NCBI GenBank assembly: GCA_040756055.1 | Contig: JBFLZR010000007.1 | Location: 93,766-157,765 of the forward strand | Source: Candidatus Zixiibacteriota bacterium | Lineage (GTDB): Bacteria > Zixibacteria > MSB-5A5 > GN15 > FEB-12 | DNA: 64,000 nt | Direction of reading: 5' to 3' | Part shown: in pieces, positions 1 through 64,000 of the stretch | How the letters are laid out: each line of letters begins with the position of its first letter | Position numbering within the stretch: the stretch's first letter is position 1 | Notes under the pieces: generated by a model | The model's input: only the letters and a program-made list of their open reading frames with translations | What the model was told of the DNA's origin: nothing | Databases searched by the model: none | Translations under genes and position numbers: made by a program

Positions 1-3000
1 TGACGACGTTCCCGGCTGGTATGACCATTGATGCCAACGGCCTGGTAAGCTGGACCCCGAACGATGTTGGTGACTTTGGTGTTACAATCGAAGCTTCCAA
101 CGCGTTTGGTACCGATGTCCAGAGCTTTACTATTGCTGTAGCTGGCATCGCTCCGATCATTACTTCGACACCGAACGAAAACGGTGTTAGGAATGAACTC
201 TATACTTATGATGTTGACGCCAGTGGTTACCCGGCCCCGACGTTCGCTTTGGCGACCGCGCCGGGTGGCATGACCATTGACGCTGTTTCCGGTTTGATCT
301 CGTGGACTCCCGCTGACCTTGGTGACTTCGCCGTTGTGGTCGAAGCCAGCAACGTCGCCGGTACGGATGTCCAGAGCTTCAGTATTAATGTGGTAGAAGG
401 TGACATCGCTCCGATTATCACTTCTACGCCGGTTACCAGCGTAACTGTCAACCAACTTTATTCATATGACGTACAGGCCAGTGGTAATCCCGCCCCGACG
501 TTTGCTCTCACTGTGGCTCCGGCCGGCATGACTATCAATGCCACTACCGGACTTATTCAGTGGACGCCGACCGTCGTTGGCGATTACGATGTAACCGTCG
601 TCGCTACCAACGGCGTTGCTCCTGATGCTGTTCAGAGCTTCACGATCACCGTTCTGGGTATTGCCCCGACGTTTACGTCGACTCCCATTACCACCGGCAC
701 CTATGGCGTAGCTTATAGCTATGATGCCGATGCCGATGGCATCCCGGCCCCGACATTCGCTTTGGCGACTGCTCCGGCCGGTATGACCATTGACGCTATC
801 AGTGGTCTGGTGAGCTGGACTCCGGATGATGTTGGTGATTTCGATGTCACAATCGAAGCCTCCAACGTCGCCGGTACCGCTGTCCAGAGCTTCAGCATAG
901 CGGTTGCCGGCATTGCCCCGAGCTTTACCTCGACGCCGGTCCTGACTGGTACCTATGGTGTGGCTTACAGCTATGACGCCGACGCTGCTGGTTACCCGGC
1001 TCCGACGTTCGCTCTGACGACCGCCCCGGCCGGCATGACCATTGACGCTATCAGCGGTCTGGTAAGCTGGACCCCGGACGATGTTGGCGACTTCGGTGTT
1101 ACTATCGAGGCTTCCAACGTTGCCGGTACTGCTGTCCAGAGCTTCACGATAGCGGTTGCCGGTATTGCTCCGAGCTTCACCTCGACGCCGATCACTTCCG
1201 GTACTTATGGTGTAGCTTACAGCTACGATGCCGACGCTGATGGTTACCCGGCTCCGACGTTCGCTCTGACGACCGCCCCGGCTGGCATGACCATTGATGC
1301 CAACGGTCTGGTAAGCTGGACCCCGGATGATGTTGGTGATTTCGGTGTTACAATCGAAGCTTCCAACGTTGCCGGTACTGCTGTCCAGAGCTTCACCATT
1401 GCCGTGGCTGGTATTGCTCCGACCTTTACTTCAACGCCGATCACGAATGCCGGCTTTGAAGTACTCTATACATACGATGCCGATGCTGATGGTTACCCGG
1501 CGCCGACGTTCGCTCTGACGACGTTCCCGGCTGGCATGACCATTGACGCTATCAGCGGTCTGGTAAGCTGGACGCCTGACGATGTTGGTGACTTCGCCGT
1601 AGTAATCGAAGCTGCCAACGCGTTTGGTACCGATGTCCAGAGCTTCACCGTCACCGTTGGCGGTATCGGTCCGGTCTTCACGTCGACACCGGTTCTGACC
1701 GGTACGTACGGCGTGGCGTACAGCTATGACGCTAATGCCAGTGGTTACCCGGTCCCGACATTCGCTTTGGCGACCGCTCCGGCCGGTATGACCATTGACG
1801 CTATCAGCGGTCTGGTAAGCTGGATCCCGGGCGATGTTGGTGATTTCGATGTCATCATCGAAGCCACTAACGACTTCGGCACGGCTGTCCAGAGTTTCAC
1901 CATCGCGGTTGGTGGCATTGCTCCGAGCTTCACCTCGACGCCGGTTCTGACTGGTGACTATGGTGTAGCTTACAGCTATGACGCCGATGCTGATGGTTAC
2001 CCGGCTCCGACGTTCGCTTTGACGACCGCCCCGGCTGGTATGACCATTGATGGCGCTGGTCTGGTAAGCTGGACTCCGGATGATGTTGGCGACTTTGATG
2101 TTACAATCGAAGCTTCCAACGTTGCCGGTACTGCTGTCCAGAGCTTCACGATAGCCGTTGCCGGTATTGCTCCGAGCTTCACCTCGACGCCGATTACTTC
2201 CGGTACTTATGGTGTAGCTTACAGCTACGATGCCGACGCTGATGGTTACCCGGCGCCGACGTTCGCTCTGACGACCGCCCCGGCTGGCATGACCATTGAT
2301 GCCAACGGTCTGGTAAGCTGGACCCCGGATGATGTTGGTGATTTCGGTGTTACAATCGAAGCTTCCAACGTTGCCGGTACTGCTGTCCAGAGCTTCACGA
2401 TAGCGGTGGCCGGTATTGCTCCGAGCTTCACCTCTTCGCCGGTTCTGACCGGTGACTATGGCGTGCTCTACACTTACGATGCCGACGCTGCTGGTTATCC
2501 GGCTCCGACGTTCGCTCTGACGACCGCCCCGGCTGGTATGACTATTGATGCTAACGGTCTGGTAAGCTGGACTCCGGATGATGTTGGTGACTTTGGTGTT
2601 ACCATCGAAGCTTCCAACGCTTACGGTACTGCTGTCCAGAGCTTTACCATCGCCGTGGCTGGTATTGCTCCGAGCTTCACCTCGACGGCTCCTCTCGGTG
2701 GCGTCGTTGGTGAGCTTTACACTTATGATGCTAATGCCGATGGATATCCGGCCCCGACGTTCGCTCTGACGACTTCACCTCTCGGTATGACAATCGATGC
2801 GGTGAGTGGTCTGATCAGCTGGACGCCTGATGCTGAAGGTCTTTATGATGTCGTTATCGAGGCTTCCAACGCCTTTGGCAGCGATGTTCAGAGCTTCACC
2901 ATCAACGTGGTTGCTGGCCCAGAGGCTCCTGTAATAACTTCGACTCCGTCGACCAGTGTTGTTGTCAACCAGCTTTACAGCTATGATGTGGAAGCTACCG

Positions 3001-5702
3001 GTAACCCGGGTCCGACGTTCGCTTTGAGCGTTGCTCCGGCCGGTATGACAATCAACGCTACGACCGGACTTATCGAGTGGACCCCAGGCACCGTTGGTGA
3101 CTTTGATGTTACCGTGGTAGCCAGCAACGGTGTCGATCCTGATGCTGTTCAGAGCTTCACGATCACTGTGCTGGGTATTGCTCCTGCGTTCACTTCGACA
3201 CCTGTTTTGACAGGTACTTATGGTATAGCTTACAGCTACGATGCTGATGCTGATGGTATCCCGGCTCCGACGTTCGCTTTGACGACCGCCCCGGCCGGCA
3301 TGGCTATCGACGCTATCAGTGGTCTGGTAAGCTGGACGCCTGATGATGTTGGTGACTTTGGTGTTACAATCGAAGCTTCCAACGCTTACGGCACCGATGT
3401 CCAGAGCTTCACGATAGCGGTTGCCGGTATCGCTCCGAGCTTTACCTCCTCGCCGGTTCTGACTGGTGACTATGGTGTAGCTTACAGCTATGACGCCGAC
3501 GCCGATGGTTATCCGGTTCCGACGTTCGCTCTGGCGACCGCCCCGGCTGGCATGACTATCGACGCTATCAGTGGTCTGGTAAGCTGGACTCCGGATGATG
3601 CTGGTGACTTTGATGTCATAATTGAAGCCACTAACTCCGCCGGAACCGCCACTCAGAGCTTCACCATCACGGTTGGTGGTATCGCTCCGAGCTTTACGTC
3701 CACTCCGATCACGAGCGGCACCTACGGTGTACTCTACACTTATGATGCCGATGCCTCTGGTTATCCGGCTCCGACCTTCGCTCTCTCGACCGCTCCGGCC
3801 GGCATGACCATTGACGCCGTGTCAGGTCTGATTTCCTGGACCCCGGATGATGCTGGTGATTTCGACGTCGTCATCGAAGCCGCTAACTCTTCCGGTACTG
3901 CTGTCCAGAGCTTCACCATCACGGTCGTTGGTATAGCCCCGAGCTTTACATCGACGCCGGTTACTGCCGGTACTTATGGTGTGCTCTACACTTACGATGC
4001 CGACGCTGATGGTTATCCGACCCCGACGTTCGCTCTGGCGACCGCCCCGGCTGGCATGACCATTGATGCTATCGGTCTGGTAAGCTGGACCCCGGACGAT
4101 GTTGGTGACTTCGCCGTTACAATCGAAGCTTCCAACGCCTATGGCACCGATGTCCAGAGCTTCACGATAGCCGTTGCCGGTATCGCTCCGAGCTTCACCT
4201 CGTCGCCGGTTCTGACCGGCACCTTTGGTGTTGCTTACACTTACGATGCCGACGCTGATGGTTACCCGGCCCCGACGCTCGCTCTGACGGCCGCCCCGGC
4301 TGGCATGACCATCGACGCTGCCGGCGTGGTAACCTGGACGCCTGCTGACGTTGGTGACTTTGATGTTACAATCGAAGCTTCCAACGCCTACGGCACTGCT
4401 GTCCAGAGCTTTACCATCACCGTTGGTGGTACTGTTCCGGTCATTTCGTCGACACCGATTCTTACCGGTGTTGCCGGTGAACTCTATGCATACGATGTAG
4501 ACGCTGATGGCTATCCCGAGGCTACGTTCGCTCTGACGACGTCGCCAGCCGGCATGACCATCGACGCTATCTCGGGTCTGATTTCGTGGACTCCTGCCGC
4601 TGCCGGCAGCTACGATGTGGTTGTCGTAGCGAGCAACTCCGCGGGCTCAGACGCCCAGAGCTTCACCATAGTGGTTGAGGCCGCTCCGGAAGCTCCGGTC
4701 ATCACTTCGACTCCTGTGACCAGCGCGGTTATCTTTGACTCGTACGCGTACGATGTTGAAGCCACTGGTTACCCGACGCCGACGTTTGCTCTGACCACGG
4801 CTCCGCTCGGCATGACCATTGACGCCGCGACCGGTCTCATTTCGTGGACCGCGGATGCTCTCGGCGACTTTGCGGTGACAGTTGTGGCCGGCAACGGTGT
4901 TGAACCCGACGCTGTCCAGAGCTTCACCATAACCGTTTCGGGTATCGCTCCCACCTTCACCTCTACTCCTGTGGTAGAAGGTACGGTGGACGAGCTGTAC
5001 TCGTACGATGCTGATGCCGATGGTTATCCGGAGCCAACATTCGCGCTGGCTTATGGCCCGGCGGGAATGACGATCGACGCGGCGACCGGCCTGATTGAGT
5101 GGACACCGACCGAAACCGGATCCTTTGACGTTACCATAGAAGCTATCAACGACTATGGCACTGCGACTCAGGAATTCACGATCACGGTATTCAGTCAATT
5201 CCAGCCCGTCACCTTCCTGGATCAGGATCCCATCTATCTTAAGGATGTGCAGGATAAGATCCTTGGCGTGATGCTTGCTGGATTCGACGTTAGCACTGTC
5301 GACGTTAGCTCGATACTCGTCAACTACGAGGTACCTCCGAAGGATACCCCGTATGACACGGTGTATGCCGAGTATCCGCTGCCGGTCTTGAAGATACCGG
5401 TTGGAGTCATGAGATTCATGTCCAACTGGAGACCTATTAAGACCACTGTTCAGGATACTTATGTCGTCAGCTTCACGCTGCTCGACGGTACTCCGGTCGA
5501 ACTCGTCGGCGATGTGAACATCGAGATTGTACCCGGTGACCTCACTCTTGACGGGATAGTCAATAACGACGATATATCGTTCATGGTCGACCTGCTGTGG
5601 AATCACGGTAAATATCCGACCTACGAAGAGTTGGCCGATATTGACGGAAACGGCAAGGTTGATCCGATAGACCTGCGCGTTCTGATAAAGCTGGTCTATT
5701 AG
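1..5702 (+). CDS. Giant Ig-like repeat (He_PIG) surface protein with C-terminal dockerin, 5' end missing
   Basis: The reading frame is open from the first bases of the window, so the N-terminus and any signal peptide lie upstream. About 1,900 residues are visible. They form one partial and 20 complete tandem modules of about 83 residues, each built as xAPxFTSTP, then YxYDADADGYPAPTFAL, then PAGMTIDA, GLVSWTP and VQSFTIAV. This is the putative Ig/cadherin-like He_PIG pattern found in bacterial extracellular adhesins. From 5199 to 5534 a non-repeat module of about 110 residues follows, which recurs in the next three genes. The last 55 residues are a dockerin type I pair of calcium loops (DLTLDGIVNNDD and DIDGNGKVDPID). 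The protein is probably exported and surface-associated; ligand and partner are unknown. Some modules are almost identical at DNA level, a sign of recent internal duplication. Domain assignment is confident, function is inferred. Confidence 0.9.
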   Translation, partial: TTFPAGMTIDANGLVSWTPNDVGDFGVTIEASNAFGTDVQSFTIAVAGIAPIITSTPNENGVRNELYTYDVDASGYPAPTFALATAPGGMTIDAVSGLISWTPADLGDFAVVVEASNVAGTDVQSFSINVVEGDIAPIITSTPVTSVTVNQLYSYDVQASGNPAPTFALTVAPAGMTINATTGLIQWTPTVVGDYDVTVVATNGVAPDAVQSFTITVLGIAPTFTSTPITTGTYGVAYSYDADADGIPAPTFALATAPAGMTIDAISGLVSWTPDDVGDFDVTIEASNVAGTAVQSFSIAVAGIAPSFTSTPVLTGTYGVAYSYDADAAGYPAPTFALTTAPAGMTIDAISGLVSWTPDDVGDFGVTIEASNVAGTAVQSFTIAVAGIAPSFTSTPITSGTYGVAYSYDADADGYPAPTFALTTAPAGMTIDANGLVSWTPDDVGDFGVTIEASNVAGTAVQSFTIAVAGIAPTFTSTPITNAGFEVLYTYDADADGYPAPTFALTTFPAGMTIDAISGLVSWTPDDVGDFAVVIEAANAFGTDVQSFTVTVGGIGPVFTSTPVLTGTYGVAYSYDANASGYPVPTFALATAPAGMTIDAISGLVSWIPGDVGDFDVIIEATNDFGTAVQSFTIAVGGIAPSFTSTPVLTGDYGVAYSYDADADGYPAPTFALTTAPAGMTIDGAGLVSWTPDDVGDFDVTIEASNVAGTAVQSFTIAVAGIAPSFTSTPITSGTYGVAYSYDADADGYPAPTFALTTAPAGMTIDANGLVSWTPDDVGDFGVTIEASNVAGTAVQSFTIAVAGIAPSFTSSPVLTGDYGVLYTYDADAAGYPAPTFALTTAPAGMTIDANGLVSWTPDDVGDFGVTIEASNAYGTAVQSFTIAVAGIAPSFTSTAPLGGVVGELYTYDANADGYPAPTFALTTSPLGMTIDAVSGLISWTPDAEGLYDVVIEASNAFGSDVQSFTINVVAGPEAPVITSTPSTSVVVNQLYSYDVEATGNPGPTFALSVAPAGMTINATTGLIEWTPGTVGDFDVTVVASNGVDPDAVQSFTITVLGIAPAFTSTPVLTGTYGIAYSYDADADGIPAPTFALTTAPAGMAIDAISGLVSWTPDDVGDFGVTIEASNAYGTDVQSFTIAVAGIAPSFTSSPVLTGDYGVAYSYDADADGYPVPTFALATAPAGMTIDAISGLVSWTPDDAGDFDVIIEATNSAGTATQSFTITVGGIAPSFTSTPITSGTYGVLYTYDADASGYPAPTFALSTAPAGMTIDAVSGLISWTPDDAGDFDVVIEAANSSGTAVQSFTITVVGIAPSFTSTPVTAGTYGVLYTYDADADGYPTPTFALATAPAGMTIDAIGLVSWTPDDVGDFAVTIEASNAYGTDVQSFTIAVAGIAPSFTSSPVLTGTFGVAYTYDADADGYPAPTLALTAAPAGMTIDAAGVVTWTPADVGDFDVTIEASNAYGTAVQSFTITVGGTVPVISSTPILTGVAGELYAYDVDADGYPEATFALTTSPAGMTIDAISGLISWTPAAAGSYDVVVVASNSAGSDAQSFTIVVEAAPEAPVITSTPVTSAVIFDSYAYDVEATGYPTPTFALTTAPLGMTIDAATGLISWTADALGDFAVTVVAGNGVEPDAVQSFTITVSGIAPTFTSTPVVEGTVDELYSYDADADGYPEPTFALAYGPAGMTIDAATGLIEWTPTETGSFDVTIEAINDYGTATQEFTITVFSQFQPVTFLDQDPIYLKDVQDKILGVMLAGFDVSTVDVSSILVNYEVPPKDTPYDTVYAEYPLPVLKIPVGVMRFMSNWRPIKTTVQDTYVVSFTLLDGTPVELVGDVNIEIVPGDLTLDGIVNNDDISFMVDLLWNHGKYPTYEELADIDGNGKVDPIDLRVLIKLVY
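1110..1396 (+). repeat. Near-identical module tract, copy 1 (partner 2112-2398)
   Basis: About 287 bp spanning the end of one Ig-like module and most of the next recur exactly 1002 bp downstream, four modules later, with only a handful of base differences by eye. The two complete modules encode the same protein sequence. Other modules of the gene differ much more at synonymous sites, so this pair reflects recent duplication or gene conversion. Confidence 0.8.
2112..2398 (+). repeat. Near-identical module tract, copy 2 (partner 1110-1396)
   Basis: Second copy of the tract at 1110-1396. The match ends sharply near 2398, where the following codons differ (gcttcac followed by gatagcg here, by cattgcc in copy 1). 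Confidence 0.8.
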
Positions 5703-5736
5703 CGATTCCTAAATAGCTGCCCCTCAAGGCAGTAAA

Positions 5737-5774
5737 AAGCCCGCCCTCCAAAAGGGGGCGGGCTTTATTTTTTT
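5737..5774 (+). terminator. Intrinsic terminator after the first Ig-like gene
   Basis: A 10-bp GC-rich stem (5737-5746 pairing with 5756-5765, core CCCGCCC/GGGCGGG) is followed by a T-rich run, 35 bp after the stop codon. Confidence 0.9.
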
Positions 5775-6094
5775 GCCACCGATAATGAAACGAGATACAA
5801 TGAGTCGCGTATGCGCAATGGTGCTACCCCAAAAAACAGGAAAGACCACTATCGACCTTGAATTAGAGTTGACTAATGAGTCAATTATGTTTATATTTTA
5901 AATGTACTTTAAACCATTACTTCAGTTTAGATACCCTCACGAATCATTTTTTCGTTCGGGGGTTCAAGAGGGGTTTTACAGGGGTTGGTTCTCTATATCA
6001 ATAGGGAACTTGGTTTGGCGCAGCATATCGTATAATGAGCATATTTATCAATACAACCTAATAACCTCACAACTTTAAAACACAGGGAGTAACA
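5775..6094 (+). other. Intergenic region with probable promoter for the second Ig-like gene
   Basis: No gene is seen here. A TATAAT hexamer lies at 6031-6036 with TTGGTT at 6010-6015 (spacer only 15), a plausible but imperfect promoter giving a leader of about 55 nt. The ribosome-binding site (CAGGGAGTAACA) sits directly before the ATG. The part from 5775 to 6009 is AT-rich and shows no other recognisable feature; it contains GGTTCAAGAGG, also present before the third gene. Confidence 0.5.
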
Positions 6095-9000
6095 ATGAGA
6101 GCATTTGCCCTCACACTCATCGTTGCCCTAGTCCTGGTGTTGCCCGGTACCATACTTGGTCAGGCAATTTCGCTTGATCATGTCGATGGACTTAACGCCA
6201 GCGGCGAGATTATCCCCGGTGAAGTAGTTACATTCTATATCCGCTTGACCAACGGGCCATTGGCCCAGTCGGTTATCAGCAACGGATATCGGGTGTATTC
6301 TCCAGACGGTGCTACCTGGAGCCCACTGGTGGGAACACTCAATCCAATTTATCCATGGGATATGGATCCGTTTGTAATGTTTCCGCCTTACTTCGACCTG
6401 GGAATGTACGTTAACGTCTTCTCCAATGGATTAGTCTCTGACACCATCGGCTTTGGCGGCGCCGCGGGCATGTACGGCACCGGCCTTCCGGCCAACTTCG
6501 ATGCCGTCGGGTACTGGATTACCATGGGCGCGGTTGATATCGCCCACGCCGGTAAAACCATCGTACTCGACTCAGCCTGGTACCCGCCGGCCGGTCGCTG
6601 GGTCTGGGCCACCGTGGCCGAGAATGTCGCCTGGGATGGCCCGCACACCTTCCCGATTCACAGTGATGAACCCATAGGCGAAGCCCCGGTGATAACTTCA
6701 ACGCCGGTTACCTCAGCCACGTACGGTGCAGCCTACACCTATGATGTTGAGGCTACCGGCGACCCGGCTCCGACGTTCGCTTTGACAACGGCTCCGGCAG
6801 GCATGACCATTGATGCTGCCACCGGCGTCATTTCCTGGACTCCGGATGTTGTCGGTGACATCGATGTCGTAGTAGAGGCCTCGAACACCGAAGGTACTGA
6901 TACACAGGCCTTCACTATCGCTGTGGCTGGTATCGTTCCGGCCTTCACCTCGACTCCGGTTACTACCGGTACTTACGGTGTGGCTTACAGCTATGATGCT
7001 AACGTGAGTGGTTACCCGGCCCCGACGTTCGCTCTGACGACTGCCCCGGCAGGAATGATCATTAACGGCACGACCGGTCTGATTTCCTGGACACCCGATG
7101 TTGTCGGTGATGTTCCGGTAGTCGTAGAAGCCTCGAACGTAGCCGGTACTGCTGTCCAGAGCTTCAGTATCTCCGTGGCCGGTATCGCTCCGGCCTTCAC
7201 CTCGACTCCGGTTACTACCGGTACTTACGGTGTGGCTTACAGCTATGATGCCGACGCCTCTGGTTACCCGGCCCCGACGTTTGCTCTGACGACCGCCCCG
7301 GCCGGCATGACCATTGACGCCGCTTCCGGCCTGGTAAGCTGGACTCCGGACGTCGTTGGTGATGTCGCGGTTGTCCTCGAAGCTTCCAACGCTTATGGCT
7401 CCGATGCCCAGACCTTCACCATCACGGTTGGCGGTATTGCTCCGAGCATCACCTCGTTACCGTGTGAGAATGCCCAATACGGTGTGCCTTACACTTGTGA
7501 TGTAGACGCTGATGGCTATCCGGCCCCGACGTTCGCTCTGACGACCGCCCCGGCCGGCATGACCATTGACGCTGCCAGTGGCCTGATCTCTTGGACCCCG
7601 GACCTTATCGGCGACGTTCTGGTAGTCGTAGAAGCCTCCAACGGTTACGGCTCCGATGTTCAGAACTTCACGATTGCGGTGGCTGGTATCACTCCAAGCT
7701 TCACCTCGACCCCGGTCCTGACTGGTACCTATGGTGTTGCTTACAGCTACGATGCCAATGCTGATGGTTATCCGGCCCCGACGTTCGCTCTGACGACCGC
7801 CCCGGCTGGTATGACCGTTGACGCCGCGTCCGGTCTGGTAAGCTGGACCCCGGATGATGTTGGTGACTTCGCGGTTGTAATCGAAGCTGCTAACGCGTTT
7901 GGTACCGACGTCCAGAGCTTTACCATCACGGTTACTGGTATTGCTCCGAGCTTCACCTCGACGGCTCCTCTCGGTGGCGTTGTCGGTGAACTCTACACTT
8001 ATGATGCTAATGCCGACGGTTACCCGGCCCCGACGTTCGCTCTGACGACCGCCCCGGCCAGCATGACCATAGATGCTGTTTCGGGTCTAATCGGGTGGAC
8101 TCCCGCCGCAGCTGGCGACTATGACGTGGTAGTCGAAGCCGCCAACGCTTTTGGCTCTGACGTACAGAGCTTCACGATCGGCGTGGTTGACGCTCCCGAA
8201 GCCCCGCTTATTACTTCAACGCCGGTGACCGGTGTTACCGTGAACCAGCTTTACACCTACGATGTGGAAGCTACCGGTAATCCGGCCCCGACGTTCGCTC
8301 TGACGACCGCTCCGGCCGGCATGACGATTAATGCCACCAGCGGTTTGATTTCGTGGACACCCACCATGGTTGGCGATTACGGTGTAACAGTCGTCGCCAG
8401 CAACGATGTGGAACCCGATGCCGTTCAGAGCTTCACGATTACCGTGGTTGGCATTGCCCCGAGCTTTACTTCGACCCCGGTTACCAGTGTGGCCTACGGC
8501 GCTGCTTACAGCTATGACGCCGATGCCGATGGTATCCCGGCTCCGACGTTTGCTCTGACAACCGCTCCGGCCGGCATGACTATTGATGCCGTCAGCGGCT
8601 TGATCGAGTGGACAGCCGACTTTGCCGGTGATGTCGACGTGGTCATTGAGGCTTCCAACGCTTTTGGTAGCGATGTCCAAAGCTTCAAGATTTCCGTCCT
8701 CGGCGCCGCTCCGTCATTCACTTCCACGCCGATTACTATCGGTACTTACGGCGTGGCTTACAGCTATGATGCTGATGCCGATGGTATCCCGGCTCCGACG
8801 TTCGCTCTGACGACCGCTCCGGCCGGTATGACTATCGACGCTGCGACTGGCCTGGTCGCCTGGACACCGGATGATGTTGGAGATTTCGGTGTTGTCATCG
8901 AAGCTTCCAACGCTTTCGGAACCGATGTCCAGAGCTTCAGCATAGCTGTTGCTGGTATTGCTCCGGTGATTACCACAACTCCTACCACCACAGGCGTGGT

Positions 9001-10969
9001 TGGCGAGTTGTATTACTATGACGCCGATGCTACCGGTTACCCGGCCCCGACCTGGTCAGGTGATGGTAACATCGATCCGGTTACCGGCGAGGTTTCCTTT
9101 ACGCCGACAGAACCCGGCGACTATATCCTTTCCATTACGGCTACCAACGCCTATGGCTCTGACACTCAGGGTTGGACGGTCACGGTCGCTGCTGGTCCCG
9201 AGGCTCCGGTTATCACCTCGACCCCGGTTACCACAGTTGGTATTTATGAACTTTATTCTTATAACGTCGATGCTACCGGTAATCCGGCCCCGACGTTCGC
9301 TCTGACGACCGCTCCGGCCGGCATGACCATTGATGCCGCCAGCGGCTTGATTTCGTGGACACCCGGAGCTCTTGGTGATTACGACGTAACCGTCGTCGCC
9401 AGCAACGGTGTGGATCCCGACGCTGTTCAGAGCTTCACGATCACGGTTTCGGGTGTGGCTCCGAGCTTCACCTCGACCCCGGTTACCTCCGGTACCTACG
9501 GCGTGGCTTACAGCTATGACGCTGATGCCGATGGTATCCCGGCTCCGACGTTCGCTCTGACGACCGCTCCGGCCGGTATGACCATTGACGCCGCGTCCGG
9601 TCTGGTTGCCTGGACCCCGGATGATGTTGGTGATTTCGGTGTAGTTATCGAAGCCTCCAACGCCTTCGGAACCGACGTCCAGAGCTTCACTATCGCAGTT
9701 GTCGGTATCGCTCCGGTGATCACGACGACTCCGCCCAGCGCAGGGGTGGTTGGCGAGCTGTATTACTATGATGCTGATGCTACCGGTTACCCGGCCCCGA
9801 CATGGTCCGGTGGAGACATAGACCCGGTCACCGGTGTCCTGCAATTTGTCCCGACCGTGCCCGGTGACTTTAGCATCACCATCACGGCCAGCAACGACTA
9901 CGGTTCTGACACCCAGAGTTGGAACCTCACCGTGGCCCCGGCTACCGAGGCTCCGGTTATCACCTCGACTCCTGTGACCAGCGCCGTTATATTTGACGCG
10001 TATGCTTACGATGTCGAGGCCACTGGCTATCCGACTCCGACGTTCGCTCTCTCAACCGCTCCGGCCGGCATGACTATCGATGCCGCCAGCGGCTTGATCG
10101 GGTGGACCCCGGACGCTCTGGGTGACTTCGACGTGATAGTCGTTGCCTCCAACGGTGTCGATCCCGACGCTGTTCAGTCGTTCACGATCACCGTTATCGG
10201 CATCGCTCCTGCATTTACTTCGATGCCGGTCACTGGTGTGACAGTTAACACGCTGTACAGCTACGATGCCGATGCCGATGGTTATCCGGCTCCGACGTTT
10301 GCCCTGATCACGGCCCCGGCCGGCATGACTATCGATGCCGCTACCGGCCTGCTCGAGTGGACCCCGGATGTTACAGGAACCTATGATGTCGAGATCGAAG
10401 CCACTAACGACTTTGGTGTCGCCACGCAGGCCTTCACCATCACGGTTCACGACGAGTTCCAGCCGGTCACATTCCTCGAGCACGATCCGCTCTTTATCAA
10501 CTCCGATATTATCGATCAGACTGTGGGAGTGATTCTGGCCGGATTCGATGTCTCGCAGGTCGATATATCATCGATACTGATCATGGGCATGGTGGTTCCG
10601 GAACACGATCCGCCTTACATGACCTCCTGGACCGGATATACCGAACCCGTTTTGTATATCCCGTTCTACACGAACCGTCTGTTGGCACACTACCGTCCTT
10701 ATAGGACCAGCATTCAGGATACCTACCTGGTGACCTTCCTGCTTCTGGATGGAACACCGGTTGAACTTCGTGGCGATATCAACATCGAAATCAACCCTGG
10801 CGACCTGAATGTCGATGGCATCGTGGACAACCAGGATATCGACCTGCTGGTCAACGTACTCTGGAACAACGGTCGCCGTGCCTCAGACTACGAAGCGCTT
10901 TATGATGTCGATGGTAACGGCAAGCTGGATCCGCTGGATCTGCGCGCCCTTATCAATATTGTGTACTAG
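6095..10969 (+). CDS. Giant Ig-like repeat (He_PIG) surface protein with N-terminal module and dockerin
   Basis: This gene encodes 1624 residues. A clear signal peptide (residues 1-22, ending in LGQ) follows a good ribosome-binding site. Residues about 24-198 form a module (ISLDHVDGLNASGEI, later GFGGAAGMYGTGLP and YPPAGRWVW) that is repeated only in the next gene. Fifteen He_PIG modules of about 83 residues follow; modules 10 and 13 are shorter variants with YYYDADATGYPAPTWSG. Then comes the shared C-terminal module (about 1455-1568, starting FQPVTFLEHDPLF) and a dockerin (1569-1624, loops DLNVDGIVDNQD and DVDGNGKLDPLD). The protein is inferred to be exported and to act as a long stalk or adhesin. 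It has its own promoter region and terminator, so it is probably monocistronic. Binding function cannot be read from the sequence. Confidence 0.93.
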   Translation: MRAFALTLIVALVLVLPGTILGQAISLDHVDGLNASGEIIPGEVVTFYIRLTNGPLAQSVISNGYRVYSPDGATWSPLVGTLNPIYPWDMDPFVMFPPYFDLGMYVNVFSNGLVSDTIGFGGAAGMYGTGLPANFDAVGYWITMGAVDIAHAGKTIVLDSAWYPPAGRWVWATVAENVAWDGPHTFPIHSDEPIGEAPVITSTPVTSATYGAAYTYDVEATGDPAPTFALTTAPAGMTIDAATGVISWTPDVVGDIDVVVEASNTEGTDTQAFTIAVAGIVPAFTSTPVTTGTYGVAYSYDANVSGYPAPTFALTTAPAGMIINGTTGLISWTPDVVGDVPVVVEASNVAGTAVQSFSISVAGIAPAFTSTPVTTGTYGVAYSYDADASGYPAPTFALTTAPAGMTIDAASGLVSWTPDVVGDVAVVLEASNAYGSDAQTFTITVGGIAPSITSLPCENAQYGVPYTCDVDADGYPAPTFALTTAPAGMTIDAASGLISWTPDLIGDVLVVVEASNGYGSDVQNFTIAVAGITPSFTSTPVLTGTYGVAYSYDANADGYPAPTFALTTAPAGMTVDAASGLVSWTPDDVGDFAVVIEAANAFGTDVQSFTITVTGIAPSFTSTAPLGGVVGELYTYDANADGYPAPTFALTTAPASMTIDAVSGLIGWTPAAAGDYDVVVEAANAFGSDVQSFTIGVVDAPEAPLITSTPVTGVTVNQLYTYDVEATGNPAPTFALTTAPAGMTINATSGLISWTPTMVGDYGVTVVASNDVEPDAVQSFTITVVGIAPSFTSTPVTSVAYGAAYSYDADADGIPAPTFALTTAPAGMTIDAVSGLIEWTADFAGDVDVVIEASNAFGSDVQSFKISVLGAAPSFTSTPITIGTYGVAYSYDADADGIPAPTFALTTAPAGMTIDAATGLVAWTPDDVGDFGVVIEASNAFGTDVQSFSIAVAGIAPVITTTPTTTGVVGELYYYDADATGYPAPTWSGDGNIDPVTGEVSFTPTEPGDYILSITATNAYGSDTQGWTVTVAAGPEAPVITSTPVTTVGIYELYSYNVDATGNPAPTFALTTAPAGMTIDAASGLISWTPGALGDYDVTVVASNGVDPDAVQSFTITVSGVAPSFTSTPVTSGTYGVAYSYDADADGIPAPTFALTTAPAGMTIDAASGLVAWTPDDVGDFGVVIEASNAFGTDVQSFTIAVVGIAPVITTTPPSAGVVGELYYYDADATGYPAPTWSGGDIDPVTGVLQFVPTVPGDFSITITASNDYGSDTQSWNLTVAPATEAPVITSTPVTSAVIFDAYAYDVEATGYPTPTFALSTAPAGMTIDAASGLIGWTPDALGDFDVIVVASNGVDPDAVQSFTITVIGIAPAFTSMPVTGVTVNTLYSYDADADGYPAPTFALITAPAGMTIDAATGLLEWTPDVTGTYDVEIEATNDFGVATQAFTITVHDEFQPVTFLEHDPLFINSDIIDQTVGVILAGFDVSQVDISSILIMGMVVPEHDPPYMTSWTGYTEPVLYIPFYTNRLLAHYRPYRTSIQDTYLVTFLLLDGTPVELRGDINIEINPGDLNVDGIVDNQDIDLLVNVLWNNGRRASDYEALYDVDGNGKLDPLDLRALINIVY

Positions 10970-11005
10970 CGCCTCGTAAGTGGCTGTCTGACAAAGCAGT
11001 CTAGC

Positions 11006-11042
11006 GCCCGCCCCGAACAAAACGGGGCGGGCCTTTCTTTTA
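11006..11042 (+). terminator. Intrinsic terminator after the second Ig-like gene
   Basis: A 10-bp stem (GCCCGCCCCG at 11006-11015 with CGGGGCGGGC at 11023-11032) is followed by a T-rich run. Confidence 0.9.
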
Positions 11043-11105
11043 CCGGCTATCTTTCCGGTCAGCTACAATTCTCCTGCCGACAGTCTTCGCGCCGGGGATT
11101 AATGG

Positions 11106-11134
11106 TTGACAAACCGCTCACTCGTGGTTATATT
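11106..11134 (+). promoter_or_regulatory. Sigma70-like promoter of the third Ig-like gene
   Basis: TTGACA (11106-11111), a 17-bp spacer and TATATT (11129-11134). The predicted start near 11141 leaves a leader of about 195 nt before the ATG at 11335. Confidence 0.8.
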
Positions 11135-11138
11135 TACC

Positions 11139-11334
11139 CAGTACGTCAACCCTCACCTCTGGCGTACTGCTATTACTGATTAAGTTACATCGCGTAAAAC
11201 CCCGGGGAGCGGGAACAGGTTCAAGAGGACTTCATTTGTTTTGCTTGCCCTCCGGGAGTAACGCAGCAAGTTAGAGTTTGAGAGATACCAATTACAACCC
11301 ATTCAACTTTTCAACACTTTGTGAGGGAGTAACT
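11139..11334 (+). other. Long leader with 5' hairpin
   Basis: The leader begins with a 9-bp hairpin: CAGTACGTC at 11139-11147 pairs with GGCGTACTG at 11161-11169 (one G-T pair). Further down is a GC-rich stretch with the self-complementary CCCCGGGG (about 11201-11208) and a partly matching CTCCGGGAG (about 11251-11259). The region ends in a strong ribosome-binding site (GAGGGAGTAACT). No known riboswitch consensus was recognised. Confidence 0.45.
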
Positions 11335-13422
11335 ATGAGACTAACAGCAGTCTTGCTCAGCGTTGGTCTGATACTGTTCTCATTCGGCACTGTTTTGGGT
11401 CAGTCGATTACCATCGACCATGTCGACGGCCTCAATGCCTCGGGTGAGATCGAACAGGGAGCTACGCTTACCGTTTACATGCGCCTGACAGGCGATGCTA
11501 ATGCGCATTATGTCATATCGAACGGCTTCCGTGTCTACGGTAACGATCTGAACTGGGGCTCACTCAGCGGTAAGCTGAATCCCGCCTACAAGTGGGATCT
11601 GAGCTTCGGTTTCCCGTGCTTTTTTGACCTCGGAATGTACATCAACGTATTCTCCACCGGATCGGTCGCTGACACCATCGGTTTCGGTGGTGCAGCCGGT
11701 ATGTTTGGTACCGGACTTCCGGCCGGATTTGATGATATTGGGTACTGGATCAACCTCGGACCGGTGACCGGCGGCGGCGATTTCCTCTATATCGACTCGT
11801 CGTTCTACCCGCCGGCTGGCCGCTGGGTATGGGATATCGTCGGTGAAAACGTTGCCTGGGGCGGCCCGTATGCTTTCCCGATGGCCATAGAGTGCGAACC
11901 CGCTGTGTTCACCTCGACCCCGATCACCGAGGGCGAAGTCGGCACGGAGTATGTCTATGACGTCAACGCCACAGGTAACCCGGCTCCGGAATTCTCTCTG
12001 ACCGTGTTCCCGGAAGGTATGGCTATTGACCCGATGACCGGCGTCATTACTTTCACACCTACCGCCGCCGGCGACTACGCCGTAACAGTTGTGGCCAGCA
12101 ACGCCTGCAGTGCGCCCACTCAGGAATTTGTCATCCACGTTCCCGAACCGCCAGTGGCCCCCGTGATTACATCCACTCCGATTCCTAATGGCGTGGTCAA
12201 TTCGGTATACACCTACGATGTCAACGCTACCGGCAACCCGGTCCCGACATATGCCCTGACGGTCTTCCCGGACGGCATGGTGATCGTTGCTGAAACCGGC
12301 GCTATTACCTGGACTCCCACCGCCACCGGTGACTATGACGTAACAGTTGTGGCCTCCAACGGTGTCGTGCCGGACGCTGTCCAGAGTTTCGTTATTACCG
12401 TCACTCCGGAACTCGTTTCGCCGACTATCGTAACCACTCCCGTGACCGATGGTCAGGTCGGCGAGGCTTATTACTATGACGTCGACGCTACCGGATATCC
12501 GGAACCGACCTTCACTCTCACCACCGCTCCGGGCGGGATGACCATCGACGGGTTCACCGGTGAAATTAACTGGACTCCGACTGCCGCTGGTGATTTCAGT
12601 GTTACCGTGCGCGCCGCCAACGGTGTGTCTCCGGCCGCTACCCAGAGCTTCGTCATCGCCGTGGTCCCGGCTTTCGCCGCCCCGGTGATTACTTCGACTC
12701 CCGTTCTCGAGGGCGCCGAGGGTGACCCGTACTACTACGATGTCAACGCTACCGGCTACCCGGCTGCGACCTTCACCCTGACCGTCTTCCCGGATGGCAT
12801 GACCATCAATGAAGCTACCGGCGAAATCAACTGGACTCCCACCGTTTTGGGTGACTATGACGTAACAGTTGTGGCCGCCAACGGTATCGAGCCCGATGCG
12901 GTCCAGAGCTTCGTGATCAGCGTGGCCGAGGGCTGTCCGGTAGTCATTACCTATCTCGAGCAGGATCCGATCATCCTCAAAGACCTGGCCGACAGAGTCC
13001 TCCGCGTCTACGTCGAGTGCGAAGATAACGCGCACGTCGATCTGAACACCGTGGTGGTACAGGGCAAAATTCCGCCGTATACCGCCGCCCGCATCGAGGG
13101 CGACCTCCTCGTGACCGATGTCTTTATTTTCCGCTTCCTCGCCGCCTGGAGACCGATTGCGGCCGATATCCAGTCACAGTACACGGTTGCCTACAACATG
13201 CTTGACGGCACGTTCGTGGAACTCTCCGGTGAGATGAACCTCCAGGTTTATCCCGGCGACCTGAATTTCGATGGCATTGAAGATGTTAACGATATCACTT
13301 TCCTGGTCGACTACATGTTCAGGGGCGGCGACGAACCGATGTTGCCGGAAGCTCTGGATGTGAACCGCGACGGTTACAACGATATCAGAGACCTTCGCGC
13401 TATCGTGGAAATCGTATACTAA
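11335..13422 (+). CDS. Ig-like repeat surface protein, short member, with dockerin
   Basis: I chose the ATG at 11335 because it follows GAGGGAGTAACT and starts a clean signal peptide (MRLTAVLLSVGLILFSFG, cut near LGQ). An upstream in-frame TTG at 11278 has no such support. The 695-residue protein is a short version of its upstream neighbour: N-terminal module (about 24-190, with HVDGLNASGEI, GFGGAAGMFGTGLP and YPPAGRWVW), four He_PIG modules, the shared C-terminal module (about 537-640, ITYLEQDPIILKDL to NLQVYP) and a dockerin with loops DLNFDGIEDVND and DVNRDGYNDIRD. Codon usage here favours C-ending codons more than in the two larger genes, suggesting it is not a recent copy of them. It is inferred to be exported; role unknown. 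Confidence 0.92.
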   Translation: MRLTAVLLSVGLILFSFGTVLGQSITIDHVDGLNASGEIEQGATLTVYMRLTGDANAHYVISNGFRVYGNDLNWGSLSGKLNPAYKWDLSFGFPCFFDLGMYINVFSTGSVADTIGFGGAAGMFGTGLPAGFDDIGYWINLGPVTGGGDFLYIDSSFYPPAGRWVWDIVGENVAWGGPYAFPMAIECEPAVFTSTPITEGEVGTEYVYDVNATGNPAPEFSLTVFPEGMAIDPMTGVITFTPTAAGDYAVTVVASNACSAPTQEFVIHVPEPPVAPVITSTPIPNGVVNSVYTYDVNATGNPVPTYALTVFPDGMVIVAETGAITWTPTATGDYDVTVVASNGVVPDAVQSFVITVTPELVSPTIVTTPVTDGQVGEAYYYDVDATGYPEPTFTLTTAPGGMTIDGFTGEINWTPTAAGDFSVTVRAANGVSPAATQSFVIAVVPAFAAPVITSTPVLEGAEGDPYYYDVNATGYPAATFTLTVFPDGMTINEATGEINWTPTVLGDYDVTVVAANGIEPDAVQSFVISVAEGCPVVITYLEQDPIILKDLADRVLRVYVECEDNAHVDLNTVVVQGKIPPYTAARIEGDLLVTDVFIFRFLAAWRPIAADIQSQYTVAYNMLDGTFVELSGEMNLQVYPGDLNFDGIEDVNDITFLVDYMFRGGDEPMLPEALDVNRDGYNDIRDLRAIVEIVY

Positions 13423-13460
13423 GTAGTCTTCTGACTATCCGAGTATAATTACTCTCGAAA

Positions 13461-13492
13461 AAACCCGCCCTCGAAATGGGCGGGTTTTTTTT
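13461..13492 (+). terminator. Intrinsic terminator
   Basis: A 10-bp stem (AAACCCGCCC at 13461-13470 with GGGCGGGTTT at 13478-13487) runs into a T tract. Confidence 0.92.
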
Positions 13493-13528
13493 AACCTCGA
13501 CGCGCAAATTGCCGATACAAGACTACAG

Positions 13529-13557
13529 TTGACAATATTGTCTATTTTAGGTATATT
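13529..13557 (+). promoter_or_regulatory. Sigma70-like promoter of the triple-module gene
   Basis: TTGACA (13529-13534), a 17-bp spacer and TATATT (13552-13557): the same hexamers and spacing as the promoter at 11106. Confidence 0.82.
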
Positions 13558-13628
13558 CGGGTTATCCAAACGCCGCCCGTTCACCCGGCAAACAGCGGCG
13601 ATCCATAAATATCTCGGTGGAGGGTATG

Positions 13629-15260
13629 ATGAAAATAAAGCCAAGACTTATCCTGACCGCTCTCGGGTTGCTCCTTGCCGTTTCCGTTTTCGGCGAGGGT
13701 GAGCAATACCAGACTCGCGAAGAACCAAACACTCACCAGCACAAATATTCGAACCTTCAGACCTATCTTGAAGACGACCCAATCAGACTCGTCGACCTTG
13801 AGGACCGGATTCTGAAAGTCTACGTGCGCGGGGGAGACCTCGATGTCCGCGACATCGATCTCAGCACGGTGCTCGTTCAGGGGAAAATACCTCCCTATAC
13901 TGCGGCAAGAATCGAAGGCAACCAACTCGTAACCGATGTTTTCATTTTTCGCTTTCTGGCCGCCTGGCGTCCAATTTGCGAGGATATACAAGGAACCTAT
14001 TCCATATCATTCGATCTGAAAAACGAAGAACACATTACCCTCTACGGCGAGTTGCATCTCGATTACGTTCAGGGAGACGTTAATCTCGATGGTCTGGTGA
14101 ACGGGGACGATATCGCCTTCTTCGAAGACTATCTGTACAACAGTGGACCCGGGTCGATGCTGGAAGAAGCCCTAAATGTCAACTGCGACAGATATCTAAA
14201 CCTGGACGACCTCGAACTTCTCAAGCAGCTCGTCGCGGAGGCAGAGGAGTCCGAACCCAACCGCGAGAAACAAGGCTACGGCGACCCGCCAACCTACCTT
14301 GAACAGAACCCGATCGTCCTCAAAGACCTCACAGACAGGATCCTCAGGGTCTACGTGCGTGGCACCAATTTCGACATTCACGATATCGACCTCAGCACAG
14401 TTGTAACACAGGGGAAAATCCCGCCATATACCGAAGCCCGCATCGAGGGCGACCGAATGGTCACGGATGTTTTCATATTTCGTTTTCTGAGCGCCTGGCG
14501 ACCTATCGAAGATGATGTCCACAGTCGCTACACGGTCGAGTTTGATCTCAATTCGGGCGAGCATATTGTGCTTGATGGTACGGTGAACGTAAAGATTTAT
14601 CCGGGCGATTTGAATTTCGAAGAAGACGATTGTGAGATGTTATTTATGCTTTTGGAACTCGCCGAGCAGGGCGTTATCGACATAGATGTTGAAGAGCTGG
14701 AACGCATGCTCGAAGAGGCCGGTTGCTACGAAGAGGAAGAACCGCCGTATCGCCGCCGCGACCGCGATGGCAAGCCGTTTACCTATCTTGAAGAAGATCC
14801 TGTCACTCTGGTCAACCTGCCGGAGAAACTCCTCAAAGTGTATGTCCGCCGCGCGGATTATGCTCTTAAGGATATAGTACTGGAATCAGTGCTAATTAAC
14901 GGGAAAATTCCTCCACATACAGAGGCGTGGATTGAGGAAGACCGCCTGATAACAGATGTCCTCTTGATGCGCTTCATGACTTTCTGCCGGCCAATAGAAC
15001 AGGATGTCCACGCCGGCTACAGCGTCTCTTTCGATCTTACCAACGGAGAGCATGTTGACTTGTACGGTGAGGTCAACATAGAATATATAGAGGGAGATCT
15101 GAACCTCGATGGTACAGTCAATATAGAAGATATTGTCTTTATAATTGACTACCTTCACCACTCCGGACCGTCATGTGTCCTTGAGGAAATGCTCGATGTG
15201 GACAATGATGGCATTATCTGTGATAGGGATATACTTGCAGTGACTCAGATTGTCTACTAG
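13629..15260 (+). CDS. Exported protein with three copies of the shared C-terminal module and dockerins
   Basis: The ATG at 13629 is preferred because GGAGGG lies about 5 bases upstream; GTG at 13617 and ATG at 13626 are alternatives. The 543-residue protein has a signal peptide (MKIKPRLILTALGLLLAVSVFG) and no Ig modules. It has three copies of the module that ends the three preceding proteins, starting near residues 45, 221 and 385. Each copy reads TYLExxPxxL, a VYVRG-like strand, GKIPPYT or GKIPPHT, a TDVFIFRFL or TDVLLMRFM block and a RPI motif. Copies 1 and 3 are followed by a dockerin. After copy 2 the dockerin has decayed into an acidic, Glu-rich segment. The gene may encode a small scaffold or competitor for whatever the module binds; that is inference. 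It has its own promoter and terminator. Confidence 0.88.
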   Translation: MKIKPRLILTALGLLLAVSVFGEGEQYQTREEPNTHQHKYSNLQTYLEDDPIRLVDLEDRILKVYVRGGDLDVRDIDLSTVLVQGKIPPYTAARIEGNQLVTDVFIFRFLAAWRPICEDIQGTYSISFDLKNEEHITLYGELHLDYVQGDVNLDGLVNGDDIAFFEDYLYNSGPGSMLEEALNVNCDRYLNLDDLELLKQLVAEAEESEPNREKQGYGDPPTYLEQNPIVLKDLTDRILRVYVRGTNFDIHDIDLSTVVTQGKIPPYTEARIEGDRMVTDVFIFRFLSAWRPIEDDVHSRYTVEFDLNSGEHIVLDGTVNVKIYPGDLNFEEDDCEMLFMLLELAEQGVIDIDVEELERMLEEAGCYEEEEPPYRRRDRDGKPFTYLEEDPVTLVNLPEKLLKVYVRRADYALKDIVLESVLINGKIPPHTEAWIEEDRLITDVLLMRFMTFCRPIEQDVHAGYSVSFDLTNGEHVDLYGEVNIEYIEGDLNLDGTVNIEDIVFIIDYLHHSGPSCVLEEMLDVDNDGIICDRDILAVTQIVY

Positions 15261-15292
15261 ATCCTTGCCAGCAGCTTTGAATTCGACTACGC

Positions 15293-15326
15293 AGCCCGCC
15301 TTACAACAGAAGGCGGGCTTTGTTTA
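15293..15326 (+). terminator. Intrinsic terminator
   Basis: Stem AGCCCGCCTT (15293-15302) with AAGGCGGGCT (15310-15319), followed by TTGTTT. It separates the surface-protein array from tilS. Confidence 0.85.
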
Positions 15327-15375
15327 TGCCTCTCACCGCGAAATCCAACAAAATCAATCCAACCAACGATTTTAC

Positions 15376-15403
15376 TCGACGCGCGACCGCAAGTTGCTAT
15401 CTT
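15376..15403 (+). promoter_or_regulatory. Possible leaderless promoter of tilS
   Basis: TCGACG (15376-15381), a 16-bp spacer and TATCTT (15398-15403). The ATG begins 6 bases after the -10 hexamer and no ribosome-binding site is visible, so the transcript may start at or next to the start codon. The -35 match is weak. Confidence 0.45.
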
Positions 15404-15408
15404 AAAGC

Positions 15409-16797
15409 ATGACCTTCGCACACAAAGTAATCGAGACTATCGCCAGACACAGTCTGCTCGCTGAAGGCGACTCCGTGCTCGTGGCCCTCTCCGGCGGCCC
15501 GGACTCAGTGGCGCTGCTGCACATTCTCCATCAACTGGGCAAGAAACAGAAACTCAAGCTATACGCGATATATATCAATCACAATATCCGCAAGAAAGCC
15601 GCCAAAGAAGAAGAGCGGTTCTGCCGGGAGCTTTGCTCCAGACTCGATATCGAGCTATTTATCGTGTCCGAAGACATCCCGGCGCTCGCCAAATATTTGG
15701 GTAAAGGGGTCGAGGAGACCGGACGAGATTTCCGCTACGCTACCTTCGAAAATCTGGCCAAAGAAAACAAAATCGATAAAATCGCCCTTGGCCATCACGC
15801 CGACGACCGAGTGGAAACCGTTCTCTTCAGAATAATCAGAGGCACCGGCAAAACCGGTTTGGCCGGAATCCCGGTGAAACGCGACAGGGTTATCAGACCT
15901 CTGTATGAATTGACCAAGCAGGAGATACTCGATTATCTCAAAGAAAACAAACAGTCCTATTGTCTCGATGAATCCAATCGAAGCATCGAGTATGATCGAA
16001 ATTACATTCGCAACAAACTCCTCGTTGATATAAGGCACAACCTGAATCCCCAAATTGATAAGGCGCTGCTCACTCTCTCGGAAATCTCCGCCGAAGAGGA
16101 GAGTTTCCTTCAGGCCTTGGTGAAGCGCCGGACCGCTAGACTAATTCGCCGCACACCGGGCGACAAAATAGAGCTTGATTTAAGAGCATATAACACTTAT
16201 GATAAATGGTTCCGGCGGCGATTGCTAAGGCATTGTCTTACAGTGCTTTCCGGCGGCGAATCTGGATTTGACCGGATTGTTGTGGACCGACTCGATGATT
16301 TCTGCCGCCTGCGCGGAAAGAGCCTGTCGCTGCCTGATGGATTTCAGGCCGTGACAACTGACAATAAGCTTGTCCTTTACCGCCGCCATACCGATAGTTA
16401 TGATGTAGCCTTGAGCCCCGGTAAGACCAGCCAACTGACAACCTTGCGGCTCAATTTCCGTATGTCGGTATTAGATGCCGGCAAGGCCACGCTGAGTCGA
16501 AAGAGGCGTGCTGATAAGGTCTATCTGGCTCTTGAGAAGGTCACGCCGCCGATGGTTGTGCGAAATGTCAGGCCGGGAGACAAATTCCGACCCCTCGGTC
16601 TGAAAGGGACCAAAAAAGTCGGCGACTATTTGACAGACAGAAAAATCCACCGCGTTTTCAGAGATGAGATACCGGTGGTGTGCGATAAGAAGGGAATAGT
16701 GTGGTTGGTCGGTTTTGAGATTGCCGACCGGGTAAAAATTGAAAGCTCATCCGGAAAGGTTCTGAAAATTGAGTGCATTAAGCGATCAAAATCTTGA
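15409..16797 (+). CDS. tilS: tRNA(Ile)-lysidine synthase
   Basis: TilS attaches lysine to C34 of the tRNA(Ile) with CAU anticodon, using ATP, so that the tRNA reads AUA codons. The 462-residue protein has the N-type ATP pyrophosphatase P-loop SGGPDS near residue 28, followed by the conserved HNIRKKAAKEE segment, LGHHADDRVET and RGTGKTGLAGI. The C-terminal part (about 370-460) carries the TilS C-domain pattern VRPGDKFRPLGLKGTKKVGDYL. Length is normal for the family. The 3' end overlaps hpt by 29 bases, the classic tilS-hpt-ftsH arrangement. Confidence 0.97.
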   Translation: MTFAHKVIETIARHSLLAEGDSVLVALSGGPDSVALLHILHQLGKKQKLKLYAIYINHNIRKKAAKEEERFCRELCSRLDIELFIVSEDIPALAKYLGKGVEETGRDFRYATFENLAKENKIDKIALGHHADDRVETVLFRIIRGTGKTGLAGIPVKRDRVIRPLYELTKQEILDYLKENKQSYCLDESNRSIEYDRNYIRNKLLVDIRHNLNPQIDKALLTLSEISAEEESFLQALVKRRTARLIRRTPGDKIELDLRAYNTYDKWFRRRLLRHCLTVLSGGESGFDRIVVDRLDDFCRLRGKSLSLPDGFQAVTTDNKLVLYRRHTDSYDVALSPGKTSQLTTLRLNFRMSVLDAGKATLSRKRRADKVYLALEKVTPPMVVRNVRPGDKFRPLGLKGTKKVGDYLTDRKIHRVFRDEIPVVCDKKGIVWLVGFEIADRVKIESSSGKVLKIECIKRSKS

Positions 16798-17323
16798 ACT
16801 GAAGCCGTTTGAACTGCTTCTGGACCAGAAGACCCTAGCCCGCAGAATCGCGGAGCTTGGCAGAGAAATCACCGCGGCATACAAGGACAAGAATCTTGTC
16901 TTGCTCGGTGTGCTGAAAGGCTGCATCGTGTTTCTGGCCGATTTGATGCGTCATATCAAGTTGCCGCTCGAAATCGAGTTTGTATCGGCGGCATCGTATC
17001 GCAAGGGAGGAAAACAGGAAGACGATATCGTCTTCCGCGGACCGGCTCACATTCCGCTCAAGGGCCGCCATGTACTCATAGTCGAAGGCGTCGTTGATTC
17101 CGGACGGACAGTAACCACCCTGCTCAATAATGTCCGCAAGATGGAACCGGCTTCGATAGAGGTTGTTACACTAATTGACAAACCCGGTAGCCACCGGTTC
17201 AAGATGAACCTGGCCTACAAGGGCTTCTCGATAGGGAACGAGTTCGTGATAGGTTTCGGTTTGGACAACACGCAGAAATACCGCAACCTGCCGTTTGTCG
17301 GCAAAGTGATTGATACCAAGTAA
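16769..17323 (+). CDS. hpt: Hypoxanthine phosphoribosyltransferase
   Basis: This purine-salvage enzyme converts hypoxanthine or guanine plus PRPP to IMP or GMP. The TTG start at 16769 lies inside tilS with GGAAAGG about 10 bases upstream; no better start is available. The protein has 184 residues. The PRPP loop reads VLIVEGVVDSGRTV, where the family normally has Glu-Asp before the variable pair, so one conserved acid is a glycine here; the second Asp, the presumed general base, is kept. Other family motifs are present: LKGCIVFLADL, the SYRKGG flexible loop, LIDKPGSHR and GFGLDN. It lies between tilS and ftsH, as in many bacteria. Confidence 0.93.
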   Translation: MSALSDQNLELKPFELLLDQKTLARRIAELGREITAAYKDKNLVLLGVLKGCIVFLADLMRHIKLPLEIEFVSAASYRKGGKQEDDIVFRGPAHIPLKGRHVLIVEGVVDSGRTVTTLLNNVRKMEPASIEVVTLIDKPGSHRFKMNLAYKGFSIGNEFVIGFGLDNTQKYRNLPFVGKVIDTK

Positions 17324-17410
17324 TAAACGCGCTTTCAGGGAAATTTCGGTGAATACCAAACGGCTTCGCATGTATAATAATGGAAGCAACAACTAAGAGG
17401 CAAAAGACAC

Positions 17411-19360
17411 GTGGCTGATTTCGATAACAGACGACAACCCCGCAGAAGCAAAGACGACAACTCAAAAGAACCGGCCAATTGGCGTGGTCCCGGAAGGTCA
17501 CTGATTTTCTGGGCCGGCTTGATCCTGGTCATGATCATGCTCTACTATTATCTCGGCGGCGCTCAACAGGAAGCCCCCGAGATAACTTATTCCGAATTCA
17601 TAGACGAACTCGACCGGGGAAATATCTCCGAGGTTACCTTCGAGCAGAAGAAAATAGAAGGTACCCTCAGCGAGCCGCAACGGTTCGCTTCTGTCAGTTC
17701 TCCGGATGCGGTTACGAAGTTCAAAACTCGAATTCCTTTCGATGATTTTAACTATGAGCTGGTCAACCGGCTTCAACAGAAGGGCGTCAAAATTGTCGCC
17801 AAGGACGAAAGCCCGAACCTGCTTTTCTACATCTTCCAGGCGTCACCCTGGATAATCCTTATCTTAATCTGGCTGTTTTTCATCCGGCAGATGCAGGGCG
17901 GAGGCGGCCCGAGAGGTCTGTTCTCGTTCGGCAAGAGCAAGGCTAAACTTCTCAGCGAAGATCATCCGAAAGTCACTTTCAAAGATGTTGCCGGTGCGGA
18001 TGAAGCCAAGGAAGAACTGCAGGAAATCATCGAATTTCTCAAAGAACCCGGTAAATTCCAAAAACTCGGCGGTAAAATACCCAAAGGCGCTTTGCTTCTG
18101 GGGCCGCCCGGTACGGGGAAGACGCTTCTGGCCCGCGCGGTGGCGGGAGAAGCCGGCGTGCCCTTCTTCTCGATGTCCGGCTCCGATTTCGTGGAAATGT
18201 TCGTCGGTGTCGGCGCCAGTCGCGTGCGCGACCTGTTCGACCAGGGCAAAAAGAACGCCCCGTGTATCATTTTCATCGACGAGATCGATGCTGTCGGGCG
18301 ACATCGCGGTGCCGGTCTGGGGGGGGGACACGACGAGCGCGAACAAACTCTTAACCAGTTGCTGGTCGAGATGGATGGTTTTGAATCCAACGACGGCGTG
18401 ATCCTTATCGCGGCCACTAACCGTCCCGATGTTCTCGATCCGGCCCTCTTAAGACCCGGCCGCTTCGACCGCCAGATTGTTGTACCTACGCCCGATGTTA
18501 AGGGCAGGGAAGGTATCCTTTCGGTCCACGTGCGAAAAATCAAGCTGGCTGGTGATGTTGACCTTCCGATTCTCGCCAGAGGCACCCCGGGAATGTCCGG
18601 CGCCGACCTGGCCAACATGGTCAACGAAGCGGCGCTGCTGGCCGCGCGCAAGGATCGCGATGCCGTTACGATGGATGACTTCGAGGAGGCCAAAGACAAA
18701 GTCATGATGGGCTCCGCCAGAAAATCGCTCGTTATCAGTAACGAAGAAAAAAGGATTATCGCCTATCACGAGGCAGGGCACACTCTGGTCGCCAAGTTTC
18801 TGCCCAAGGCGGACCCGATTCACAAAGTCACGATTATCCCGCGCGGTATGGCCCTGGGTGTCACACAGTCACTGCCGGTTGACGAGCGCCATACTCACTC
18901 CAAGGATTATCTCGAGACGACGCTCGCTGTTCTGATGGGTGGACGGGTAGCCGAATTGGTGGTATTCGACCAACTCGACACCGGCGCCGGAAACGATCTC
19001 GAACGAGCCACCAAACTGGCTCGCAAGATGGTTTGCAACTGGGGTATGTCAGCAAAAATCGGACCGGTGACATTCGGCAAAACCGAAGAACATATCTTTT
19101 TGGGGCGTGAAATCCAGCAACACAAGGACTACTCGGAAGCAACCGCTGTGGTTATTGACGACGAAGTCCGGGCTTTCATCGATAAAGCCGAGAAGACAGC
19201 CAAGGGAATCGTCTCCAAGAACATTGACAGCCTGCATAACTTGGCCAAAGCCCTGCTCGAGAGAGAAATTATCGACAGCCGCGAAGTCGATGAAATTATC
19301 GGTAACGTGTCCGGCGATGTCGAACCGAGCAAGCATCCCGCGCCCACTCCGGACCGCTGA
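17411..19360 (+). CDS. ftsH: ATP-dependent zinc metalloprotease FtsH
   Basis: FtsH is a membrane-anchored AAA+ protease that degrades unassembled membrane proteins and selected cytosolic regulators. The GTG start at 17411 follows AAGAGG. The 649-residue protein shows two N-terminal membrane spans (about 35-53 and 139-158) around a periplasmic segment, Walker A GPPGTGKT, Walker [13 protein letters not shown], the second region of homology [20 protein letters not shown], and the zinc site HEAGH with its downstream Asp in [18 protein letters not shown] hexamer at 17373-17378 may give it an extra promoter in addition to read-through from hpt. A run of nine G residues (about 18319-18327) encodes the glycine-rich stretch before HDER; the frame is intact. 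Confidence 0.98.
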
Positions 19361-19390
19361 GACTGCCGGCATAACACCGACTGGAAAATT

Positions 19391-19428
19391 AAGCCCCTCG
19401 ATTGTGATCATCGAGGGGCTTTGCTTTT
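19391..19428 (+). terminator. Terminator shared by ftsH and the convergent SBBP gene
   Basis: AGCCCCTCGA (19392-19401) pairs with TCGAGGGGCT (19411-19420) and is followed by TTGCTTTT; on the minus strand the stem is followed by TTAATTTTCC. It can serve both convergent genes. Confidence 0.88.
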
Positions 19429-19470
19429 ACGGCGGCAGAACACGCTGGGCGACTTCCTCAGCCGATACTT

Positions 19471-21813
19471 TTATTGACAGGCCACCGGAGGAGGTCCGAG
19501 TTTCCAGATATACTCGATCAGGTATACCAAATCCTGTGGATCGACCTCACCGTCACCATTTACGTCGGCTTCCTCTTCACACTCGGGTGCGCTGCCCTGT
19601 TTGTAAAGCCAATTGACAAAATAAAGTACATCCATAACATCGATATAATCGTGCGTGTCGTAGTCGGCATTGCCTGATCTTCCGTCGCAGCACCCGAAGT
19701 CAATCACCGTCAGATAAGCGTCACGGCTGCCAAGAAGTTCACCCTGGAGCGGGTCGGCCAGGGGAAAGTCTTCCGACACAGTGTAACCGGCGAAATAGGC
19801 CCGGCGCAAATCGTCAACAACAACCGACCAGCCTCCTTCCGCCCTGTGGCCGCCAAGATATGAACTGAACCCCAACTCGTTGCCCAGCGCGTCTATCTTT
19901 CCGATGAAAGCGTCCGCGGTGTCCGCGTTCATGAAATCATCCAATGGATCAACCATCGGGAAATCGAGCGAATAGGTGTATCCGGTCAGAAACATGTTGC
20001 CGTAGCGGTCTGTCCAGATGGCCTCTCCGTAGTCATCATCGGAGCCGCCGTAGAATGTGCTGAGAAGAAGGTTGGTACCCGACGCTGAAAACCGGGCGGC
20101 AAACGCATCGGCCCCGATGAAAGCGCCACCCATGTGATAAGGCTGAAATCCATTTACTATGGGCAGGTCGGGCGAGGCCGTGCCTCCCACTACGGAAAGC
20201 TGACCGCGCTCATCGACGAAAGCGCCCGTTATCCAGTCCGTGTGACAGCCTCCGAAGAACGTGCTGTAAACGAGAGCGTCGCCATCGGCGGAAAGCTTGG
20301 TAACAAAACCATCCACCGTTCCGCAAAAGGTGGAGTCATAAGCGTTAGCCAGACGAAAATCTTCCGAGTAAGTCTTGCCGGCGGTATAAACACATCCCTG
20401 AAGATCGACTACACAGACGTTACACTCGTCATCCTGGCCGCCGCCGAGATAAGTCGAGTATATCAGGCCGGTGCCATCAAGACTGAATTTGGATACCGTT
20501 ACATCTTTAAGGCCCGTTCCAAACCACGGGAAAATGGGGTTGACGGTCGGAAAATCGCGCGAATAAGTCGACACCGCAACATACAGATGGCCGGCCGTAT
20601 CCACAGCCGGAATGCCCTTCGCCTCGTCATCGGAACCGCCGAGATACGTACTGAACAGGATCTCGTTCCCAAGGGGACTCAACTTTACGACGAATACATC
20701 GCTCCAACCGCCAAGCGTGTTATCCAACGCATTGACGGTGGGGACGTCATCAGACATCGTGTGCGCTGCTATATACGCACATCCGTCTTTGTCCACGGTG
20801 AGACGGCTTATGTCGTCCTGCTCACTGCCTCCGAGATAAGTGGCGAACTCAATGACATTCGTCTCGGGACGCATCTTTATGACGAACAGATCCCAGTCGA
20901 GAATGGACGGGGTCTTGTCCTGCGCCGGATTGACAATCGGAAAATCAACCGAATTGGTGTACCCCACCAGGTAGACAGCGCCACTGGAGTCTATCTGCAC
21001 GCCGCGGCAGTATTCACTCGAGGTACCACCGATGTAAGTGCTATAAGTCAAAACCGGGTCGATAATCAACGGCAACGAGCGATCATAACCCCCATCAAGC
21101 GAAAAACCGAAACTCAGAGGCGATATCTGACGGTAAGAACCAACCACCTCCACGCGGCCGGTAGATGTCTCCTGGTACACGTACGGACAACGCTCCGTAA
21201 CCGTACCCCAACCAGTCTCCACCACCAACTCTCCCGAACCGTTCACATATATCCCATCGGCCCCCTCGTAACGAACCTCGATTACCGACGGATCCGCCCC
21301 GGCAGATACAATGAAATCATACTCCAGATACTCACCGTTGCCAAAATACCTCAAGTCTATTCCCGGATATAAACCCCGGTAGACAATCGACTCGAAGTTG
21401 GCTACATTGGTCCGCCATCGAGAAGGATCATTACCCAAGAAATAATTCGACCGATAATCGAGCTTGCCCTGACCGACTACCTCGGGGTTACCCCGGGCGC
21501 CGACAAAAGCAGCTTTTACCAGCATGACCTCGGTCGGTGAGGGACCCTGCCGGTCACGTCTGAGAGGTGATTCCCGGTCGGTCAGCTCCCGGCTAAACTG
21601 ATAATAAGCACCGTCTCGGCCAAACCACATCGTGGCGGCCCCGGCGCTCGCTCTGAAAAGGATATTATCCTCCCATTGACCGGCGTTCTCTGTGAAGGAC
21701 ATGGGAGCAGTCGCGCTCAGACCGCTCAGTGAAGCGAACGCGTTGTAATCGGCGGTACCTATTGCGAGGGTGAGTATCAATACCAGTCCGATGGCGGTTG
21801 ATTTTGCTGGCAT
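19471..21813 (-). CDS. Secreted SBBP beta-propeller protein with C-terminal dockerin (paralogue A)
   Basis: The 780-residue protein has a signal peptide (about 1-27), a GGAGG ribosome-binding site before the ATG, and an N-terminal domain (about 36-260) beginning SFTENAGQWEDNILFR and ending LIIDPVLTYSTYIGG. This layout is typical of proteins with SBBP (seven-bladed beta-propeller) repeats. Residues about 260-690 are SBBP repeats of about 50-60 residues (STYLGGSDDEA, TYSRDFPTVNP). Just before the end is a FGCC pair, then a dockerin with loops NADYDTHDYID and DVNGDGEVDPQD, a Cys in the linker (PECEEEAD) and a Cys next to the C-terminus. It is probably secreted and may form a propeller; ligand unknown. 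The 5' part is nearly identical to that of paralogue B. Confidence 0.92.
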   Translation of the reverse strand: MPAKSTAIGLVLILTLAIGTADYNAFASLSGLSATAPMSFTENAGQWEDNILFRASAGAATMWFGRDGAYYQFSRELTDRESPLRRDRQGPSPTEVMLVKAAFVGARGNPEVVGQGKLDYRSNYFLGNDPSRWRTNVANFESIVYRGLYPGIDLRYFGNGEYLEYDFIVSAGADPSVIEVRYEGADGIYVNGSGELVVETGWGTVTERCPYVYQETSTGRVEVVGSYRQISPLSFGFSLDGGYDRSLPLIIDPVLTYSTYIGGTSSEYCRGVQIDSSGAVYLVGYTNSVDFPIVNPAQDKTPSILDWDLFVIKMRPETNVIEFATYLGGSEQDDISRLTVDKDGCAYIAAHTMSDDVPTVNALDNTLGGWSDVFVVKLSPLGNEILFSTYLGGSDDEAKGIPAVDTAGHLYVAVSTYSRDFPTVNPIFPWFGTGLKDVTVSKFSLDGTGLIYSTYLGGGQDDECNVCVVDLQGCVYTAGKTYSEDFRLANAYDSTFCGTVDGFVTKLSADGDALVYSTFFGGCHTDWITGAFVDERGQLSVVGGTASPDLPIVNGFQPYHMGGAFIGADAFAARFSASGTNLLLSTFYGGSDDDYGEAIWTDRYGNMFLTGYTYSLDFPMVDPLDDFMNADTADAFIGKIDALGNELGFSSYLGGHRAEGGWSVVVDDLRRAYFAGYTVSEDFPLADPLQGELLGSRDAYLTVIDFGCCDGRSGNADYDTHDYIDVMDVLYFVNWLYKQGSAPECEEEADVNGDGEVDPQDLVYLIEYIWKLGPPPVACQ
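21046..21714 (-). repeat. 669-bp near-identical tract, copy in paralogue A
   Basis: This tract matches 23695-24363 at a constant offset of 2649 bp. By eye I find one difference (21117 G versus 23766 T, Leu versus Met). It covers most of the N-terminal domain and stops at the signal-peptide junction and at the first SBBP repeat, where the two genes become clearly divergent. Confidence 0.9.
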
Positions 21814-22128
21814 ATTCTTTTGGCCTCCAGGCTGCGTCGAATTGTACTCCGCTGACTTATTATAAAAGACAGATTATCCTGACGTTCTAAAGATGTCTGG
21901 TGAGGGGGTAATTCAATCTGTCAGGTGCGCGGCACAACGGCAGACAACTGAACAGGCCTGGCGCCATCCGTCCGGAGGAGGTGGAAACCCCGGAAAAGCC
22001 GGTACGCCCGGAGTCCGCTCAAAGCAGACCCCTTAATTGAATTCAGACACCTTCTCGATACTTAAACTCGAGAAGAGTTTTATGACAAAACACAGGTTTG
22101 TTAACTGTCCTGTGCCTGATATCGTTGA
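21814..22128 (-). other. Intergenic region between SBBP paralogues B and A
   Basis: Read on the minus strand it holds a probable terminator of paralogue B (22085-22114), then about 200 bp with no recognised feature, then a TATAAT hexamer at 21859-21864 without a convincing -35 box, and the GGAGG ribosome-binding site of paralogue A. A short inverted repeat AAACTC/GAGTTT lies at 22064-22080. No gene is seen. Confidence 0.5.
22085..22114 (-). terminator. Probable terminator of SBBP paralogue B
   Basis: On the minus strand CACAGG and CCTGTG (22109-22114 and 22091-22096) form a hairpin followed by TTTTGTC. The stem is only 6 bp, so efficiency is uncertain. Confidence 0.5.
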
Positions 22129-24465
22129 CTAATAACATCCGGACGGCGCCGGACCTCCCTGCCAGATAAATGCTATGAGATACACCAGATCCTGTGGATC
22201 GAGCTGGCCATCTCCGTTTGCGTCAGCCTCCATCAGACAACCTGGCGCCGGGCCCTGCTTGTAGAGCCAACTGACAAAATACAGCACATCCATCGCGTCC
22301 ACGTAATCGCCGGGGTCGTAATCGACATTGCCGACAATTCCCTCACAGCAGCCAAAGTCAATCATGCTGACGAAACCGTCGCGAGTCCCGAGCCGGTAAG
22401 GCTGTACCGGATCGACAATCGGGAAATTGGTCGATGTCGTGTATCCGGTGACATAGACCGACCGCAAATCGCTGATAACTACCGTCCGAGCCACATCGGC
22501 GGCGGAACCACCGAGATACGTGCTGAATTTGAGCTCGGAACCATCAGCTCCTACTCGCGCCACAAAGGCATCCGGTGTACCGACCATAGCAGCGAACAGA
22601 GGATCGACAAGAGGGAAATCAAATGAGTACGTGTAACCGGTCAGGTATACATCGTTGTACCTCCCCACACACATCCCCTCGCCGAAATCATCGTCGGTCC
22701 CACCCATGAAGGTGCTGTATAACAGGCTGCCGGCCGTCGGAGAAAACTTGCTGAGAAAAATATCATAGCCGAGATAGCCGCCGCCGGAGTGCACTGGCTG
22801 AAAACCGCCGACTATCGGCAGGTCGGTCGATGCCGTACCGCCGGCTACATAGATATTGCCGCTCCGGTCCAGGTCGAGAGCCGTGCAGAGCTCGCTGGAG
22901 GTACCACCGAAGTAGGTGCTGAAATCCAACACATTCCCGGAGCTGCCCAGCCTGGCTATAAAGCCATCTGTCGCACCGTCAAGAATAGCATCATAAGCAT
23001 TGACTACCGGAAAATCTTTAGAGTACGTATAGCCGGTTAAATAGACTCGTCCCACACTATCAACGTGTAACCCGCGACCTTCCTCATCCTGGGTGCCGCC
23101 CAGGTATGTGCTGTACAACAGCTGATTTCCCGCGGATGTAAATTTAGTCACAGTCAGATCTTTTGACCCCTGGCCGGGCGATGCCTGATATGGATTCAAA
23201 AGCGGGAAATCCGACGAGTAGGTGGTGGTTGTCACATAGGCGTTGAAATTCTTATCTACAAAGATGCCGGTCCCAAAATCATCATCGGAACCACCAAGAA
23301 AAGTGCTGTATACGAGTTGGTCGCCGGCCGCGCTTATCTTCGTCAGGAGGGCGTCACTGGTGCCTCCAAGAGTGTTGTCATACGCGTTGACGAGAGGAAA
23401 GTCGCTCCCAAAGGTTCTGGCGACTATGTACGCGCACCCGTCTTCATCGATATCCATGCGGGGATTCTCTTCGCGGGCGATACTGCCCAGATATGTGCTG
23501 TAAACATACTGCCCGGTCTCGAAATTGATTTTGGATACCGTAATGTCCCAGTCCCCCGCCAGCGTGTTTTGCAGGGCGTTGACAACCGGATAGTCCGCCG
23601 AGTTGGTGACTCCCACTGTATACACGAAGCCTTCATCGTCTATCTGCACGCCCCAGCCATATTCACTCGCCCAACCCCCGATGTAAGTGCTGTGAGTCAA
23701 AACCGGGTCGATAATCAACGGCAACGAGCGATCATAACCCCCATCAAGCGAAAAACCGAAACTCATAGGCGATATCTGACGGTAAGAACCAACCACCTCC
23801 ACGCGGCCGGTAGATGTCTCCTGGTACACGTACGGACAACGCTCCGTAACCGTACCCCAACCAGTCTCCACCACCAACTCTCCCGAACCGTTCACATATA
23901 TCCCATCGGCCCCCTCGTAACGAACCTCGATTACCGACGGATCCGCCCCGGCAGATACAATGAAATCATACTCCAGATACTCACCGTTGCCAAAATACCT
24001 CAAGTCTATTCCCGGATATAAACCCCGGTAGACAATCGACTCGAAGTTGGCTACATTGGTCCGCCATCGAGAAGGATCATTACCCAAGAAATAATTCGAC
24101 CGATAATCGAGCTTGCCCTGACCGACTACCTCGGGGTTACCCCGGGCGCCGACAAAAGCAGCTTTTACCAGCATGACCTCGGTCGGTGAGGGACCCTGCC
24201 GGTCACGTCTGAGAGGTGATTCCCGGTCGGTCAGCTCCCGGCTAAACTGATAATAAGCACCGTCTCGGCCAAACCACATCGTGGCGGCCCCGGCGCTCGC
24301 TCTGAAAAGGATATTATCCTCCCATTGACCGGCGTTCTCTGTGAAGGACATGGGAGCAGTCGCTGACTTAGCGAAAGCAGCCTCGTTGTGACCAAAACTG
24401 AAAAGAAAGATGAGGGCAGTTAAGGTTGTGGCGAAGGCGCTGGCGGTTGCGCGGCTACCTAACAT
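22129..24465 (-). CDS. Secreted SBBP beta-propeller protein with C-terminal dockerin (paralogue B)
   Basis: The frame is open upstream to 24729, but I place the start at the ATG at 24465. It follows CCGGAGGTTT, opens a signal peptide (MLGSRATASAFATTLTALIF), and lies downstream of a good promoter at 24531-24558 that would otherwise be inside the gene. The 778-residue protein has the same layout as its neighbours: N-terminal SFTENAGQWE domain, about eight SBBP repeats (STYLGGTQDEEG, TYSKDFPVVNAYD), then FGCC and a dockerin (loops NVDYDPGDYVD and DANGDGQLDPQD) with a linker Cys (PGCLMEAD) and a Cys next to the C-terminus. Its first 250 residues are virtually identical to paralogue A, while the repeats have diverged. 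Confidence 0.9.
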   Translation of the reverse strand: MLGSRATASAFATTLTALIFLFSFGHNEAAFAKSATAPMSFTENAGQWEDNILFRASAGAATMWFGRDGAYYQFSRELTDRESPLRRDRQGPSPTEVMLVKAAFVGARGNPEVVGQGKLDYRSNYFLGNDPSRWRTNVANFESIVYRGLYPGIDLRYFGNGEYLEYDFIVSAGADPSVIEVRYEGADGIYVNGSGELVVETGWGTVTERCPYVYQETSTGRVEVVGSYRQISPMSFGFSLDGGYDRSLPLIIDPVLTHSTYIGGWASEYGWGVQIDDEGFVYTVGVTNSADYPVVNALQNTLAGDWDITVSKINFETGQYVYSTYLGSIAREENPRMDIDEDGCAYIVARTFGSDFPLVNAYDNTLGGTSDALLTKISAAGDQLVYSTFLGGSDDDFGTGIFVDKNFNAYVTTTTYSSDFPLLNPYQASPGQGSKDLTVTKFTSAGNQLLYSTYLGGTQDEEGRGLHVDSVGRVYLTGYTYSKDFPVVNAYDAILDGATDGFIARLGSSGNVLDFSTYFGGTSSELCTALDLDRSGNIYVAGGTASTDLPIVGGFQPVHSGGGYLGYDIFLSKFSPTAGSLLYSTFMGGTDDDFGEGMCVGRYNDVYLTGYTYSFDFPLVDPLFAAMVGTPDAFVARVGADGSELKFSTYLGGSAADVARTVVISDLRSVYVTGYTTSTNFPIVDPVQPYRLGTRDGFVSMIDFGCCEGIVGNVDYDPGDYVDAMDVLYFVSWLYKQGPAPGCLMEADANGDGQLDPQDLVYLIAFIWQGGPAPSGCY
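23695..24363 (-). repeat. 669-bp near-identical tract, copy in paralogue B
   Basis: Partner of 21046-21714. The sharp ends inside both genes, with divergent signal peptides and propeller repeats on either side, point to gene conversion rather than to a whole-gene duplication. Confidence 0.9.
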
Positions 24466-24530
24466 GTAAAGAAACCTCCGGACGGAGTGCGTCTGATTAA
24501 GTATTTCGGGTATGTAAAAGGTTATGTATA

Positions 24531-24558
24531 AATATATGAATATACTGTGAAAAGTCAA
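24531..24558 (-). promoter_or_regulatory. Sigma70-like promoter of SBBP paralogue B
   Basis: On the minus strand TTGACT (24558-24553), a 16-bp spacer and TATATT (24536-24531). It supports the start at 24465. Confidence 0.7.
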
Positions 24559-24716
24559 CCTGATTCGCCGTGAGTGCACGTACCTCAGCAGCATCCTGCA
24601 AGTTGCCGTCAGACCATGGCTGGTCTTACGTAAATCGCTATTGGGCAACAGCATATGCGGCTTGCCCCTCATGGGCCCAACCCCCTTTCTTATTGCCTGT
24701 CGGAAGCTTGTTTGTC

Positions 24717-27080
24717 CTATTCGCCGCAACTGGCGGGCTGCGGTCCGCTGCCGTACAAATATTCTACAAGAAATACCAGGTCTTCAATGTCAATTCTGCC
24801 GTTTCCGTCAGCATCCGCCTCCTCAAGGCAGTCTGGTCCCCCACCATGTTCAAATGACCACTGGACCGCATAGATGACATCAGCGACATCAACAACATCC
24901 AACACGTCTCCGTTTACATTGCCGCGGACACCCGAACAGCACCCTCCGGTGATAGCAGCAATGAATATGTCGCGGGTTCCTTTCCGGACGGACTGCAGCG
25001 GGTCCACCAGCGGAAAATCGGCGGATAAAGTATAACCAGTTATAAAGGCAGTCCCCGAGCCGTCAGCCTCAACCGACGTGGCTATGTCAGAACTGTCGCC
25101 TCCCAGGAATGTGCTATAGGTGAGCTCTTTCGCCTGACTACTGAGTCTGACGGCGAAAGCATCCGGACGATCAGTCACACCGAGCATATCATCCAATGCG
25201 TTGGCAAGAGGGAAATCAGGTGAGTAGGTGCTGCCGACAATATTTATTGATCCGAATGGTCCGAAAGCTATATCCTCCGAAAGATCGTCGTCAATCCCAC
25301 CCAAATAGGTGCTGTAAACCAAATTGCGTCCGTCAGCGCTAAATCCTGTTACGAAGATATCAGTTCCCAGATAACCGGTATCCGGCGAGTGCTCTGCCTG
25401 GATGGGATTGAGAGTAGGGAAGTCGTCAGATTCAGTGTCTCCTACAACGGTTGCCTTGCCATCCTCGGTCACGTCCAGCGCATTACACCAATCATCGTCA
25501 CTCCCGCCGATAAAGGTACTGTACTCAAGTGAAGTACCGTCGCTGCTGAACCTCACGAGAAACGCGTCCACTATCCCTTCGGTATTCTTGGCGAAGTTGT
25601 CGTCGAAGGCGTTGACCATCGGAAAGTCCGATGAGTACGTCTCGCCGGTAATATACGCTCTGCCCAAAGCGTCCACCTGTATATCCCTGGTGCGGTCATG
25701 TCCAGACCCACCAATATACGTGCTGTAAACAAGACTGCTGCCATCGGGCGTGATTTTTGTTACCCAGCTGTCATCATTCTTGACCAGATAGCTGCAGTAG
25801 GCATTAACGGTGGGGAAGTCGTCCGACTCGGTGATGCCGGTAAGGTACGCGCAGTCTGAGCTGTCAACTGCTATCCCGGTACCCCATTCATCGTGCATGC
25901 CCCCAAGGTAAGTGCTGTACACGAGTGAATCGCCATCACTTGAAATTTTCGCCACGAAGGCATCACTCAGGCCCTGTCTGGTTGAGTACAAGGCGCTGGC
26001 TGTTGGAAAATCGCTTGAAAAAGTCCTTCCTATCAGCAATATATTGTGATCGGAGTCAACCACCAGACGAGGATTCTCGTCATTACCGCTCCCCCCTAAA
26101 TACGTGCTGTACAGCAAACCGTCCGCAGGATTCAGCTTGCTGACAAAAATATCCTTCTCTCCGCCGGCGTAGACTGACTGAAGGGGTTCCACCACGGGGT
26201 AGTTTGTTGAAAAAGTGTTGCCCGTCACATAAATGTTCCCATCGCCGTCAATATCGATCCCCCAGGCATATTCGCTCCCGCTTCCTCCAAGGTAGGTGGA
26301 GAACGTCAAAACCGGGTCGATTATCAGCCCTGCGTGGAAATTGACCCCGCCATTCAGTTCAAAACCAAAGGCCTCATCGGATAACACGGCAAAGGCGCCG
26401 TCAATTTCTGTTACCTTGGAATTATCAGCACCTTGCACAAAGAAACGGGGCCTGAGTTCTTCTACTAAACCGGCCTTTGCCTCGACAACCAGACTGCCGG
26501 TTCCACTGATACTGAGCCGAGTGGCCCCTTCGTATTTGACGCGAATCTGTGATGGATCCGCACCGGCGGAGACCATGTAATCATACTCGAGCTTCGTACC
26601 GTTCAAATAGTACCGGACGTCTATACCGGGGTAGATGTCTCTGTAGACGATTGCCTCGAAAGACGAGACCCCCATGCGCCAACGGGATGGATTGTTGCCG
26701 AGAAAAAAGTTGGATACGTGGCTGCTCAGTCCCTGCGGTTCAATGGTCAGCCTGTCTTTCGCTCCCAACCAGCGCGGCAGCAAGATATAATCCTCTGCGC
26801 TGAAATCCGTATTCTCGTCGCCTTTGTCATGAAGTTGGAAGCAGGGGCCACGATCAGTGAACCAAACCGTAGCGTCTTGCAGAATTACTCTGTACCGGAC
26901 GGCATCGTCCCACTGCCCCCGATTCTCCGTGAAACCGGTAAGGGGGATTTCCGGCCTGTCAATCACCGGGCTGGACGCAATCACATGCGTCGGGAAGACC
27001 AGGAATACAATTAATACAAATTTTGTCAGAGACTTCAGAGTGAGGGAGACTCTGCTTGGGCCGACAGGAAAAAGTACCAA
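24717..27080 (-). CDS. Secreted SBBP beta-propeller protein with C-terminal dockerin (paralogue C)
   Basis: The frame gives 787 residues from a TTG at 27080, about 40 bp below a good promoter and with GAGG 13 bases upstream. No ATG is available before the signal-like stretch FVLIVFLVFPTHVIAS, so the exact start is uncertain. The protein is the most divergent of the four: its N-terminal domain begins GFTENRGQWDDAVRYR and lacks the conversion tract. It is followed by SBBP repeats (STYLGGSGNDE, TYSSDFPMVNAFD). The end shows GGCC, a dockerin with loops NVNGDVLDVVD and DADGNGRIDIED, a linker Cys (PDCLEEAD) and a penultimate-region Cys. Presumed secreted; ligand unknown. Confidence 0.88.
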   Translation of the reverse strand: MVLFPVGPSRVSLTLKSLTKFVLIVFLVFPTHVIASSPVIDRPEIPLTGFTENRGQWDDAVRYRVILQDATVWFTDRGPCFQLHDKGDENTDFSAEDYILLPRWLGAKDRLTIEPQGLSSHVSNFFLGNNPSRWRMGVSSFEAIVYRDIYPGIDVRYYLNGTKLEYDYMVSAGADPSQIRVKYEGATRLSISGTGSLVVEAKAGLVEELRPRFFVQGADNSKVTEIDGAFAVLSDEAFGFELNGGVNFHAGLIIDPVLTFSTYLGGSGSEYAWGIDIDGDGNIYVTGNTFSTNYPVVEPLQSVYAGGEKDIFVSKLNPADGLLYSTYLGGSGNDENPRLVVDSDHNILLIGRTFSSDFPTASALYSTRQGLSDAFVAKISSDGDSLVYSTYLGGMHDEWGTGIAVDSSDCAYLTGITESDDFPTVNAYCSYLVKNDDSWVTKITPDGSSLVYSTYIGGSGHDRTRDIQVDALGRAYITGETYSSDFPMVNAFDDNFAKNTEGIVDAFLVRFSSDGTSLEYSTFIGGSDDDWCNALDVTEDGKATVVGDTESDDFPTLNPIQAEHSPDTGYLGTDIFVTGFSADGRNLVYSTYLGGIDDDLSEDIAFGPFGSINIVGSTYSPDFPLANALDDMLGVTDRPDAFAVRLSSQAKELTYSTFLGGDSSDIATSVEADGSGTAFITGYTLSADFPLVDPLQSVRKGTRDIFIAAITGGCCSGVRGNVNGDVLDVVDVADVIYAVQWSFEHGGGPDCLEEADADGNGRIDIEDLVFLVEYLYGSGPQPASCGE

Positions 27081-27126
27081 CTTACTGCTGTTGCCTCACT
27101 TTGGTGTTAGCCAACGCTGCAATTAA

Positions 27127-27155
27127 AGAATACTAAAATTGCCGCATTTTGTCAA
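27127..27155 (-). promoter_or_regulatory. Sigma70-like promoter of SBBP paralogue C
   Basis: On the minus strand TTGACA (27155-27150), a 17-bp spacer and TATTCT (27132-27127). Confidence 0.68.
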
Positions 27156-27219
27156 GAAATATCCCACCTGCCGCATCCGTTTTCCCTGACGAAGGCTGAG
27201 CAAGTGACAGTCCCCGTAT

Positions 27220-27286
27220 GTGAAGTATCGGTAGGATTCCGATCGGCCTTCACCCGACAAGTCTTGTCAATTCGGGGGCGAAAACA
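27220..27286 (-). other. Cluster of inverted repeats after SBBP paralogue D
   Basis: GTGAAG (27220-27225) pairs with CTTCAC (27248-27253), enclosing ATCGG (27227-27231) and CCGAT (27239-27243). Next to it is GACAAGTCTTGTC flanked by CCCGA and TCGGG. The elements lie between the stop of paralogue D and the promoter of paralogue C, so they may act as a 3'-end structure; there is no clean T tract. Confidence 0.45.
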
Positions 27287-27358
27287 TCCCCGGCCCCAAT
27301 GATTTTTCGAATGACACTGTGTACAAGATACGGGCTGGCCCACCGGTTGTGAATCAGG

Positions 27359-29746
27359 TCAATAACATGACATGGGGTAGGGTCCGAATTTATACACATA
27401 GTTGACCATATAAACAAGATCCAGCGAACTCACGGAACCATCGCCATCGACATCGCCTTCTTCGTCGCACGGCGGGTAGGGCCCCGCCTTGTACATGAAA
27501 TCGACCAAATAGACCAGATCCATGGCGTCGGCATAATCGGCAATGTCACCATCGAGATTGCCCCTCATGCCCACGCAGCACCCGCCGTACACTTTTGAGA
27601 GGAAACCGTCGCGGGTCCCCAGGCGGGTCGATTGATACTGATTAACCAGCGGGAAATCCGATGATAACGTGTAACCGGCAATAAATACCTCCGCCTCGGC
27701 GCCGACATCAATCGTCTGGGCCAGGTCGGAGTTGTTACCTCCCACAAATGTGCTGTATATGAGTTGGTGGGTCAGGCCGTTGAATTTGGTTATATAGGCG
27801 TCGAGTTCACCACCCAGAGTACCATCGAGGCGATAAACAGTCGGAAAATCGATTGAATAGGTGCCGCCGGTGACATATACATCACCGTCGATATCTACCG
27901 CCACACCCTTCGCGTAATCGTCATCGGTACCGCCGAGATAAGTGCTATACGCCAATGAGCCCCCGTCGGAATTTACTTTTGTTACAAAGACATCGTTGCC
28001 TATGACACCTCCGCCTGAGAAGGTCGGCTGAAGGGCGCCAACGACCGGAAAGTCGTCGGACTCCGTCCCGCCAACCACCCACACATTCTGGTACGCGTCA
28101 ATGGCGATAGCGTTTCCGTAGTCGTCGTCGTTACCTCCAAGATAGGTGCTGAAGGCGAGCTCTATTTCGCCCATCGTCACGGTCGTCGAAAGGGATGTGA
28201 TTCTGTCGGCAGCCGGCCTTTTGTCACTGGTGAACTTGGTCACGAAACAGTCCACCGTACCATTGAGCTCATTGTCATAAGCGTTGAGAGTGGGAAAGTC
28301 GTTCGAATAAGTCACTCCGGTAACGAATATCGCCCCGACCTTTGTCACCGCGATACCGGTGGCCTCGTCATCCCTGAAGCCGCCCAGATAAGTGCTGTAA
28401 CCGATAGCATCTCCCGCCTTATTAATCCGCGTAACAAAGGCATCGGATTCACCGTCAAGGTCGTCGTCGATTTCGTCCACGCAGGGGAAATCCATGGATC
28501 CGGTAATCCCCGTCAAATATGCGTTCCCGTAACCGTCAATAGCTACCCCGGTGAGCCACTCATCAACAGATCCTCCCAAAAGTGTGCTGTATAACAGGGA
28601 ACTTCCGCCACTCGATATTTTTGCCACAAAAGCATCATTGGTGCCCCCAAGTGTCGCGTCAAGAGCAGCGGCCAGAGGAAAGTCGGGCGAGTAAGTTCTG
28701 CCGGCTACAATGATGTTGCTGTTACCGTCCACGTCAAGGCGCGGGTTTTCTTCACGGTCGCTACCCCCGAAATAGGTGCTGAAGAGAATCACATTCCCGG
28801 CCGAAGAAAACTTGGTGATGAAAACATCCCAATCCCCGGCAAAATCCTCCTGAAGAGCATTTACCGAAGGGAAATCAACGGAGTAAGTATGACCGCACAC
28901 AACCGGGTTGTCATACTTATCCACCGCGACACCCCAAATATACTCACTCGCGGAACCGCCAATATACGAGCTGTAGGTCAGCATCGGATCGATCACCAGC
29001 GGCAGCGACGGATCAAAACCGCCGTCGAAAGAAAAGCCGAAACTGGTCGGTGAAATCATTCGGTAGGAACCGGCTACCTCTATGCGACCGGCACCGTCTT
29101 CCTGGTACACATACGGTCTGAGCTCCGTTACCGAACCCCAACGAGTCTCCACCACCAACTCACCGGCGCTGTTCACATACAAACCGTCAGCGCCGTCGTA
29201 GCGCACCTCAATACGCGACGGATCCGCGCCGGGGGCCACTATGAAGTCATACTCCAGCTTCTCACCATTGCCGAAGTATTTCAAATCTATGCCCGGATAG
29301 AGGTCGCAATACATGATCGATTCATAGTTGGGTACATCTGATCGCCACCGCGATGGATCACTGCCAAGAAAATAGTTGCATTTATAATCGAGCTTGTCCT
29401 TGCCAACCACTACGGGATTGCTGTGCGCGCCGACAAACGATGCCCGGATCATCATGACCTCAACTTCACCGGGACCCTGCTTATATGGCTTCTCCGAGGG
29501 CTCAAAGTCGGTCAACTCCCGGGCAAATTGGTAATAGGCACCATCACGGCCAAACCACAAGGTCACGGCTCCGGCGCCGGCTCTGAACTGGATGTTTTCG
29601 TCCCATTGACCGGCATTCTCCGTGAATGACATTGGACTGTTGATTACCATATCTTCTACGGAGGCGGTCAGGACGCTTTCGGCGGCAAAGACGGTGATTA
29701 ATGCTGTCAATACCAAGCCGATGGTGAGGAAAAACCTGGCTGACAT
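27359..29746 (-). CDS. Secreted SBBP beta-propeller protein with C-terminal dockerin (paralogue D)
   Basis: The 795-residue protein starts at an ATG preceded by CAGGAG and has a signal peptide (MSARFFLTIGLVLTALITVFA). The N-terminal domain (SFTENAGQWDENIQFR to LVIDPMLTYSSYIGG) is related to, but clearly different from, paralogues A and B. About nine SBBP repeats follow; one is interrupted by an insertion of about 20 residues near position 510 (starting DKRPAADRITSL). The C-terminus has GGCC, a dockerin with loops NLDGDIADYAD and DVDGDGSVSSLD, a linker Cys (PPCDEEGD) and a Cys before the last residue. It has its own consensus promoter. Presumed secreted; ligand unknown. Confidence 0.92.
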   Translation of the reverse strand: MSARFFLTIGLVLTALITVFAAESVLTASVEDMVINSPMSFTENAGQWDENIQFRAGAGAVTLWFGRDGAYYQFARELTDFEPSEKPYKQGPGEVEVMMIRASFVGAHSNPVVVGKDKLDYKCNYFLGSDPSRWRSDVPNYESIMYCDLYPGIDLKYFGNGEKLEYDFIVAPGADPSRIEVRYDGADGLYVNSAGELVVETRWGSVTELRPYVYQEDGAGRIEVAGSYRMISPTSFGFSFDGGFDPSLPLVIDPMLTYSSYIGGSASEYIWGVAVDKYDNPVVCGHTYSVDFPSVNALQEDFAGDWDVFITKFSSAGNVILFSTYFGGSDREENPRLDVDGNSNIIVAGRTYSPDFPLAAALDATLGGTNDAFVAKISSGGSSLLYSTLLGGSVDEWLTGVAIDGYGNAYLTGITGSMDFPCVDEIDDDLDGESDAFVTRINKAGDAIGYSTYLGGFRDDEATGIAVTKVGAIFVTGVTYSNDFPTLNAYDNELNGTVDCFVTKFTSDKRPAADRITSLSTTVTMGEIELAFSTYLGGNDDDYGNAIAIDAYQNVWVVGGTESDDFPVVGALQPTFSGGGVIGNDVFVTKVNSDGGSLAYSTYLGGTDDDYAKGVAVDIDGDVYVTGGTYSIDFPTVYRLDGTLGGELDAYITKFNGLTHQLIYSTFVGGNNSDLAQTIDVGAEAEVFIAGYTLSSDFPLVNQYQSTRLGTRDGFLSKVYGGCCVGMRGNLDGDIADYADAMDLVYLVDFMYKAGPYPPCDEEGDVDGDGSVSSLDLVYMVNYVYKFGPYPMSCY

Positions 29747-29838
29747 GTGAGGTAATGCTCCTGTCCGTTAAGACTGTTCAAGCAACTTACTGCTGTAGAC
29801 TTTATGAAAAAATGGGTTGTACTTCGGCCCTTTTATAA

Positions 29839-29867
29839 AGTATACCCTTCCAGCCAGGATTTGTCAA
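29839..29867 (-). promoter_or_regulatory. Consensus sigma70-like promoter of SBBP paralogue D
   Basis: On the minus strand TTGACA (29867-29862), a 17-bp spacer and TATACT (29844-29839), giving a leader of about 85 nt. Confidence 0.82.
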
Positions 29868-29963
29868 GCCAAAATGGTCCTTCCAACACTATGTTTCGAA
29901 CTTCCATCCAACCCGTGCCGTGCCCGCCCGACACGGAATATCTTCCGTAACCCGTTTTATTAC

Positions 29964-29992
29964 TTGATATTCCAGTCCATTCTCTTTTTAAT
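29964..29992 (+). promoter_or_regulatory. Sigma70-like promoter of the folP-cdaA operon
   Basis: TTGATA (29964-29969), a 17-bp spacer and TTTAAT (29987-29992), each matching the consensus at five of six positions. Confidence 0.7.
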
Positions 29993-30051
29993 GCCTGTGG
30001 CGCGGGTAATAGGCTCACAATATCAGCAAGATTACGGAGCGAAAATAAGAC

Positions 30052-30903
30052 TTGAGCATAAAAACGATTCCACTGACGTCCGGCCGAAATCTGTTTCTTT
30101 CCAGCACCCTCGTTATGGGTGTGCTGAACCTGACACCGGACTCGTTCTCCGATGGAGGCAGTTACAAAAACGCCGATGCTGCCGTTGACCGTGCGCTCGA
30201 AATGGAACGCCAGGGAGCCGACATTATCGACATCGGTGGAGAATCTACCCGCCCCGGAGCCAAAATGGTCCCGGCAGCAGAAGAAATCGAGCGCGTTGTG
30301 CCGGTGATCAAGGCATTAAGAGCATCCTCGACCATACCCATCTCCATAGATACCTATAAGGCCACGACCGCAAAGGCGGCGCTCGATGCCGGCGCGGATA
30401 TTGTCAACGATATCTCCGCCCTCAGATTCGACCCCGACCTGGCACAAGTCGTCTCTGCCGGTAAAGTACCTTTAATCATGATGCACATGCTGGGTACGCC
30501 GGCTACTATGCAAAATAGTCCGCACTACGATGATTGTGTCGGCGAACTCATGGATTTCTTTTCCGAACGCCTCGCCTTCTGCGAAAAACAGGGAATAGAC
30601 ACCGGCAAAGTGATCCTTGATCCGGGCATCGGCTTTGGAAAACGCCTCGAGGACAATCTCTACATTTTGTCCGAACTGGCCCGATTCAAAAAACTCGACA
30701 AACCTTTACTTGTGGGAACGTCAAGAAAGTCTTTTATTAAGATGGTCCACCCGACGGACAAACCGGCCCGCGAGCGAATCGGCGGATCGATAGCCTCAAT
30801 GATAATGGCCGTGATGAACGGGGCTGATATCGTGCGAGTCCACGACGTGGCCGAGACGGTTGAAGCTCTAAAGGTCCTGCGGGCCATAAGGGAAGGCATA
30901 TGA
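30052..30903 (+). CDS. folP: Dihydropteroate synthase
   Basis: FolP joins 4-aminobenzoate to dihydropterin pyrophosphate in folate synthesis and is the sulfonamide target. The 283-residue protein shows the family signatures MGVLNLTPDSFSDGG, DIGGESTRPGA, ISIDTYKA, NDISALRFD, ILDPGIGFGK, LVGTSRKSF and RIGGSIAS with DIVRVHDV at the end. The TTG at 30052 is used because the next in-frame ATG falls inside the first motif; GGAG lies about 13 bases upstream. The stop overlaps the start of cdaA (ATGA), indicating translational coupling. Confidence 0.96.
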   Translation: MSIKTIPLTSGRNLFLSSTLVMGVLNLTPDSFSDGGSYKNADAAVDRALEMERQGADIIDIGGESTRPGAKMVPAAEEIERVVPVIKALRASSTIPISIDTYKATTAKAALDAGADIVNDISALRFDPDLAQVVSAGKVPLIMMHMLGTPATMQNSPHYDDCVGELMDFFSERLAFCEKQGIDTGKVILDPGIGFGKRLEDNLYILSELARFKKLDKPLLVGTSRKSFIKMVHPTDKPARERIGGSIASMIMAVMNGADIVRVHDVAETVEALKVLRAIREGI

Positions 30904-31661
30904 CGCTCTTTCGTATAGATTTCGTTCAGTTCGGCCTGAAAGACCTGGTCGATGTCCTGATCGTTTCGTTCATCATTTTCCAGATGCTCAAGCTGGTCAA
31001 AGGCACCCGCTCGGTCCAGATTATTTTCGGCCTGTTTCTGGTCGCCGGCGTGGCCTTCATTGCCTACTGGTTTCAACTCGAAGGACTGACCTGGCTGTTT
31101 TCGAATCTGACGACCTTCGGACTTATCGTGCTCGTGATAGTCTTCCAGCCCGAACTTCGCTCGGTATTGGCCCAACTCGGCCAGAGCCGTTTGCTCAGGC
31201 GATTTGCTACCCTCGAGCAACGCAAGACTCTCGAAGAAATCAGCCGTGCCATTCTGCGCTTGTCGGAACTCAGACATGGCGCCTTGATCGTCATCGAACG
31301 CCGCACCGGCCTGCGAAATTTCGCCGAAACCGGAAAAGAACTCAACGCCGAACTGTCTTCGGAGATGCTCATCACCCTGTTTGCTCCCTACACTCCTCTC
31401 CACGATGGCGCCGTGATTGTCTCCGGCGATCACATCGTGGCCGCGGCGACATCGCTCCCCCTGACATCGAACCCGCGCTTCCGCAAGCTCTACGGTATGC
31501 GCCACAAAGCCGCCATTGGCGTCAGTGAGGTTTCCGATGCGGTCGTGGCGGTGGTCTCCGAAGAAACCAGCCAGATTTCAATCGCCTTCGAAGGCGTCCT
31601 CTACCGCGATATAAACAAGGCCGAATTCCGCGACCGGCTGGCTGAGTTTTACCGAAAATAA
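30900..31661 (+). CDS. cdaA: Membrane-bound diadenylate cyclase CdaA (DisA_N domain)
   Basis: The enzyme makes the second messenger c-di-AMP from two ATP. The 253-residue protein has N-terminal membrane segments (about 11-31, 35-56 and 59-79) and a DisA_N catalytic domain with the HDGAVI motif and the MRHKAAIGVSE motif (usually RHRAA). Length and topology fit CdaA (YbbP). It is coupled to folP through an ATGA overlap. CdaA genes often sit with cell-wall genes such as cdaR and glmM; neither is here. Confidence 0.93.
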   Translation: MTLFRIDFVQFGLKDLVDVLIVSFIIFQMLKLVKGTRSVQIIFGLFLVAGVAFIAYWFQLEGLTWLFSNLTTFGLIVLVIVFQPELRSVLAQLGQSRLLRRFATLEQRKTLEEISRAILRLSELRHGALIVIERRTGLRNFAETGKELNAELSSEMLITLFAPYTPLHDGAVIVSGDHIVAAATSLPLTSNPRFRKLYGMRHKAAIGVSEVSDAVVAVVSEETSQISIAFEGVLYRDINKAEFRDRLAEFYRK

Positions 31662-31690
31662 CAACCCGAAACGACGACAAAATCTCTCAA

Positions 31691-31719
31691 TTGACAAAAA
31701 CGCCTCTTTCAGCTATCTT
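31691..31719 (+). promoter_or_regulatory. Sigma70-like promoter of lepA
   Basis: TTGACA (31691-31696), a 17-bp spacer and TATCTT (31714-31719), 95 bp before the start codon. Confidence 0.75.
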
Positions 31720-31769
31720 GGCCTGCCAAAGGTACTGACTTTTTTTGAGTCGATATTTCTCGACCGCAG

Positions 31770-31800
31770 CCCGGCAACTGCTATTGTCGGGATTATTTTT
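31770..31800 (+). terminator. Attenuator-like hairpin in the lepA leader
   Basis: CCCGGCAA (31770-31777) pairs with TTGTCGGG (31784-31791; one wobble pair) around a 6-base loop, followed by ATTATTTTT. It lies between the promoter and the start codon, so it would end or reduce lepA transcription. Confidence 0.5.
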
Positions 31801-31814
31801 GACCGGTGACAGCA

Positions 31815-33617
31815 ATGCAGGATATAAAGAAAATAAGAAACTTTTCGATCATCGCCCACATCGACCACGGCAAATCCACCCTGGCCGACCGGCTGTTACA
31901 GGCCACGCACACGTTGACGGTGCGCGAGATGAAAGAGCAGGTGCTGGACTCGATGGATCTCGAGCGTGAACGCGGCATCACTATCAAGGCTCACGCCATA
32001 AGACTGCTCTACAAAGCAAATAGCGGCGAAACATATCGCTTCAACCTTATCGATACCCCCGGCCACGTGGATTTCACCTACGAAGTCAGCCGCTCTCTGG
32101 CGGCTTGCGAAGGAGCCCTGCTTGTGGTCGACGCTTCTCAGGGAATCGAGGCGCAAACTCTATCGAATCTTTATCTGGCCATGGAGAACGATCTCGAAGT
32201 CATCCCGATTGTCAATAAAATTGACCTCCCCAACGCCGAGCCGGATAGAGTGGTCGGAGAGCTCGCTGACCTGCTCGGCTGTGACGAAGCCGATGTTCTC
32301 AAAGTCTCGGCCAAGAAGGGGATAGGTGTCGATGAAGTCCTTGAAGCAATCGTCGCGCGCGTACCGGCCCCCAAGGGCGACCCCGATGCCCCCCTGCAGG
32401 CGATGGTGTTCGACTCCGTCTTCGATAGCTACCGGGGCGCCATGCCGCTGGTCAGGGTGGTCAATGGCACACTGAGAACCGGCGATAAAATCAAATTCTT
32501 CTCCACCGGTAAGGTTTACGAGACCGATGAGGTCGGCCACCTGAGACTGACAAGGGTTCCGCAGGAAGAATTGTCGGCCGGCGATGTTGGCTATTTCTTC
32601 GCCTCGATTCGCGAAGTCGCCGATACCAAAATAGGCGATACGATAACGACCGCCAAAGACCCGGCCAAAACCGCGCTGAGCGGGTTTGTCGATGTTAAAC
32701 CAATGGTCTTTTCCGGTCTGTACCCGGCAATCGCCGAAGACTACACCCGCCTTCGGGAATCCCTCGAAAAACTCACCCTCAACGATTCATCGCTCAAATT
32801 CACCCCGGAATCTTCGACTGCTCTCGGCTTCGGCTTCCGCGTCGGTTTTTTGGGCCTTTTGCACATGGAAATCGTCACCGAGCGGCTCTCGCGCGAATAC
32901 GGTCAGACTATCATCAACACTGTCCCCAACGTGGAGTACCACGTTTTCAAAAATGACGGCTCGATGACCGTTGTGGACAACCCGGCCAAGATGCCCCCCT
33001 CGAATCTTGTCGATTATGTCGAGGAGCCGTTCGTCGATTCTCAGGTGATTGTCCCCGATGATTATATCGGCGCCATAATGAAACTGGGCACCGAGCGGCG
33101 CGGCGAGTACAAAACCACCGAATATCTGGCCGCCAAGCGGGTGAGTATTTCCTACGCCTTTCCGCTCTCAGAGATAATTTTCGATTTTTACGATAAACTC
33201 AAATCCGTTACCCGCGGATATGCCTCGTTCGATTACGGTATTCCTTACTACAAGCGCTCTGATCTGGTGAAACTCGATATCCTGATAAACAGCGAGCCGG
33301 TTGATGCTCTCTCGGTCATCATCTACCGTGAAAGCGCCTACAAATGGGGCCTGAGCATGAACGAGAAGCTCCACCAGTTGATACCTCGCCAGATGTACGA
33401 GGTTGTCATTCAGGCCGCTATCGGCAGCCGGATTGTGAGCCGAGCCACCGTCAAGCCGCTTCGCAAAAACGTCACCGCCAAATGCTACGGGGGAGATATC
33501 ACCCGCAAACGCAAGCTTTTGGAGCGCCAGAAAGAGGGGAAGAAGCGGATGAAGCAGTTTGGCCGGGTGGAGATCCCTCAGGAAGCCTTCCTGGCCGCCC
33601 TCAAAATCGAGCGGTAG
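31815..33617 (+). CDS. lepA: Elongation factor 4 (LepA) GTPase
   Basis: LepA is a ribosome-associated translational GTPase that acts on stalled or mistranslocated ribosomes. I use the ATG at 31815 ([20 protein letters not shown]), the usual LepA start, with GGTGA just upstream; a GTG at 31806 is possible. The 600-residue protein has the G1 motif AHIDHGKST, the switch region [23 protein letters not shown], and the LepA-specific C-terminal end ([18 protein letters not shown]). Length is normal. It is preceded by its own promoter and a hairpin. Confidence 0.98.
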
Positions 33618-33719
33618 CGGGGACCAACCCGGGTACACGAAAACCTTTACTGCTTGCGATTTTAAAAATGAAGGTGCATTGTGTGTCCGTAAAGCATGAA
33701 CCCATGCATCGAAGATCGT

Positions 33720-34493
33720 ATGCGCACTACTTTTAATCTGAAACTGGCGAAATATTACAAAAGCCCATCCCAACAAATTCGCATTATGTCTGAGGCATGG
33801 GTCGCCTCGGAGGTTTATTGTCCTGGGTGTGGATTGAATGTCGAACAATACGAGCCCGGTCGCCCGGTAGCCGATTTCTTTTGTGCGGGGTGCAGGGAGG
33901 ACTACGAACTCAAGAGCAAGAAAAGCAAGATTGGGCGCAAGATCATCGACGGTGCGTTTGATTCCATGATGCAACGTGTGGGAAGCGACACCGCCCCAAA
34001 TTTCTTCATGCTGACATATGAACCAGCGGTTTTCGAGGTGACGAACCTTATGGTTATTCCTCGGCATTTCTTCAGTCATCAGATCATCGAAAAGCGTAAG
34101 CCATTGGCCGGCACCGCTCGCAGGGCGGGCTGGGTAGGATGCAATATTTGTATTAACAGAATTCCTGACAGCGGCAAGCTATATTACATTAAGCAGAATA
34201 AGATTATCCCAAAAGAGCTGGTGATACGCCGCTTCAACAAGACCGCTTTTTTAAGGGAGAGTCGCAATACGGAATCTCGTGGTTGGCTCATTGATATCAT
34301 GTCATGCTTGGATTCTTTGGGAAAACAGGAATTCAGTCTTCAAGATGTGTACAAATTCGAGTCAGTTCTCGCTGCTGGCCATCCGTCTAATAAACATATC
34401 AAGGACAAGATCAGACAGCAATTACAGGTTCTCAGGGACAGAGGGTACCTCGAGTTTGTGAGCCCCGGCCGCTATCGACTGGTCCAAACATGA
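33720..34493 (+). CDS. DpnI-type methyl-directed restriction endonuclease
   Basis: The 257-residue protein aligns along its whole length with DpnI, the nuclease that cuts G-m6A-TC. The N-terminus (FNLKLAKYYKSPSQQIRI) fixes the start at the ATG at 33720. Visible are a zinc site (Cys34, Cys37, Cys55, Cys58), the PD-(D/E)xK residues Asp52, Glu63 and Lys65 within RPVADF and YELKSKK, FFMLTY, RKPLAGTARRAGWVGCNI, SRGW and a C-terminal winged-helix region (KIRQQLQVLRDRGYLEF) that in DpnI reads methylated DNA. No methyltransferase gene is adjacent, as expected for an enzyme whose host DNA must be unmethylated. The gene is clearly more AT-rich than its neighbours (about 38% GC in its first 60 bases), suggesting transfer. 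Specificity for GATC is inferred. Confidence 0.95.
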   Translation: MRTTFNLKLAKYYKSPSQQIRIMSEAWVASEVYCPGCGLNVEQYEPGRPVADFFCAGCREDYELKSKKSKIGRKIIDGAFDSMMQRVGSDTAPNFFMLTYEPAVFEVTNLMVIPRHFFSHQIIEKRKPLAGTARRAGWVGCNICINRIPDSGKLYYIKQNKIIPKELVIRRFNKTAFLRESRNTESRGWLIDIMSCLDSLGKQEFSLQDVYKFESVLAAGHPSNKHIKDKIRQQLQVLRDRGYLEFVSPGRYRLVQT

Positions 34494-34559
34494 CCCCGGT
34501 CACCTGCCTCCGACAAGGTCTGATGCAACCAATCCCCCCATTTAGCGTTAAAACAGTAG

Positions 34560-34587
34560 TTGCCTGACCGCAAAAGGTTAGTAACTT
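34560..34587 (+). promoter_or_regulatory. Possible near-leaderless promoter
   Basis: TTGCCT (34560-34565), a 16-bp spacer and TAACTT (34582-34587); the ATG follows 7 bases later and there is no ribosome-binding site. Confidence 0.45.
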
Positions 34588-34594
34588 AACAACT

Positions 34595-35854
34595 ATGAAA
34601 ATTTGCCGTTATATACTCGCAGCCCTCCTGCTCCCGCTGAACCTGTTGGCGGCCTCCGTCTTTATACCTATGGATAAATCCCAAACCGACCACCTAAAAG
34701 CCTACGGCGTCGTCTATAAAGCCCTCGAAAAAGGCTCCAAAGCCGAATGGCTGCTCAACTATCAGGGCGGCTCGTTCCTTATCGATTACTCTCCCGATAT
34801 CGTCAATCTCTGCCTGCTCGCGGGCGTCAAGTATCAGCAGGTCGGCGAAGGCGATATAGCGGATATCTACCGGATAATCGAAGTCGAAAACATGGAAAGA
34901 GTAGAACTCGAAAAAGCGCCATCGATCGCCGTCTATTCGCCGCCTTCGATGCAGCCCTGGGATGATGCCGTCACCCTCGCGCTAACCTATGCGGAAATCA
35001 AATACGATGTTATCTGGGACGAAGAAGTCCTGACAGGCGCTCTTGACGACTACGATTGGCTTCACTGCCACCACGAAGATTTCACCGGCCAATACGGCAA
35101 ATTCTACGCCGCCTTCCGCCAACAGCTCTGGTATCAGGCCGATGTTTCCGCCAACGAAGAAATGGCCAAAAAGCTGGGCTACAGCAAAGTTTCGCTGATG
35201 AAACTCGATGTCGCCAAAACGATCTACGACTATGTCCGCCGCGGCGGATTTCTGTTCTCGATGTGCTCCGCGCCGGAGACTATTGATATCGCTCTCGCCG
35301 CCGATGGTGTGGATATAGTGCCGCGCGAGTTCGATAGCGACCCGGTCGATCCCGGATGCCAGGAGAAACTCGATTTCTCCAAAACATTCGCCTTCGAGAA
35401 TTTCGAAATAACCACCGACCCGCTTCTATACCGCCACTCCAACATCGACACCTACCCCGATCGCCAGATTCGCTTCCCGCGAACCACCGATGATTTCTTC
35501 TACCTGTTCGACTTCGCCGCCAAACTCGACCCCGTTCCCACCATGCTCACCCAGGACCACGTGAACACTGTCAACGGCTTCATGGGGCAGACAACCGGTT
35601 TTCGCAAATCACTGCTGAAAAAATTCGTCACCATCCTGGCCCAGCCGGATAACTACGACGAGGTGCGATATATCCACGGAAGTCTCGGGCGCGGCACTTT
35701 CACCTTTCTGTCCGGCCACGATCCCGAAGATTACCAGCACATGGTTCACGACCCGCCGACTGATTTGGGCCTCTACAAGAACTCGCCGGGCTACCGGTTG
35801 ATTTTGAACAATATCCTTTTCCCGGCTGCCAAGAAAAAAGAACGCAAAACCTGA
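34595..35854 (+). CDS. Exported protein of the family often labelled asparagine synthetase B (function unknown)
   Basis: The 419-residue protein has a signal peptide (MKICRYILAALLLPLNLLA) followed by SVFIPMDKSQTDHLKAYG and WLLNYQGGSFL. This opening resembles, from memory, FCB-group proteins that databases label asparagine synthetase B, although it lacks the glutaminase Cys2 and the ATP pyrophosphatase motif of that enzyme. The middle part (IAVYSPPSMQPWDDAV, YDWLHCHHEDFTGQYG, GGFLFSMCSAPETID) resembles a ThuA or class I amidotransferase-like fold. The segment HGSLGRGTFTFLSGHDPEDY is the best-conserved-looking region. It is probably periplasmic. The substrate is unknown, and the standard label should not be trusted. 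It reaches to within 52 bp of ruvX. Confidence 0.75.
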   Translation: MKICRYILAALLLPLNLLAASVFIPMDKSQTDHLKAYGVVYKALEKGSKAEWLLNYQGGSFLIDYSPDIVNLCLLAGVKYQQVGEGDIADIYRIIEVENMERVELEKAPSIAVYSPPSMQPWDDAVTLALTYAEIKYDVIWDEEVLTGALDDYDWLHCHHEDFTGQYGKFYAAFRQQLWYQADVSANEEMAKKLGYSKVSLMKLDVAKTIYDYVRRGGFLFSMCSAPETIDIALAADGVDIVPREFDSDPVDPGCQEKLDFSKTFAFENFEITTDPLLYRHSNIDTYPDRQIRFPRTTDDFFYLFDFAAKLDPVPTMLTQDHVNTVNGFMGQTTGFRKSLLKKFVTILAQPDNYDEVRYIHGSLGRGTFTFLSGHDPEDYQHMVHDPPTDLGLYKNSPGYRLILNNILFPAAKKKERKT

Positions 35855-35871
35855 TTGAGGCAGTATCAAAG

Positions 35872-35900
35872 TTGACGGCTGTTTAACTGGCAGCTAAATT
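35872..35900 (+). promoter_or_regulatory. Probable leaderless promoter of ruvX
   Basis: TTGACG (35872-35877), a 17-bp spacer and TAAATT (35895-35900). The ATG begins at 35907, where transcription should start; there is no ribosome-binding site. Confidence 0.65.
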
Positions 35901-35906
35901 ACACCC

Positions 35907-36353
35907 ATGACATCAGACTACAACCGGACATTCATAGCCATCGACTACGGTTCCCGGCGCATCGGGCTTGCCAAGAGCGACCCCACCGGCACAATAGCCT
36001 CGGCCCTGACCACCCTCGAAGTAAAATCCGACAAGCACGCCCTGGAGTCATTGCGCACCGTCATCGAAGAGTATGGCCCCAATGGCATAGTCATCGGCTA
36101 CCCCCTTCTGAAATCCGGTGACAAAAGCGAAAAATGTCTGGAAATTGACCGATTCATCGAAAAACTGAAGGCGTTTTACAGCGGCCCGATTGAAAAAGTC
36201 GACGAGCAGTATTCCTCACAGGAGGCCGCGACTATTATCCACGCCCACGGCAAAAAAACAGGCCAGGACAAAAAGAGAATCGACCGGCTGGCGGCCGTGA
36301 TTATCCTCCAGCGCTATCTGGATGAACACCCGCCGAAAGCGCAGCAGGGATAA
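35907..36353 (+). CDS. ruvX: Putative pre-16S rRNA nuclease / Holliday junction resolvase-like protein
   Basis: The 148-residue protein is a RuvX/YqgF member (RNase H fold). Members of this family process the 5' end of 16S rRNA, and a role in Holliday junction resolution was proposed earlier. It shows the catalytic-strand motif AIDYGSRRIGLA, IVIGYPLLKSG, VDEQYSSQEA and the C-terminal RIDRLAAVIILQRYLD. The usual order ruvX-mltG is kept: mltG begins 9 bp after the stop, so the two are almost certainly one operon. Confidence 0.94.
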   Translation: MTSDYNRTFIAIDYGSRRIGLAKSDPTGTIASALTTLEVKSDKHALESLRTVIEEYGPNGIVIGYPLLKSGDKSEKCLEIDRFIEKLKAFYSGPIEKVDEQYSSQEAATIIHAHGKKTGQDKKRIDRLAAVIILQRYLDEHPPKAQQG

Positions 36354-36362
36354 AGCACTGAT

Positions 36363-37391
36363 ATGAGCAGACGAAATAGAAAAAAGATGAGCCTCAAAAC
36401 TGTCATTATTTTTGCGGCTCTGCTGATAGTCGTTGTGGCTGCCTACACCTACCGCGCCTACACCCGCACGATTGATATCGGCGATCGCGTCGTCACCGTT
36501 GTCATCAAACCCGGTGACACGCTCAGCCGGATAGCCCGGCAACTCGTCGATAAAGGCGTGGTCGAGTCAAAAGCCATGCTGGTCTATCCCGCTCGCCTGA
36601 TGAACCTCGACCGTAAGTTGACCCCCGGACGCTACGATTTCACCGGCGAAAACTCCTGTCGGTCGGTCCTCGCAAGGCTCGAAGCAGCCGACTTTCTCAA
36701 AGTCAAACTGACCATCCCCGAAGGCGCCACAAAATGGAAAGTAGCTTCTATAGTAGCAGAAAAACTCGGGCTCGACTCTACGACATTCATGGCGCTCGAC
36801 AAAGACTCCGCGTTTCTCGCCGCACACGAATTACCCGGCCTCGAGGGTTACCTCTTCCCGGAAACCTATTTCATTCCGTGGGGCGTTGATGAAGCGTATG
36901 TGGCCAACGAAATGATAGACATGTTTCACCGGCAGACCGACACCATCTGGCCCGAGAACATAATCGACGGCCACAGCCGCTACGATATAGTTAAACTGGC
37001 CTCCATCGTCGAGGCGGAAACAGGCATCAAAGACGAACGCCGTCTGGTAGCGTCGGTTTACCACAACCGGCTGCGCAAAAGAATGAAACTGGACGCCGAT
37101 CCCACCGTGATATATGGCTTGGGCGGCCTCGACCGACCCCTCTGGACAAAAGATCTGCGCAAAGACTCACCCTACAACACCTACATGCGTAGGGGACTGC
37201 CTCCCACACCGATAAACTCTCCGGGGTTGGCGTCGCTGCGGGCGGCCCTCAATCCCGAACAGACGGATTATTACTATTTTGTGGCTGATGAAACCGGCGG
37301 GCACTATTTCTCTAAGACAAACGCGGAGCACAACCGCGCCAAGGAGAAAATAAAAGCCGCCCTGAAAGAAAAATCGAGTGGCTCCAATTAG
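36363..37391 (+). CDS. mltG: Endolytic peptidoglycan transglycosylase MltG
   Basis: MltG cuts nascent glycan strands and sets their length. The 342-residue protein has an N-terminal membrane span (about 12-32), a LysM-like segment (VIKPGDTLSRIARQLV), and the YceG/MltG domain with LTIPEGATKWKVA, LEGYLFPETYFI, ASIVEAETG carrying the catalytic Glu, DPTVIYGLG, SPYNTYMRRGLPPTPI and YYFVAD. It follows ruvX by 9 bp. Its TAG stop overlaps the stop of the convergent GAF gene by 4 bases. Confidence 0.96.
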   Translation: MSRRNRKKMSLKTVIIFAALLIVVVAAYTYRAYTRTIDIGDRVVTVVIKPGDTLSRIARQLVDKGVVESKAMLVYPARLMNLDRKLTPGRYDFTGENSCRSVLARLEAADFLKVKLTIPEGATKWKVASIVAEKLGLDSTTFMALDKDSAFLAAHELPGLEGYLFPETYFIPWGVDEAYVANEMIDMFHRQTDTIWPENIIDGHSRYDIVKLASIVEAETGIKDERRLVASVYHNRLRKRMKLDADPTVIYGLGGLDRPLWTKDLRKDSPYNTYMRRGLPPTPINSPGLASLRAALNPEQTDYYYFVADETGGHYFSKTNAEHNRAKEKIKAALKEKSSGSN

Positions 37392-37924
37392 GAGAAGGAA
37401 ATCTTCTCGCGGATCACTCCCGCGAAATCAGTAACGATATCGTCGAGGTCACCTTCTTCAAACAACGTAAACGCCGTCGGCTTCTCGGAACTGAATCCCA
37501 GTAGGCCGATAACCTCGCCCTCGTGCTTCAGCGGCTGCAGTACGAACGATCTCGAATCATCATCGAGCAGAAGCTTCCGTTCAAAAAAATTCCCGCTGAA
37601 ACTGTCACAGAAATTCTCGGTGTAAACGCTTCCCTGCTCGGCGACTCTCTCGAAAAGGGAAGAGTCACTGGGAAGCTTGATGGACAACCCCTCGTGCATC
37701 TGGCCGTTGTTCCAGGTAGAAACGGCTGCCAGCGGCGCGTTCATATCGGCTTTGAGCAGCAAGACCCCTTTGTTGATGTTAAACTTTGTGCTTAGCCGCC
37801 TTGTCAGGTCGAAAAAAACTTCCGATGGCTCTCCGCCTCCATTTGCCGGAGCGCCCAAAGCGTTTTCCGTGCCGACCTGTTCAGGTGCTATGCCCCCGCT
37901 GTGGTTGGCTTTAGACTTTTTCAC
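37388..37924 (-). CDS. GAF-domain protein
   Basis: The 178-residue protein has a low-complexity start (KANHSGGIAPEQ) followed by a single GAF-like sensory domain from about residue 32 (EVFFDLTRRLSTKFNINKG, then LKADMNAPLAAVSTW, LQPLKHEGEVIGLLGF and LDDIVTDFA). No output domain is present. It starts 12 bp after the NtrC-like gene on the same strand and probably belongs to the same operon, as a possible sensory partner. The ligand is unknown. The stop overlaps that of the convergent mltG by 4 bases. Confidence 0.75.
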   Translation of the reverse strand: MKKSKANHSGGIAPEQVGTENALGAPANGGGEPSEVFFDLTRRLSTKFNINKGVLLLKADMNAPLAAVSTWNNGQMHEGLSIKLPSDSSLFERVAEQGSVYTENFCDSFSGNFFERKLLLDDDSRSFVLQPLKHEGEVIGLLGFSSEKPTAFTLFEEGDLDDIVTDFAGVIREKISFS

Positions 37925-37936
37925 TGTCTTTCCCTG

Positions 37937-39337
37937 CTATGATGTTACCGTTTCCTTGCTCAGGTTGTATTTTTTCACTTTGCGCCAGAGCGTGGTTCTT
38001 CCAATGCCCAGCTCCTGCGCTGTCTGCGTAAAATTCCAATTGTTCTCTGCGAGCGCTTTGATGATGATCGTCCGCTGACCCTCGTCGAGACGACCTGTCC
38101 TGGTCTCCGGCGCCTTTGTGCTCACCTGCGAAGCCGCAACCGGTATGTCGCTGTCGGTCGAGATAAACAGCACATCATCAGCATCAATTCGGTTTTCCCG
38201 GCAGAGCGCCGCCGCTCTCTTGAGTGTATTCTCCAGTTCGCGCACATTACCCGGCCAGCGATGACTGATAAGCAGATCAAGCGCGTTGCGGGTAATCTCG
38301 AAATACGGACGGTTCATCTCGTGCGCCACGCGCCTGAGGAAATACTCCGACAGCATCTCGATATCTTCCGGACGTTCGGCGAGAGACGGCATCTGTAACG
38401 GCAACACGGAGAGCTGATAGAACAACTCACGGGAGAAACAGCCCTCGTCCACCATTGATGCCAGGCCGGTGCTGCTCGCGGCTATAATCCTCAAATCGAG
38501 TTTGGTCGGCAGCGCCTGTCCCTGGGCTCTGATAGTAAAGTCACGAAGGAAACTCATAAGGCGCGGCTGAGCCGACGGTGGAATCCTGTCAACATCGTCA
38601 AAGAAGATCGTGCCGCCATTGGCCTCCATCAGCAGGCTCTTGCTGTGACTCGAATCCGGCGCTCCCGCGACAGAGGTCTCCCCAAAAAGCTGCGCCTCGA
38701 ACAGGCTCTCGGGTAGTGACGAGCAGTCGATCGTCACGAACGGGTTTTTTCGACGGGCTGAGTGGTGATGAATTACACGGGCGACAAGCTCCTTGCCCGA
38801 GCCAATCGGACCGTTAATCATTACCGAAATATCGGTCGGCGCGATTCTTCTGAGCGTTTCTTTCAATTTGGTGATAGGTTTCGAGTTGCCCACGATATTG
38901 TCAAACCCGTAGCTCATCGCTACGTGCTGTCTGAGGCTTGTCAGTTCCCGCTTCATCTGACCCATCGCGAGCGCTTTCTTTATCCGCATTACGAATTCTT
39001 CCGTGCTGTTGGCCGACGTAAGACAGTCATGTACCCCCGACCGAACGAATTCCAGCGCCAGTTCGGTGTCGCTGGAGGGAAGCACCACGATAGTCTCCAT
39101 CCAGGGATAGGAGGATTTGAGCTTCTTCAGGGTGATATCATCGGTCGAGGTGGCGTTGCCTACGATAGCCAGACAGAATGCCGTGTCTGTGGCAATCCGG
39201 AGCGCTTCCTGCGATGAACTCGCCGCGACCAGTTGATACTTTTCCGAATCAAGCAGGCGCGAGAGTGCCCCGGTTTGTTCATCGGTGATATTCAAAAGCA
39301 GGATCTTGCTTCTATTGGTATTGTTTATCGTTTTCAT
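37937..39337 (-). CDS. NtrC-like AAA+ regulator with degraded receiver and no GAFTGA loop
   Basis: The 466-residue protein has the NtrC order. A receiver-like domain (1-120) comes first, in which the phosphoacceptor region reads AIVGNATS with no Asp. An AAA+ domain follows, with Walker A NGPIGSGKE and Walker B GGTIFFDDVD (usually LFLDEI), then a C-terminal Fis helix-turn-helix (NNWNFTQTAQELGIGRTTLW). Other AAA+ landmarks are intact: LDLRIIAAS, FSRELFYQLSVLPLQMPSL and WPGNVRELENTLKRA. Between LFGE and the Walker B region there is SVAGAPDSSHSK where sigma54 activators carry GAFTGA. The protein is therefore unlikely to activate sigma54 RNA polymerase in the classic way. It may be a sigma54-independent DNA-binding regulator. 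It sits 7 bp after a degenerate kinase gene, its likely partner. Confidence 0.88.
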   Translation of the reverse strand: MKTINNTNRSKILLLNITDEQTGALSRLLDSEKYQLVAASSSQEALRIATDTAFCLAIVGNATSTDDITLKKLKSSYPWMETIVVLPSSDTELALEFVRSGVHDCLTSANSTEEFVMRIKKALAMGQMKRELTSLRQHVAMSYGFDNIVGNSKPITKLKETLRRIAPTDISVMINGPIGSGKELVARVIHHHSARRKNPFVTIDCSSLPESLFEAQLFGETSVAGAPDSSHSKSLLMEANGGTIFFDDVDRIPPSAQPRLMSFLRDFTIRAQGQALPTKLDLRIIAASSTGLASMVDEGCFSRELFYQLSVLPLQMPSLAERPEDIEMLSEYFLRRVAHEMNRPYFEITRNALDLLISHRWPGNVRELENTLKRAAALCRENRIDADDVLFISTDSDIPVAASQVSTKAPETRTGRLDEGQRTIIIKALAENNWNFTQTAQELGIGRTTLWRKVKKYNLSKETVTS

Positions 39338-39344
39338 AGTCTTT

Positions 39345-40733
39345 CTATCGATGTTTGAGGGTTAATTCGGTGACCAGTTTCTCATTCTCTATGGCGATAT
39401 TCCTGGTAACTACCTTACCAAGTCTTTCAGAAAGATGTTCTATGAAAATGCTACAGTCACTCTGTACGACCTCGACAGGCATACAGCTGTCGAAGGTGGT
39501 CTCGAACACGACCGACAAATTGCCCGAATCCGTGTTTGAGAACGTTACTTTCATCTCACAATCATTACACTCGCGGCGCAGATGGGAGGTTAAAACGGCC
39601 TCAAACAACATCCGGTATGCATCCGCCGGAGCCGTTACATGCGAATCGACAGCGTGATCGTTGATCACAATCAGGGCCTCCGTCGGAAGGTAGCCTTCTA
39701 CGCCATCAATAGCCCGGTCGAGCTCCGAGGCAAGGTTCTGGGTTCTTTCGCCAAGGTTGTCGAAACGAAGCATGAACGACAGCCTTCTGGTGAGAAGCTC
39801 CAGGGCGTCGGATTCCCTCTGTATCCCGGCGGCGAGTTGTGCCGTTTCAATGTCGCCCTTTTCACAGGCTGTCTGTTTTAGGAAGTCCGCCGCGAGACCC
39901 AGGTTGGCGGCTCTCGTGGTGAACTGACCGGTAAGGGAACAGAGCACCTCGCTCTCCTTTTTGGCCCTTACGATATTGGAGTCCAGACTGACCACGGACA
40001 AATCAAGCACCCCGGCATTCGTGTTTTCCATCATCAGATTGTACCGCGACATGAGAGGCGACAGGTGATATTTGAGCTGCTGGAGACTTATATCAACCAG
40101 CGAATGGTCAGGGCTGCCGAGCCGCTTTGTGGCCGACCGGTTGACCGACAACACCCGCCCCGTCGAGCGATCTATCAACAACGTGGCCGTTTTCGTGTCG
40201 AGCCGTTTCTTCGCCGCGCCAATACCGCTCTTGATCAAAGCATAGGCGTCCCTGAACAGGTAAACCATACGCGTGAAAACACAATCGTCATCGATTCGTC
40301 CCAGGCGATGCGCCGGTCCAAAGAAACCGAGAATAATGTGATCAGACTCATAAGGATTGATAATAGCGGAGAAGATTCGGTACTGCTGATGACTGTCGGT
40401 CATGTGCTCCGGTTCATAACGGTGTGAAAAGACCGCCTCACCACCGTGACAGGTGGTCGATTCAATAACATCGAATGGGAACAACTCCAGACCTTCGGGA
40501 TGAATATACGTTCTATTATGAATCAAAAAGGTCAGACAATCGGCGGGCGCGATACTGTCAAGAAACACCCGCTCCTTGTCGGTTATCGACCCATTCACTA
40601 ACAGACGAAAAAGCAGCGGCTTGGCGACTGTTTTCGCCTGCTCTTCAATTTGACTGTGGTCAATTTTAGGTGCTAAAGCCGGCAATGTTGCCACATCGAT
40701 CACAGCTTCATCGTGAAACTCTTTGGTAAGCAT
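39345..40733 (-). CDS. Kinase-like sensory protein without catalytic motifs (PAS plus degraded kinase core)
   Basis: The 462-residue protein is not a recognisable catalytic enzyme. Its N-terminal 180 residues (PLLFRLLVNGSITDKERVFL, RYEPEHMTDSHQQYR) look like a sensory region without membrane spans. Residues about 200-235 (TATLLIDRSTGRVLSVNRSA) fit the start of a PAS domain. A two-helix segment follows (SLTGQFTTRAANLGLAADFL and AQLAAGIQRESDALELLTRR) where a histidine kinase has its dimerisation domain, but no H-E/D box is present. The tail keeps an HATPase-like strand order (YRMLFEAVLTSHLRRE, LSVVFETTFDS) but lacks the N, G1 and G2 motifs. It is probably a pseudokinase in one operon with the NtrC-like gene 7 bp downstream. 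The reading is tentative. Confidence 0.65.
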   Translation of the reverse strand: MLTKEFHDEAVIDVATLPALAPKIDHSQIEEQAKTVAKPLLFRLLVNGSITDKERVFLDSIAPADCLTFLIHNRTYIHPEGLELFPFDVIESTTCHGGEAVFSHRYEPEHMTDSHQQYRIFSAIINPYESDHIILGFFGPAHRLGRIDDDCVFTRMVYLFRDAYALIKSGIGAAKKRLDTKTATLLIDRSTGRVLSVNRSATKRLGSPDHSLVDISLQQLKYHLSPLMSRYNLMMENTNAGVLDLSVVSLDSNIVRAKKESEVLCSLTGQFTTRAANLGLAADFLKQTACEKGDIETAQLAAGIQRESDALELLTRRLSFMLRFDNLGERTQNLASELDRAIDGVEGYLPTEALIVINDHAVDSHVTAPADAYRMLFEAVLTSHLRRECNDCEMKVTFSNTDSGNLSVVFETTFDSCMPVEVVQSDCSIFIEHLSERLGKVVTRNIAIENEKLVTELTLKHR

Positions 40734-40877
40734 AAATTTTCTTTCGTTTCAAATTGAGACATCTTTCTAAAAGTATCGGACTGCCCCAAAATTACTTTAG
40801 CCGCCCGTTTGGGCCACAGACCCGATCTCAGGGATTTTTGTTGATTTCAACCCTTGTTGCCGGTACTTAATACCCAT

Positions 40878-42317
40878 ATGAAAAGAACCAAAGTAATTGC
40901 CACGTACGGGCCGGCAATTTCATCGCAGGGCAGACTGTCGCAGGTTGTCGCCGCGGGGGTGAACATAATCCGGGTCAACTGCTCACATGGAACGACCCCG
41001 GATTTCGTAAGAGCCGCCAACTCCATACGAAATGCCACCAAAAAGGAAAGATTCCCGGTCGGCCTGCTTTTCGATATTTCAGGGCCAAAACTAAGACTCG
41101 AGCGTTTTGACGGCAAAGTGGTCGTAAAACTGGACCAGAAGCTGAATCTCACCACCGGCCGAACCGAATTGGACAAAAAAACCATCGCCGTGAATCACCC
41201 CGGCATAATCCGCTCAATCAAAAAAGGACAGAAAGTCTATATCGACGACGGTAATTTGATATTCGAAGCCCTCTCGTCGGGCGATCGATGGGTTACTCTC
41301 AAAGCCGTCAACGGCGGCACGATCCTGCCGGGCAAAGGTATAAACCTGCCGCAGAGCGATATTCGTATCCCCACTATCTCCGACAAGGACAAAGATGATA
41401 TCAAGACCGCTATTCGTCTGAAGGCCGACTATGTCGCCCTGTCTTTCGTGAGGTCGGCTGCCGATGTTCTGGAAGCTCGTCGAATCATCGAGAGCTTTGG
41501 CGGAGATCAGCAGATTATCGCCAAATTGGAAAAGAAAGAGGCTATCGATAATCTCGACAAAATCCTCGAAGTAGCCGATGGTGTAATGATTGCCCGCGGT
41601 GATCTGGGCGTGGAATTGCCTCTCGCCGAACTCCCCGATCTGCAGAAGAAGATTATCAGGGCCGCCAACTTCAGACACAAAGCCGTTATAGTCGCGACCC
41701 AAATGCTCGAATCGATGCGCTTTGCCCCCAGGCCGACCAGGGCCGAGGTAAATGATGTCGCTTCGGCGGTGTACGATGGTGTCGACGCGGTTATGTTGTC
41801 GGCCGAAACCGCGACCGGCAACTATCCTGTCGAGAGTGTCAGGACAATGGAACAGATAATCACCGCGACTGAAAAAACCGCGCAGCCGCTTAAAATAGAA
41901 GTGGGCCGCTACAAAGTGAGCCTGGAGATCACCGAGGCTATCGCCAAGGCGGTCAGCGCTCACGATGGCGGATGCTCGACGAAACTGATATTCGCCTTCA
42001 CGACATCGGGATTCACCGCCGCCATGATATCCAATCTGTTTCCCCCACAACTGGTAATTGCGCTGACCCCGGATCCGAGAGTGCTCACCAAACTGGTCCT
42101 TCTGCGTTCGGTCTACCCGGTTCAGATTGAACAGCCGCGGTCATTCGATGATATGCTCGATACCGTTAACGATGTAGCCAGGAAATATCGCCTTACACAG
42201 GCCGGCGATAAAGTAGTCATCACCGGAGGCGTCCCCTTCGGTTCAACCGTACCTACCAACTTTATGATGTACCATGAAATGGGGAAGAAGCAAAAACATG
42301 GACGGCGCTCGAAATAA
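40878..42317 (+). CDS. pyk: Pyruvate kinase
   Basis: Pyruvate kinase converts phosphoenolpyruvate and ADP to pyruvate and ATP. I use the ATG at 40878, which gives the usual opening KRTKVIATYGPAIS; a TTG at 40854 is unlikely. The 479-residue protein has NCSHGTTPDF, DISGPKLR, a B-domain, SDKDKDDI, the active-site stretch IAKLEKKEAIDN, MIARGDLGVELPL, ATQMLESM, and MLSAETATGNYPVE, plus a C-terminal domain. No ribosome-binding site is evident. The 3' end overlaps the next gene by 20 bases. Confidence 0.97.
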   Translation: MKRTKVIATYGPAISSQGRLSQVVAAGVNIIRVNCSHGTTPDFVRAANSIRNATKKERFPVGLLFDISGPKLRLERFDGKVVVKLDQKLNLTTGRTELDKKTIAVNHPGIIRSIKKGQKVYIDDGNLIFEALSSGDRWVTLKAVNGGTILPGKGINLPQSDIRIPTISDKDKDDIKTAIRLKADYVALSFVRSAADVLEARRIIESFGGDQQIIAKLEKKEAIDNLDKILEVADGVMIARGDLGVELPLAELPDLQKKIIRAANFRHKAVIVATQMLESMRFAPRPTRAEVNDVASAVYDGVDAVMLSAETATGNYPVESVRTMEQIITATEKTAQPLKIEVGRYKVSLEITEAIAKAVSAHDGGCSTKLIFAFTTSGFTAAMISNLFPPQLVIALTPDPRVLTKLVLLRSVYPVQIEQPRSFDDMLDTVNDVARKYRLTQAGDKVVITGGVPFGSTVPTNFMMYHEMGKKQKHGRRSK

Positions 42318-43215
42318 ATCACTGCTGCCGATAACGGTGTGGTTTTTTGCCATACTGGTCGGTACTCTGCTGACTGTCGAGGACGGATTATGTCAGACAA
42401 AGAGCAAAAAAAGTAACAAGCAAATTTGCATCACCTTCGATGAACTGCCCGCGTCGGAATCATTCGGAGAGACCGATCGGTCCGCGATCACTTATCTTTT
42501 GCTGGAAACCCTGAAAAAGCACAACGTCAAAGCGGCCGGCTTCGTGGTCGGCGACCAGATCGAAGGCAGTTTTGATATCCTCGGCGAGTGGCTTAATAAC
42601 GGCCATATCATAGGGAATATGACCTATTCGAATCAGGACCTGCATGAGCTGGGTATAGAGCAGTTTATTAAGGATATTGTGGCCGGTAACGACGCTCTGG
42701 AAACAATGCTCAAGGGATTTGGCCAAAAAGGCCGCTACTTCAGATATCCGTTTTTGCACTACGGCAGCACGGTGGAGGCCAAGGACGAGGTAAGACTCTA
42801 TCTTGATGAAAACGATTATACGGTCGTTCACGCGTCGGTGGTCATCGAAGACTATCTTTACAATCTGAGTTTTGAAAAGATGGGCACGATTCCTGATTCA
42901 GCCGAATATGACAATCTCCTTAACGAGTATGTCAACCATGTGCTCGATGAAATCGAGCGGATGGAGCGACTTTCTAAGCAGATTCTCGGACGCCCCTGCC
43001 GGCACATCCTTCGTCTCAAGGCAAACCGCCTCAATGCGGTGTTTCTCGATGAGATGCTGACAGCCATTGAAGATATGGGCTATGGGTTTATCCCTCTCGA
43101 CCAGGCTCTCGATGATGAGCTGTACTCGGCCCCGGAAGCTTATTTCGGGCTTCGCGGTGTCAGCTATCTCCAGATGATAATGGAAAGCGATTCGGACTAT
43201 CTGCCCGCCGAGTAA
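42298..43215 (+). CDS. Exported polysaccharide deacetylase-like (NodB) protein lacking the metal ligands
   Basis: The ATG at 42298, preceded by GGGGAAGAAG inside pyk, is preferred to the ATG at 42274. The 305-residue protein has a signal peptide or membrane anchor (LLPITVWFFAILVGTLL). It is followed by a NodB-type barrel: ICITFDELPAS where active deacetylases have TFDD, HNVKAAGFVVGDQI, and NNGHIIGNMTYSNQDLHEL where they have GNHTxSHxxL. All three zinc-ligand positions are changed (Asp to Glu, His to Met, His to Asn). GRYFRYPFLHYG matches the family's RxPxG-like motif only in part. Either the enzyme is inactive or it uses a different metal site. Tight coupling to pyk is visible; functional meaning is unknown. 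Confidence 0.8.
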   Translation: MDGARNKSLLPITVWFFAILVGTLLTVEDGLCQTKSKKSNKQICITFDELPASESFGETDRSAITYLLLETLKKHNVKAAGFVVGDQIEGSFDILGEWLNNGHIIGNMTYSNQDLHELGIEQFIKDIVAGNDALETMLKGFGQKGRYFRYPFLHYGSTVEAKDEVRLYLDENDYTVVHASVVIEDYLYNLSFEKMGTIPDSAEYDNLLNEYVNHVLDEIERMERLSKQILGRPCRHILRLKANRLNAVFLDEMLTAIEDMGYGFIPLDQALDDELYSAPEAYFGLRGVSYLQMIMESDSDYLPAE

Positions 43216-43219
43216 TCGG

Positions 43220-43654
43220 TCAGATTCCCTTTGCGGTCTTTATATATTCGATCCCGCAGCGCACCAGAGCCACCCCTATTATGAGGTATAGGGATGCCAC
43301 ATATGTGTGGGGGATGGGAAAATGACGAAGGGTATAACCGATGCCCATCATTACTATCACCAGCAAGTATGATACAACGGCCTGAAAGGCGAAAACGCAG
43401 ATGCGCTCCTTGTGGGGGGACAAGGCTTTTATGCGCGCGACGTTCTTTCTGACGAGCCTGGAGAAGCCGAAACGCCCTACCAGCATTCCGACGATAAAAG
43501 CAGCGCCAATCAGCAGATATGACCTCTCGTGAGAAGCGCTCAGCCAGAAGACCGCTATCGAAATCAGCGCAATACCCACGACCAGCCAGACTACGCCCGC
43601 GGTCATAACAAGCGTTTTTCGGCTCGCCGCCGGTTCTTTCAATTGAAAGCCCAT
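43220..43654 (-). CDS. Small integral membrane protein of unknown function
   Basis: From the ATG at 43654 the protein has 144 residues and about four hydrophobic segments (TAGVVWLVVGIALISIAVFW, YLLIGAAFIVGMLVG, VVSYLLVIVMMGIG, YLIIGVALVRCGIEYI) separated by a basic cytosolic loop (SRLVRKNVARIKALSPHK). The frame is open to a TTG at 43762, which would give 180 residues, but that start would overlap the strong nrdJ promoter. No family is recognised. It is convergent with the deacetylase-like gene, 4 bp apart. Confidence 0.65.
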   Translation of the reverse strand: MGFQLKEPAASRKTLVMTAGVVWLVVGIALISIAVFWLSASHERSYLLIGAAFIVGMLVGRFGFSRLVRKNVARIKALSPHKERICVFAFQAVVSYLLVIVMMGIGYTLRHFPIPHTYVASLYLIIGVALVRCGIEYIKTAKGI

Positions 43655-43709
43655 AACGTAATTAGCTAAATAATATAGGGTTGCATCCACTAAAAACTGC
43701 AGAATGTGA

Positions 43710-43738
43710 TTAACAGCCGGGCCCGCAAGTCGTATAAT
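43710..43738 (+). promoter_or_regulatory. Strong sigma70-like promoter of nrdJ
   Basis: TTAACA (43710-43715), a 17-bp spacer and TATAAT (43733-43738), 43 bp before the ATG. No cobalamin riboswitch or NrdR-box pair was recognised around it. Confidence 0.8.
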
Positions 43739-43781
43739 AATATAGACCTTATAATCCGACAATTATGACAGAGGATATTAT

Positions 43782-46028
43782 ATGAATGAATATAGGGATG
43801 TACAGGTTTCTTCGAACGCGATGGAAGTGCTCAAGCGGCGCTATCTTCTGCGCGATAAGCAGGGGAGAGTCATCGAGTCGCCCAAAGACATGTTTCTGCG
43901 TGTGGCCAATTATATCGCCGAGGCCGACCGGCTGTATGGCGCCGATGAAAATCGGGTGGAAAAGACCGCCCGCAAATTCTACGAGATGATGGCGGCGCTC
44001 GAATTTCTGCCCAACTCTCCCACCCTGATGAACGCGGGAAAGTCTCTCGGGCAACTCTCGGCCTGTTTTGTCCTGCCTGTGGGTGACTCCATGGAAGAGA
44101 TCTTCGAGACCAACAAAAACGCCGCCCTTATTCACAAATCCGGCGGAGGTACCGGCTTCTCATTCTCGCGCCTCCGGCCCAAGAACTCCATTGTGGCTTC
44201 TACATCGGGGGTAGCATCAGGACCGGTATCATTTATGAAAGTCTACAATTCGTCTACCGAAGCGGTAAAGCAGGGCGGCACGCGCCGCGGCGCCAACATG
44301 GGAATCCTGCGAGTGGACCACCCCGATATTCTCGATTTTATCTCCTGCAAACGTGACACCTCCGAGATAACCAACTTCAACATTTCAGTCGCCGTCACCG
44401 ATGCCTTCATGGATGCCTTAAGGGAGAATAGAAGCTATCCTCTTTTGAATCCACACACTGGCAGAACTCATGAAATCGATGGTGAAGAAGTACATCTCGA
44501 TGCCCGCGAGGTTTTCGACCTGATTGTCGACAACGCCTGGGCGACCGGCGAACCCGGAATCATGTTCATTGATCGGGTAAACCGCCTGAACCCCACCAGA
44601 CCTTCGGAGGTAATCGAAGCTACCAATCCCTGCGGGGAACAGCCGCTTCCGCCCTATGATTCGTGCAACCTTGGCTCTGTCAATCTCGGTCTGTTCGTGA
44701 AACAGCCGTTGCCGTCCAAATACACCATATCCTCACCCGAAGAGGGCATTGACTGGGATCGGCTGGGAACGGTTGTGCGAGCCGCGGTGCATTTTCTCGA
44801 CAATGTCATTGACCGCAACAAATACCCGATTGAACCGATCGAAAAACAAACGAAAAAAAACCGGCGTATAGGGCTCGGGGTTATGGGATGGGCCGATATG
44901 CTTGTCCGTCTCGGACTGCCTTACACCAGCGACCAGGCTATCGAACTGGCCGGCAAAGTCATGGGTTTCATCGAAAGCGAAGGGCACAAGCATTCTTCGG
45001 AACTGGCCAAGGCACGAGGGAAATTTCCGAACTGGGATGGCTCCGTTTACAAAGAAGACAATATTGCCATGCGCAACGCTACGGTTACGACTATCGCTCC
45101 CACGGGTACTATTTCGATTATCGCGGGGTGCTCCTCAGGCATCGAACCATACTACGCCATAGCGTTCGAACGTAATGTCATGGACGGAACAAAGCTTACC
45201 GAAGTCAATCCGCTCTTCAGAGAGACAGCCGCAAGGGACGGGTTTTATTCTGATGATCTCGTTTCCAGGGTATCTTCGCGAAGAACGCTGGCCGATATAA
45301 AAGAAATCCCCGACAACGTCAAGGCTCTTTTTCTTACTGCCGCGGATATTTCGGCCGATGAGCACGTGCGTATGCAGGCGGCCTTTCAGAAACATTGCGA
45401 TTCTTCGGTTTCGAAAACCATCAATTTCCCGGAATTCGCCACCCGCGATGATGTCCGCAGCGCCTATCTGCTTGCCTACGATTCCGGATGCAAGGGCGTG
45501 ACAATTTACCGCGATAATTCGCGTCCCAACCAGGTCCTTTCTACCGGTGGCGCGGGCGCCATGGCAGTCATCGATTCCTCAAAAGTGGAAAAACGCCCCA
45601 ACGTCCTGCCCGGCATAACCGAAAAGATAAGAACCGGCTATGGCAATCTTTATGTTACTGTAAATACACGCGACGGCCGGCCATTCGAAGTATTTGCCCA
45701 CATCGGCAAATCCGGCTATACGACTATGGCCGATACCGAGGCTATTTGCCGGCTGATTTCCCTGGCCCTGAGATCGGGAGTCCCGGTGGGGCAGGTGATA
45801 CGTCAACTCCGCGGCATCGGCGGCTCCAGCCAGATTTTTGCCGATGGCGCCAAGGTTTCCTCAATTCCCGATGCCATTGCGCAAGTTTTGAACAAGCACT
45901 TTGGGGATCCCGCAGAGAGAGTTGACAGTTTATCAACTTCGGGAGAAATTTGCCCGCAGTGCTCTGCGGCCATGAGATTAGACTCGGGCTGCTTCACTTG
46001 CGCATCTTGTGGTTATTCAACCTGCTAA
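43782..46028 (+). CDS. nrdJ: Adenosylcobalamin-dependent (class II) ribonucleotide reductase
   Basis: NrdJ reduces ribonucleotides to deoxyribonucleotides with a B12-generated thiyl radical, with or without oxygen. The 748-residue protein shows FLPNSPTLMNAG, LSACFVLPVGDS with a reactive Cys, KSGGGTGFSFSRLRP, GTRRGANMGIL, the radical site NPCGEQPLPPYDSCNLGSVN, and TTIAPTGTISIIAGCSSGIEP. The C-terminal region has the DUF-type extension and a zinc ribbon (CPQCSAAM and CASCGYSTC), typical of this NrdJ class. GAGG lies about 9 bases before the ATG. Dependence on B12 is a family inference. Confidence 0.97.
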   Translation: MNEYRDVQVSSNAMEVLKRRYLLRDKQGRVIESPKDMFLRVANYIAEADRLYGADENRVEKTARKFYEMMAALEFLPNSPTLMNAGKSLGQLSACFVLPVGDSMEEIFETNKNAALIHKSGGGTGFSFSRLRPKNSIVASTSGVASGPVSFMKVYNSSTEAVKQGGTRRGANMGILRVDHPDILDFISCKRDTSEITNFNISVAVTDAFMDALRENRSYPLLNPHTGRTHEIDGEEVHLDAREVFDLIVDNAWATGEPGIMFIDRVNRLNPTRPSEVIEATNPCGEQPLPPYDSCNLGSVNLGLFVKQPLPSKYTISSPEEGIDWDRLGTVVRAAVHFLDNVIDRNKYPIEPIEKQTKKNRRIGLGVMGWADMLVRLGLPYTSDQAIELAGKVMGFIESEGHKHSSELAKARGKFPNWDGSVYKEDNIAMRNATVTTIAPTGTISIIAGCSSGIEPYYAIAFERNVMDGTKLTEVNPLFRETAARDGFYSDDLVSRVSSRRTLADIKEIPDNVKALFLTAADISADEHVRMQAAFQKHCDSSVSKTINFPEFATRDDVRSAYLLAYDSGCKGVTIYRDNSRPNQVLSTGGAGAMAVIDSSKVEKRPNVLPGITEKIRTGYGNLYVTVNTRDGRPFEVFAHIGKSGYTTMADTEAICRLISLALRSGVPVGQVIRQLRGIGGSSQIFADGAKVSSIPDAIAQVLNKHFGDPAERVDSLSTSGEICPQCSAAMRLDSGCFTCASCGYSTC

Positions 46029-46100
46029 TTCTGCCGATATAAATTAAATGGGGTCACGGGTTGTATTGTGGCTGCCCGTGCCCGTTTACAGAGATTGAAA

Positions 46101-46760
46101 ATGACAGTATCCAGCTTCATACCCAATGGTCGGACATCGCTGGTGAAGCGAGGGCAGACTTCCCTGCAAGTGCAGACTGAGTACGCCTTCAGGCCATACC
46201 CTCGTCTGACCACCACGGTCCTCAACAATGGGCAGGTTGTTCACAAGATCGAGAAAAAACTTGAACGACCGATTAGCTCCCAGGAAGAACAGTGCGAAGT
46301 AGAGCGCCAAATAAAGAGGCAGCACCACGAAATTGTCACCATAATAAAGCGGACCGCCAAGACCAACCCGTCGATGCTCAAGGACATCAAACAATCGTCC
46401 AATGACTATGCCCCGTTGACTGAAAAGATGCGTTCTATCGCCGGGGTGCAGAGAATATACGACCTCGACAGCGACGGCAACTTCCTGCAAAAAGAAAATG
46501 CGGCGCAATTCAAAAATGCGTTCAGCGCGCTCTTTAAAGGTCTGCGGGAGCTAATAGAAGTATTCGCCACCGTGCCCGGAATTACTATTACCAGGGAGAA
46601 AGGTGTCTATGAGGTGGAACGCGACCATCTCTACCTGGTATCTTCCGGCGACGAAATCTATATCGTTGTGGTGAAACCAACGGGCGAGGTAGCGGACTAT
46701 GAGTCGGCCCTTAAAGCGGTGCTGGCTGAGTCTTTTATGGAATCCCCGAAAAAATCCTGA
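46101..46760 (+). CDS. Conserved-looking protein of unknown function
   Basis: I use the ATG at 46101 (TVSSFIPNGRTSLVKRGQ); a TTG at 46068 is an alternative. The 219-residue soluble protein has no signal peptide. The first 60 residues carry sequences such as LQVQTEYAFRPYPRLTTTV and VHKIEKKLERPIS. A charged helical stretch follows (EEQCEVERQIKRQHHEIVTI). The C-terminal 90 residues (LFKGLRELIEVFATVPGITI, LYLVSSGDEIYIVVVKPTG) have an alternating strand-helix pattern that could be a roadblock/LC7-like fold. This is weak. It lies 72 bp after nrdJ and ends at a strong terminator, so it may be co-transcribed with nrdJ. Confidence 0.65.
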   Translation: MTVSSFIPNGRTSLVKRGQTSLQVQTEYAFRPYPRLTTTVLNNGQVVHKIEKKLERPISSQEEQCEVERQIKRQHHEIVTIIKRTAKTNPSMLKDIKQSSNDYAPLTEKMRSIAGVQRIYDLDSDGNFLQKENAAQFKNAFSALFKGLRELIEVFATVPGITITREKGVYEVERDHLYLVSSGDEIYIVVVKPTGEVADYESALKAVLAESFMESPKKS

Positions 46761-46790
46761 CGCTGCTGTCAAAAGCAAACCGAACTTACC

Positions 46791-46825
46791 AAAAAAGCCT
46801 GCCGTATCCGGCAGGCTTTTTTCGT
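46791..46825 (+). terminator. Strong intrinsic terminator
   Basis: A 13-bp stem (46791-46803 with 46810-46822, core GCCTGCC/GGCAGGC) flanked by A and T tracts; it can work in both directions. Confidence 0.93.
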
Positions 46826-47068
46826 TATCTTAAGGAGAGAGGTCCGCTATTTGAAAAACTCCCATACTGTACGGTAAAGGGTTTTTATAGCCACTTCATC
46901 GCATTTAGTCTCGCTACCAGCCATGGGCCGGGTCACGGCGAAAACGCAGCGTCGAAGAGACGGCCTTCATTAGCTAAGTGTTAGAGAATTTCAAATGTCA
47001 ACCCTCTCTCCATCTTAGTCCCATGATATTTTGTTCAATACTTTAATGCAATTACTTTTTGGTAAAAG
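46826..47068. other. Intergenic region without recognised gene
   Basis: About 240 bp between the terminator and the acpS promoter. It contains GC-rich patches such as CCAGCCATGGGCCGGGTCACGG near 46915-46936 in part, but no frame with a ribosome-binding site and no known RNA motif that I can support. Confidence 0.4.
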
Positions 47069-47097
47069 TTGCGAGTCGCAGCGTTTTTTAATATGTT
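47069..47097 (+). promoter_or_regulatory. Possible promoter of acpS-pyrE
   Basis: TTGCGA (47069-47074), a 17-bp spacer and TATGTT (47092-47097), 35 bp before the start codon. Confidence 0.5.
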
Positions 47098-47131
47098 CTC
47101 ACTGCATTTACGACCGGGACAGGAGTAAAGT

Positions 47132-47506
47132 TTGGTTAATTCGATAGGCCTTGACTTAGTTGAAGTTGCGCGAATAAGCAAAGATCTCGATAAGTACGGA
47201 CGGCGCTTCGCCGAACGGGTACTAAGTGGTAATGAACTGGTACTTTTCGACAGGCGTCGTGATCGAGCGATCTTCCTGGCAGGACGTTTCGCCGCCAAAG
47301 AAGCCGTAATCAAAGGGTTGGGACACTATCTGGACGATCGACCCGCCTTCTGCGAAATCGAAATCGTTAACAACGCCTCCGGTCAACCCACCCTGAGATT
47401 ACCCGCCTCAATTGAAGAAAAAATCGGAAGCTATCGTTGCCTTATATCCATCACCCATGACAAAAACTACGCCGCCGCCGTCGCGGTATTTCTGGAGGAA
47501 AAATGA
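47132..47506 (+). CDS. acpS: Holo-[acyl-carrier-protein] synthase
   Basis: AcpS transfers 4'-phosphopantetheine from CoA to the acyl carrier protein. The TTG start at 47132 has AGGAG six bases upstream. The 124-residue protein shows the two family motifs: IGLDLVEVARI with the Mg-binding Asp, and GRFAAKEAVIKGLG with the catalytic Lys and Glu. The end reads CLISITHDKNYAAAVAV. Length is normal. Its stop overlaps the ATG of pyrE (ATGA), indicating coupling. Confidence 0.96.
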   Translation: MVNSIGLDLVEVARISKDLDKYGRRFAERVLSGNELVLFDRRRDRAIFLAGRFAAKEAVIKGLGHYLDDRPAFCEIEIVNNASGQPTLRLPASIEEKIGSYRCLISITHDKNYAAAVAVFLEEK

Positions 47507-48075
47507 ATCAGCAGCAGATAATCGAACTGTTCAAATCATCAAACGCCCTTCTGACAGGCCACTTCAAACTGACATCGGGAAAACACAGCGATGTTTACTA
47601 CGAAAAATTCACTTTGCTCAAACAGCCGACACTGTGCACCAAAATCTGCCAGGAGATGGCCGCGCGATTCAGCGGCAGCGGCGCGGTGACCGTCGTGGGT
47701 CCCACCACCGGCGGGATTATAATCGCCTACGACATCGCCAGATATATGGGCATCGAAGCCATCTACGCCGAACCCGGCGATGAGGGGAGAGTCTTTAAGC
47801 GCGGCTTCTATCTGGAAAAAGGACAAAAAGTGGTTATCGTCGATGATGTTCTCACCACCGGAAGGTCAGTCTTTGAAGTCATTGACCTGGTCAATTCCTA
47901 CCAGGCCGAAATAGTCGGCGTCGGCCTTATGCTCGACCGGTCCAACGGTACCGTAAAATTCGACTATCCGTATTTCGCGCTCGCCACCGTCGCGGCCAAC
48001 GCCTGGCCGCCCGAAGAGTGCCCGCTTTGCGCCAAAGGAATCGAAATCACACAAAGAGGTAGCCGGAAATTTTAA
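47503..48075 (+). CDS. pyrE: Orotate phosphoribosyltransferase
   Basis: PyrE converts orotate and PRPP to orotidine 5'-phosphate in pyrimidine synthesis. The 190-residue protein begins QQQIIELFKSSNALLTGHFK and shows LTSGKHSDVYYEK, GPTTGGIIIAYDIAR, the RPTase motif VVIVDDVLTTGRSV, and a Cys-rich tail (PPEECPLCAKGIE) seen in the PyrE-like type of archaea and some bacteria. It is translationally coupled to acpS. Confidence 0.95.
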   Translation: MNQQQIIELFKSSNALLTGHFKLTSGKHSDVYYEKFTLLKQPTLCTKICQEMAARFSGSGAVTVVGPTTGGIIIAYDIARYMGIEAIYAEPGDEGRVFKRGFYLEKGQKVVIVDDVLTTGRSVFEVIDLVNSYQAEIVGVGLMLDRSNGTVKFDYPYFALATVAANAWPPEECPLCAKGIEITQRGSRKF

Positions 48076-48115
48076 CAGGGGCTGATACGGGTCACTGAGG
48101 ACCTTCGGCTATTTG

Positions 48116-49804
48116 TCAGATAGCGCTGGCGACTTCGACCGGGTGCAGATGAAGAGGAAAGTCGATGCTGATCGATGTTCCCATACCGGGAGCCGAATCG
48201 ATACTGATCTTACCGTGATGGCTTTCGATGATTCGCTTGCAAACCACCAGTCCGAAACCGTGACCCTTCTCCTTCGTCGTAAATTTCTCGTGAAATACTC
48301 TGCGAAGGTTCTCGGGCTGGATGCCAACTCCCGTGTCGGTGATGGTAACCCGAAACGATGTACGGTCTTCGTTGGGGGCCGCGTTCAGAGTAATCTCTCT
48401 TCGCTCGCAGTCCATCATAGCATCGGCGGCGTTATTGAATAAGTTATAGAGAACCTGCTGGATATGAACCGTATCGGCCTCGAACGGCAGCGGCTCGCTG
48501 ATAGCAACCAGATTAATCGTCACCTGCCTGAATCGTCTCTGCGGCTTCAAGTAGTCGATGACCTCTTTGATGAGTTTGTCAAAGTAGACAATCTCCTTGG
48601 TTGTCGAAATGGGTCTTAAATCCATCAGGTTCGCCGTAAAATTCTTGATCTTCCCGATATTGTCGGCCATCACCGAAACATAGCGCTCTAATTCGTCATA
48701 GTTCTTCTTCTTGAGTTGATGATCCAGAAGTGAAAGATTGCCCGCCACCACGCCCAGGAAGTTGTTCAGCTCGTGCCCTATCTCGGCCGACATTTCACCA
48801 CGGGTCGCCATCTTCTCCAGCTGAATGGTCTCGTCCTGAAGTTCCTTCAGACGAGTGTAAGCATTCTGCGCCTCTTCGAGAAACTCAAGGTTCTCAAGCG
48901 ACATTGCCAGCTGGTGCGTCGTAAATGTAAGAAATCTCAGGCTTGAGTCCTCCACTCTGGCCGAATTCGAATCCACGCAGATTATCAGAACGCCATAGAC
49001 AGATGATCCCCGGCATACCGGCGTCACCAACGCCAGCCGTCCATCCTGCTCGAGCGAAGGCAAAATGTTGTGTTCAAGATTCTGATCGGCGAGGTGTCGG
49101 AAGAGGGGGTGTTCGCTCAGCGATGACACCACCATGGGCTGATGTACATGCTCCGGCTCAAGGTGGTTTACGCCTTCCAGCCAGACCCGTTCGGGGAGTT
49201 CCGTTTCCGCGATATCCTCGCCGCTTACCGACAGAACGCGTACATCCGCCGTATTGCTGTTCCAGTAAAGGACCGAGCCATGACTCGAATTGCAGTGCAT
49301 CATGGCAAAACGTAGCGAGATCGTAATCAGGGTCTTCTTGTCTCCGACAGTGAACAGCATGTGATGTAAATCCGACAGCCGGTCAAGCTGCGTATCGGAT
49401 TCTCTGGAGTCGGCTTCCCTTTTGATCTTTTCGACCGCGTTATGGACAGCCTGCCGCATTTCCTTAAGCTCAAACGGCTTAAGAATATAATCGGAAGCCC
49501 CCTGCCTGAGAGCATCCTTGGCCGAATTGAGATTGGCGTAACCGGTGGTGAAAATTACGGCTATGTTCGGATAAGACTTGCGGACTTTCTGAACTAATTC
49601 GATACCGTCCATTCGGGGCATGCGAATATCAGTGATCAGAAGTTCCACCGCCCTTTCTTCAATGCTTTCAAGCGCCTCGAAAGCATCTGAAGCGGTTCGC
49701 ACGACGAATCCGTCCTCTTCCAAAGAATCACGCACGAGAGATAGGACCACTTCTTCGTCGTCAACCACAAGTATGTTTATGTCGCTGTTGGCAAGCTTAC
49801 TCAT
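48116..49804 (-). CDS. Response regulator-histidine kinase fusion (REC-GAF-like-HisKA-HATPase)
   Basis: The 562-residue cytosolic protein begins with a receiver domain (1-125; acidic pocket VVDDEE, phosphoacceptor Asp59 in LLITDIRMPRMDG, Thr in FTTGYANL, Lys in ILKPFE). A linker and a GAF-like region follow (about 150-320, DGRLALVTPVCRGSSVYGVL). The kinase core comes last: H-box EMSAEIGHELNNFLG, N-box YNLFNNAADAM, G1 DTGVGIQPENL and G2 GHGFGLVVCKRI. The usual order is reversed, with the receiver first, so this kinase is probably switched by phosphotransfer from another kinase. It overlaps the preceding receiver gene by 8 bases and ends the five-gene operon. It may relay signal from the membrane kinase; its own target is unknown. 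Confidence 0.93.
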   Translation of the reverse strand: MSKLANSDINILVVDDEEVVLSLVRDSLEEDGFVVRTASDAFEALESIEERAVELLITDIRMPRMDGIELVQKVRKSYPNIAVIFTTGYANLNSAKDALRQGASDYILKPFELKEMRQAVHNAVEKIKREADSRESDTQLDRLSDLHHMLFTVGDKKTLITISLRFAMMHCNSSHGSVLYWNSNTADVRVLSVSGEDIAETELPERVWLEGVNHLEPEHVHQPMVVSSLSEHPLFRHLADQNLEHNILPSLEQDGRLALVTPVCRGSSVYGVLIICVDSNSARVEDSSLRFLTFTTHQLAMSLENLEFLEEAQNAYTRLKELQDETIQLEKMATRGEMSAEIGHELNNFLGVVAGNLSLLDHQLKKKNYDELERYVSVMADNIGKIKNFTANLMDLRPISTTKEIVYFDKLIKEVIDYLKPQRRFRQVTINLVAISEPLPFEADTVHIQQVLYNLFNNAADAMMDCERREITLNAAPNEDRTSFRVTITDTGVGIQPENLRRVFHEKFTTKEKGHGFGLVVCKRIIESHHGKISIDSAPGMGTSISIDFPLHLHPVEVASAI

Positions 49805-50168
49805 AAGCGCGAATCTCGGAAAGTAACTTTTTCACGACCGTCTTGACCTCGGTCAGGTCAAACGGCTTCTTCAGACAACAATATGCTCCTGCCTGCTGGG
49901 CAAGCTCCGAAAGCTTGTCGGGAAGAGAATCGGTCATAACAAACATCATGTCGGGCTTGGTCGCGGTAACCGCTCGCAGTACTTCAAATCCGTTTTTGCG
50001 CGGCATGTGAATGTCGCACAGGACAAGCCCGTAATCGCCGGATAAAGCTTTCTCAATCCCATCCTGACCGTCAAACGCGGAGTCGACCTGATACCCCAGA
50101 TCGGAGAGATACTCGGTGAGTAAGTTCCTGATAACCTCTGAGTCGTCTATAATCAGTATTTTTACCAC
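49797..50168 (-). CDS. Single-domain response regulator (CheY-like)
   Basis: The 123-residue protein is a receiver domain only. It has the acidic pocket LIIDDSE, phosphoacceptor Asp52 in LVLCDIHMPRKNG, Thr in FVMTDSLPDK, and Lys in CLKKPFDL. No output domain is present, so it is likely to act by phosphotransfer or protein contact. It lies 9 bp after the second receiver gene and overlaps the receiver-kinase gene by 8 bases. Confidence 0.93.
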   Translation of the reverse strand: MVKILIIDDSEVIRNLLTEYLSDLGYQVDSAFDGQDGIEKALSGDYGLVLCDIHMPRKNGFEVLRAVTATKPDMMFVMTDSLPDKLSELAQQAGAYCCLKKPFDLTEVKTVVKKLLSEIRAYE

Positions 50169-50177
50169 GATGACTCC

Positions 50178-50540
50178 TCAGGCCCCTATGGCGGTTGACA
50201 CCGCCTGCAAAAGCTCTTTGATACTGAACGGCTTGGACAAAAACGCGCAGGCCCCGCAGTTTACGGACTGGCTTACGGTATAAAGACTCGAATAGCCCGA
50301 TATGACTATTACCTTTGGACGCGGATCGACATCACGGGCATACTTTACCACTTCCTCGCCGGACACCTTGGGCATCTTAAGGTCAGTGATTATCAGATCA
50401 AAGTTGTTGGCCGACAACTGCTCTATGGCCTCATCGCCGTCACAAGCCATACTTATCTGATAATCCTCATTGAGGACTTCGTAAAGGAACTCCCGGATTA
50501 TTTCTTCATCATCAACAATTAGAATAGACTTTTTGTCCAT
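50178..50540 (-). CDS. Single-domain response regulator (CheY-like)
   Basis: The 120-residue protein is a receiver domain only. It has LIVDDEEI, phosphoacceptor Asp53 in LIITDLKMPKVSG, Ser in VISGYSSLYT, and Lys in FLSKPFSI. I use the ATG at 50540 rather than the TTG codon just before it. It starts 12 bp after the histidine kinase gene and is probably phosphorylated by that kinase. No DNA-binding part is visible. Confidence 0.93.
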   Translation of the reverse strand: MDKKSILIVDDEEIIREFLYEVLNEDYQISMACDGDEAIEQLSANNFDLIITDLKMPKVSGEEVVKYARDVDPRPKVIVISGYSSLYTVSQSVNCGACAFLSKPFSIKELLQAVSTAIGA

Positions 50541-50552
50541 CAATTAGGCCGC

Positions 50553-52247
50553 TTACTTATCAGATTTACCCGAAACTATGTCCAAAAAACCCTTACTCTG
50601 GATATCGGCCCCCGCCTGGGCTTTCTGAACCGGTAATATTACCGTGAAAGTGGTCCCTTCACCGGGGGCTGATTTCACCTTTATCTCTCCGCCATGTTCC
50701 TTGATTATCCCGTAACTTACCGACAGGCCCAATCCCGTGCCTTTTCCGACCTCCTTGGTCGTAAAGAACGGCTCAAAGATCTTCTTGATGTCCTCCGGCG
50801 GGATTCCCACGCCTTGGTCCACACAGAGAATCTCTATCGCTCCTCCAAATTCACCCAAAGCCGGGCTGAGCCGAGTTATCAGTTTAATCTCGGTATTGGG
50901 CGGCGAAGCGTGCATGGCATTGATTATCAGATTGGTCAACACCTGCTGCAGCTGCCCGGCGTTCCCCTGAACGGCAGGCAGATCATTGGTGGTCTGGACC
51001 ACCAGCGATATCTGGTTCATGCTGAGCTGATGTTCCACGAAAGTGCAGGTGTCGTTGATCACCCGGTTGATATCAACTTCGGCAAACTCACTGGTCCTTG
51101 AGGAGCGCGAGAATCTCAGGAGATTCTGGACAATTGTCTTGCACCGCCGCGCCTGTGTCTCGACATCCGTAAGATATCGAATGTAATTGTTCAACTCCCT
51201 GGCGGTTATCTGTTCTGGATTGACCTTTTTCATTTTCTCCAGCGCGAATTGCGTATACCCCAGAATTCCACCCAGCGGATTGTTCAACTCGTGGGCCACT
51301 CCCGCCGCAAGCTGCCCGATGGCGCTCAGCTTCTCCGATTGAATCAACTGCGTTTGCGCCTCCTCGAGTTCAAGCGTGCGCTCGATAATCTTCTCTTCCA
51401 GCGTGCGATTATACTGCTCGATTTCCTGACGCGATTGCTTGAGTGACTCCACCATCTTGTTGAAAGTCGTTGCCAACTGACCTATCTCGTCGTGCTGCTT
51501 GACAACAACCTGCTGGCTGAGATCACCCTGGCTGATCTGGTCGGTCGCGACCACCAGCCTCTTGATCGGCCTGGTTACGAACTTCACCAGCGATGTCAGG
51601 ACCACCAGCGACAGGATCAAAATCAGCACCGTCAGGCCAATCACGCTTCTGGTGGCGTTGGCAATGGCTTCATTCACGACCTCCAGCGACAATATAAGCC
51701 TGATACTTCCGATCTTCTCCATCACGTAAGGTGGATCAATAGCCCCATCAAGATTTCCCGTAATACCCAGTGTCTCTCGATCGAGCTTCTCGGTTCGGGA
51801 CAGTACCGGTACCGATATCTCTATGAACTCATTGCCTTCACTGTCCTGGAAATACAAGTGCCGGCAGTCGTTATGATTCACCTTGTCCTTGTGCTTTACT
51901 TCAGCCGATAACCGGTAACGCTCTTTTTCCCAGTATCCTATACTGGCCAGTATCTCTCCATCACTGTTCGATACCGATGCATACTGAACGAAATCGAATC
52001 GAGACAGAACATTAAGGGCGCTGAAAAGCTCGTACTTGGATTCAAACAGTACACCGCTCTCTACGTTCATCTGAAGCATTCTCACCATGGTCTCGCCATT
52101 GGTCTCCATTTCTCTTCGGAAACCATCGGACTGCTGCTCGATCAACAGGGCGCTGATTGAGACTATAACAGCAATCAACAGAGCATAAATCGGCAGGACA
52201 AATTTCGTCTGCAAATTGAGATTGCGGAAATATCCAAGAAGGTTCAT
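50553..52247 (-). CDS. Membrane sensor histidine kinase (HAMP-HisKA-HATPase)
   Basis: The 564-residue protein has a membrane span at about 15-37, a periplasmic sensor region (about 38-195; many acidic and aromatic residues, [18 protein letters not shown]), a second span (about 203-225), a HAMP domain (to about 275, [12 protein letters not shown]), a coiled coil, the H-box [18 protein letters not shown]-box [12 protein letters not shown]1 [11 protein letters not shown] and G2 [11 protein letters not shown]. It lacks an attached receiver; two free receivers follow directly. Its start overlaps the stop of the upstream solute-binding protein gene (ATGA), so the two are translated together and probably work together. 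Confidence 0.95.
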
Positions 52248-53203
52248 CGATACACCTCCTTGGCTACGGCCACAAGCTCCTCGGGAATCGTTATGTTTAT
52301 GCGCTTGGCCGTATTCTCATTATAATGAAACCAGATGACATCGGCCGAGGTGACGGCGATGCTGTCGGGGGATACACCACTGATGACTCTATTGGCGATG
52401 GCGCCGGCCTGAAGTCCCACGGCTTTGTAGTCAAAGTCCAGCGCGCACAAAGCCCCCGATTCCACCACATACCTCGAAAAACCCATAAAAGGTATCTGCT
52501 TGCGCACCGTCTGAAGCAAAATATATCTGGTGGACTGGGGCTTGAACAGATTCGGATCGGCCACCGACCACAACGCGTCAACTACCGATGTCAGCGAATC
52601 CAATGCGGCCGGAAGGCCCTTGTCACTCTCGACATTGAGAGCTACCAGCTCCAGACCCAGCTGACCGGCAACGATCTTCGCCTGGGGTATCAGACTCGCC
52701 GTGTTTTCGGTATAAAGAACCCCCAGCTTTTTTAACGAAGGGATTATTTTTTGGAAATAACCGAACTGGACATCTGTCGGAATGTCCAGCGACGCACCCG
52801 TTATATTCCGGCCCGGTTTCTCGTTGGATTCGACAAAGCCCGAAAGTTCAGGGTATTTTACGGCAGAGAAGACTATTGGAATATCTTCGAAATTTCGCTT
52901 TGCCAATTCCGTCGCCGAACTGCCAATCGTCAATATCAACGTCGGCCCGAGACTTCTTATGGCGATCACTGTGGATTGATCCTCCACACTGTCTCTGCCG
53001 ATGGTGAACGACGTGAAACTTGCCTGAGGATACTCCTGAGCAATCACCTTTTCAGCGCCGGCCAAAGTCCTCAAAGTTGAGGTCGAACTGTCACTTGTCA
53101 ACACCGCGATCTCTATCGGAGCGCCATAGGTCGTCGAGGAGGACACCACTGCCGCTACGGCAACCCCAATAGCGTATAAGACATTTTTGAGGCTCGGGAC
53201 CAT
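52244..53203 (-). CDS. ABC_sub_bind-family periplasmic solute-binding protein
   Basis: The 319-residue protein has a signal peptide (about 1-27) and the TrpX-like binding-protein pattern: IAVLTSDSSTSTLRTL, TLILTIGSSATELAKRNFED, IPIVFSAVKYPELSGF, KPGRNITGASLDIPT, LGVLYTENTASLIPQAK, IPFMGFSRYVVESGALCALD and IANRVISGVSPDS. In transport systems such proteins serve a permease and ATPase. None is encoded here; the next gene, coupled by a 4-base overlap, is a membrane histidine kinase. It is therefore probably the ligand-binding input of the kinase (inference). Tryptophan or another small ligand is possible. Confidence 0.9.
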   Translation of the reverse strand: MVPSLKNVLYAIGVAVAAVVSSSTTYGAPIEIAVLTSDSSTSTLRTLAGAEKVIAQEYPQASFTSFTIGRDSVEDQSTVIAIRSLGPTLILTIGSSATELAKRNFEDIPIVFSAVKYPELSGFVESNEKPGRNITGASLDIPTDVQFGYFQKIIPSLKKLGVLYTENTASLIPQAKIVAGQLGLELVALNVESDKGLPAALDSLTSVVDALWSVADPNLFKPQSTRYILLQTVRKQIPFMGFSRYVVESGALCALDFDYKAVGLQAGAIANRVISGVSPDSIAVTSADVIWFHYNENTAKRINITIPEELVAVAKEVYR

Positions 53204-53509
53204 AGGATGAAAGAACTATCCTCTTTATTTCGTTACAGGATGAGCGGTTACGGTAATCGCCCGAAAAAGGCGCAATTATCCACCCTGTCTTTCGAATTAT
53301 CGGATTCCTTGAGAAAAACTTGACGGTCCCGGTACCATTCATAATGGATAAAAAGCGCCTTGTTTCCTGCCTTTTTGCCCTAAAGGGGGAATAAAGATTT
53401 TTTGTGCCCTACCGATAAATTAGTAAACCGCGCCGCCCGCGCGACAGAGAGGTTTCAACAGTAACAAAATGACGCCATTTCCAAAATGCATTTGCGGAGA
53501 ATATCTTTC
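53204..53509. other. Divergent promoter region of the signalling and receptor operons
   Basis: 306 bp separate the two divergent operons. TTGACG at 53320-53325 is the only clear -35-like box on the plus strand, followed by a CATAAT at 53340-53345 at too short a spacing. No gene is seen. GGAGA lies about 10 bases before the receptor start. A shared operator could lie here, but none is recognised. Confidence 0.4.
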
Positions 53510-56185
53510 ATGCCCGAAAGCAAATTCCGTTCCCCTATAATACTGACACTGCTGTGTCTGCTCGCGGCTCCGGTAGGTGCCAGTGTTACCGGAAAAATAT
53601 CCGGTGTGGTCACCGATTCCAGCACCGGTGCACCAATCGAGGGAGCCACTATTCGAGTCGTCGGCACCAATATGGTCACGGTCAGTGACGCCGACGGCGA
53701 ATACTTTGTTATTGATATACCCGGTGGCAAGTACGATATCACCGCCACGACCGTCGGGTTTGAGCCGCTCATAAAAAAAGATGTAAGAGTCCTCGTAGAC
53801 CTCACGACCCCGGTCGATTTCACCCTCAATGAAGAAACCGTCGAGCTCTCTAATCGAGTGGTGGTCATGGCCGATAACCCGATCATCCAGAAAGACCTGA
53901 CCGCCTCAAAGGTGATCTTCACCTCGGATCGTCTAAAAACACTCCCTAACATCGTGACCGTGCAGTCGGTGTTGACGAATTATCCGGGCGTGATTATTGA
54001 TCGTGAACAGGATCTGCACGTCAGGGGGGGGCGATCCGGCCAGGTGAGTTACTACTATGATGGTTTCTCGGTGCAGGATCCTTTTGTCGCTAACTCCGGA
54101 ATCCACATTATTCCGAACGCCCTGGAGGAGTTGACCCTTACGTCCGGCGGGTATGCTGCCGAGTACGGCGAGGCTCTCTCGGGGGTGGTTAGTGCCGTCT
54201 CGCGCGAGGGTACCTCGGAGTATCACGGCGGCATAAAAACTTACCAGGGCTACACGCACGCCTATGATATAAACTCAGCCGACTGGAGTGATCTGAGGAA
54301 TGTGGGCAATAGATCCGTCTCGGCCCACCTTTCAGGACCGCTTCCGTGTGTCAACTCCAGACTTTACACCTTCAGCGTTGCCGGAGAATATCTGCACGAC
54401 CCCACTGACCTGCCTCACAACGGCCAGGCATCTTACACCGGAACGGCGAAATTCTCGGCACAGCCGTTTCAAAAGGTCAAGCTGGTATCGAATCTGACAT
54501 ATTATGAGGCGTCCGGAGAAAAGTTTGACCACCGCGATGTCAACAATGTCTCCTATGATATGAATCTCGATGGACTGCCGGTCTTTGAGAAACAGTCCTA
54601 TTTGCTCGGACTCTCCGGAAACTACTACTTCAATAAGAAGTTCGTTGTCTCAACAAGATATAACCGGTTTTACACCTACACCAAGTCGGCCCCGCAACAT
54701 CTGTTCAATGTCTACTGGTCCGATTGGCCCGGTTACTCCGAGGATTCCACCGGCACTTATAATGGCACTATCGATGATGACAATTATCTTAACGATGTCG
54801 ATTGGAGCGACCCAATGCAGGTCGTCGGCTTTACTGACGGTGATGACTACGAACCGAGTTTCAGACTTCGCGAAACTACCTATGATGCCTTGCACCTGAG
54901 CCTTATCAATCAGTTCAACAAGTCCAATGAACTGAAAGCCGGCCTCGAATACCGAAAATACAATGTGACGTGGGACTTCAAACAGTTTTACAACACCCGA
55001 CCGTACGGCGAAAAATATATCAGCAAGCCGACCTACGCGTCGCTCTTCTTACAGGATAAAATGGAGTATGACTATTTCGTTATAAACCTCGGACTTCGCT
55101 ATGATTACCGCAACACCGATGTAACCTACACCGCCTGGACAATCACCGAAAGCGGTGAACCTGTGCCATATCTCAAAGAGGCAGAGTCCAAACAGCGTCT
55201 GTCCCCCCGCTTCGGTATCTCATATCCGATTTCCGATAAAAGCGTAATGCACATGAATTACGGCGTCTACTATCAAGTGCCGCAATTTCTGTATCTCTAT
55301 ACCAATATGAGTGGCGATGTTTCCAGCGGTTATCCGTTGGTCGGCAATCCTGACCTCGAGCCTGAACGCACCACCTCGTGGGAAATTGGTCTCGATCATC
55401 TGATAGGTGAGGCGGTAAAGTTCGATATTACCGCCTATTACAAAGATATAAATGACCTGGTAACCACCCGGTCGTCATTCGAAGTCGCCGGGAATTCCGT
55501 GACCTTCTTTGTAAATGAAGATTACGGTTCCGCCAAGGGAGTCGATATAAGCGTCGAGAAACTCCCCGCCAACGACTTCATCACAGGTTCACTATCCTAT
55601 GGATATATGGTCGCTAAGGGCATTGGCTCCGATGCTCTCGAGCCCTACTATACTTACCTCACGTCGCTCGAAGATACCCTGGCGCCGCTGACCGAATACC
55701 CGCTGGATTTCGATCAGCGCCACACCTTGACCGCCGTAATCGACTTCCGCGTTCCGTACGATCGTCACTTGAAAGTGGCCGGGCTCGCCATTCCGGGAGG
55801 ATGGGGAATAAACACGGTCGGTCACTATGGTTCCGGTCTTCCATACACGATGACCGATGTTGACGGCAACAGGCTCGGTGACCGCAATTCCGGCCGCCTG
55901 CCGGCATATTATACCGTCGATATGCGCTTCAACAAAGATTTCCGCATGTCGAGAGGCGGTTCTATTCTTAGCTTCTTTGTGGAAATCGATAATCTCCTCA
56001 ATAGACGCAACATTATTAATGTTTACTCCCTGACGGGTTGTGCCGATGATGATGGTTTCAACCAGACAGCCACTCTGGCCTTGAGTCAGGAAGAATTGGA
56101 TAAGTGGGACGCTCTGTATGATCACGATCCCCAGAATTATTCACCTCCCCGGACTATCAGAACCGGGTTAGAATTACACTTCTAA
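53510..56185 (+). CDS. TonB-dependent outer-membrane receptor with carboxypeptidase-regulatory-like N-domain
   Basis: I use the ATG at 53510, preceded by GGAGA, which opens a signal peptide (PESKFRSPIILTLLCLLAA). The 891-residue protein has a carboxypeptidase D regulatory-like domain (about 25-100, GKISGVVTDSSTGAPIEGAT, DGEYFVIDIPGGKYDITAT), a plug domain (about 125-230, VTVQSVLTNYPGVIIDREQD, LHVRGGRSGQVSYYYDG), and a 22-strand-type barrel ending in IRTGLELHF with a terminal Phe. This is the SusC/RagA-like build common in the FCB group. Substrate unknown. An 8-G run at about 54024-54031 lies in the plug coding region; the frame is intact. The next gene starts 15 bp downstream. Confidence 0.92.
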   Translation: MPESKFRSPIILTLLCLLAAPVGASVTGKISGVVTDSSTGAPIEGATIRVVGTNMVTVSDADGEYFVIDIPGGKYDITATTVGFEPLIKKDVRVLVDLTTPVDFTLNEETVELSNRVVVMADNPIIQKDLTASKVIFTSDRLKTLPNIVTVQSVLTNYPGVIIDREQDLHVRGGRSGQVSYYYDGFSVQDPFVANSGIHIIPNALEELTLTSGGYAAEYGEALSGVVSAVSREGTSEYHGGIKTYQGYTHAYDINSADWSDLRNVGNRSVSAHLSGPLPCVNSRLYTFSVAGEYLHDPTDLPHNGQASYTGTAKFSAQPFQKVKLVSNLTYYEASGEKFDHRDVNNVSYDMNLDGLPVFEKQSYLLGLSGNYYFNKKFVVSTRYNRFYTYTKSAPQHLFNVYWSDWPGYSEDSTGTYNGTIDDDNYLNDVDWSDPMQVVGFTDGDDYEPSFRLRETTYDALHLSLINQFNKSNELKAGLEYRKYNVTWDFKQFYNTRPYGEKYISKPTYASLFLQDKMEYDYFVINLGLRYDYRNTDVTYTAWTITESGEPVPYLKEAESKQRLSPRFGISYPISDKSVMHMNYGVYYQVPQFLYLYTNMSGDVSSGYPLVGNPDLEPERTTSWEIGLDHLIGEAVKFDITAYYKDINDLVTTRSSFEVAGNSVTFFVNEDYGSAKGVDISVEKLPANDFITGSLSYGYMVAKGIGSDALEPYYTYLTSLEDTLAPLTEYPLDFDQRHTLTAVIDFRVPYDRHLKVAGLAIPGGWGINTVGHYGSGLPYTMTDVDGNRLGDRNSGRLPAYYTVDMRFNKDFRMSRGGSILSFFVEIDNLLNRRNIINVYSLTGCADDDGFNQTATLALSQEELDKWDALYDHDPQNYSPPRTIRTGLELHF

Positions 56186-56200
56186 GCCGGAGATAAGATT

Positions 56201-58924
56201 ATGACACGCCGAAAGAATACTGAAAAATGTAATATAGCCATCGTGATGGCCCTTGTCCTGTTCGCGGCAACTGTTGTGGCCATGCCGCCGCTCAAAAACG
56301 ATCCGAATCAGAAAGATCCCGCTACGTTGTCGCTGTCCCCGGAACCGACCACGATCGATCGGGTGACGCACAATGTCGGCAATATCGTCACTACCGTCGA
56401 CAACTGGGGGCTGGTAGGTGGATATCCGGGATATCTGCCGTCGGGAGAGTGGCCGCGTAATTCCGGACACGATTACCTGGCTGAAATACACTACTGGATG
56501 GGCGCGGTGCTCCCAACCGGCGACACTCTGGTGGCCAACACCGCAGACGACTTCCAAGGCATGAGAATGCCGGTGAACGGTTCCGACGCCTACAAAATAT
56601 ATCTCTCGACGGATACCAATCGCTACTATGACTTTGACCCCGCCGATACGGTCGGTCTCAGCGAAGGCAACCCGGCCTTTGGCTGGCGTATATGGAGCGC
56701 TAATCTGGAGACTTTTGAGTACAACACCAGCTACAACTCCCTCACCTCGAGTTTCAACGCCGGTGGTCCGACTTCACTTCAGGATTCGCACTACCGTCTC
56801 AACGACGCCGCATCGGGATCATCGCTGATGGGTCTGGAACTTACCCACTCGATTATGCAATGGAACTACTGCTACAATGAAGATTTCATGTTTATCGTTC
56901 TCGATATAACCAATACCACCGCCATCGACTATTACGATTTCGCCTTCGGTCTCTATGTGGATATCGATGTCGGCGGCCTCGATGGCACCGGTGGCAACGG
57001 CAACATGAATGACTCGGTCGTCTACAGTATCGAGGATAACTGGGCATACATCTTTGACGTTGTCGGTATTGATCCCGGATGGGGACCGACTGTCAAAACC
57101 GGAGTTATGGGAACCAAACTCCTCCAAACGCCGAACGATATCGGTGTGACCGCCTTCAGAACCGATGACTGGTCGTTCTTGCCGACCGATGATGTTGGTC
57201 GCTTCGAACTGATTAACAGCACCCGGTTCGATAGCCCGCTGCCTCCGACCGACCAGTACTACGTACAGTGCGTCAGAGGCATAACCCTCGGAGCCGGCCA
57301 AACCGTGCGCGTTGTTTACGCCTTGATAGCCGGAGCCGATCACGACGAGTTTGTCTCCAATGCCGCTATGGCGCAGACGATGTACGACAACTACTATGTC
57401 GGTCCTGAGCCGCCCCCGACACCATCGCTGGTGGCCAGGGCGGGCAATCAAAAAGTGTACTTGAGTTGGGGTGACACGTCAGAAGCTGCAATCGACCCGC
57501 TCAGCGGCCAGGCGGATTTTGCCGGATACAAGTTGTACCGTAGCGACGATCTCGGAAGAACCTGGGGCAACGAAGACAGAGACTTCGAAAACGACTGTCT
57601 CGATATCGAGTACATACCGGTTGCCACTTACGGCGTCACCGAGCCGGGCGATCCGATTCCGCATACCTTTATCGATAATGACCTCATCAATGGCGTCGAA
57701 TACTGGTACTGCCTGGTCGCTTTCGACCGGGGAGACGAGATAATTGACCCCTTGCAGTCCGGCTACGGAATAGCCGGCGAGGCCAAAAATGTCGTTTCAA
57801 TAAGACCCGAATCCGAACCGGCCGGCTATTATGATGCCGCCTCGACCGTAGAGCACATTTATACCGGCAGCGACCACCCTTCCGAGGGAGCAGTTACCCC
57901 ATACATCTTTGACAAAAACGCTCTCACCGGCGCCGAGTTCAGTGTTACGTTCGAAGACGCCGCCTCCCGGACTTACTGGCACCTGCTTAACAACACCACC
58001 GGGGACACACTTCTTGCAAGGCAACGACTCTACAACGCCGATCTGCAGGATTACAACACCGCCGAAGGCATTCAGGTTATGGTCACTAACCCGGAAATTG
58101 AGCCGACCGCCTGCTCACAAACGGCATCGGTCAGCGGCACTACGACGATAGAGATTGCGCACTTCGATGGACCGTGTCTGGTATACTGGTACGGTATTCC
58201 CGACTACGCCTTCGGTTACGCTCAGTATCGCGCTACCTACGAATTGCGCTTCACCGAAGATTCCACTCTTGCCCCGTGGATGTGGGAATACTGGGAAACA
58301 GGTCATTTCCCGGAGATACCAATTCCGTTCGAGGTCTGGAACATGTCCACCAACCAGCGCGTCTCGCTCGCTACCGATGAATGGGACTACGACGGACAAT
58401 GGCAGCCCGGCGATGGACTGATTATCGTGGACTATTTTTACGATCCCGACAGCAACCTGACCGAATTGGCATTCCCGCACCACTACGGGTGGCGCTTCAC
58501 AATCGACGACTCCACCTTCAATCCCGTCGTTGGTGATGTGTACACCATCGAAGGAGCCCGGTTGAACGGTCCGGACGATGTCTTCCGGTTTACGGTCGAT
58601 GGAATCGACGCCTCCCTGGCGGGGCAGGAACTCAAAGATATCAAAGTCGTGCCCAACCCGTATTTCGTCCAGTATTCGTCGCGGGTGGAGACAGTTGAGG
58701 GACAATCGATGTTGTTCTTCAACAACCTTCCGAACAAGTGCACGATCAGAATATATACGCTTGCCGGCGATCTCGTCAGAACCATCGCTCACGACGACGA
58801 TACCGGTTCCGAAACATGGGACCTGTTGTCCTCGAGCAAACAACTGGTGGCCGCCGGTCACTATATCTTCCACGTGGAATCCGAATATGGTGAACACATG
58901 GGACGATTCGCGATAGTGAAATAA
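56201..58924 (+). CDS. Large exported protein with FN3-like region and FlgD-like C-terminal segment
   Basis: The 907-residue protein follows a ribosome-binding site (CCGGAG) and has an N-terminal signal-like stretch (about 11-27). The main part is rich in Asp, Tyr and Gly with no recognised catalytic motif. Around 410-480 a FN3-like module appears (VARAGNQKVYLSWGDTSEAA, FAGYKLYRSDDLG). The last 90 residues (IKVVPNPYFVQYSSR, CTIRIYTLAGDLVRTI, WDLLSSSKQLVAAGHYIFHV) match the FlgD Ig-like/type IX-sorting-like C-terminus found in FCB secreted proteins. It is located between a TonB-dependent receptor and a PorV-like barrel, 12-15 bp from each. It is probably a surface protein of that set; function unknown. 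Confidence 0.88.
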   Translation: MTRRKNTEKCNIAIVMALVLFAATVVAMPPLKNDPNQKDPATLSLSPEPTTIDRVTHNVGNIVTTVDNWGLVGGYPGYLPSGEWPRNSGHDYLAEIHYWMGAVLPTGDTLVANTADDFQGMRMPVNGSDAYKIYLSTDTNRYYDFDPADTVGLSEGNPAFGWRIWSANLETFEYNTSYNSLTSSFNAGGPTSLQDSHYRLNDAASGSSLMGLELTHSIMQWNYCYNEDFMFIVLDITNTTAIDYYDFAFGLYVDIDVGGLDGTGGNGNMNDSVVYSIEDNWAYIFDVVGIDPGWGPTVKTGVMGTKLLQTPNDIGVTAFRTDDWSFLPTDDVGRFELINSTRFDSPLPPTDQYYVQCVRGITLGAGQTVRVVYALIAGADHDEFVSNAAMAQTMYDNYYVGPEPPPTPSLVARAGNQKVYLSWGDTSEAAIDPLSGQADFAGYKLYRSDDLGRTWGNEDRDFENDCLDIEYIPVATYGVTEPGDPIPHTFIDNDLINGVEYWYCLVAFDRGDEIIDPLQSGYGIAGEAKNVVSIRPESEPAGYYDAASTVEHIYTGSDHPSEGAVTPYIFDKNALTGAEFSVTFEDAASRTYWHLLNNTTGDTLLARQRLYNADLQDYNTAEGIQVMVTNPEIEPTACSQTASVSGTTTIEIAHFDGPCLVYWYGIPDYAFGYAQYRATYELRFTEDSTLAPWMWEYWETGHFPEIPIPFEVWNMSTNQRVSLATDEWDYDGQWQPGDGLIIVDYFYDPDSNLTELAFPHHYGWRFTIDDSTFNPVVGDVYTIEGARLNGPDDVFRFTVDGIDASLAGQELKDIKVVPNPYFVQYSSRVETVEGQSMLFFNNLPNKCTIRIYTLAGDLVRTIAHDDDTGSETWDLLSSSKQLVAAGHYIFHVESEYGEHMGRFAIVK

Positions 58925-58936
58925 GGAGACGCCGGG

Positions 58937-59935
58937 ATGAGAAAGATTATTACAGTAGCGATCTTGACGGCTTTTCTGGCCGGCTCCGCGTCCGCCGAAT
59001 TTTCCAAAGTAGGTTCCAGCGGCGCGCAGTTTCTCAAAATCGCCGTCGGTTCCAAATACCAGGCGATGGGCGAGGCTTCGGTGGCGATGGTAGATGATAT
59101 CTACGCCACCTTCTGGAATCCCGCCGGTCTGGCCGCCATTGAGAATAATGCCGTCAGTTTCACCAATGTCGATTACCTGCTCGATATAAATCTCAACTAT
59201 ATCGGTTTTGCCCGCAATTTCGAGGATATCGGCGTCTTTGCTGTTTCCGCCACTTTCCTTACGATGGATGACATGGAAATCACCACTCTCGAAGAGCAGG
59301 AGGGCTCGGGAGAATACTACAGCGCGGCTTCCTACACGGCCGGAATATCGTACGCCAAGCAGCTCAACTCAAAATTCGCCTTTGGTGCTACCTTCAAGTA
59401 TATCGGCGAGCAAATTCACAATGAGCGATCCGAAGGTTTTGCCTTCGATTTCGGAACCATGCTTCGCCCCGGCGTCAGCTCCCTCAGGCTGGGCATAAGC
59501 ATCACCAACATGGGACCGGAACTGACCTTCTCCGGCTCGGACCTGGTGGTGCAGTACTACGATGAACTCGATGAAGACGCCAACCCGGTCAGCGCCGAGC
59601 TTCAGACCAATCCCTATGACCTTCCGCTGGCCTTCAGAATCGGCGCCGCCTACGATGTCGATTTCGCTTCGCACTCCGTGCTGACCCTGTCCAGCGAACT
59701 GAAGCACTCCAACGACAACGATGAAAAAGGCGCGATTGGCGCCCAACTGGGTTTCGATGAAAGGTTTTTCCTGAGAGGCGGCTATAAGATCAATTACGAT
59801 GAGGAAGGCCTCACGGTGGGCGGCGGTATCAATACCGGCCTGTCGTCAAGCACCCGCCTGATCATCGACTACGCCTGGCAGGATTTTGGCCGATTGGAAT
59901 CAACCCAGCGGTTCTCCATCGGCTTTACGTTCTAA
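58937..59935 (+). CDS. PorV/PorQ-like outer-membrane beta-barrel protein
   Basis: The 332-residue protein has a signal peptide (MRKIITVAILTAFLAGSASA) and the PorV/UPF0164 opening FLKIAVGSKYQAMGEASVAM, DDIYATFWNPAGLAAIE. This is followed by alternating strands and ends SIGFTF with a terminal Phe, as in outer-membrane barrels. PorV proteins act in the type IX secretion system as a shuttle for cargo with C-terminal signals. It is the third gene of the operon, 12 bp after a gene whose product has a FlgD-like tail, which suits that role. Other FCB members are simply structural barrels, so the T9SS link is inference. A terminator follows. Confidence 0.9.
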   Translation: MRKIITVAILTAFLAGSASAEFSKVGSSGAQFLKIAVGSKYQAMGEASVAMVDDIYATFWNPAGLAAIENNAVSFTNVDYLLDINLNYIGFARNFEDIGVFAVSATFLTMDDMEITTLEEQEGSGEYYSAASYTAGISYAKQLNSKFAFGATFKYIGEQIHNERSEGFAFDFGTMLRPGVSSLRLGISITNMGPELTFSGSDLVVQYYDELDEDANPVSAELQTNPYDLPLAFRIGAAYDVDFASHSVLTLSSELKHSNDNDEKGAIGAQLGFDERFFLRGGYKINYDEEGLTVGGGINTGLSSSTRLIIDYAWQDFGRLESTQRFSIGFTF

Positions 59936-59954
59936 GTTCTTCACCTCCCAATTG

Positions 59955-59980
59955 AGGCCCCCTCGCGGGGCCTTTTTTGT
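59955..59980 (+). terminator. Intrinsic terminator of the receptor operon
   Basis: AGGCCCC (59955-59961) pairs with GGGGCCT (59967-59973), followed by a T run. Confidence 0.88.
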
Positions 59981-59992
59981 TTCAGTCATTTC

Positions 59993-60022
59993 TGGACATC
60001 GATTGTAGAAAGCCTGTATATT
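59993..60022 (+). promoter_or_regulatory. Possible promoter of the metalloprotease-like gene
   Basis: TGGACA (59993-59998), an 18-bp spacer and TATATT (60017-60022). Confidence 0.5.
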
Positions 60023-60054
60023 AACCCCACGAACAAAATTACAGGAGAGTGGCC

Positions 60055-61641
60055 GTGCCCCGTTTGATTCGTTTCCATTGGCAAAACCTCATACTTGTCG
60101 TTTTTGTATTCTTTTGCGGCGTTGATATCGCGAAAGCCGAAAGCGGCACCGCGATGCTTTCGGAGTATTTCGATCTGGTGATGTCGGGCAATTTCGAATC
60201 GGCCGAGCAGTACTGGACGCCCGAAAGCAAAGCAAACGCCAATCGCTTCGGCATCGAGTACATAAACATACCCCTCAAAATTGACTGTACCTCGCCCGCC
60301 GTGAGAAACCCCGGCCTGCTTCACCAATTCCCACCCCTGGCCATGAGCGAGGGAACCGCTCTCGCTTCCGATGAGTACATGCGCTTCAACGTGGAATTCA
60401 CCGCGGGCGATGGGAAACTGGAGCATCACTATTTGACCTATTCGAAAGATGGCTACTACTGGCTCATGTTCCCCCAAGACTATTTCAGCAGCGGCTGGCC
60501 GGAGATTCAAACCAAGTACCTTCTTATCAAATATGACCCGGCTACCGAAACGGTCGTCAATACGTTGGCGCTGGATGAATTCGACCGCTATATCACCCGG
60601 GCGGCCGATTCGCTCGGTCTGTCTCAAGATGACATGAAGCATCTGGAGAAGGAAAAGCTTCGCTATTTTCTCTGCCAGAACGAAACGCAGGTCAAAGACA
60701 TCACCGGCTATCTGGTCAAAGGGACCTACGATCTGGCTTCCGATGATATCATCTCGTCGTTCTTCCCGCACTTTCACGAAGTCACCCACTTCCTCGTGAA
60801 TTACAAACTTCGCAAACTGCACCTGTACACGCTGCCGATTATGCGCGAGGGTGTCGCGGTGTATCTGGCGGGACGATGGGGTAAAGCGCCCGCTTCGCTT
60901 CTGGCGCTCGGCGGCAACCTCTACCAGATGCAAATGGTGGAGCTCGACTCCATTCTCACCATGCAGGGCTTCGAGCAAAGCGCCGGCTCCGATCTGGCCT
61001 ATCCGCTCGCCGGGCTGTTCACGGCCTTCCTGCGAACGAAAATCAGCTTCGCCGACTATCTGGAGTTGTACCGGTACCTGTCCGGCGAATTCGATGACCT
61101 TTATAAACTATCGCCAGATGACATCAAAACAATATTCGCCGAAGCGCTCAGCGAGCCCGACTGGGATACCGTCCGCGCCGGTTTCGATCGCTTCGTGGCC
61201 CAATGGCTCGCCGGTAATGCCGGCATCTATCCGGGTGATATCGATGGCGGCAAAGCGCTCTTCGAATCACCGGCCATAAACATCACCGAAAAAGACGGCT
61301 GGTTGTCGCTCACGGTCAAAGACACAACCGGATCCCCCCAGGGCAATATCCTTGTCGGCAAGAACAGCGCTCTCGATGGTAAGGTCTCGTCGTTGTTCGA
61401 CGAACAGTATCAGGCCAGAGAAAAACTCGATAGCCACCGCTACGGCATCCGCTTCGACCGCAATGAGGCCGGTGTCTATGACTACGCCACCAATCACCTA
61501 GTGGCCAAATACATCTGGGGCATCACCCCATCGGAAAACTATTACAGCGATACCGACAACACGCTTCACCTCAGGTTCAAAAAAGATCTAATCGGCGGCG
61601 CCGATATCGCTCCGGATAAAATCAGAGTGCTGCCGCACTAA
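60055..61641 (+). CDS. Putative exported zincin metalloprotease (HExxH)
   Basis: Two GTG codons are possible. AGGAG at 60043-60047 has the right distance (7 bases) for the one at 60055 and is too close to 60049. The 528-residue protein has a signal peptide (about 10-28). Near residue 240 it has FFPHFHEVTHFLVNYKL, an HExxH zinc-binding motif, followed about 20 residues later by IMREGVAVYLAGRWG. The Glu and context fit the third ligand of a gluzincin (MA-clan, EGxAxYxxG). The flanking N- and C-terminal parts are not recognised. It is likely a periplasmic or secreted peptidase; substrate unknown. It lies 19 bp before rmuC. Confidence 0.72.
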   Translation: MPRLIRFHWQNLILVVFVFFCGVDIAKAESGTAMLSEYFDLVMSGNFESAEQYWTPESKANANRFGIEYINIPLKIDCTSPAVRNPGLLHQFPPLAMSEGTALASDEYMRFNVEFTAGDGKLEHHYLTYSKDGYYWLMFPQDYFSSGWPEIQTKYLLIKYDPATETVVNTLALDEFDRYITRAADSLGLSQDDMKHLEKEKLRYFLCQNETQVKDITGYLVKGTYDLASDDIISSFFPHFHEVTHFLVNYKLRKLHLYTLPIMREGVAVYLAGRWGKAPASLLALGGNLYQMQMVELDSILTMQGFEQSAGSDLAYPLAGLFTAFLRTKISFADYLELYRYLSGEFDDLYKLSPDDIKTIFAEALSEPDWDTVRAGFDRFVAQWLAGNAGIYPGDIDGGKALFESPAINITEKDGWLSLTVKDTTGSPQGNILVGKNSALDGKVSSLFDEQYQAREKLDSHRYGIRFDRNEAGVYDYATNHLVAKYIWGITPSENYYSDTDNTLHLRFKKDLIGGADIAPDKIRVLPH

Positions 61642-61660
61642 CAAAGCGCGAGGGAGAAGG

Positions 61661-62713
61661 TTGGATACTCTCACAACGGTAATCATAATTTTTCTGGCAG
61701 TCAATCTGCTCCTTACACTCTGGCTGATTGTCAGCTGGCGACGCCAAAAATCTGCCGACCCCCGTCAGGCTATCGAAACCGCCCTGGCAACCCTCAAGGC
61801 CGATTTGATCGCCAAGCAGATGGATGGCCTCATCTCGCTTCGGGAATCGCTCGACTCAGCCAACCGCCTGCTCAACGACCGCCTCGCCGAAGGCACCCAA
61901 ACGCTCGACCGACGCATGTCGGTCATCAACGAAATCGAAAACAAACTCGGCAAACTCTCCACACAGACCAGCAACATCGAAACAATCGGCAAAAACATCC
62001 AGTCGCTCTCGGAACTGCTGAAACCGCCCAAACTCCGCGGCAGCCTCGGCGAGATTCTTCTGGAAAATCTTCTCGGGCAGATCCTCCCCAAACAACTGTT
62101 CGAGATACAGCACAAATTCGATGATGGCGCCCGTGTCGATGCTGTCGTTAAACTCTCCGACAAACTGCTGCCGATAGATTCCAAGTTCCCGCTGGAATCC
62201 TACAACCGGATCGCCTCGAGCGACTCCGACAATACCGCCAAATCCGCGCGCAAGGAGTTCGCCACAGCTATAAAAAAACACATCGATGATATCGCTTCCA
62301 AATATATACGGACCGGTCAAAACACCACCGACTTCGCCGTCATGTACATCCCATCCGAGGCGGTCTACTACCAACTGGTCGCCGGAGAGAGTCTCGATGA
62401 ATTCGACTATGCTATGGCGCGCAAAGTCATCCCATCATCGCCCGGACATCTGTACGGCTTCCTGGCCTCCGTCGCGGCGGTCTATTCCGAGGCCGGGTTG
62501 GGGTCAAACCGGCGGCTTTTAAGCGAATGTCTCGACAGCATCACCGCCTCGATAGAAAAACTGGCCCATCTCAATGAGCGCATGAACGGTTCGCTGAGAG
62601 CGGCCTCGCTGAGCCTGGAGAAATCGCGCGACGAGGTAACCTCGATGACCCGTCACCTCGAACGCCTCAAACACCCCTCCGCCGATTCCGACACAAATTC
62701 GACCCTTTTGTGA
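61661..62713 (+). CDS. rmuC: DNA recombination protein RmuC
   Basis: RmuC is a membrane-anchored protein with a nuclease-like fold that limits inversion at short inverted repeats. The TTG start follows GAGGGAGAAGG. The 350-residue protein has an N-terminal membrane span (about 3-26), a coiled coil (about 60-125), and the RmuC core with LRGSLGEILLENLLGQILP, ARVDAVVKL, LPIDSKFPLESY and FAVMYIPSEAVYYQL. Length is slightly short for the family but complete. Confidence 0.94.
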   Translation: MDTLTTVIIIFLAVNLLLTLWLIVSWRRQKSADPRQAIETALATLKADLIAKQMDGLISLRESLDSANRLLNDRLAEGTQTLDRRMSVINEIENKLGKLSTQTSNIETIGKNIQSLSELLKPPKLRGSLGEILLENLLGQILPKQLFEIQHKFDDGARVDAVVKLSDKLLPIDSKFPLESYNRIASSDSDNTAKSARKEFATAIKKHIDDIASKYIRTGQNTTDFAVMYIPSEAVYYQLVAGESLDEFDYAMARKVIPSSPGHLYGFLASVAAVYSEAGLGSNRRLLSECLDSITASIEKLAHLNERMNGSLRAASLSLEKSRDEVTSMTRHLERLKHPSADSDTNSTLL

Positions 62714-62789
62714 ACCAATGGCCGCCCGCGGCTGTTAGTAGCGAATACACGAGCGCTTTTGATAGATAACTTTCGGGAGGTGAATCCCA

Positions 62790-64000
62790 TTGCCTGATAA
62801 GAAATACGATCTGGTCGTTATCGGCTCCGGCCCCGCCGGCGAGAAAGCCGCTATCGAGGCCTCGCGCATGCGCAAAACCAGCGCCATCATCGAACGCCAC
62901 TCCGTGCAGGGGGGAGTGTGTATCCACACCGGCACGATCCCATCGAAAACCCTCCGCGAAACCGTCGTCTATATTTCCGGTCTTCGCCAGCGCTCTGTCT
63001 ATGGCCTCATGGGCGGCGTCAGGCCCGATGTCACCGTCAAGGAACTCATGTACCGCAAAGGGCAGGTCATTCAGCAGGAGCTCGATGTTATCCAGCAGAA
63101 CATGGCCCGCTACGGTATCGAGGTTATCCACGGCACCGGCGCTATCGTCGATCCCCACACCGTAACCGTAACCGACCGGGAAGGCAACATCGAGCATCTG
63201 AAAGCCGATGTCATCGTGATTTCCACCGGCACGCGTCCGTATCATCCGCGCCAAGTCAAGTTCGACAACAAATTTATCTATGATGGCGAGTCGATACTTG
63301 ATCTCGATGTTCTCCCGCGCTCGCTCACCATTGTCGGCGGCGGGGTGATAGGCTGCGAGTATGCCTCGATCTTCGCCCACATCGGCGTCAAAGTCACGAT
63401 TGTCGATGACCGCGAGAGGCTTTTGTCTTTTCTCGACCACGAGATCGGCGACAACTTGATTTTTCTCATGCGCAAGTATCGCATTTCGCTGGTGCTCGGC
63501 GATGGCGCCAAGGATATATTCGTCGAAAACGACCAGCCGGTCGTGGTCACCAAAAGCGGCCGACGGGTTGTCTCCGACAAGTTGCTTTTCGCGGCCGGGC
63601 GTACCGGCAATACCGAGAATCTGGGCCTCAAGCAGCTCGGTATCGAGACTGATAAGCGCGGCAATATTGTCGTCAACGAACGATACCAGACAGCCGTGCC
63701 GAATATTTACGCGGTCGGCGATGTTATCGGGTTTCCATCGCTGGCGTCGGTATCGATGGACCAAGGGCGGCTGGCCGCCATTCACGCTTTCAAGCGCGGG
63801 GATACCTCGTGCATCAACACCCTGCTTCCGTTCGGTATCTGGACCATCCCCGAGGTGTCGATCGTGGGCGAGTCCGAGGAAACGCTCAGCGCCGCGGGCC
63901 AATCTTATGAGGTGGGGGTGGCTCGGTTTTTCGAACTGGCGCGGGGGCAGATAATTAACGACCACGATGGTATGCTCAAGTTGATTTTCGACCCGAAGTC
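62790..64000 (+). CDS. sthA: Soluble pyridine nucleotide transhydrogenase-like flavoprotein, 3' end beyond window
   Basis: The frame starts at TTG 62790 with GGGAGG nine bases upstream and runs past the end of the window, about 403 codons. It shows FAD-binding VVIGSGPAGEKAAIEASR, GGVCIHTGTIPSKTLRE, the second Rossmann motif TIVGGGVIGCEYASIFAHIG, LLFAAGRTGNTENLGL, and IYAVGDVIGFPSLASVSMDQ. The active-site segment keeps only one cysteine, with Thr where lipoamide dehydrogenase has the second, as in SthA. SthA balances NADPH and NADH. Some related enzymes of other function have the same motif, so the call is probable rather than certain. Confidence 0.87.
   Translation, partial: MPDKKYDLVVIGSGPAGEKAAIEASRMRKTSAIIERHSVQGGVCIHTGTIPSKTLRETVVYISGLRQRSVYGLMGGVRPDVTVKELMYRKGQVIQQELDVIQQNMARYGIEVIHGTGAIVDPHTVTVTDREGNIEHLKADVIVISTGTRPYHPRQVKFDNKFIYDGESILDLDVLPRSLTIVGGGVIGCEYASIFAHIGVKVTIVDDRERLLSFLDHEIGDNLIFLMRKYRISLVLGDGAKDIFVENDQPVVVTKSGRRVVSDKLLFAAGRTGNTENLGLKQLGIETDKRGNIVVNERYQTAVPNIYAVGDVIGFPSLASVSMDQGRLAAIHAFKRGDTSCINTLLPFGIWTIPEVSIVGESEETLSAAGQSYEVGVARFFELARGQIINDHDGMLKLIFDPK

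Follow-up and report, generated by a model that had tools for sequence, protein, structure and literature searches.

An unnamed, predicted Ig-like domain directly before the dockerin in tandem putative surface proteins of a Candidatus Zixiibacteriota bacterium

The window analyzed here is a 64,000-nucleotide stretch from the genome of a Candidatus Zixiibacteriota bacterium (G000), and it includes four adjacent plus-strand genes (w1 to w4) that together encode six copies of a module of 103-111 amino acids each. These four genes are part of a larger array. A search of the window's own genome places nine adjacent genes with 11 modules at G000:C7:86135-108854, and the same search found no copies of the module outside that interval. 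The array is cut by the window edge, as five more one-module genes are situated upstream (locus L012), beyond a 100-N assembly gap (L012:15667-15766) that lies just upstream of window base 1 and inside the He_PIG repeats of w1. The start of w1 lies 5' of this gap and carries the same N-terminal domain (the N-domain) as other genes of the array. Each of the five upstream genes, u1 and u4 among them, encodes approximately 350 residues comprising a signal peptide, an N-domain of approximately 170 residues, one module, and one dockerin. Signal peptides were called by eye and, together with the domain types, suggest a surface location for the array proteins. The features are as follows, in window coordinates unless locus L012 is named:

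3-5702, plus strand: gene w1 (its 5' part lies upstream of the window edge and of the assembly gap), with He_PIG Ig-like repeats, module 1, and dockerin
5208-5534, plus strand: module copy 1, of the subtype without GKIPPYT
5535-5699, plus strand: dockerin of w1
6095-10969, plus strand: gene w2, with signal peptide, predicted cohesin-fold N-domain, He_PIG repeats, module 2, and dockerin
6149-6682, plus strand: N-domain of w2, same family as the predicted cohesin-fold domain (fold via its relative u1)
10466-10798, plus strand: module copy 2, of the subtype without GKIPPYT
10799-10966, plus strand: dockerin of w2
11335-13422, plus strand: gene w3, with signal peptide, N-domain, four He_PIG repeats, module 3, and dockerin
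11389-11901, plus strand: N-domain of w3
12946-13254, plus strand: module copy 3, the first row of the structure model
13255-13419, plus strand: dockerin of w3
13629-15260, plus strand: gene w4, with signal peptide, then three module copies, without an N-domain
13758-14072, plus strand: module copy 4
14073-14231, plus strand: first dockerin of w4, its second calcium loop degenerate
14289-14603, plus strand: module copy 5, with a degenerate dockerin remnant behind it
14778-15092, plus strand: module copy 6
15093-15257, plus strand: C-terminal dockerin of w4
L012 7530-8609: gene u1
L012 11374-12450: gene u4

The original prediction described the module as ending three of these genes and occurring three times in the fourth, and all six copies were confirmed. 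Pairwise local alignments yield z-scores of 16 to 76 relative to shuffled sequences, with identities of 28-64%; the copies are a real family whose similarity is far beyond chance. The motifs first proposed as its signature (TYLEQDP, GKIPPYT, TDVFIFRFL, and RPI) describe four of the copies and do not extend to those of w1 and w2, which constitute a second subtype (TFLDQDP / EVPPKDTPYDTV / IPVGVMRFMSNWRPI) with 28-39% identity to the other four. The claim that the module runs directly into the dockerin likewise stands for five of the six copies, where the junction, as in every intact copy, has no linker at all, and fails for the middle copy of w4 (14289-14603), behind which only a degenerate dockerin remnant (GDLNFEEDDCEM...), not called by Pfam, is found. 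Measured against the type I dockerin model (PF00404, cut-off 22.9 bits), the dockerins of w1 (26.1 bits), w2 (31.0), and w4 (44.0) all score above the cut-off, and that of w3 scores 21.5 bits by hmmscan and 25.2 by genome search. The window's genome encodes nineteen or so further dockerins that lack the module, and thus the module is not required for every dockerin.

Scans of the module-bearing proteins identified no Pfam, NCBIfam, or PHROG model covering the module, with chance-level matches only. A profile of the window-type module (A1) matched no PDB chain sequence at E up to 10, and two other profiles (A3 and A4) gave nothing above chance and no relevant match among the PDB chain sequences. 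That the module corresponds to no named domain, as initially suspected, is borne out by these searches. DUF6706 was considered and rejected as its identity (E 0.0009, below cut-off, in one copy only). He_PIG (PF05345) shares with the module an Ig-like sandwich fold and presence in the same proteins, but differs in sequence, has no Pfam match to the module, and leaves the C-terminal position to it: in the scanned proteins the best He_PIG stretches stop short of the module, and a Pfam scan of the module-only protein w4 detected no He_PIG match.

An AlphaFold2 model of the module (105 residues, 49 aligned sequences; pLDDT 92.4, pTM 0.82) consists of seven strands plus a helix that connects strand 5 to strand 6. 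The TDVFIFRFL motif corresponds to the end of strand 5 and the following helix in this model, and forms no obvious binding motif. Structure comparison returned Ig/IPT-type sandwiches, including plexin A2 (Z 8.2), SusF (7.4), and bacterial adhesin Ig domains (approximately 5.7), and these middling scores (Z 8.2 and below) point to a common fold arrangement. By this model the module is an Ig-like beta-sandwich, new in sequence only and old in fold, so the original objection, that it would be only an extra Ig-like fold, holds in part. Given such a fold, the module might be a passive spacer or stiffener, one more Ig-like domain ending Ig-repeat stalks of the kind that He_PIG repeats already build in three of the window proteins. 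This is quite improbable, as the module has no sequence match to He_PIG or any other Ig family and stays last before the dockerin even in stalk-free proteins, and as its divergence follows that of the dockerin (see below), which would not be expected of a spacer.

The module is also not confined to these proteins. Clear homologs are found in three other genomes of the genus (G001-G003), where they are clustered in tandem much as here and share the architecture. Weaker matches (E 1e-6 to 0.1, E-values in these genome searches being per genome) are spread over the class, order, and family and resolve to one coherent domain, in each case just before a dockerin. The A3 profile, built only from distant, other-genus sequences, finds the window modules in a reverse search (E=7e-13), and alignment of the window-type profile to A3 by hhalign gives 98.3% (E 1.6e-14, 98 columns) vs. 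0.2% for a control with the unrelated N-domain. A protein from the same genus (L048, minus strand, 3081-4163), which matches A3 with E 3.4e-17, bridges the two module types. Of 132 genomes of the phylum, 47 carry this broad pre-dockerin domain, which is likewise without a name in the family searches. On sequence comparison, the module is a divergent branch of this unnamed domain and hence not an orphan. The two are homologous and occupy the same place before the dockerin, but the GKIPPYT and TDVFIFRFL signature is restricted to the window type of this genus, the window type lacks a longer loop after strand 3, and it has been amplified in tandem, whereas other genera scatter the domain on diverse secreted proteins. 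Nothing credible bearing the window-type signature was found outside the genus with A1 patterns across 84,980 named species genomes (the whole of GTDB). The sole locus from that scan, in a member of the Lachnospiraceae (L043), was dismissed as a chance match of approximately 20 residues in a 95-residue frame.

Examined by eye, all 30 distant loci have a dockerin directly after the broad domain (a simple motif caught 28). The N-terminal parts of these distant genes are unrelated, and include Kelch-type propellers. This distribution bears on whether tandem duplication alone might account for the association, with module and dockerin seeming coupled only through adjacency and joint copying. The nine tandem paralogs fit that proposal, as does a module tree in which copies group mostly by genome; the w1/w2 subtype is placed beside distant relatives in the same tree. 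The association is nevertheless kept across genera at low identity and beside unrelated N-terminal parts, for which recent duplication cannot account, and duplication as the whole explanation is very improbable.

Module and dockerin also diverge together. Among seven paralogs of the window's own genome, module identities correlate with dockerin identities at r=0.905 (Mantel p=0.0015), as compared with r 0.42 (p=0.20) for module vs. N-domain and r 0.48 (p=0.13) for N-domain vs. dockerin. When all 18 genus proteins are included, each of the three domain pairs shows a correlation (0.66-0.71), as common descent would predict. Between u1 and u4, identity at third codon positions climbs toward the 3' end (N-domain 0.51, module 0.79, dockerin 0.91), a gradient that suggests that the 3' unit (module plus dockerin) may be exchanged or homogenized between paralogs as a unit, as in gene conversion of the tail. 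The earlier view that the module is fixed to the dockerin is supported both by this co-divergence and by the constant order in the distant relatives. Strict adjacency and co-divergence are consistent with the proposed attachment or folding unit, a reading made from sequence comparison, and module plus dockerin together as a tail is better supported in that role than the module alone.

The same observations weigh on a different proposal, in which the module acts on its own as an Ig-like domain for adhesion or for binding a ligand (carbohydrate or protein), and precedes the dockerin only because these proteins habitually have that domain order. Some secreted proteins consist of nothing but signal peptide, module, and dockerin, with three modules in w4 and one in a minimal w4-type protein of a genus relative (L046, 5159-5848), such that the module may be their cargo. 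Module sub-families are also distinguished by extra residues inserted in the loop that follows strand 3, which would fit this proposal as well. However, none of the 30 distant loci examined has the module apart from a dockerin, the module diverges in step with the dockerin and not with the N-domain, and no carbohydrate-binding family is singled out among the listed fold matches from the module structure comparison. Independent ligand binding is, on balance, rather unlikely.

The opposite end of the array proteins also resembles a known component of dockerin systems. A full-length model of u1 (330 residues, pLDDT 81.7, pTM 0.52, the last too low to establish packing of module on dockerin) has as its best Foldseek matches four chains of Coh-X-Doc from Clostridium thermocellum CipA (3kcp, 4fl4; E 5e-7 to 7e-6), with an rmsd above 20 over the whole chain. 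Cohesin chains fill all seven best rows for u1 residues 1-166 (Z 10.7-12.0, 135-142 residues aligned, rmsd 2.7-3.0), and the N-domain is accordingly modeled as having a predicted cohesin fold. None of 26 N-domain members matches the Pfam cohesin model (PF00963), and hhalign of the N-domain against 29 cohesins of the phylum gives 4.9% over 22 columns, such that profile-profile comparison detected no sequence homology. A DSxFYPPAG segment common to the N-domain and one phylum cohesin is too short to count, and matches to CBM3 are weak (E 0.003-0.03) and cover 55 residues only; both were set aside. The N-domain family is unnamed and large, occurring in 73 of 132 phylum genomes. Recognized cohesins are found in 118 of these 132 genomes, are absent from G001, G002, and G003, and appear only below cut-off in G000. 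Despite having no recognized cohesin above cut-off, these four genomes (G000-G003) encode 20-42 dockerins each.

The N-domain is not always joined to module and dockerin. The window's genome, which carries SprA and dozens of type IX secretion tails, includes a pair of proteins in which such a tail replaces module plus dockerin, and G002 has a similar pair (L141):

G000:C1:327400-330800 (L140), ORFs 321-1202 and 1466-2413, minus strand: two proteins with N-domain and type IX secretion sorting tail

As the same N-domain is found with either ending in G000 and G002, module plus dockerin looks, from these gene architectures, like one of two alternative and seemingly interchangeable C-terminal attachment tails.

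Domains in comparable positions are known from cellulosomes. Known X-modules of approximately 98 residues are seven-stranded and Ig-like, and are situated directly before the dockerin and in contact with it (PMC5141474). They raise the solubility of the dockerin, its affinity for cohesin, and its resistance to force (PMC4266597). The module resembles the X-modules of cellulosomal XDoc tails (C. thermocellum ScaA/CipA and CipB; Ruminococcus flavefaciens CttA) in its size of approximately 100 residues, its predicted seven-stranded Ig-like fold, and its position directly N-terminal to the dockerin in five of six window copies, and the best match of the whole u1 protein is to Coh-X-Doc of CipA. 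It differs in that the solved X-modules have no detectable sequence relation to it, in its host, a bacterium bearing a type IX secretion system (T9SS) with no recognized scaffoldin, and in its setting, a tandem array of short proteins. No known X-module is among the 50 listed matches of the module-only fold search. Since there is no sequence relation and contact with the dockerin is here inferred, the module is not classed as an X-module; the tail it forms with the dockerin seems to have evolved independently of the cellulosomal X-module and dockerin tail that it resembles.

As it resembles X-modules in size, predicted fold class, and position, and diverges together with its dockerin, the module probably works by analogy like an X-module, as an unnamed Ig-like stabilizer that forms a C-terminal docking tail with the dockerin. 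An Ig-like module dedicated to the dockerin that follows would make the pair a rigid unit, in which the module would pack on the dockerin, stabilize it, and orient it, and the stabilized dockerin may gain a stronger hold in a receptor of the cohesin type. The nine tandem genes would supply secreted proteins with cohesin-fold N-domains, with or without He_PIG spacer arms, that the tail would fasten into a non-cellulosomal assembly, presumably at the surface. Counting against this explanation are the failed sequence and fold-list matches to known X-modules, the low pTM of the full-length model, the many dockerins of this genome that lack the module, the retention of one module copy (14289-14603) that has lost its intact dockerin, and the lack of a recognized cohesin above cut-off in the genus. 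If true, the X-module/dockerin principle known from cellulosomes of Gram-positive fiber degraders would have arisen or persisted in a T9SS-bearing lineage, where it would serve surface assembly, not cellulose degradation.

Monovalent adaptor scaffoldins combine a cohesin and a dockerin in one chain. The array proteins are similar in joining a predicted cohesin-fold domain and a dockerin within a single chain, but their N-domain is not detectable as a cohesin by sequence. A bolder and doubtful extension of the X-module-like reading would make the array a self-interlocking, non-cellulosomal surface network, in which the N-domain, a cohesin unrecognizable by sequence, of one subunit would bind the XDoc-like tail of the next, head to tail. 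The T9SS-tailed N-domain homologs of the L140 locus (G000:C1) would then be the cell-surface receptors that anchor the chain, and the genus would use a cryptic cohesin family for its 20-42 dockerins per genome. Boundaries are also drawn for two unannotated domains, the pre-dockerin Ig domain (47 of 132 genomes) and the predicted cohesin-fold N-domain (73 of 132), and the X-module-like reading, if right, would offer a candidate answer to the binding partner of many "orphan" dockerins in such genomes.

Several other genes of the region and genome encode dockerin- or cohesin-like sequences. The only Pfam-like cohesin found in G000 is in a 583-residue ORF (L050, G000:C2) that encodes a lipoprotein-like protein with leucine-rich repeats; its cohesin scores 23.7 bits, under the cut-off of 24.1, and it is a candidate dockerin receptor. 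Just upstream of the array, two adjacent minus-strand genes (L012:3-1637 and 1771-3606) encode papain-family (C1) proteases with PKD, each with a cohesin-like stretch recognized by eye and the second (1771-3606) also with a dockerin-like end. Another tandem family of dockerin proteins lies beside the array within the window: four adjacent minus-strand genes (19471-29746) encode proteins with DUF7948, SBBP beta-propeller repeats, and dockerin-like C-terminal ends.

Follow-up and report, generated by a model that had tools for sequence, protein, structure and literature searches.

A secreted protein with three dockerin-type module copies and no N-domain in Candidatus Zixiibacteriota: a candidate cap, bridge or competitor for predicted cohesin-fold sockets

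At the end of a gene cluster in a Candidatus Zixiibacteriota genome lies a gene whose product carries, three times over, the module with which its neighbours end, and the question was raised what such a protein would do beside them. The window, i.e. the whole stretch of 64,000 nucleotides analysed (contig JBFLZR010000007.1, positions 93,766 to 157,765), holds four proteins of the cluster, named p1 to p4 in gene order. The protein in question, p4, was read as a single open frame from ATG to stop codon. The genome is designated G000 and its congeners G001–G003; loci are given L-numbers. Coordinates of the features are collected in Table 1.

Table 1 Features of p4, its neighbours and the anchor gene pairs (positions in the window unless a locus is named)
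Feature	Position	Strand	Evidence
p4, secreted cohesin-less protein, three module copies, 543 aa	13629..15260	+	open frame
Signal peptide, aa 1-22, lipobox cysteine absent	13629..13694	+	translation read by eye
Module 1 beta domain, aa 45-148	13761..14072	+	repeat comparison; AlphaFold2 pLDDT 94.0, pTM 0.82
Module 1 dockerin, aa 149-203, ligands 5/5 + 5/5	14073..14237	+	Pfam, structure search, ligand count
Module 2 beta domain, aa 222-325	14292..14603	+	repeat comparison
Module 2 dockerin remnant, aa 326-369, acidic, both calcium loops gone	14604..14735	+	ligand count
Module 3 beta domain, aa 385-488	14781..15092	+	repeat comparison
Module 3 dockerin, aa 489-543, ligands 5/5 + 4/5	15093..15257	+	Pfam, ligand count
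p1 3' part: He_PIG stalk, module 5208-5699	21..5702	+	domain search
p2: N-domain 6140-6670, He_PIG stalk, module 10466-10966	6095..10969	+	domain search
p3: N-domain 11380-11895, He_PIG repeats, module 12946-13419	11278..13422	+	domain search
Sigma-70-like promoter TTGACA-17-TATATT, upstream of p4	13529..13557	+	site scan
Identical hexamers and spacing, upstream of p3	11106-11134	+	site scan
Interval p3 to p4: terminator-like hairpin and T run	13458..13492	+	by eye; hairpin not listed by scan
Terminator-like hairpin, 3' of p4	15293..15319	+	site scan
Anchor gene pair	L145 3721-4602, 4866-5813	-	signal peptide, N-domain, T9SS sorting domain
Anchor gene pair	L146 2846-3835, 4098-5030		signal peptide, N-domain, T9SS sorting domain
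Anchor gene pair	L148 1692-2705, 2970-3926		signal peptide, N-domain, T9SS sorting domain

Each module of p4 consists of a beta domain of about 104 residues followed by a dockerin or, in module 2, by what is left of one. The three pairs of copies gave repeat scores of 365, 308 and 426, with a shuffle maximum of 63 (500 shuffles per pair), which bore out the first-pass annotation in its reading of three copies of the neighbours' C-terminal module. Using Pfam Dockerin_1 (cut-off 22.9 bits), the whole protein scored 44.0 bits with two passing stretches; module 1 by itself reached 21.7 bits, slightly below the cut-off. Two calcium loops of the type I dockerin kind were found in each of modules 1 and 3, with 10/10 and 9/10 ligand positions kept, respectively, and by Pfam match and ligand count p4 is thus a multi-dockerin protein with at least two dockerins in one polypeptide. 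Module 2 has lost both loops, retains two helix-like stretches, and holds 17 acidic residues and 1 basic residue in its dockerin remnant. The claim of two intact dockerins and one decayed into an acidic segment was therefore right by ligand counts, with the small caveat that the second loops are altered (that of dockerin 1 has asparagine in place of aspartate at position 1 and arginine in place of glycine at position 6).

A high-confidence AlphaFold2 model of module 1 was subjected to structure search. Its predicted C-terminal half was aligned with 6kge_D over 61/61 residues (Z 10.1, rmsd 1.9, 36% identity), and this predicted fold is that of a type I dockerin. The beta half was modelled as an Ig/IPT-like sandwich with no clear relative, the best match being 3oky_A (Z 7.1, 87 aligned). 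As in X-dockerin dyads (CipA, ScaA), the beta module directly precedes the dockerin; no X module was among the structures listed for module 1 alone, and the module profile reached 2b59_B, 3kcp_A and 5g5d_B from position 86, ahead of the dockerin (about 102), as a weak overlap. At dockerin recognition positions 10–11, p4 has GD/LD and IE/DR versus VN/IR in most neighbours, and this difference may mean another partner. Integrin, plexin and pilin folds appeared at lower Z in the structure lists, both for module 1 and for the N-terminal domain of the neighbour g4.

The cluster was found to comprise nine tandem module genes, beginning with five small genes of L015, which lie upstream of the window, and continuing with p1, p2, p3 and, as the last, p4. 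All nine end in the beta-module plus dockerin, and eight also carry an N-terminal domain of about 170 aa (N-domain), p4 being the exception. With p4 as query, 13 matches were obtained in G000 at E ≤ 0.001, 11 of them in C7:86132-109022. An assembly gap of 100 N immediately before the window breaks p1, whose N-domain was read on the upstream side of the gap and whose module on the other. It is true, as the first-pass annotation had stressed, that p4 has no Ig stalk. This is not distinctive, however, and was rejected as the key feature, because the five upstream neighbours (L015 5530-12075) likewise lack He_PIG repeats and are filled by N-domain and module. The telling absence in p4 is that of the N-domain, present in the other eight cluster genes. 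In domain searches of p1–p4, neither glycoside hydrolases nor cellulose-binding modules were found, and a cellulosome was rejected for a cluster without either. A type IX secretion (T9SS) C-terminal sorting domain gave no match in p4, whose C-terminus is a dockerin, and such a tail is also absent from its window neighbours.

Directly after p4 lies tilS, and the two genes past it presumably encode a phosphoribosyltransferase and ftsH, judged by likeness to G002 products. Further downstream, a tandem set of four DUF7948 and SBBP-repeat proteins is encoded on the minus strand (19471-29746 of the window). Their C-termini are dockerin-like, one having passed the Dockerin_1 cut-off and two having matched more weakly; L048 has a similar gene in the corresponding position (14053-16380). 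Beside the cluster, on the minus strand of L015 (2-1606), a papain-like protease (GSCWAFA by eye) with a PKD-like part runs off the locus, and three tandem frames, each exactly 611 aa long, were seen upstream of the cluster on the minus strand of L014 (11827-13662, 13802-15637, 15771-17606). Exact 100-N runs, probably scaffold gaps, were located at L015 13667-13766, L045 9508-9607, L047 6587-6686 and L048 7296-7395; in several assemblies they fall inside repeat-rich genes and hide the gene ends.

The flanking hairpins and the promoter-like site suggest that p4 has its own transcript, the site classes not being strongly enriched over shuffles: 14 promoter-like sites were found versus 7.4 expected and 6 terminator-like sites versus 8.2 expected, each weak as a class.

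The N-domain was examined as a candidate receptor, using the neighbour g4, for which an AlphaFold2 model of middling quality was obtained (pLDDT 77.3, pTM 0.52). In the structure search its N-domain matched 4uyq_A (Z 12.7, rmsd 2.6, 136/143 aligned), and the first 18 rows were all cohesins, from which we infer that the N-domain probably adopts the cohesin fold, the usual receptor of dockerins. With the whole g4 model, Foldseek placed multimodular scaffoldin fragments at ranks 2–4, at an rmsd of about 22 over the whole chain; we take these to be the cohesin-X-dockerin end of CipA. Sequence methods do not tie the N-domain to cohesins. Pfam cohesin (PF00963) had no match in 16 N-domain members, hhalign against the order's cohesins returned a probability of about 2%, and N-domain and cohesin sequences scored at most 67 in pairwise comparison, no higher than the top value from 40 rounds of shuffling (67). 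Searched against PDB sequences, the N-domain profile gave four weak matches (one 'cellulosome anchoring protein cohesin region', two scaffolding protein A, one cellulose-binding protein), the best with E 0.0045 and covering only about 54 positions; this partial match is no evidence for a cohesin. A Pfam cohesin of G040 (L131) reads DSAFYPPAG where the N-domains read DSSFYPPAG, a possible bridge between the families; its profile match had E 4.5e-4 among 16 sequences, its pairwise score being no better than shuffles.

Outside the cluster, G000 has two N-domain proteins in which the domain is joined only to a signal peptide and a T9SS sorting domain (TIGR04183 scores of 37.1 and 40.7 bits against a cut-off of 23). 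Such anchor pairs are also present in G001 and G002; in G003 one anchor was found, its tail lost in a gap. SprA was over cut-off in 4/4 genomes of the genus. Pfam cohesins were over cut-off in 72/80 genomes of the order versus 0/4 of this genus, and a canonical cohesin partner in the genome was accordingly rejected. Among the 16 top-ranked Pfam-cohesin loci listed, 15 end in a T9SS-type tail (14 QNYPNPFN and, by eye, 1 QNSPNPFN) and the other runs off its contig; five of the 16 encode 282-334 aa, resembling the N-domain anchors in length and layout. This parallel between the order's cohesins and the anchors is the strongest indirect sign, by analogy, pointing to the N-domain as the cohesin of the genus.

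On these grounds p4 is read, at what we judge to be close to an even call, as a secreted multi-dockerin, cohesin-less protein that caps, bridges or competes for the cohesin-fold sockets of a T9SS-anchored surface scaffold. The socket would be the N-domain on the two T9SS-tailed proteins, held at the cell surface, and the eight clustered proteins would be links with both a socket (N-domain) and a plug (beta-module and dockerin), so that chains could grow outwards from the anchor. Having a full plug at each end, a loop-less plug between and no socket, p4 would terminate chains, link one socket to another or take sockets from its neighbours. Binding of dockerin to N-domain, and capping or cross-linking, are proposals drawn from the layout and the predicted folds. 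The reading is weakened by the failure of sequence methods to relate N-domain and cohesins, by the middling g4 model, by the differing recognition positions of p4 and by the absence of T9SS tails from p4 and its window neighbours. The first-pass annotation had proposed a scaffold, adaptor or competitor for the binding partner of the shared module. The anatomy of p4 agrees with a cap, a competitor or a cross-linker for that partner; it gives no support to a scaffold as strictly defined, which would carry many cohesins, as p4 holds dockerins only. The likely partner, overlooked there, is the cohesin-fold N-domain. A wider reading, possible but on the doubtful side, is that a fibre or lattice without enzymes assembles itself on the surface of these cells from divergent cohesin-fold sockets and beta-module-dockerin plugs. 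It would comprise T9SS-anchored sockets, links that differ greatly in length, and p4, which has several plugs but no socket and would end or cross-link chains; the order as a whole would use T9SS-anchored cohesins with dockerin clients.

The beta-module and dockerin could instead be no more than a means of attachment that takes the place of a T9SS tail, with the N-domain as passenger, e.g. an adhesin. In that case p4, a tail lacking its passenger, would fill the surface or compete for some unrecognised receptor. The same N-domain is indeed borne on both T9SS and dockerin tails, the module caps the C-termini of many unrelated proteins of the order (matches in 76/80 genomes at E 1e-8, dockerin-only matches included), and the SBBP-repeat proteins of the window bear dockerins as well. 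No other receptor candidate emerged, however, no Pfam cohesin passing the cut-off in the genus, and the N-domain, with its predicted cohesin fold, is doubled in two proteins (L047 7141-9264, L051 6229-7905) as sockets are. This alternative was considered rather unlikely.

Relatives of p4 were collected from the four genus genomes and from the order. Among 28 module-bearing proteins of the genus, 24 carry an N-domain (the two double ones included), one is hidden by a gap and three have none, namely p4, L048 9216-9851 and L047 6526-7113. The second of these is a stand-alone single-module gene of 211 aa in G002, at the same place as p4 (module gene to tilS interval); the third, also a module-only gene of G002, lies at the 3' end of that genome's other cluster, where an assembly gap cuts its dockerin. 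The tilS-adjacent genes of G001 and G003 still have the N-domain. The recurrence of such a gene in related genomes, which the first-pass annotation named as a check and whose absence would have refuted its idea, was thus seen in G002, where module-only genes stand beside module genes, but it is not general. Among the 30 of 57 tilS matches listed, a module gene lies directly upstream of tilS in 4/4 genus genomes versus 1/26 other loci, where it stands at the end of its contig; in a further two of the 26, no more than a weak dockerin match lies close by. Across the order, N-domain matches were obtained in 62/80 genomes at 1e-6, and the module is present in the records CP070756 and CP070674, both Candidatus Zixiibacteriota. 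The triple-module protein was found only in this genome, no other in-frame multi-copy module protein being among the matches listed for the 80 genomes of the order, and a scan of genome contigs with p4 as query returned no relatives.

In the module tree, copies cluster by genome, which makes conversion between paralogues or separate expansions likely; L048_9216 falls with the modules of its own genome (99/99), and the two module-only proteins may therefore have arisen separately. By eye, a two-residue insertion is common to p4 copies 1–3 and L048_9216 and absent in 24/25 other rows of the alignment, the remaining row having a longer, different insertion. Synteny and this insertion would favour strict orthology of p4 and L048_9216, against which stands the genome-wise tree.

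That p4 is a drifting paralogue, which lost its N-domain, was triplicated and now decays in its dockerins with no special role, was held to be improbable. Such drift would account for the dockerin without both loops and the changed second loops of the other two, for the triple copy having been seen only in this genome and for 2/3 congeners having no module-only gene at the tilS locus. It is opposed by the intact frame of 543 codons with signal peptide and own promoter-like and terminator-like sites, by the syntenic single-module homologue in G002, and by the low dN versus dS between copies (beta domains of p4 copies and p3, frame intact, dN 0.30-0.39 versus dS 2.0-2.6), dS being saturated, not computable for copies 1 and 2, and a record of older history. 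Least probable of all, and only slightly credible, is binding of a glycan or envelope protein by the beta domain, with p4 as a trivalent binder: loss of one dockerin would then not matter, three beta domains are kept and the Ig/IPT-like sandwich is a common binding fold, but the fold match lies within the range of common arrangements, and in the order proteins read the dockerin follows the beta domain, suggesting a dyad in which the dockerin is the working part.

Proteins with several dockerins, and cohesin-dockerin systems outside cellulosomes, have already been described, and p4 is a variant of these. Cellulosome producers have multi-dockerin proteins, some without partner domain (PMC12484212, PMC4217186). 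Double-dockerins of Clostridium thermocellum such as Clo1313_0689 (PDB 8x39) belong here, with triple to septuple forms elsewhere. The structure 8x39 appears in the list for p4 module 1. Several dockerins per polypeptide are likewise found in p4; unlike those proteins, p4 has a beta module with each dockerin, has lost the middle calcium loops, is not part of a cellulosome, and comes from another phylum. Further papers describe a scaffoldin with a C-terminal surface-attachment domain in Candidatus Stygibacter (Cloacimonadota), a 'planctosome' adaptor (dockerin, HYR domain, cohesin) and ANME proteins (PMC8542988, PMC6461901, PMC9012536). These systems share with the present one cohesin and dockerin outside cellulose degradation, C-terminal-domain surface attachment and cohesin-dockerin adaptors. 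They differ from it in that here the predicted cohesin-fold socket is divergent and invisible to Pfam, the chain proteins bear long He_PIG stalks, the four window proteins hold no enzyme and one multi-dockerin member is socket-less. A literature search, which mostly covered journals open without subscription, returned no paper linking Zixibacteria with dockerin, cohesin or type IX secretion, and none linking Zixiibacteriota with dockerin.

If the proposed reading of p4 and its neighbours is true, a phylum known mostly from metagenomes would build its outer surface by cohesin-dockerin chemistry with a type IX secretion anchor. Its socket, invisible to sequence searches, would be the receptor for the numerous dockerins that such genomes encode without a known partner, and would provide a new plug-socket pair for protein engineering.
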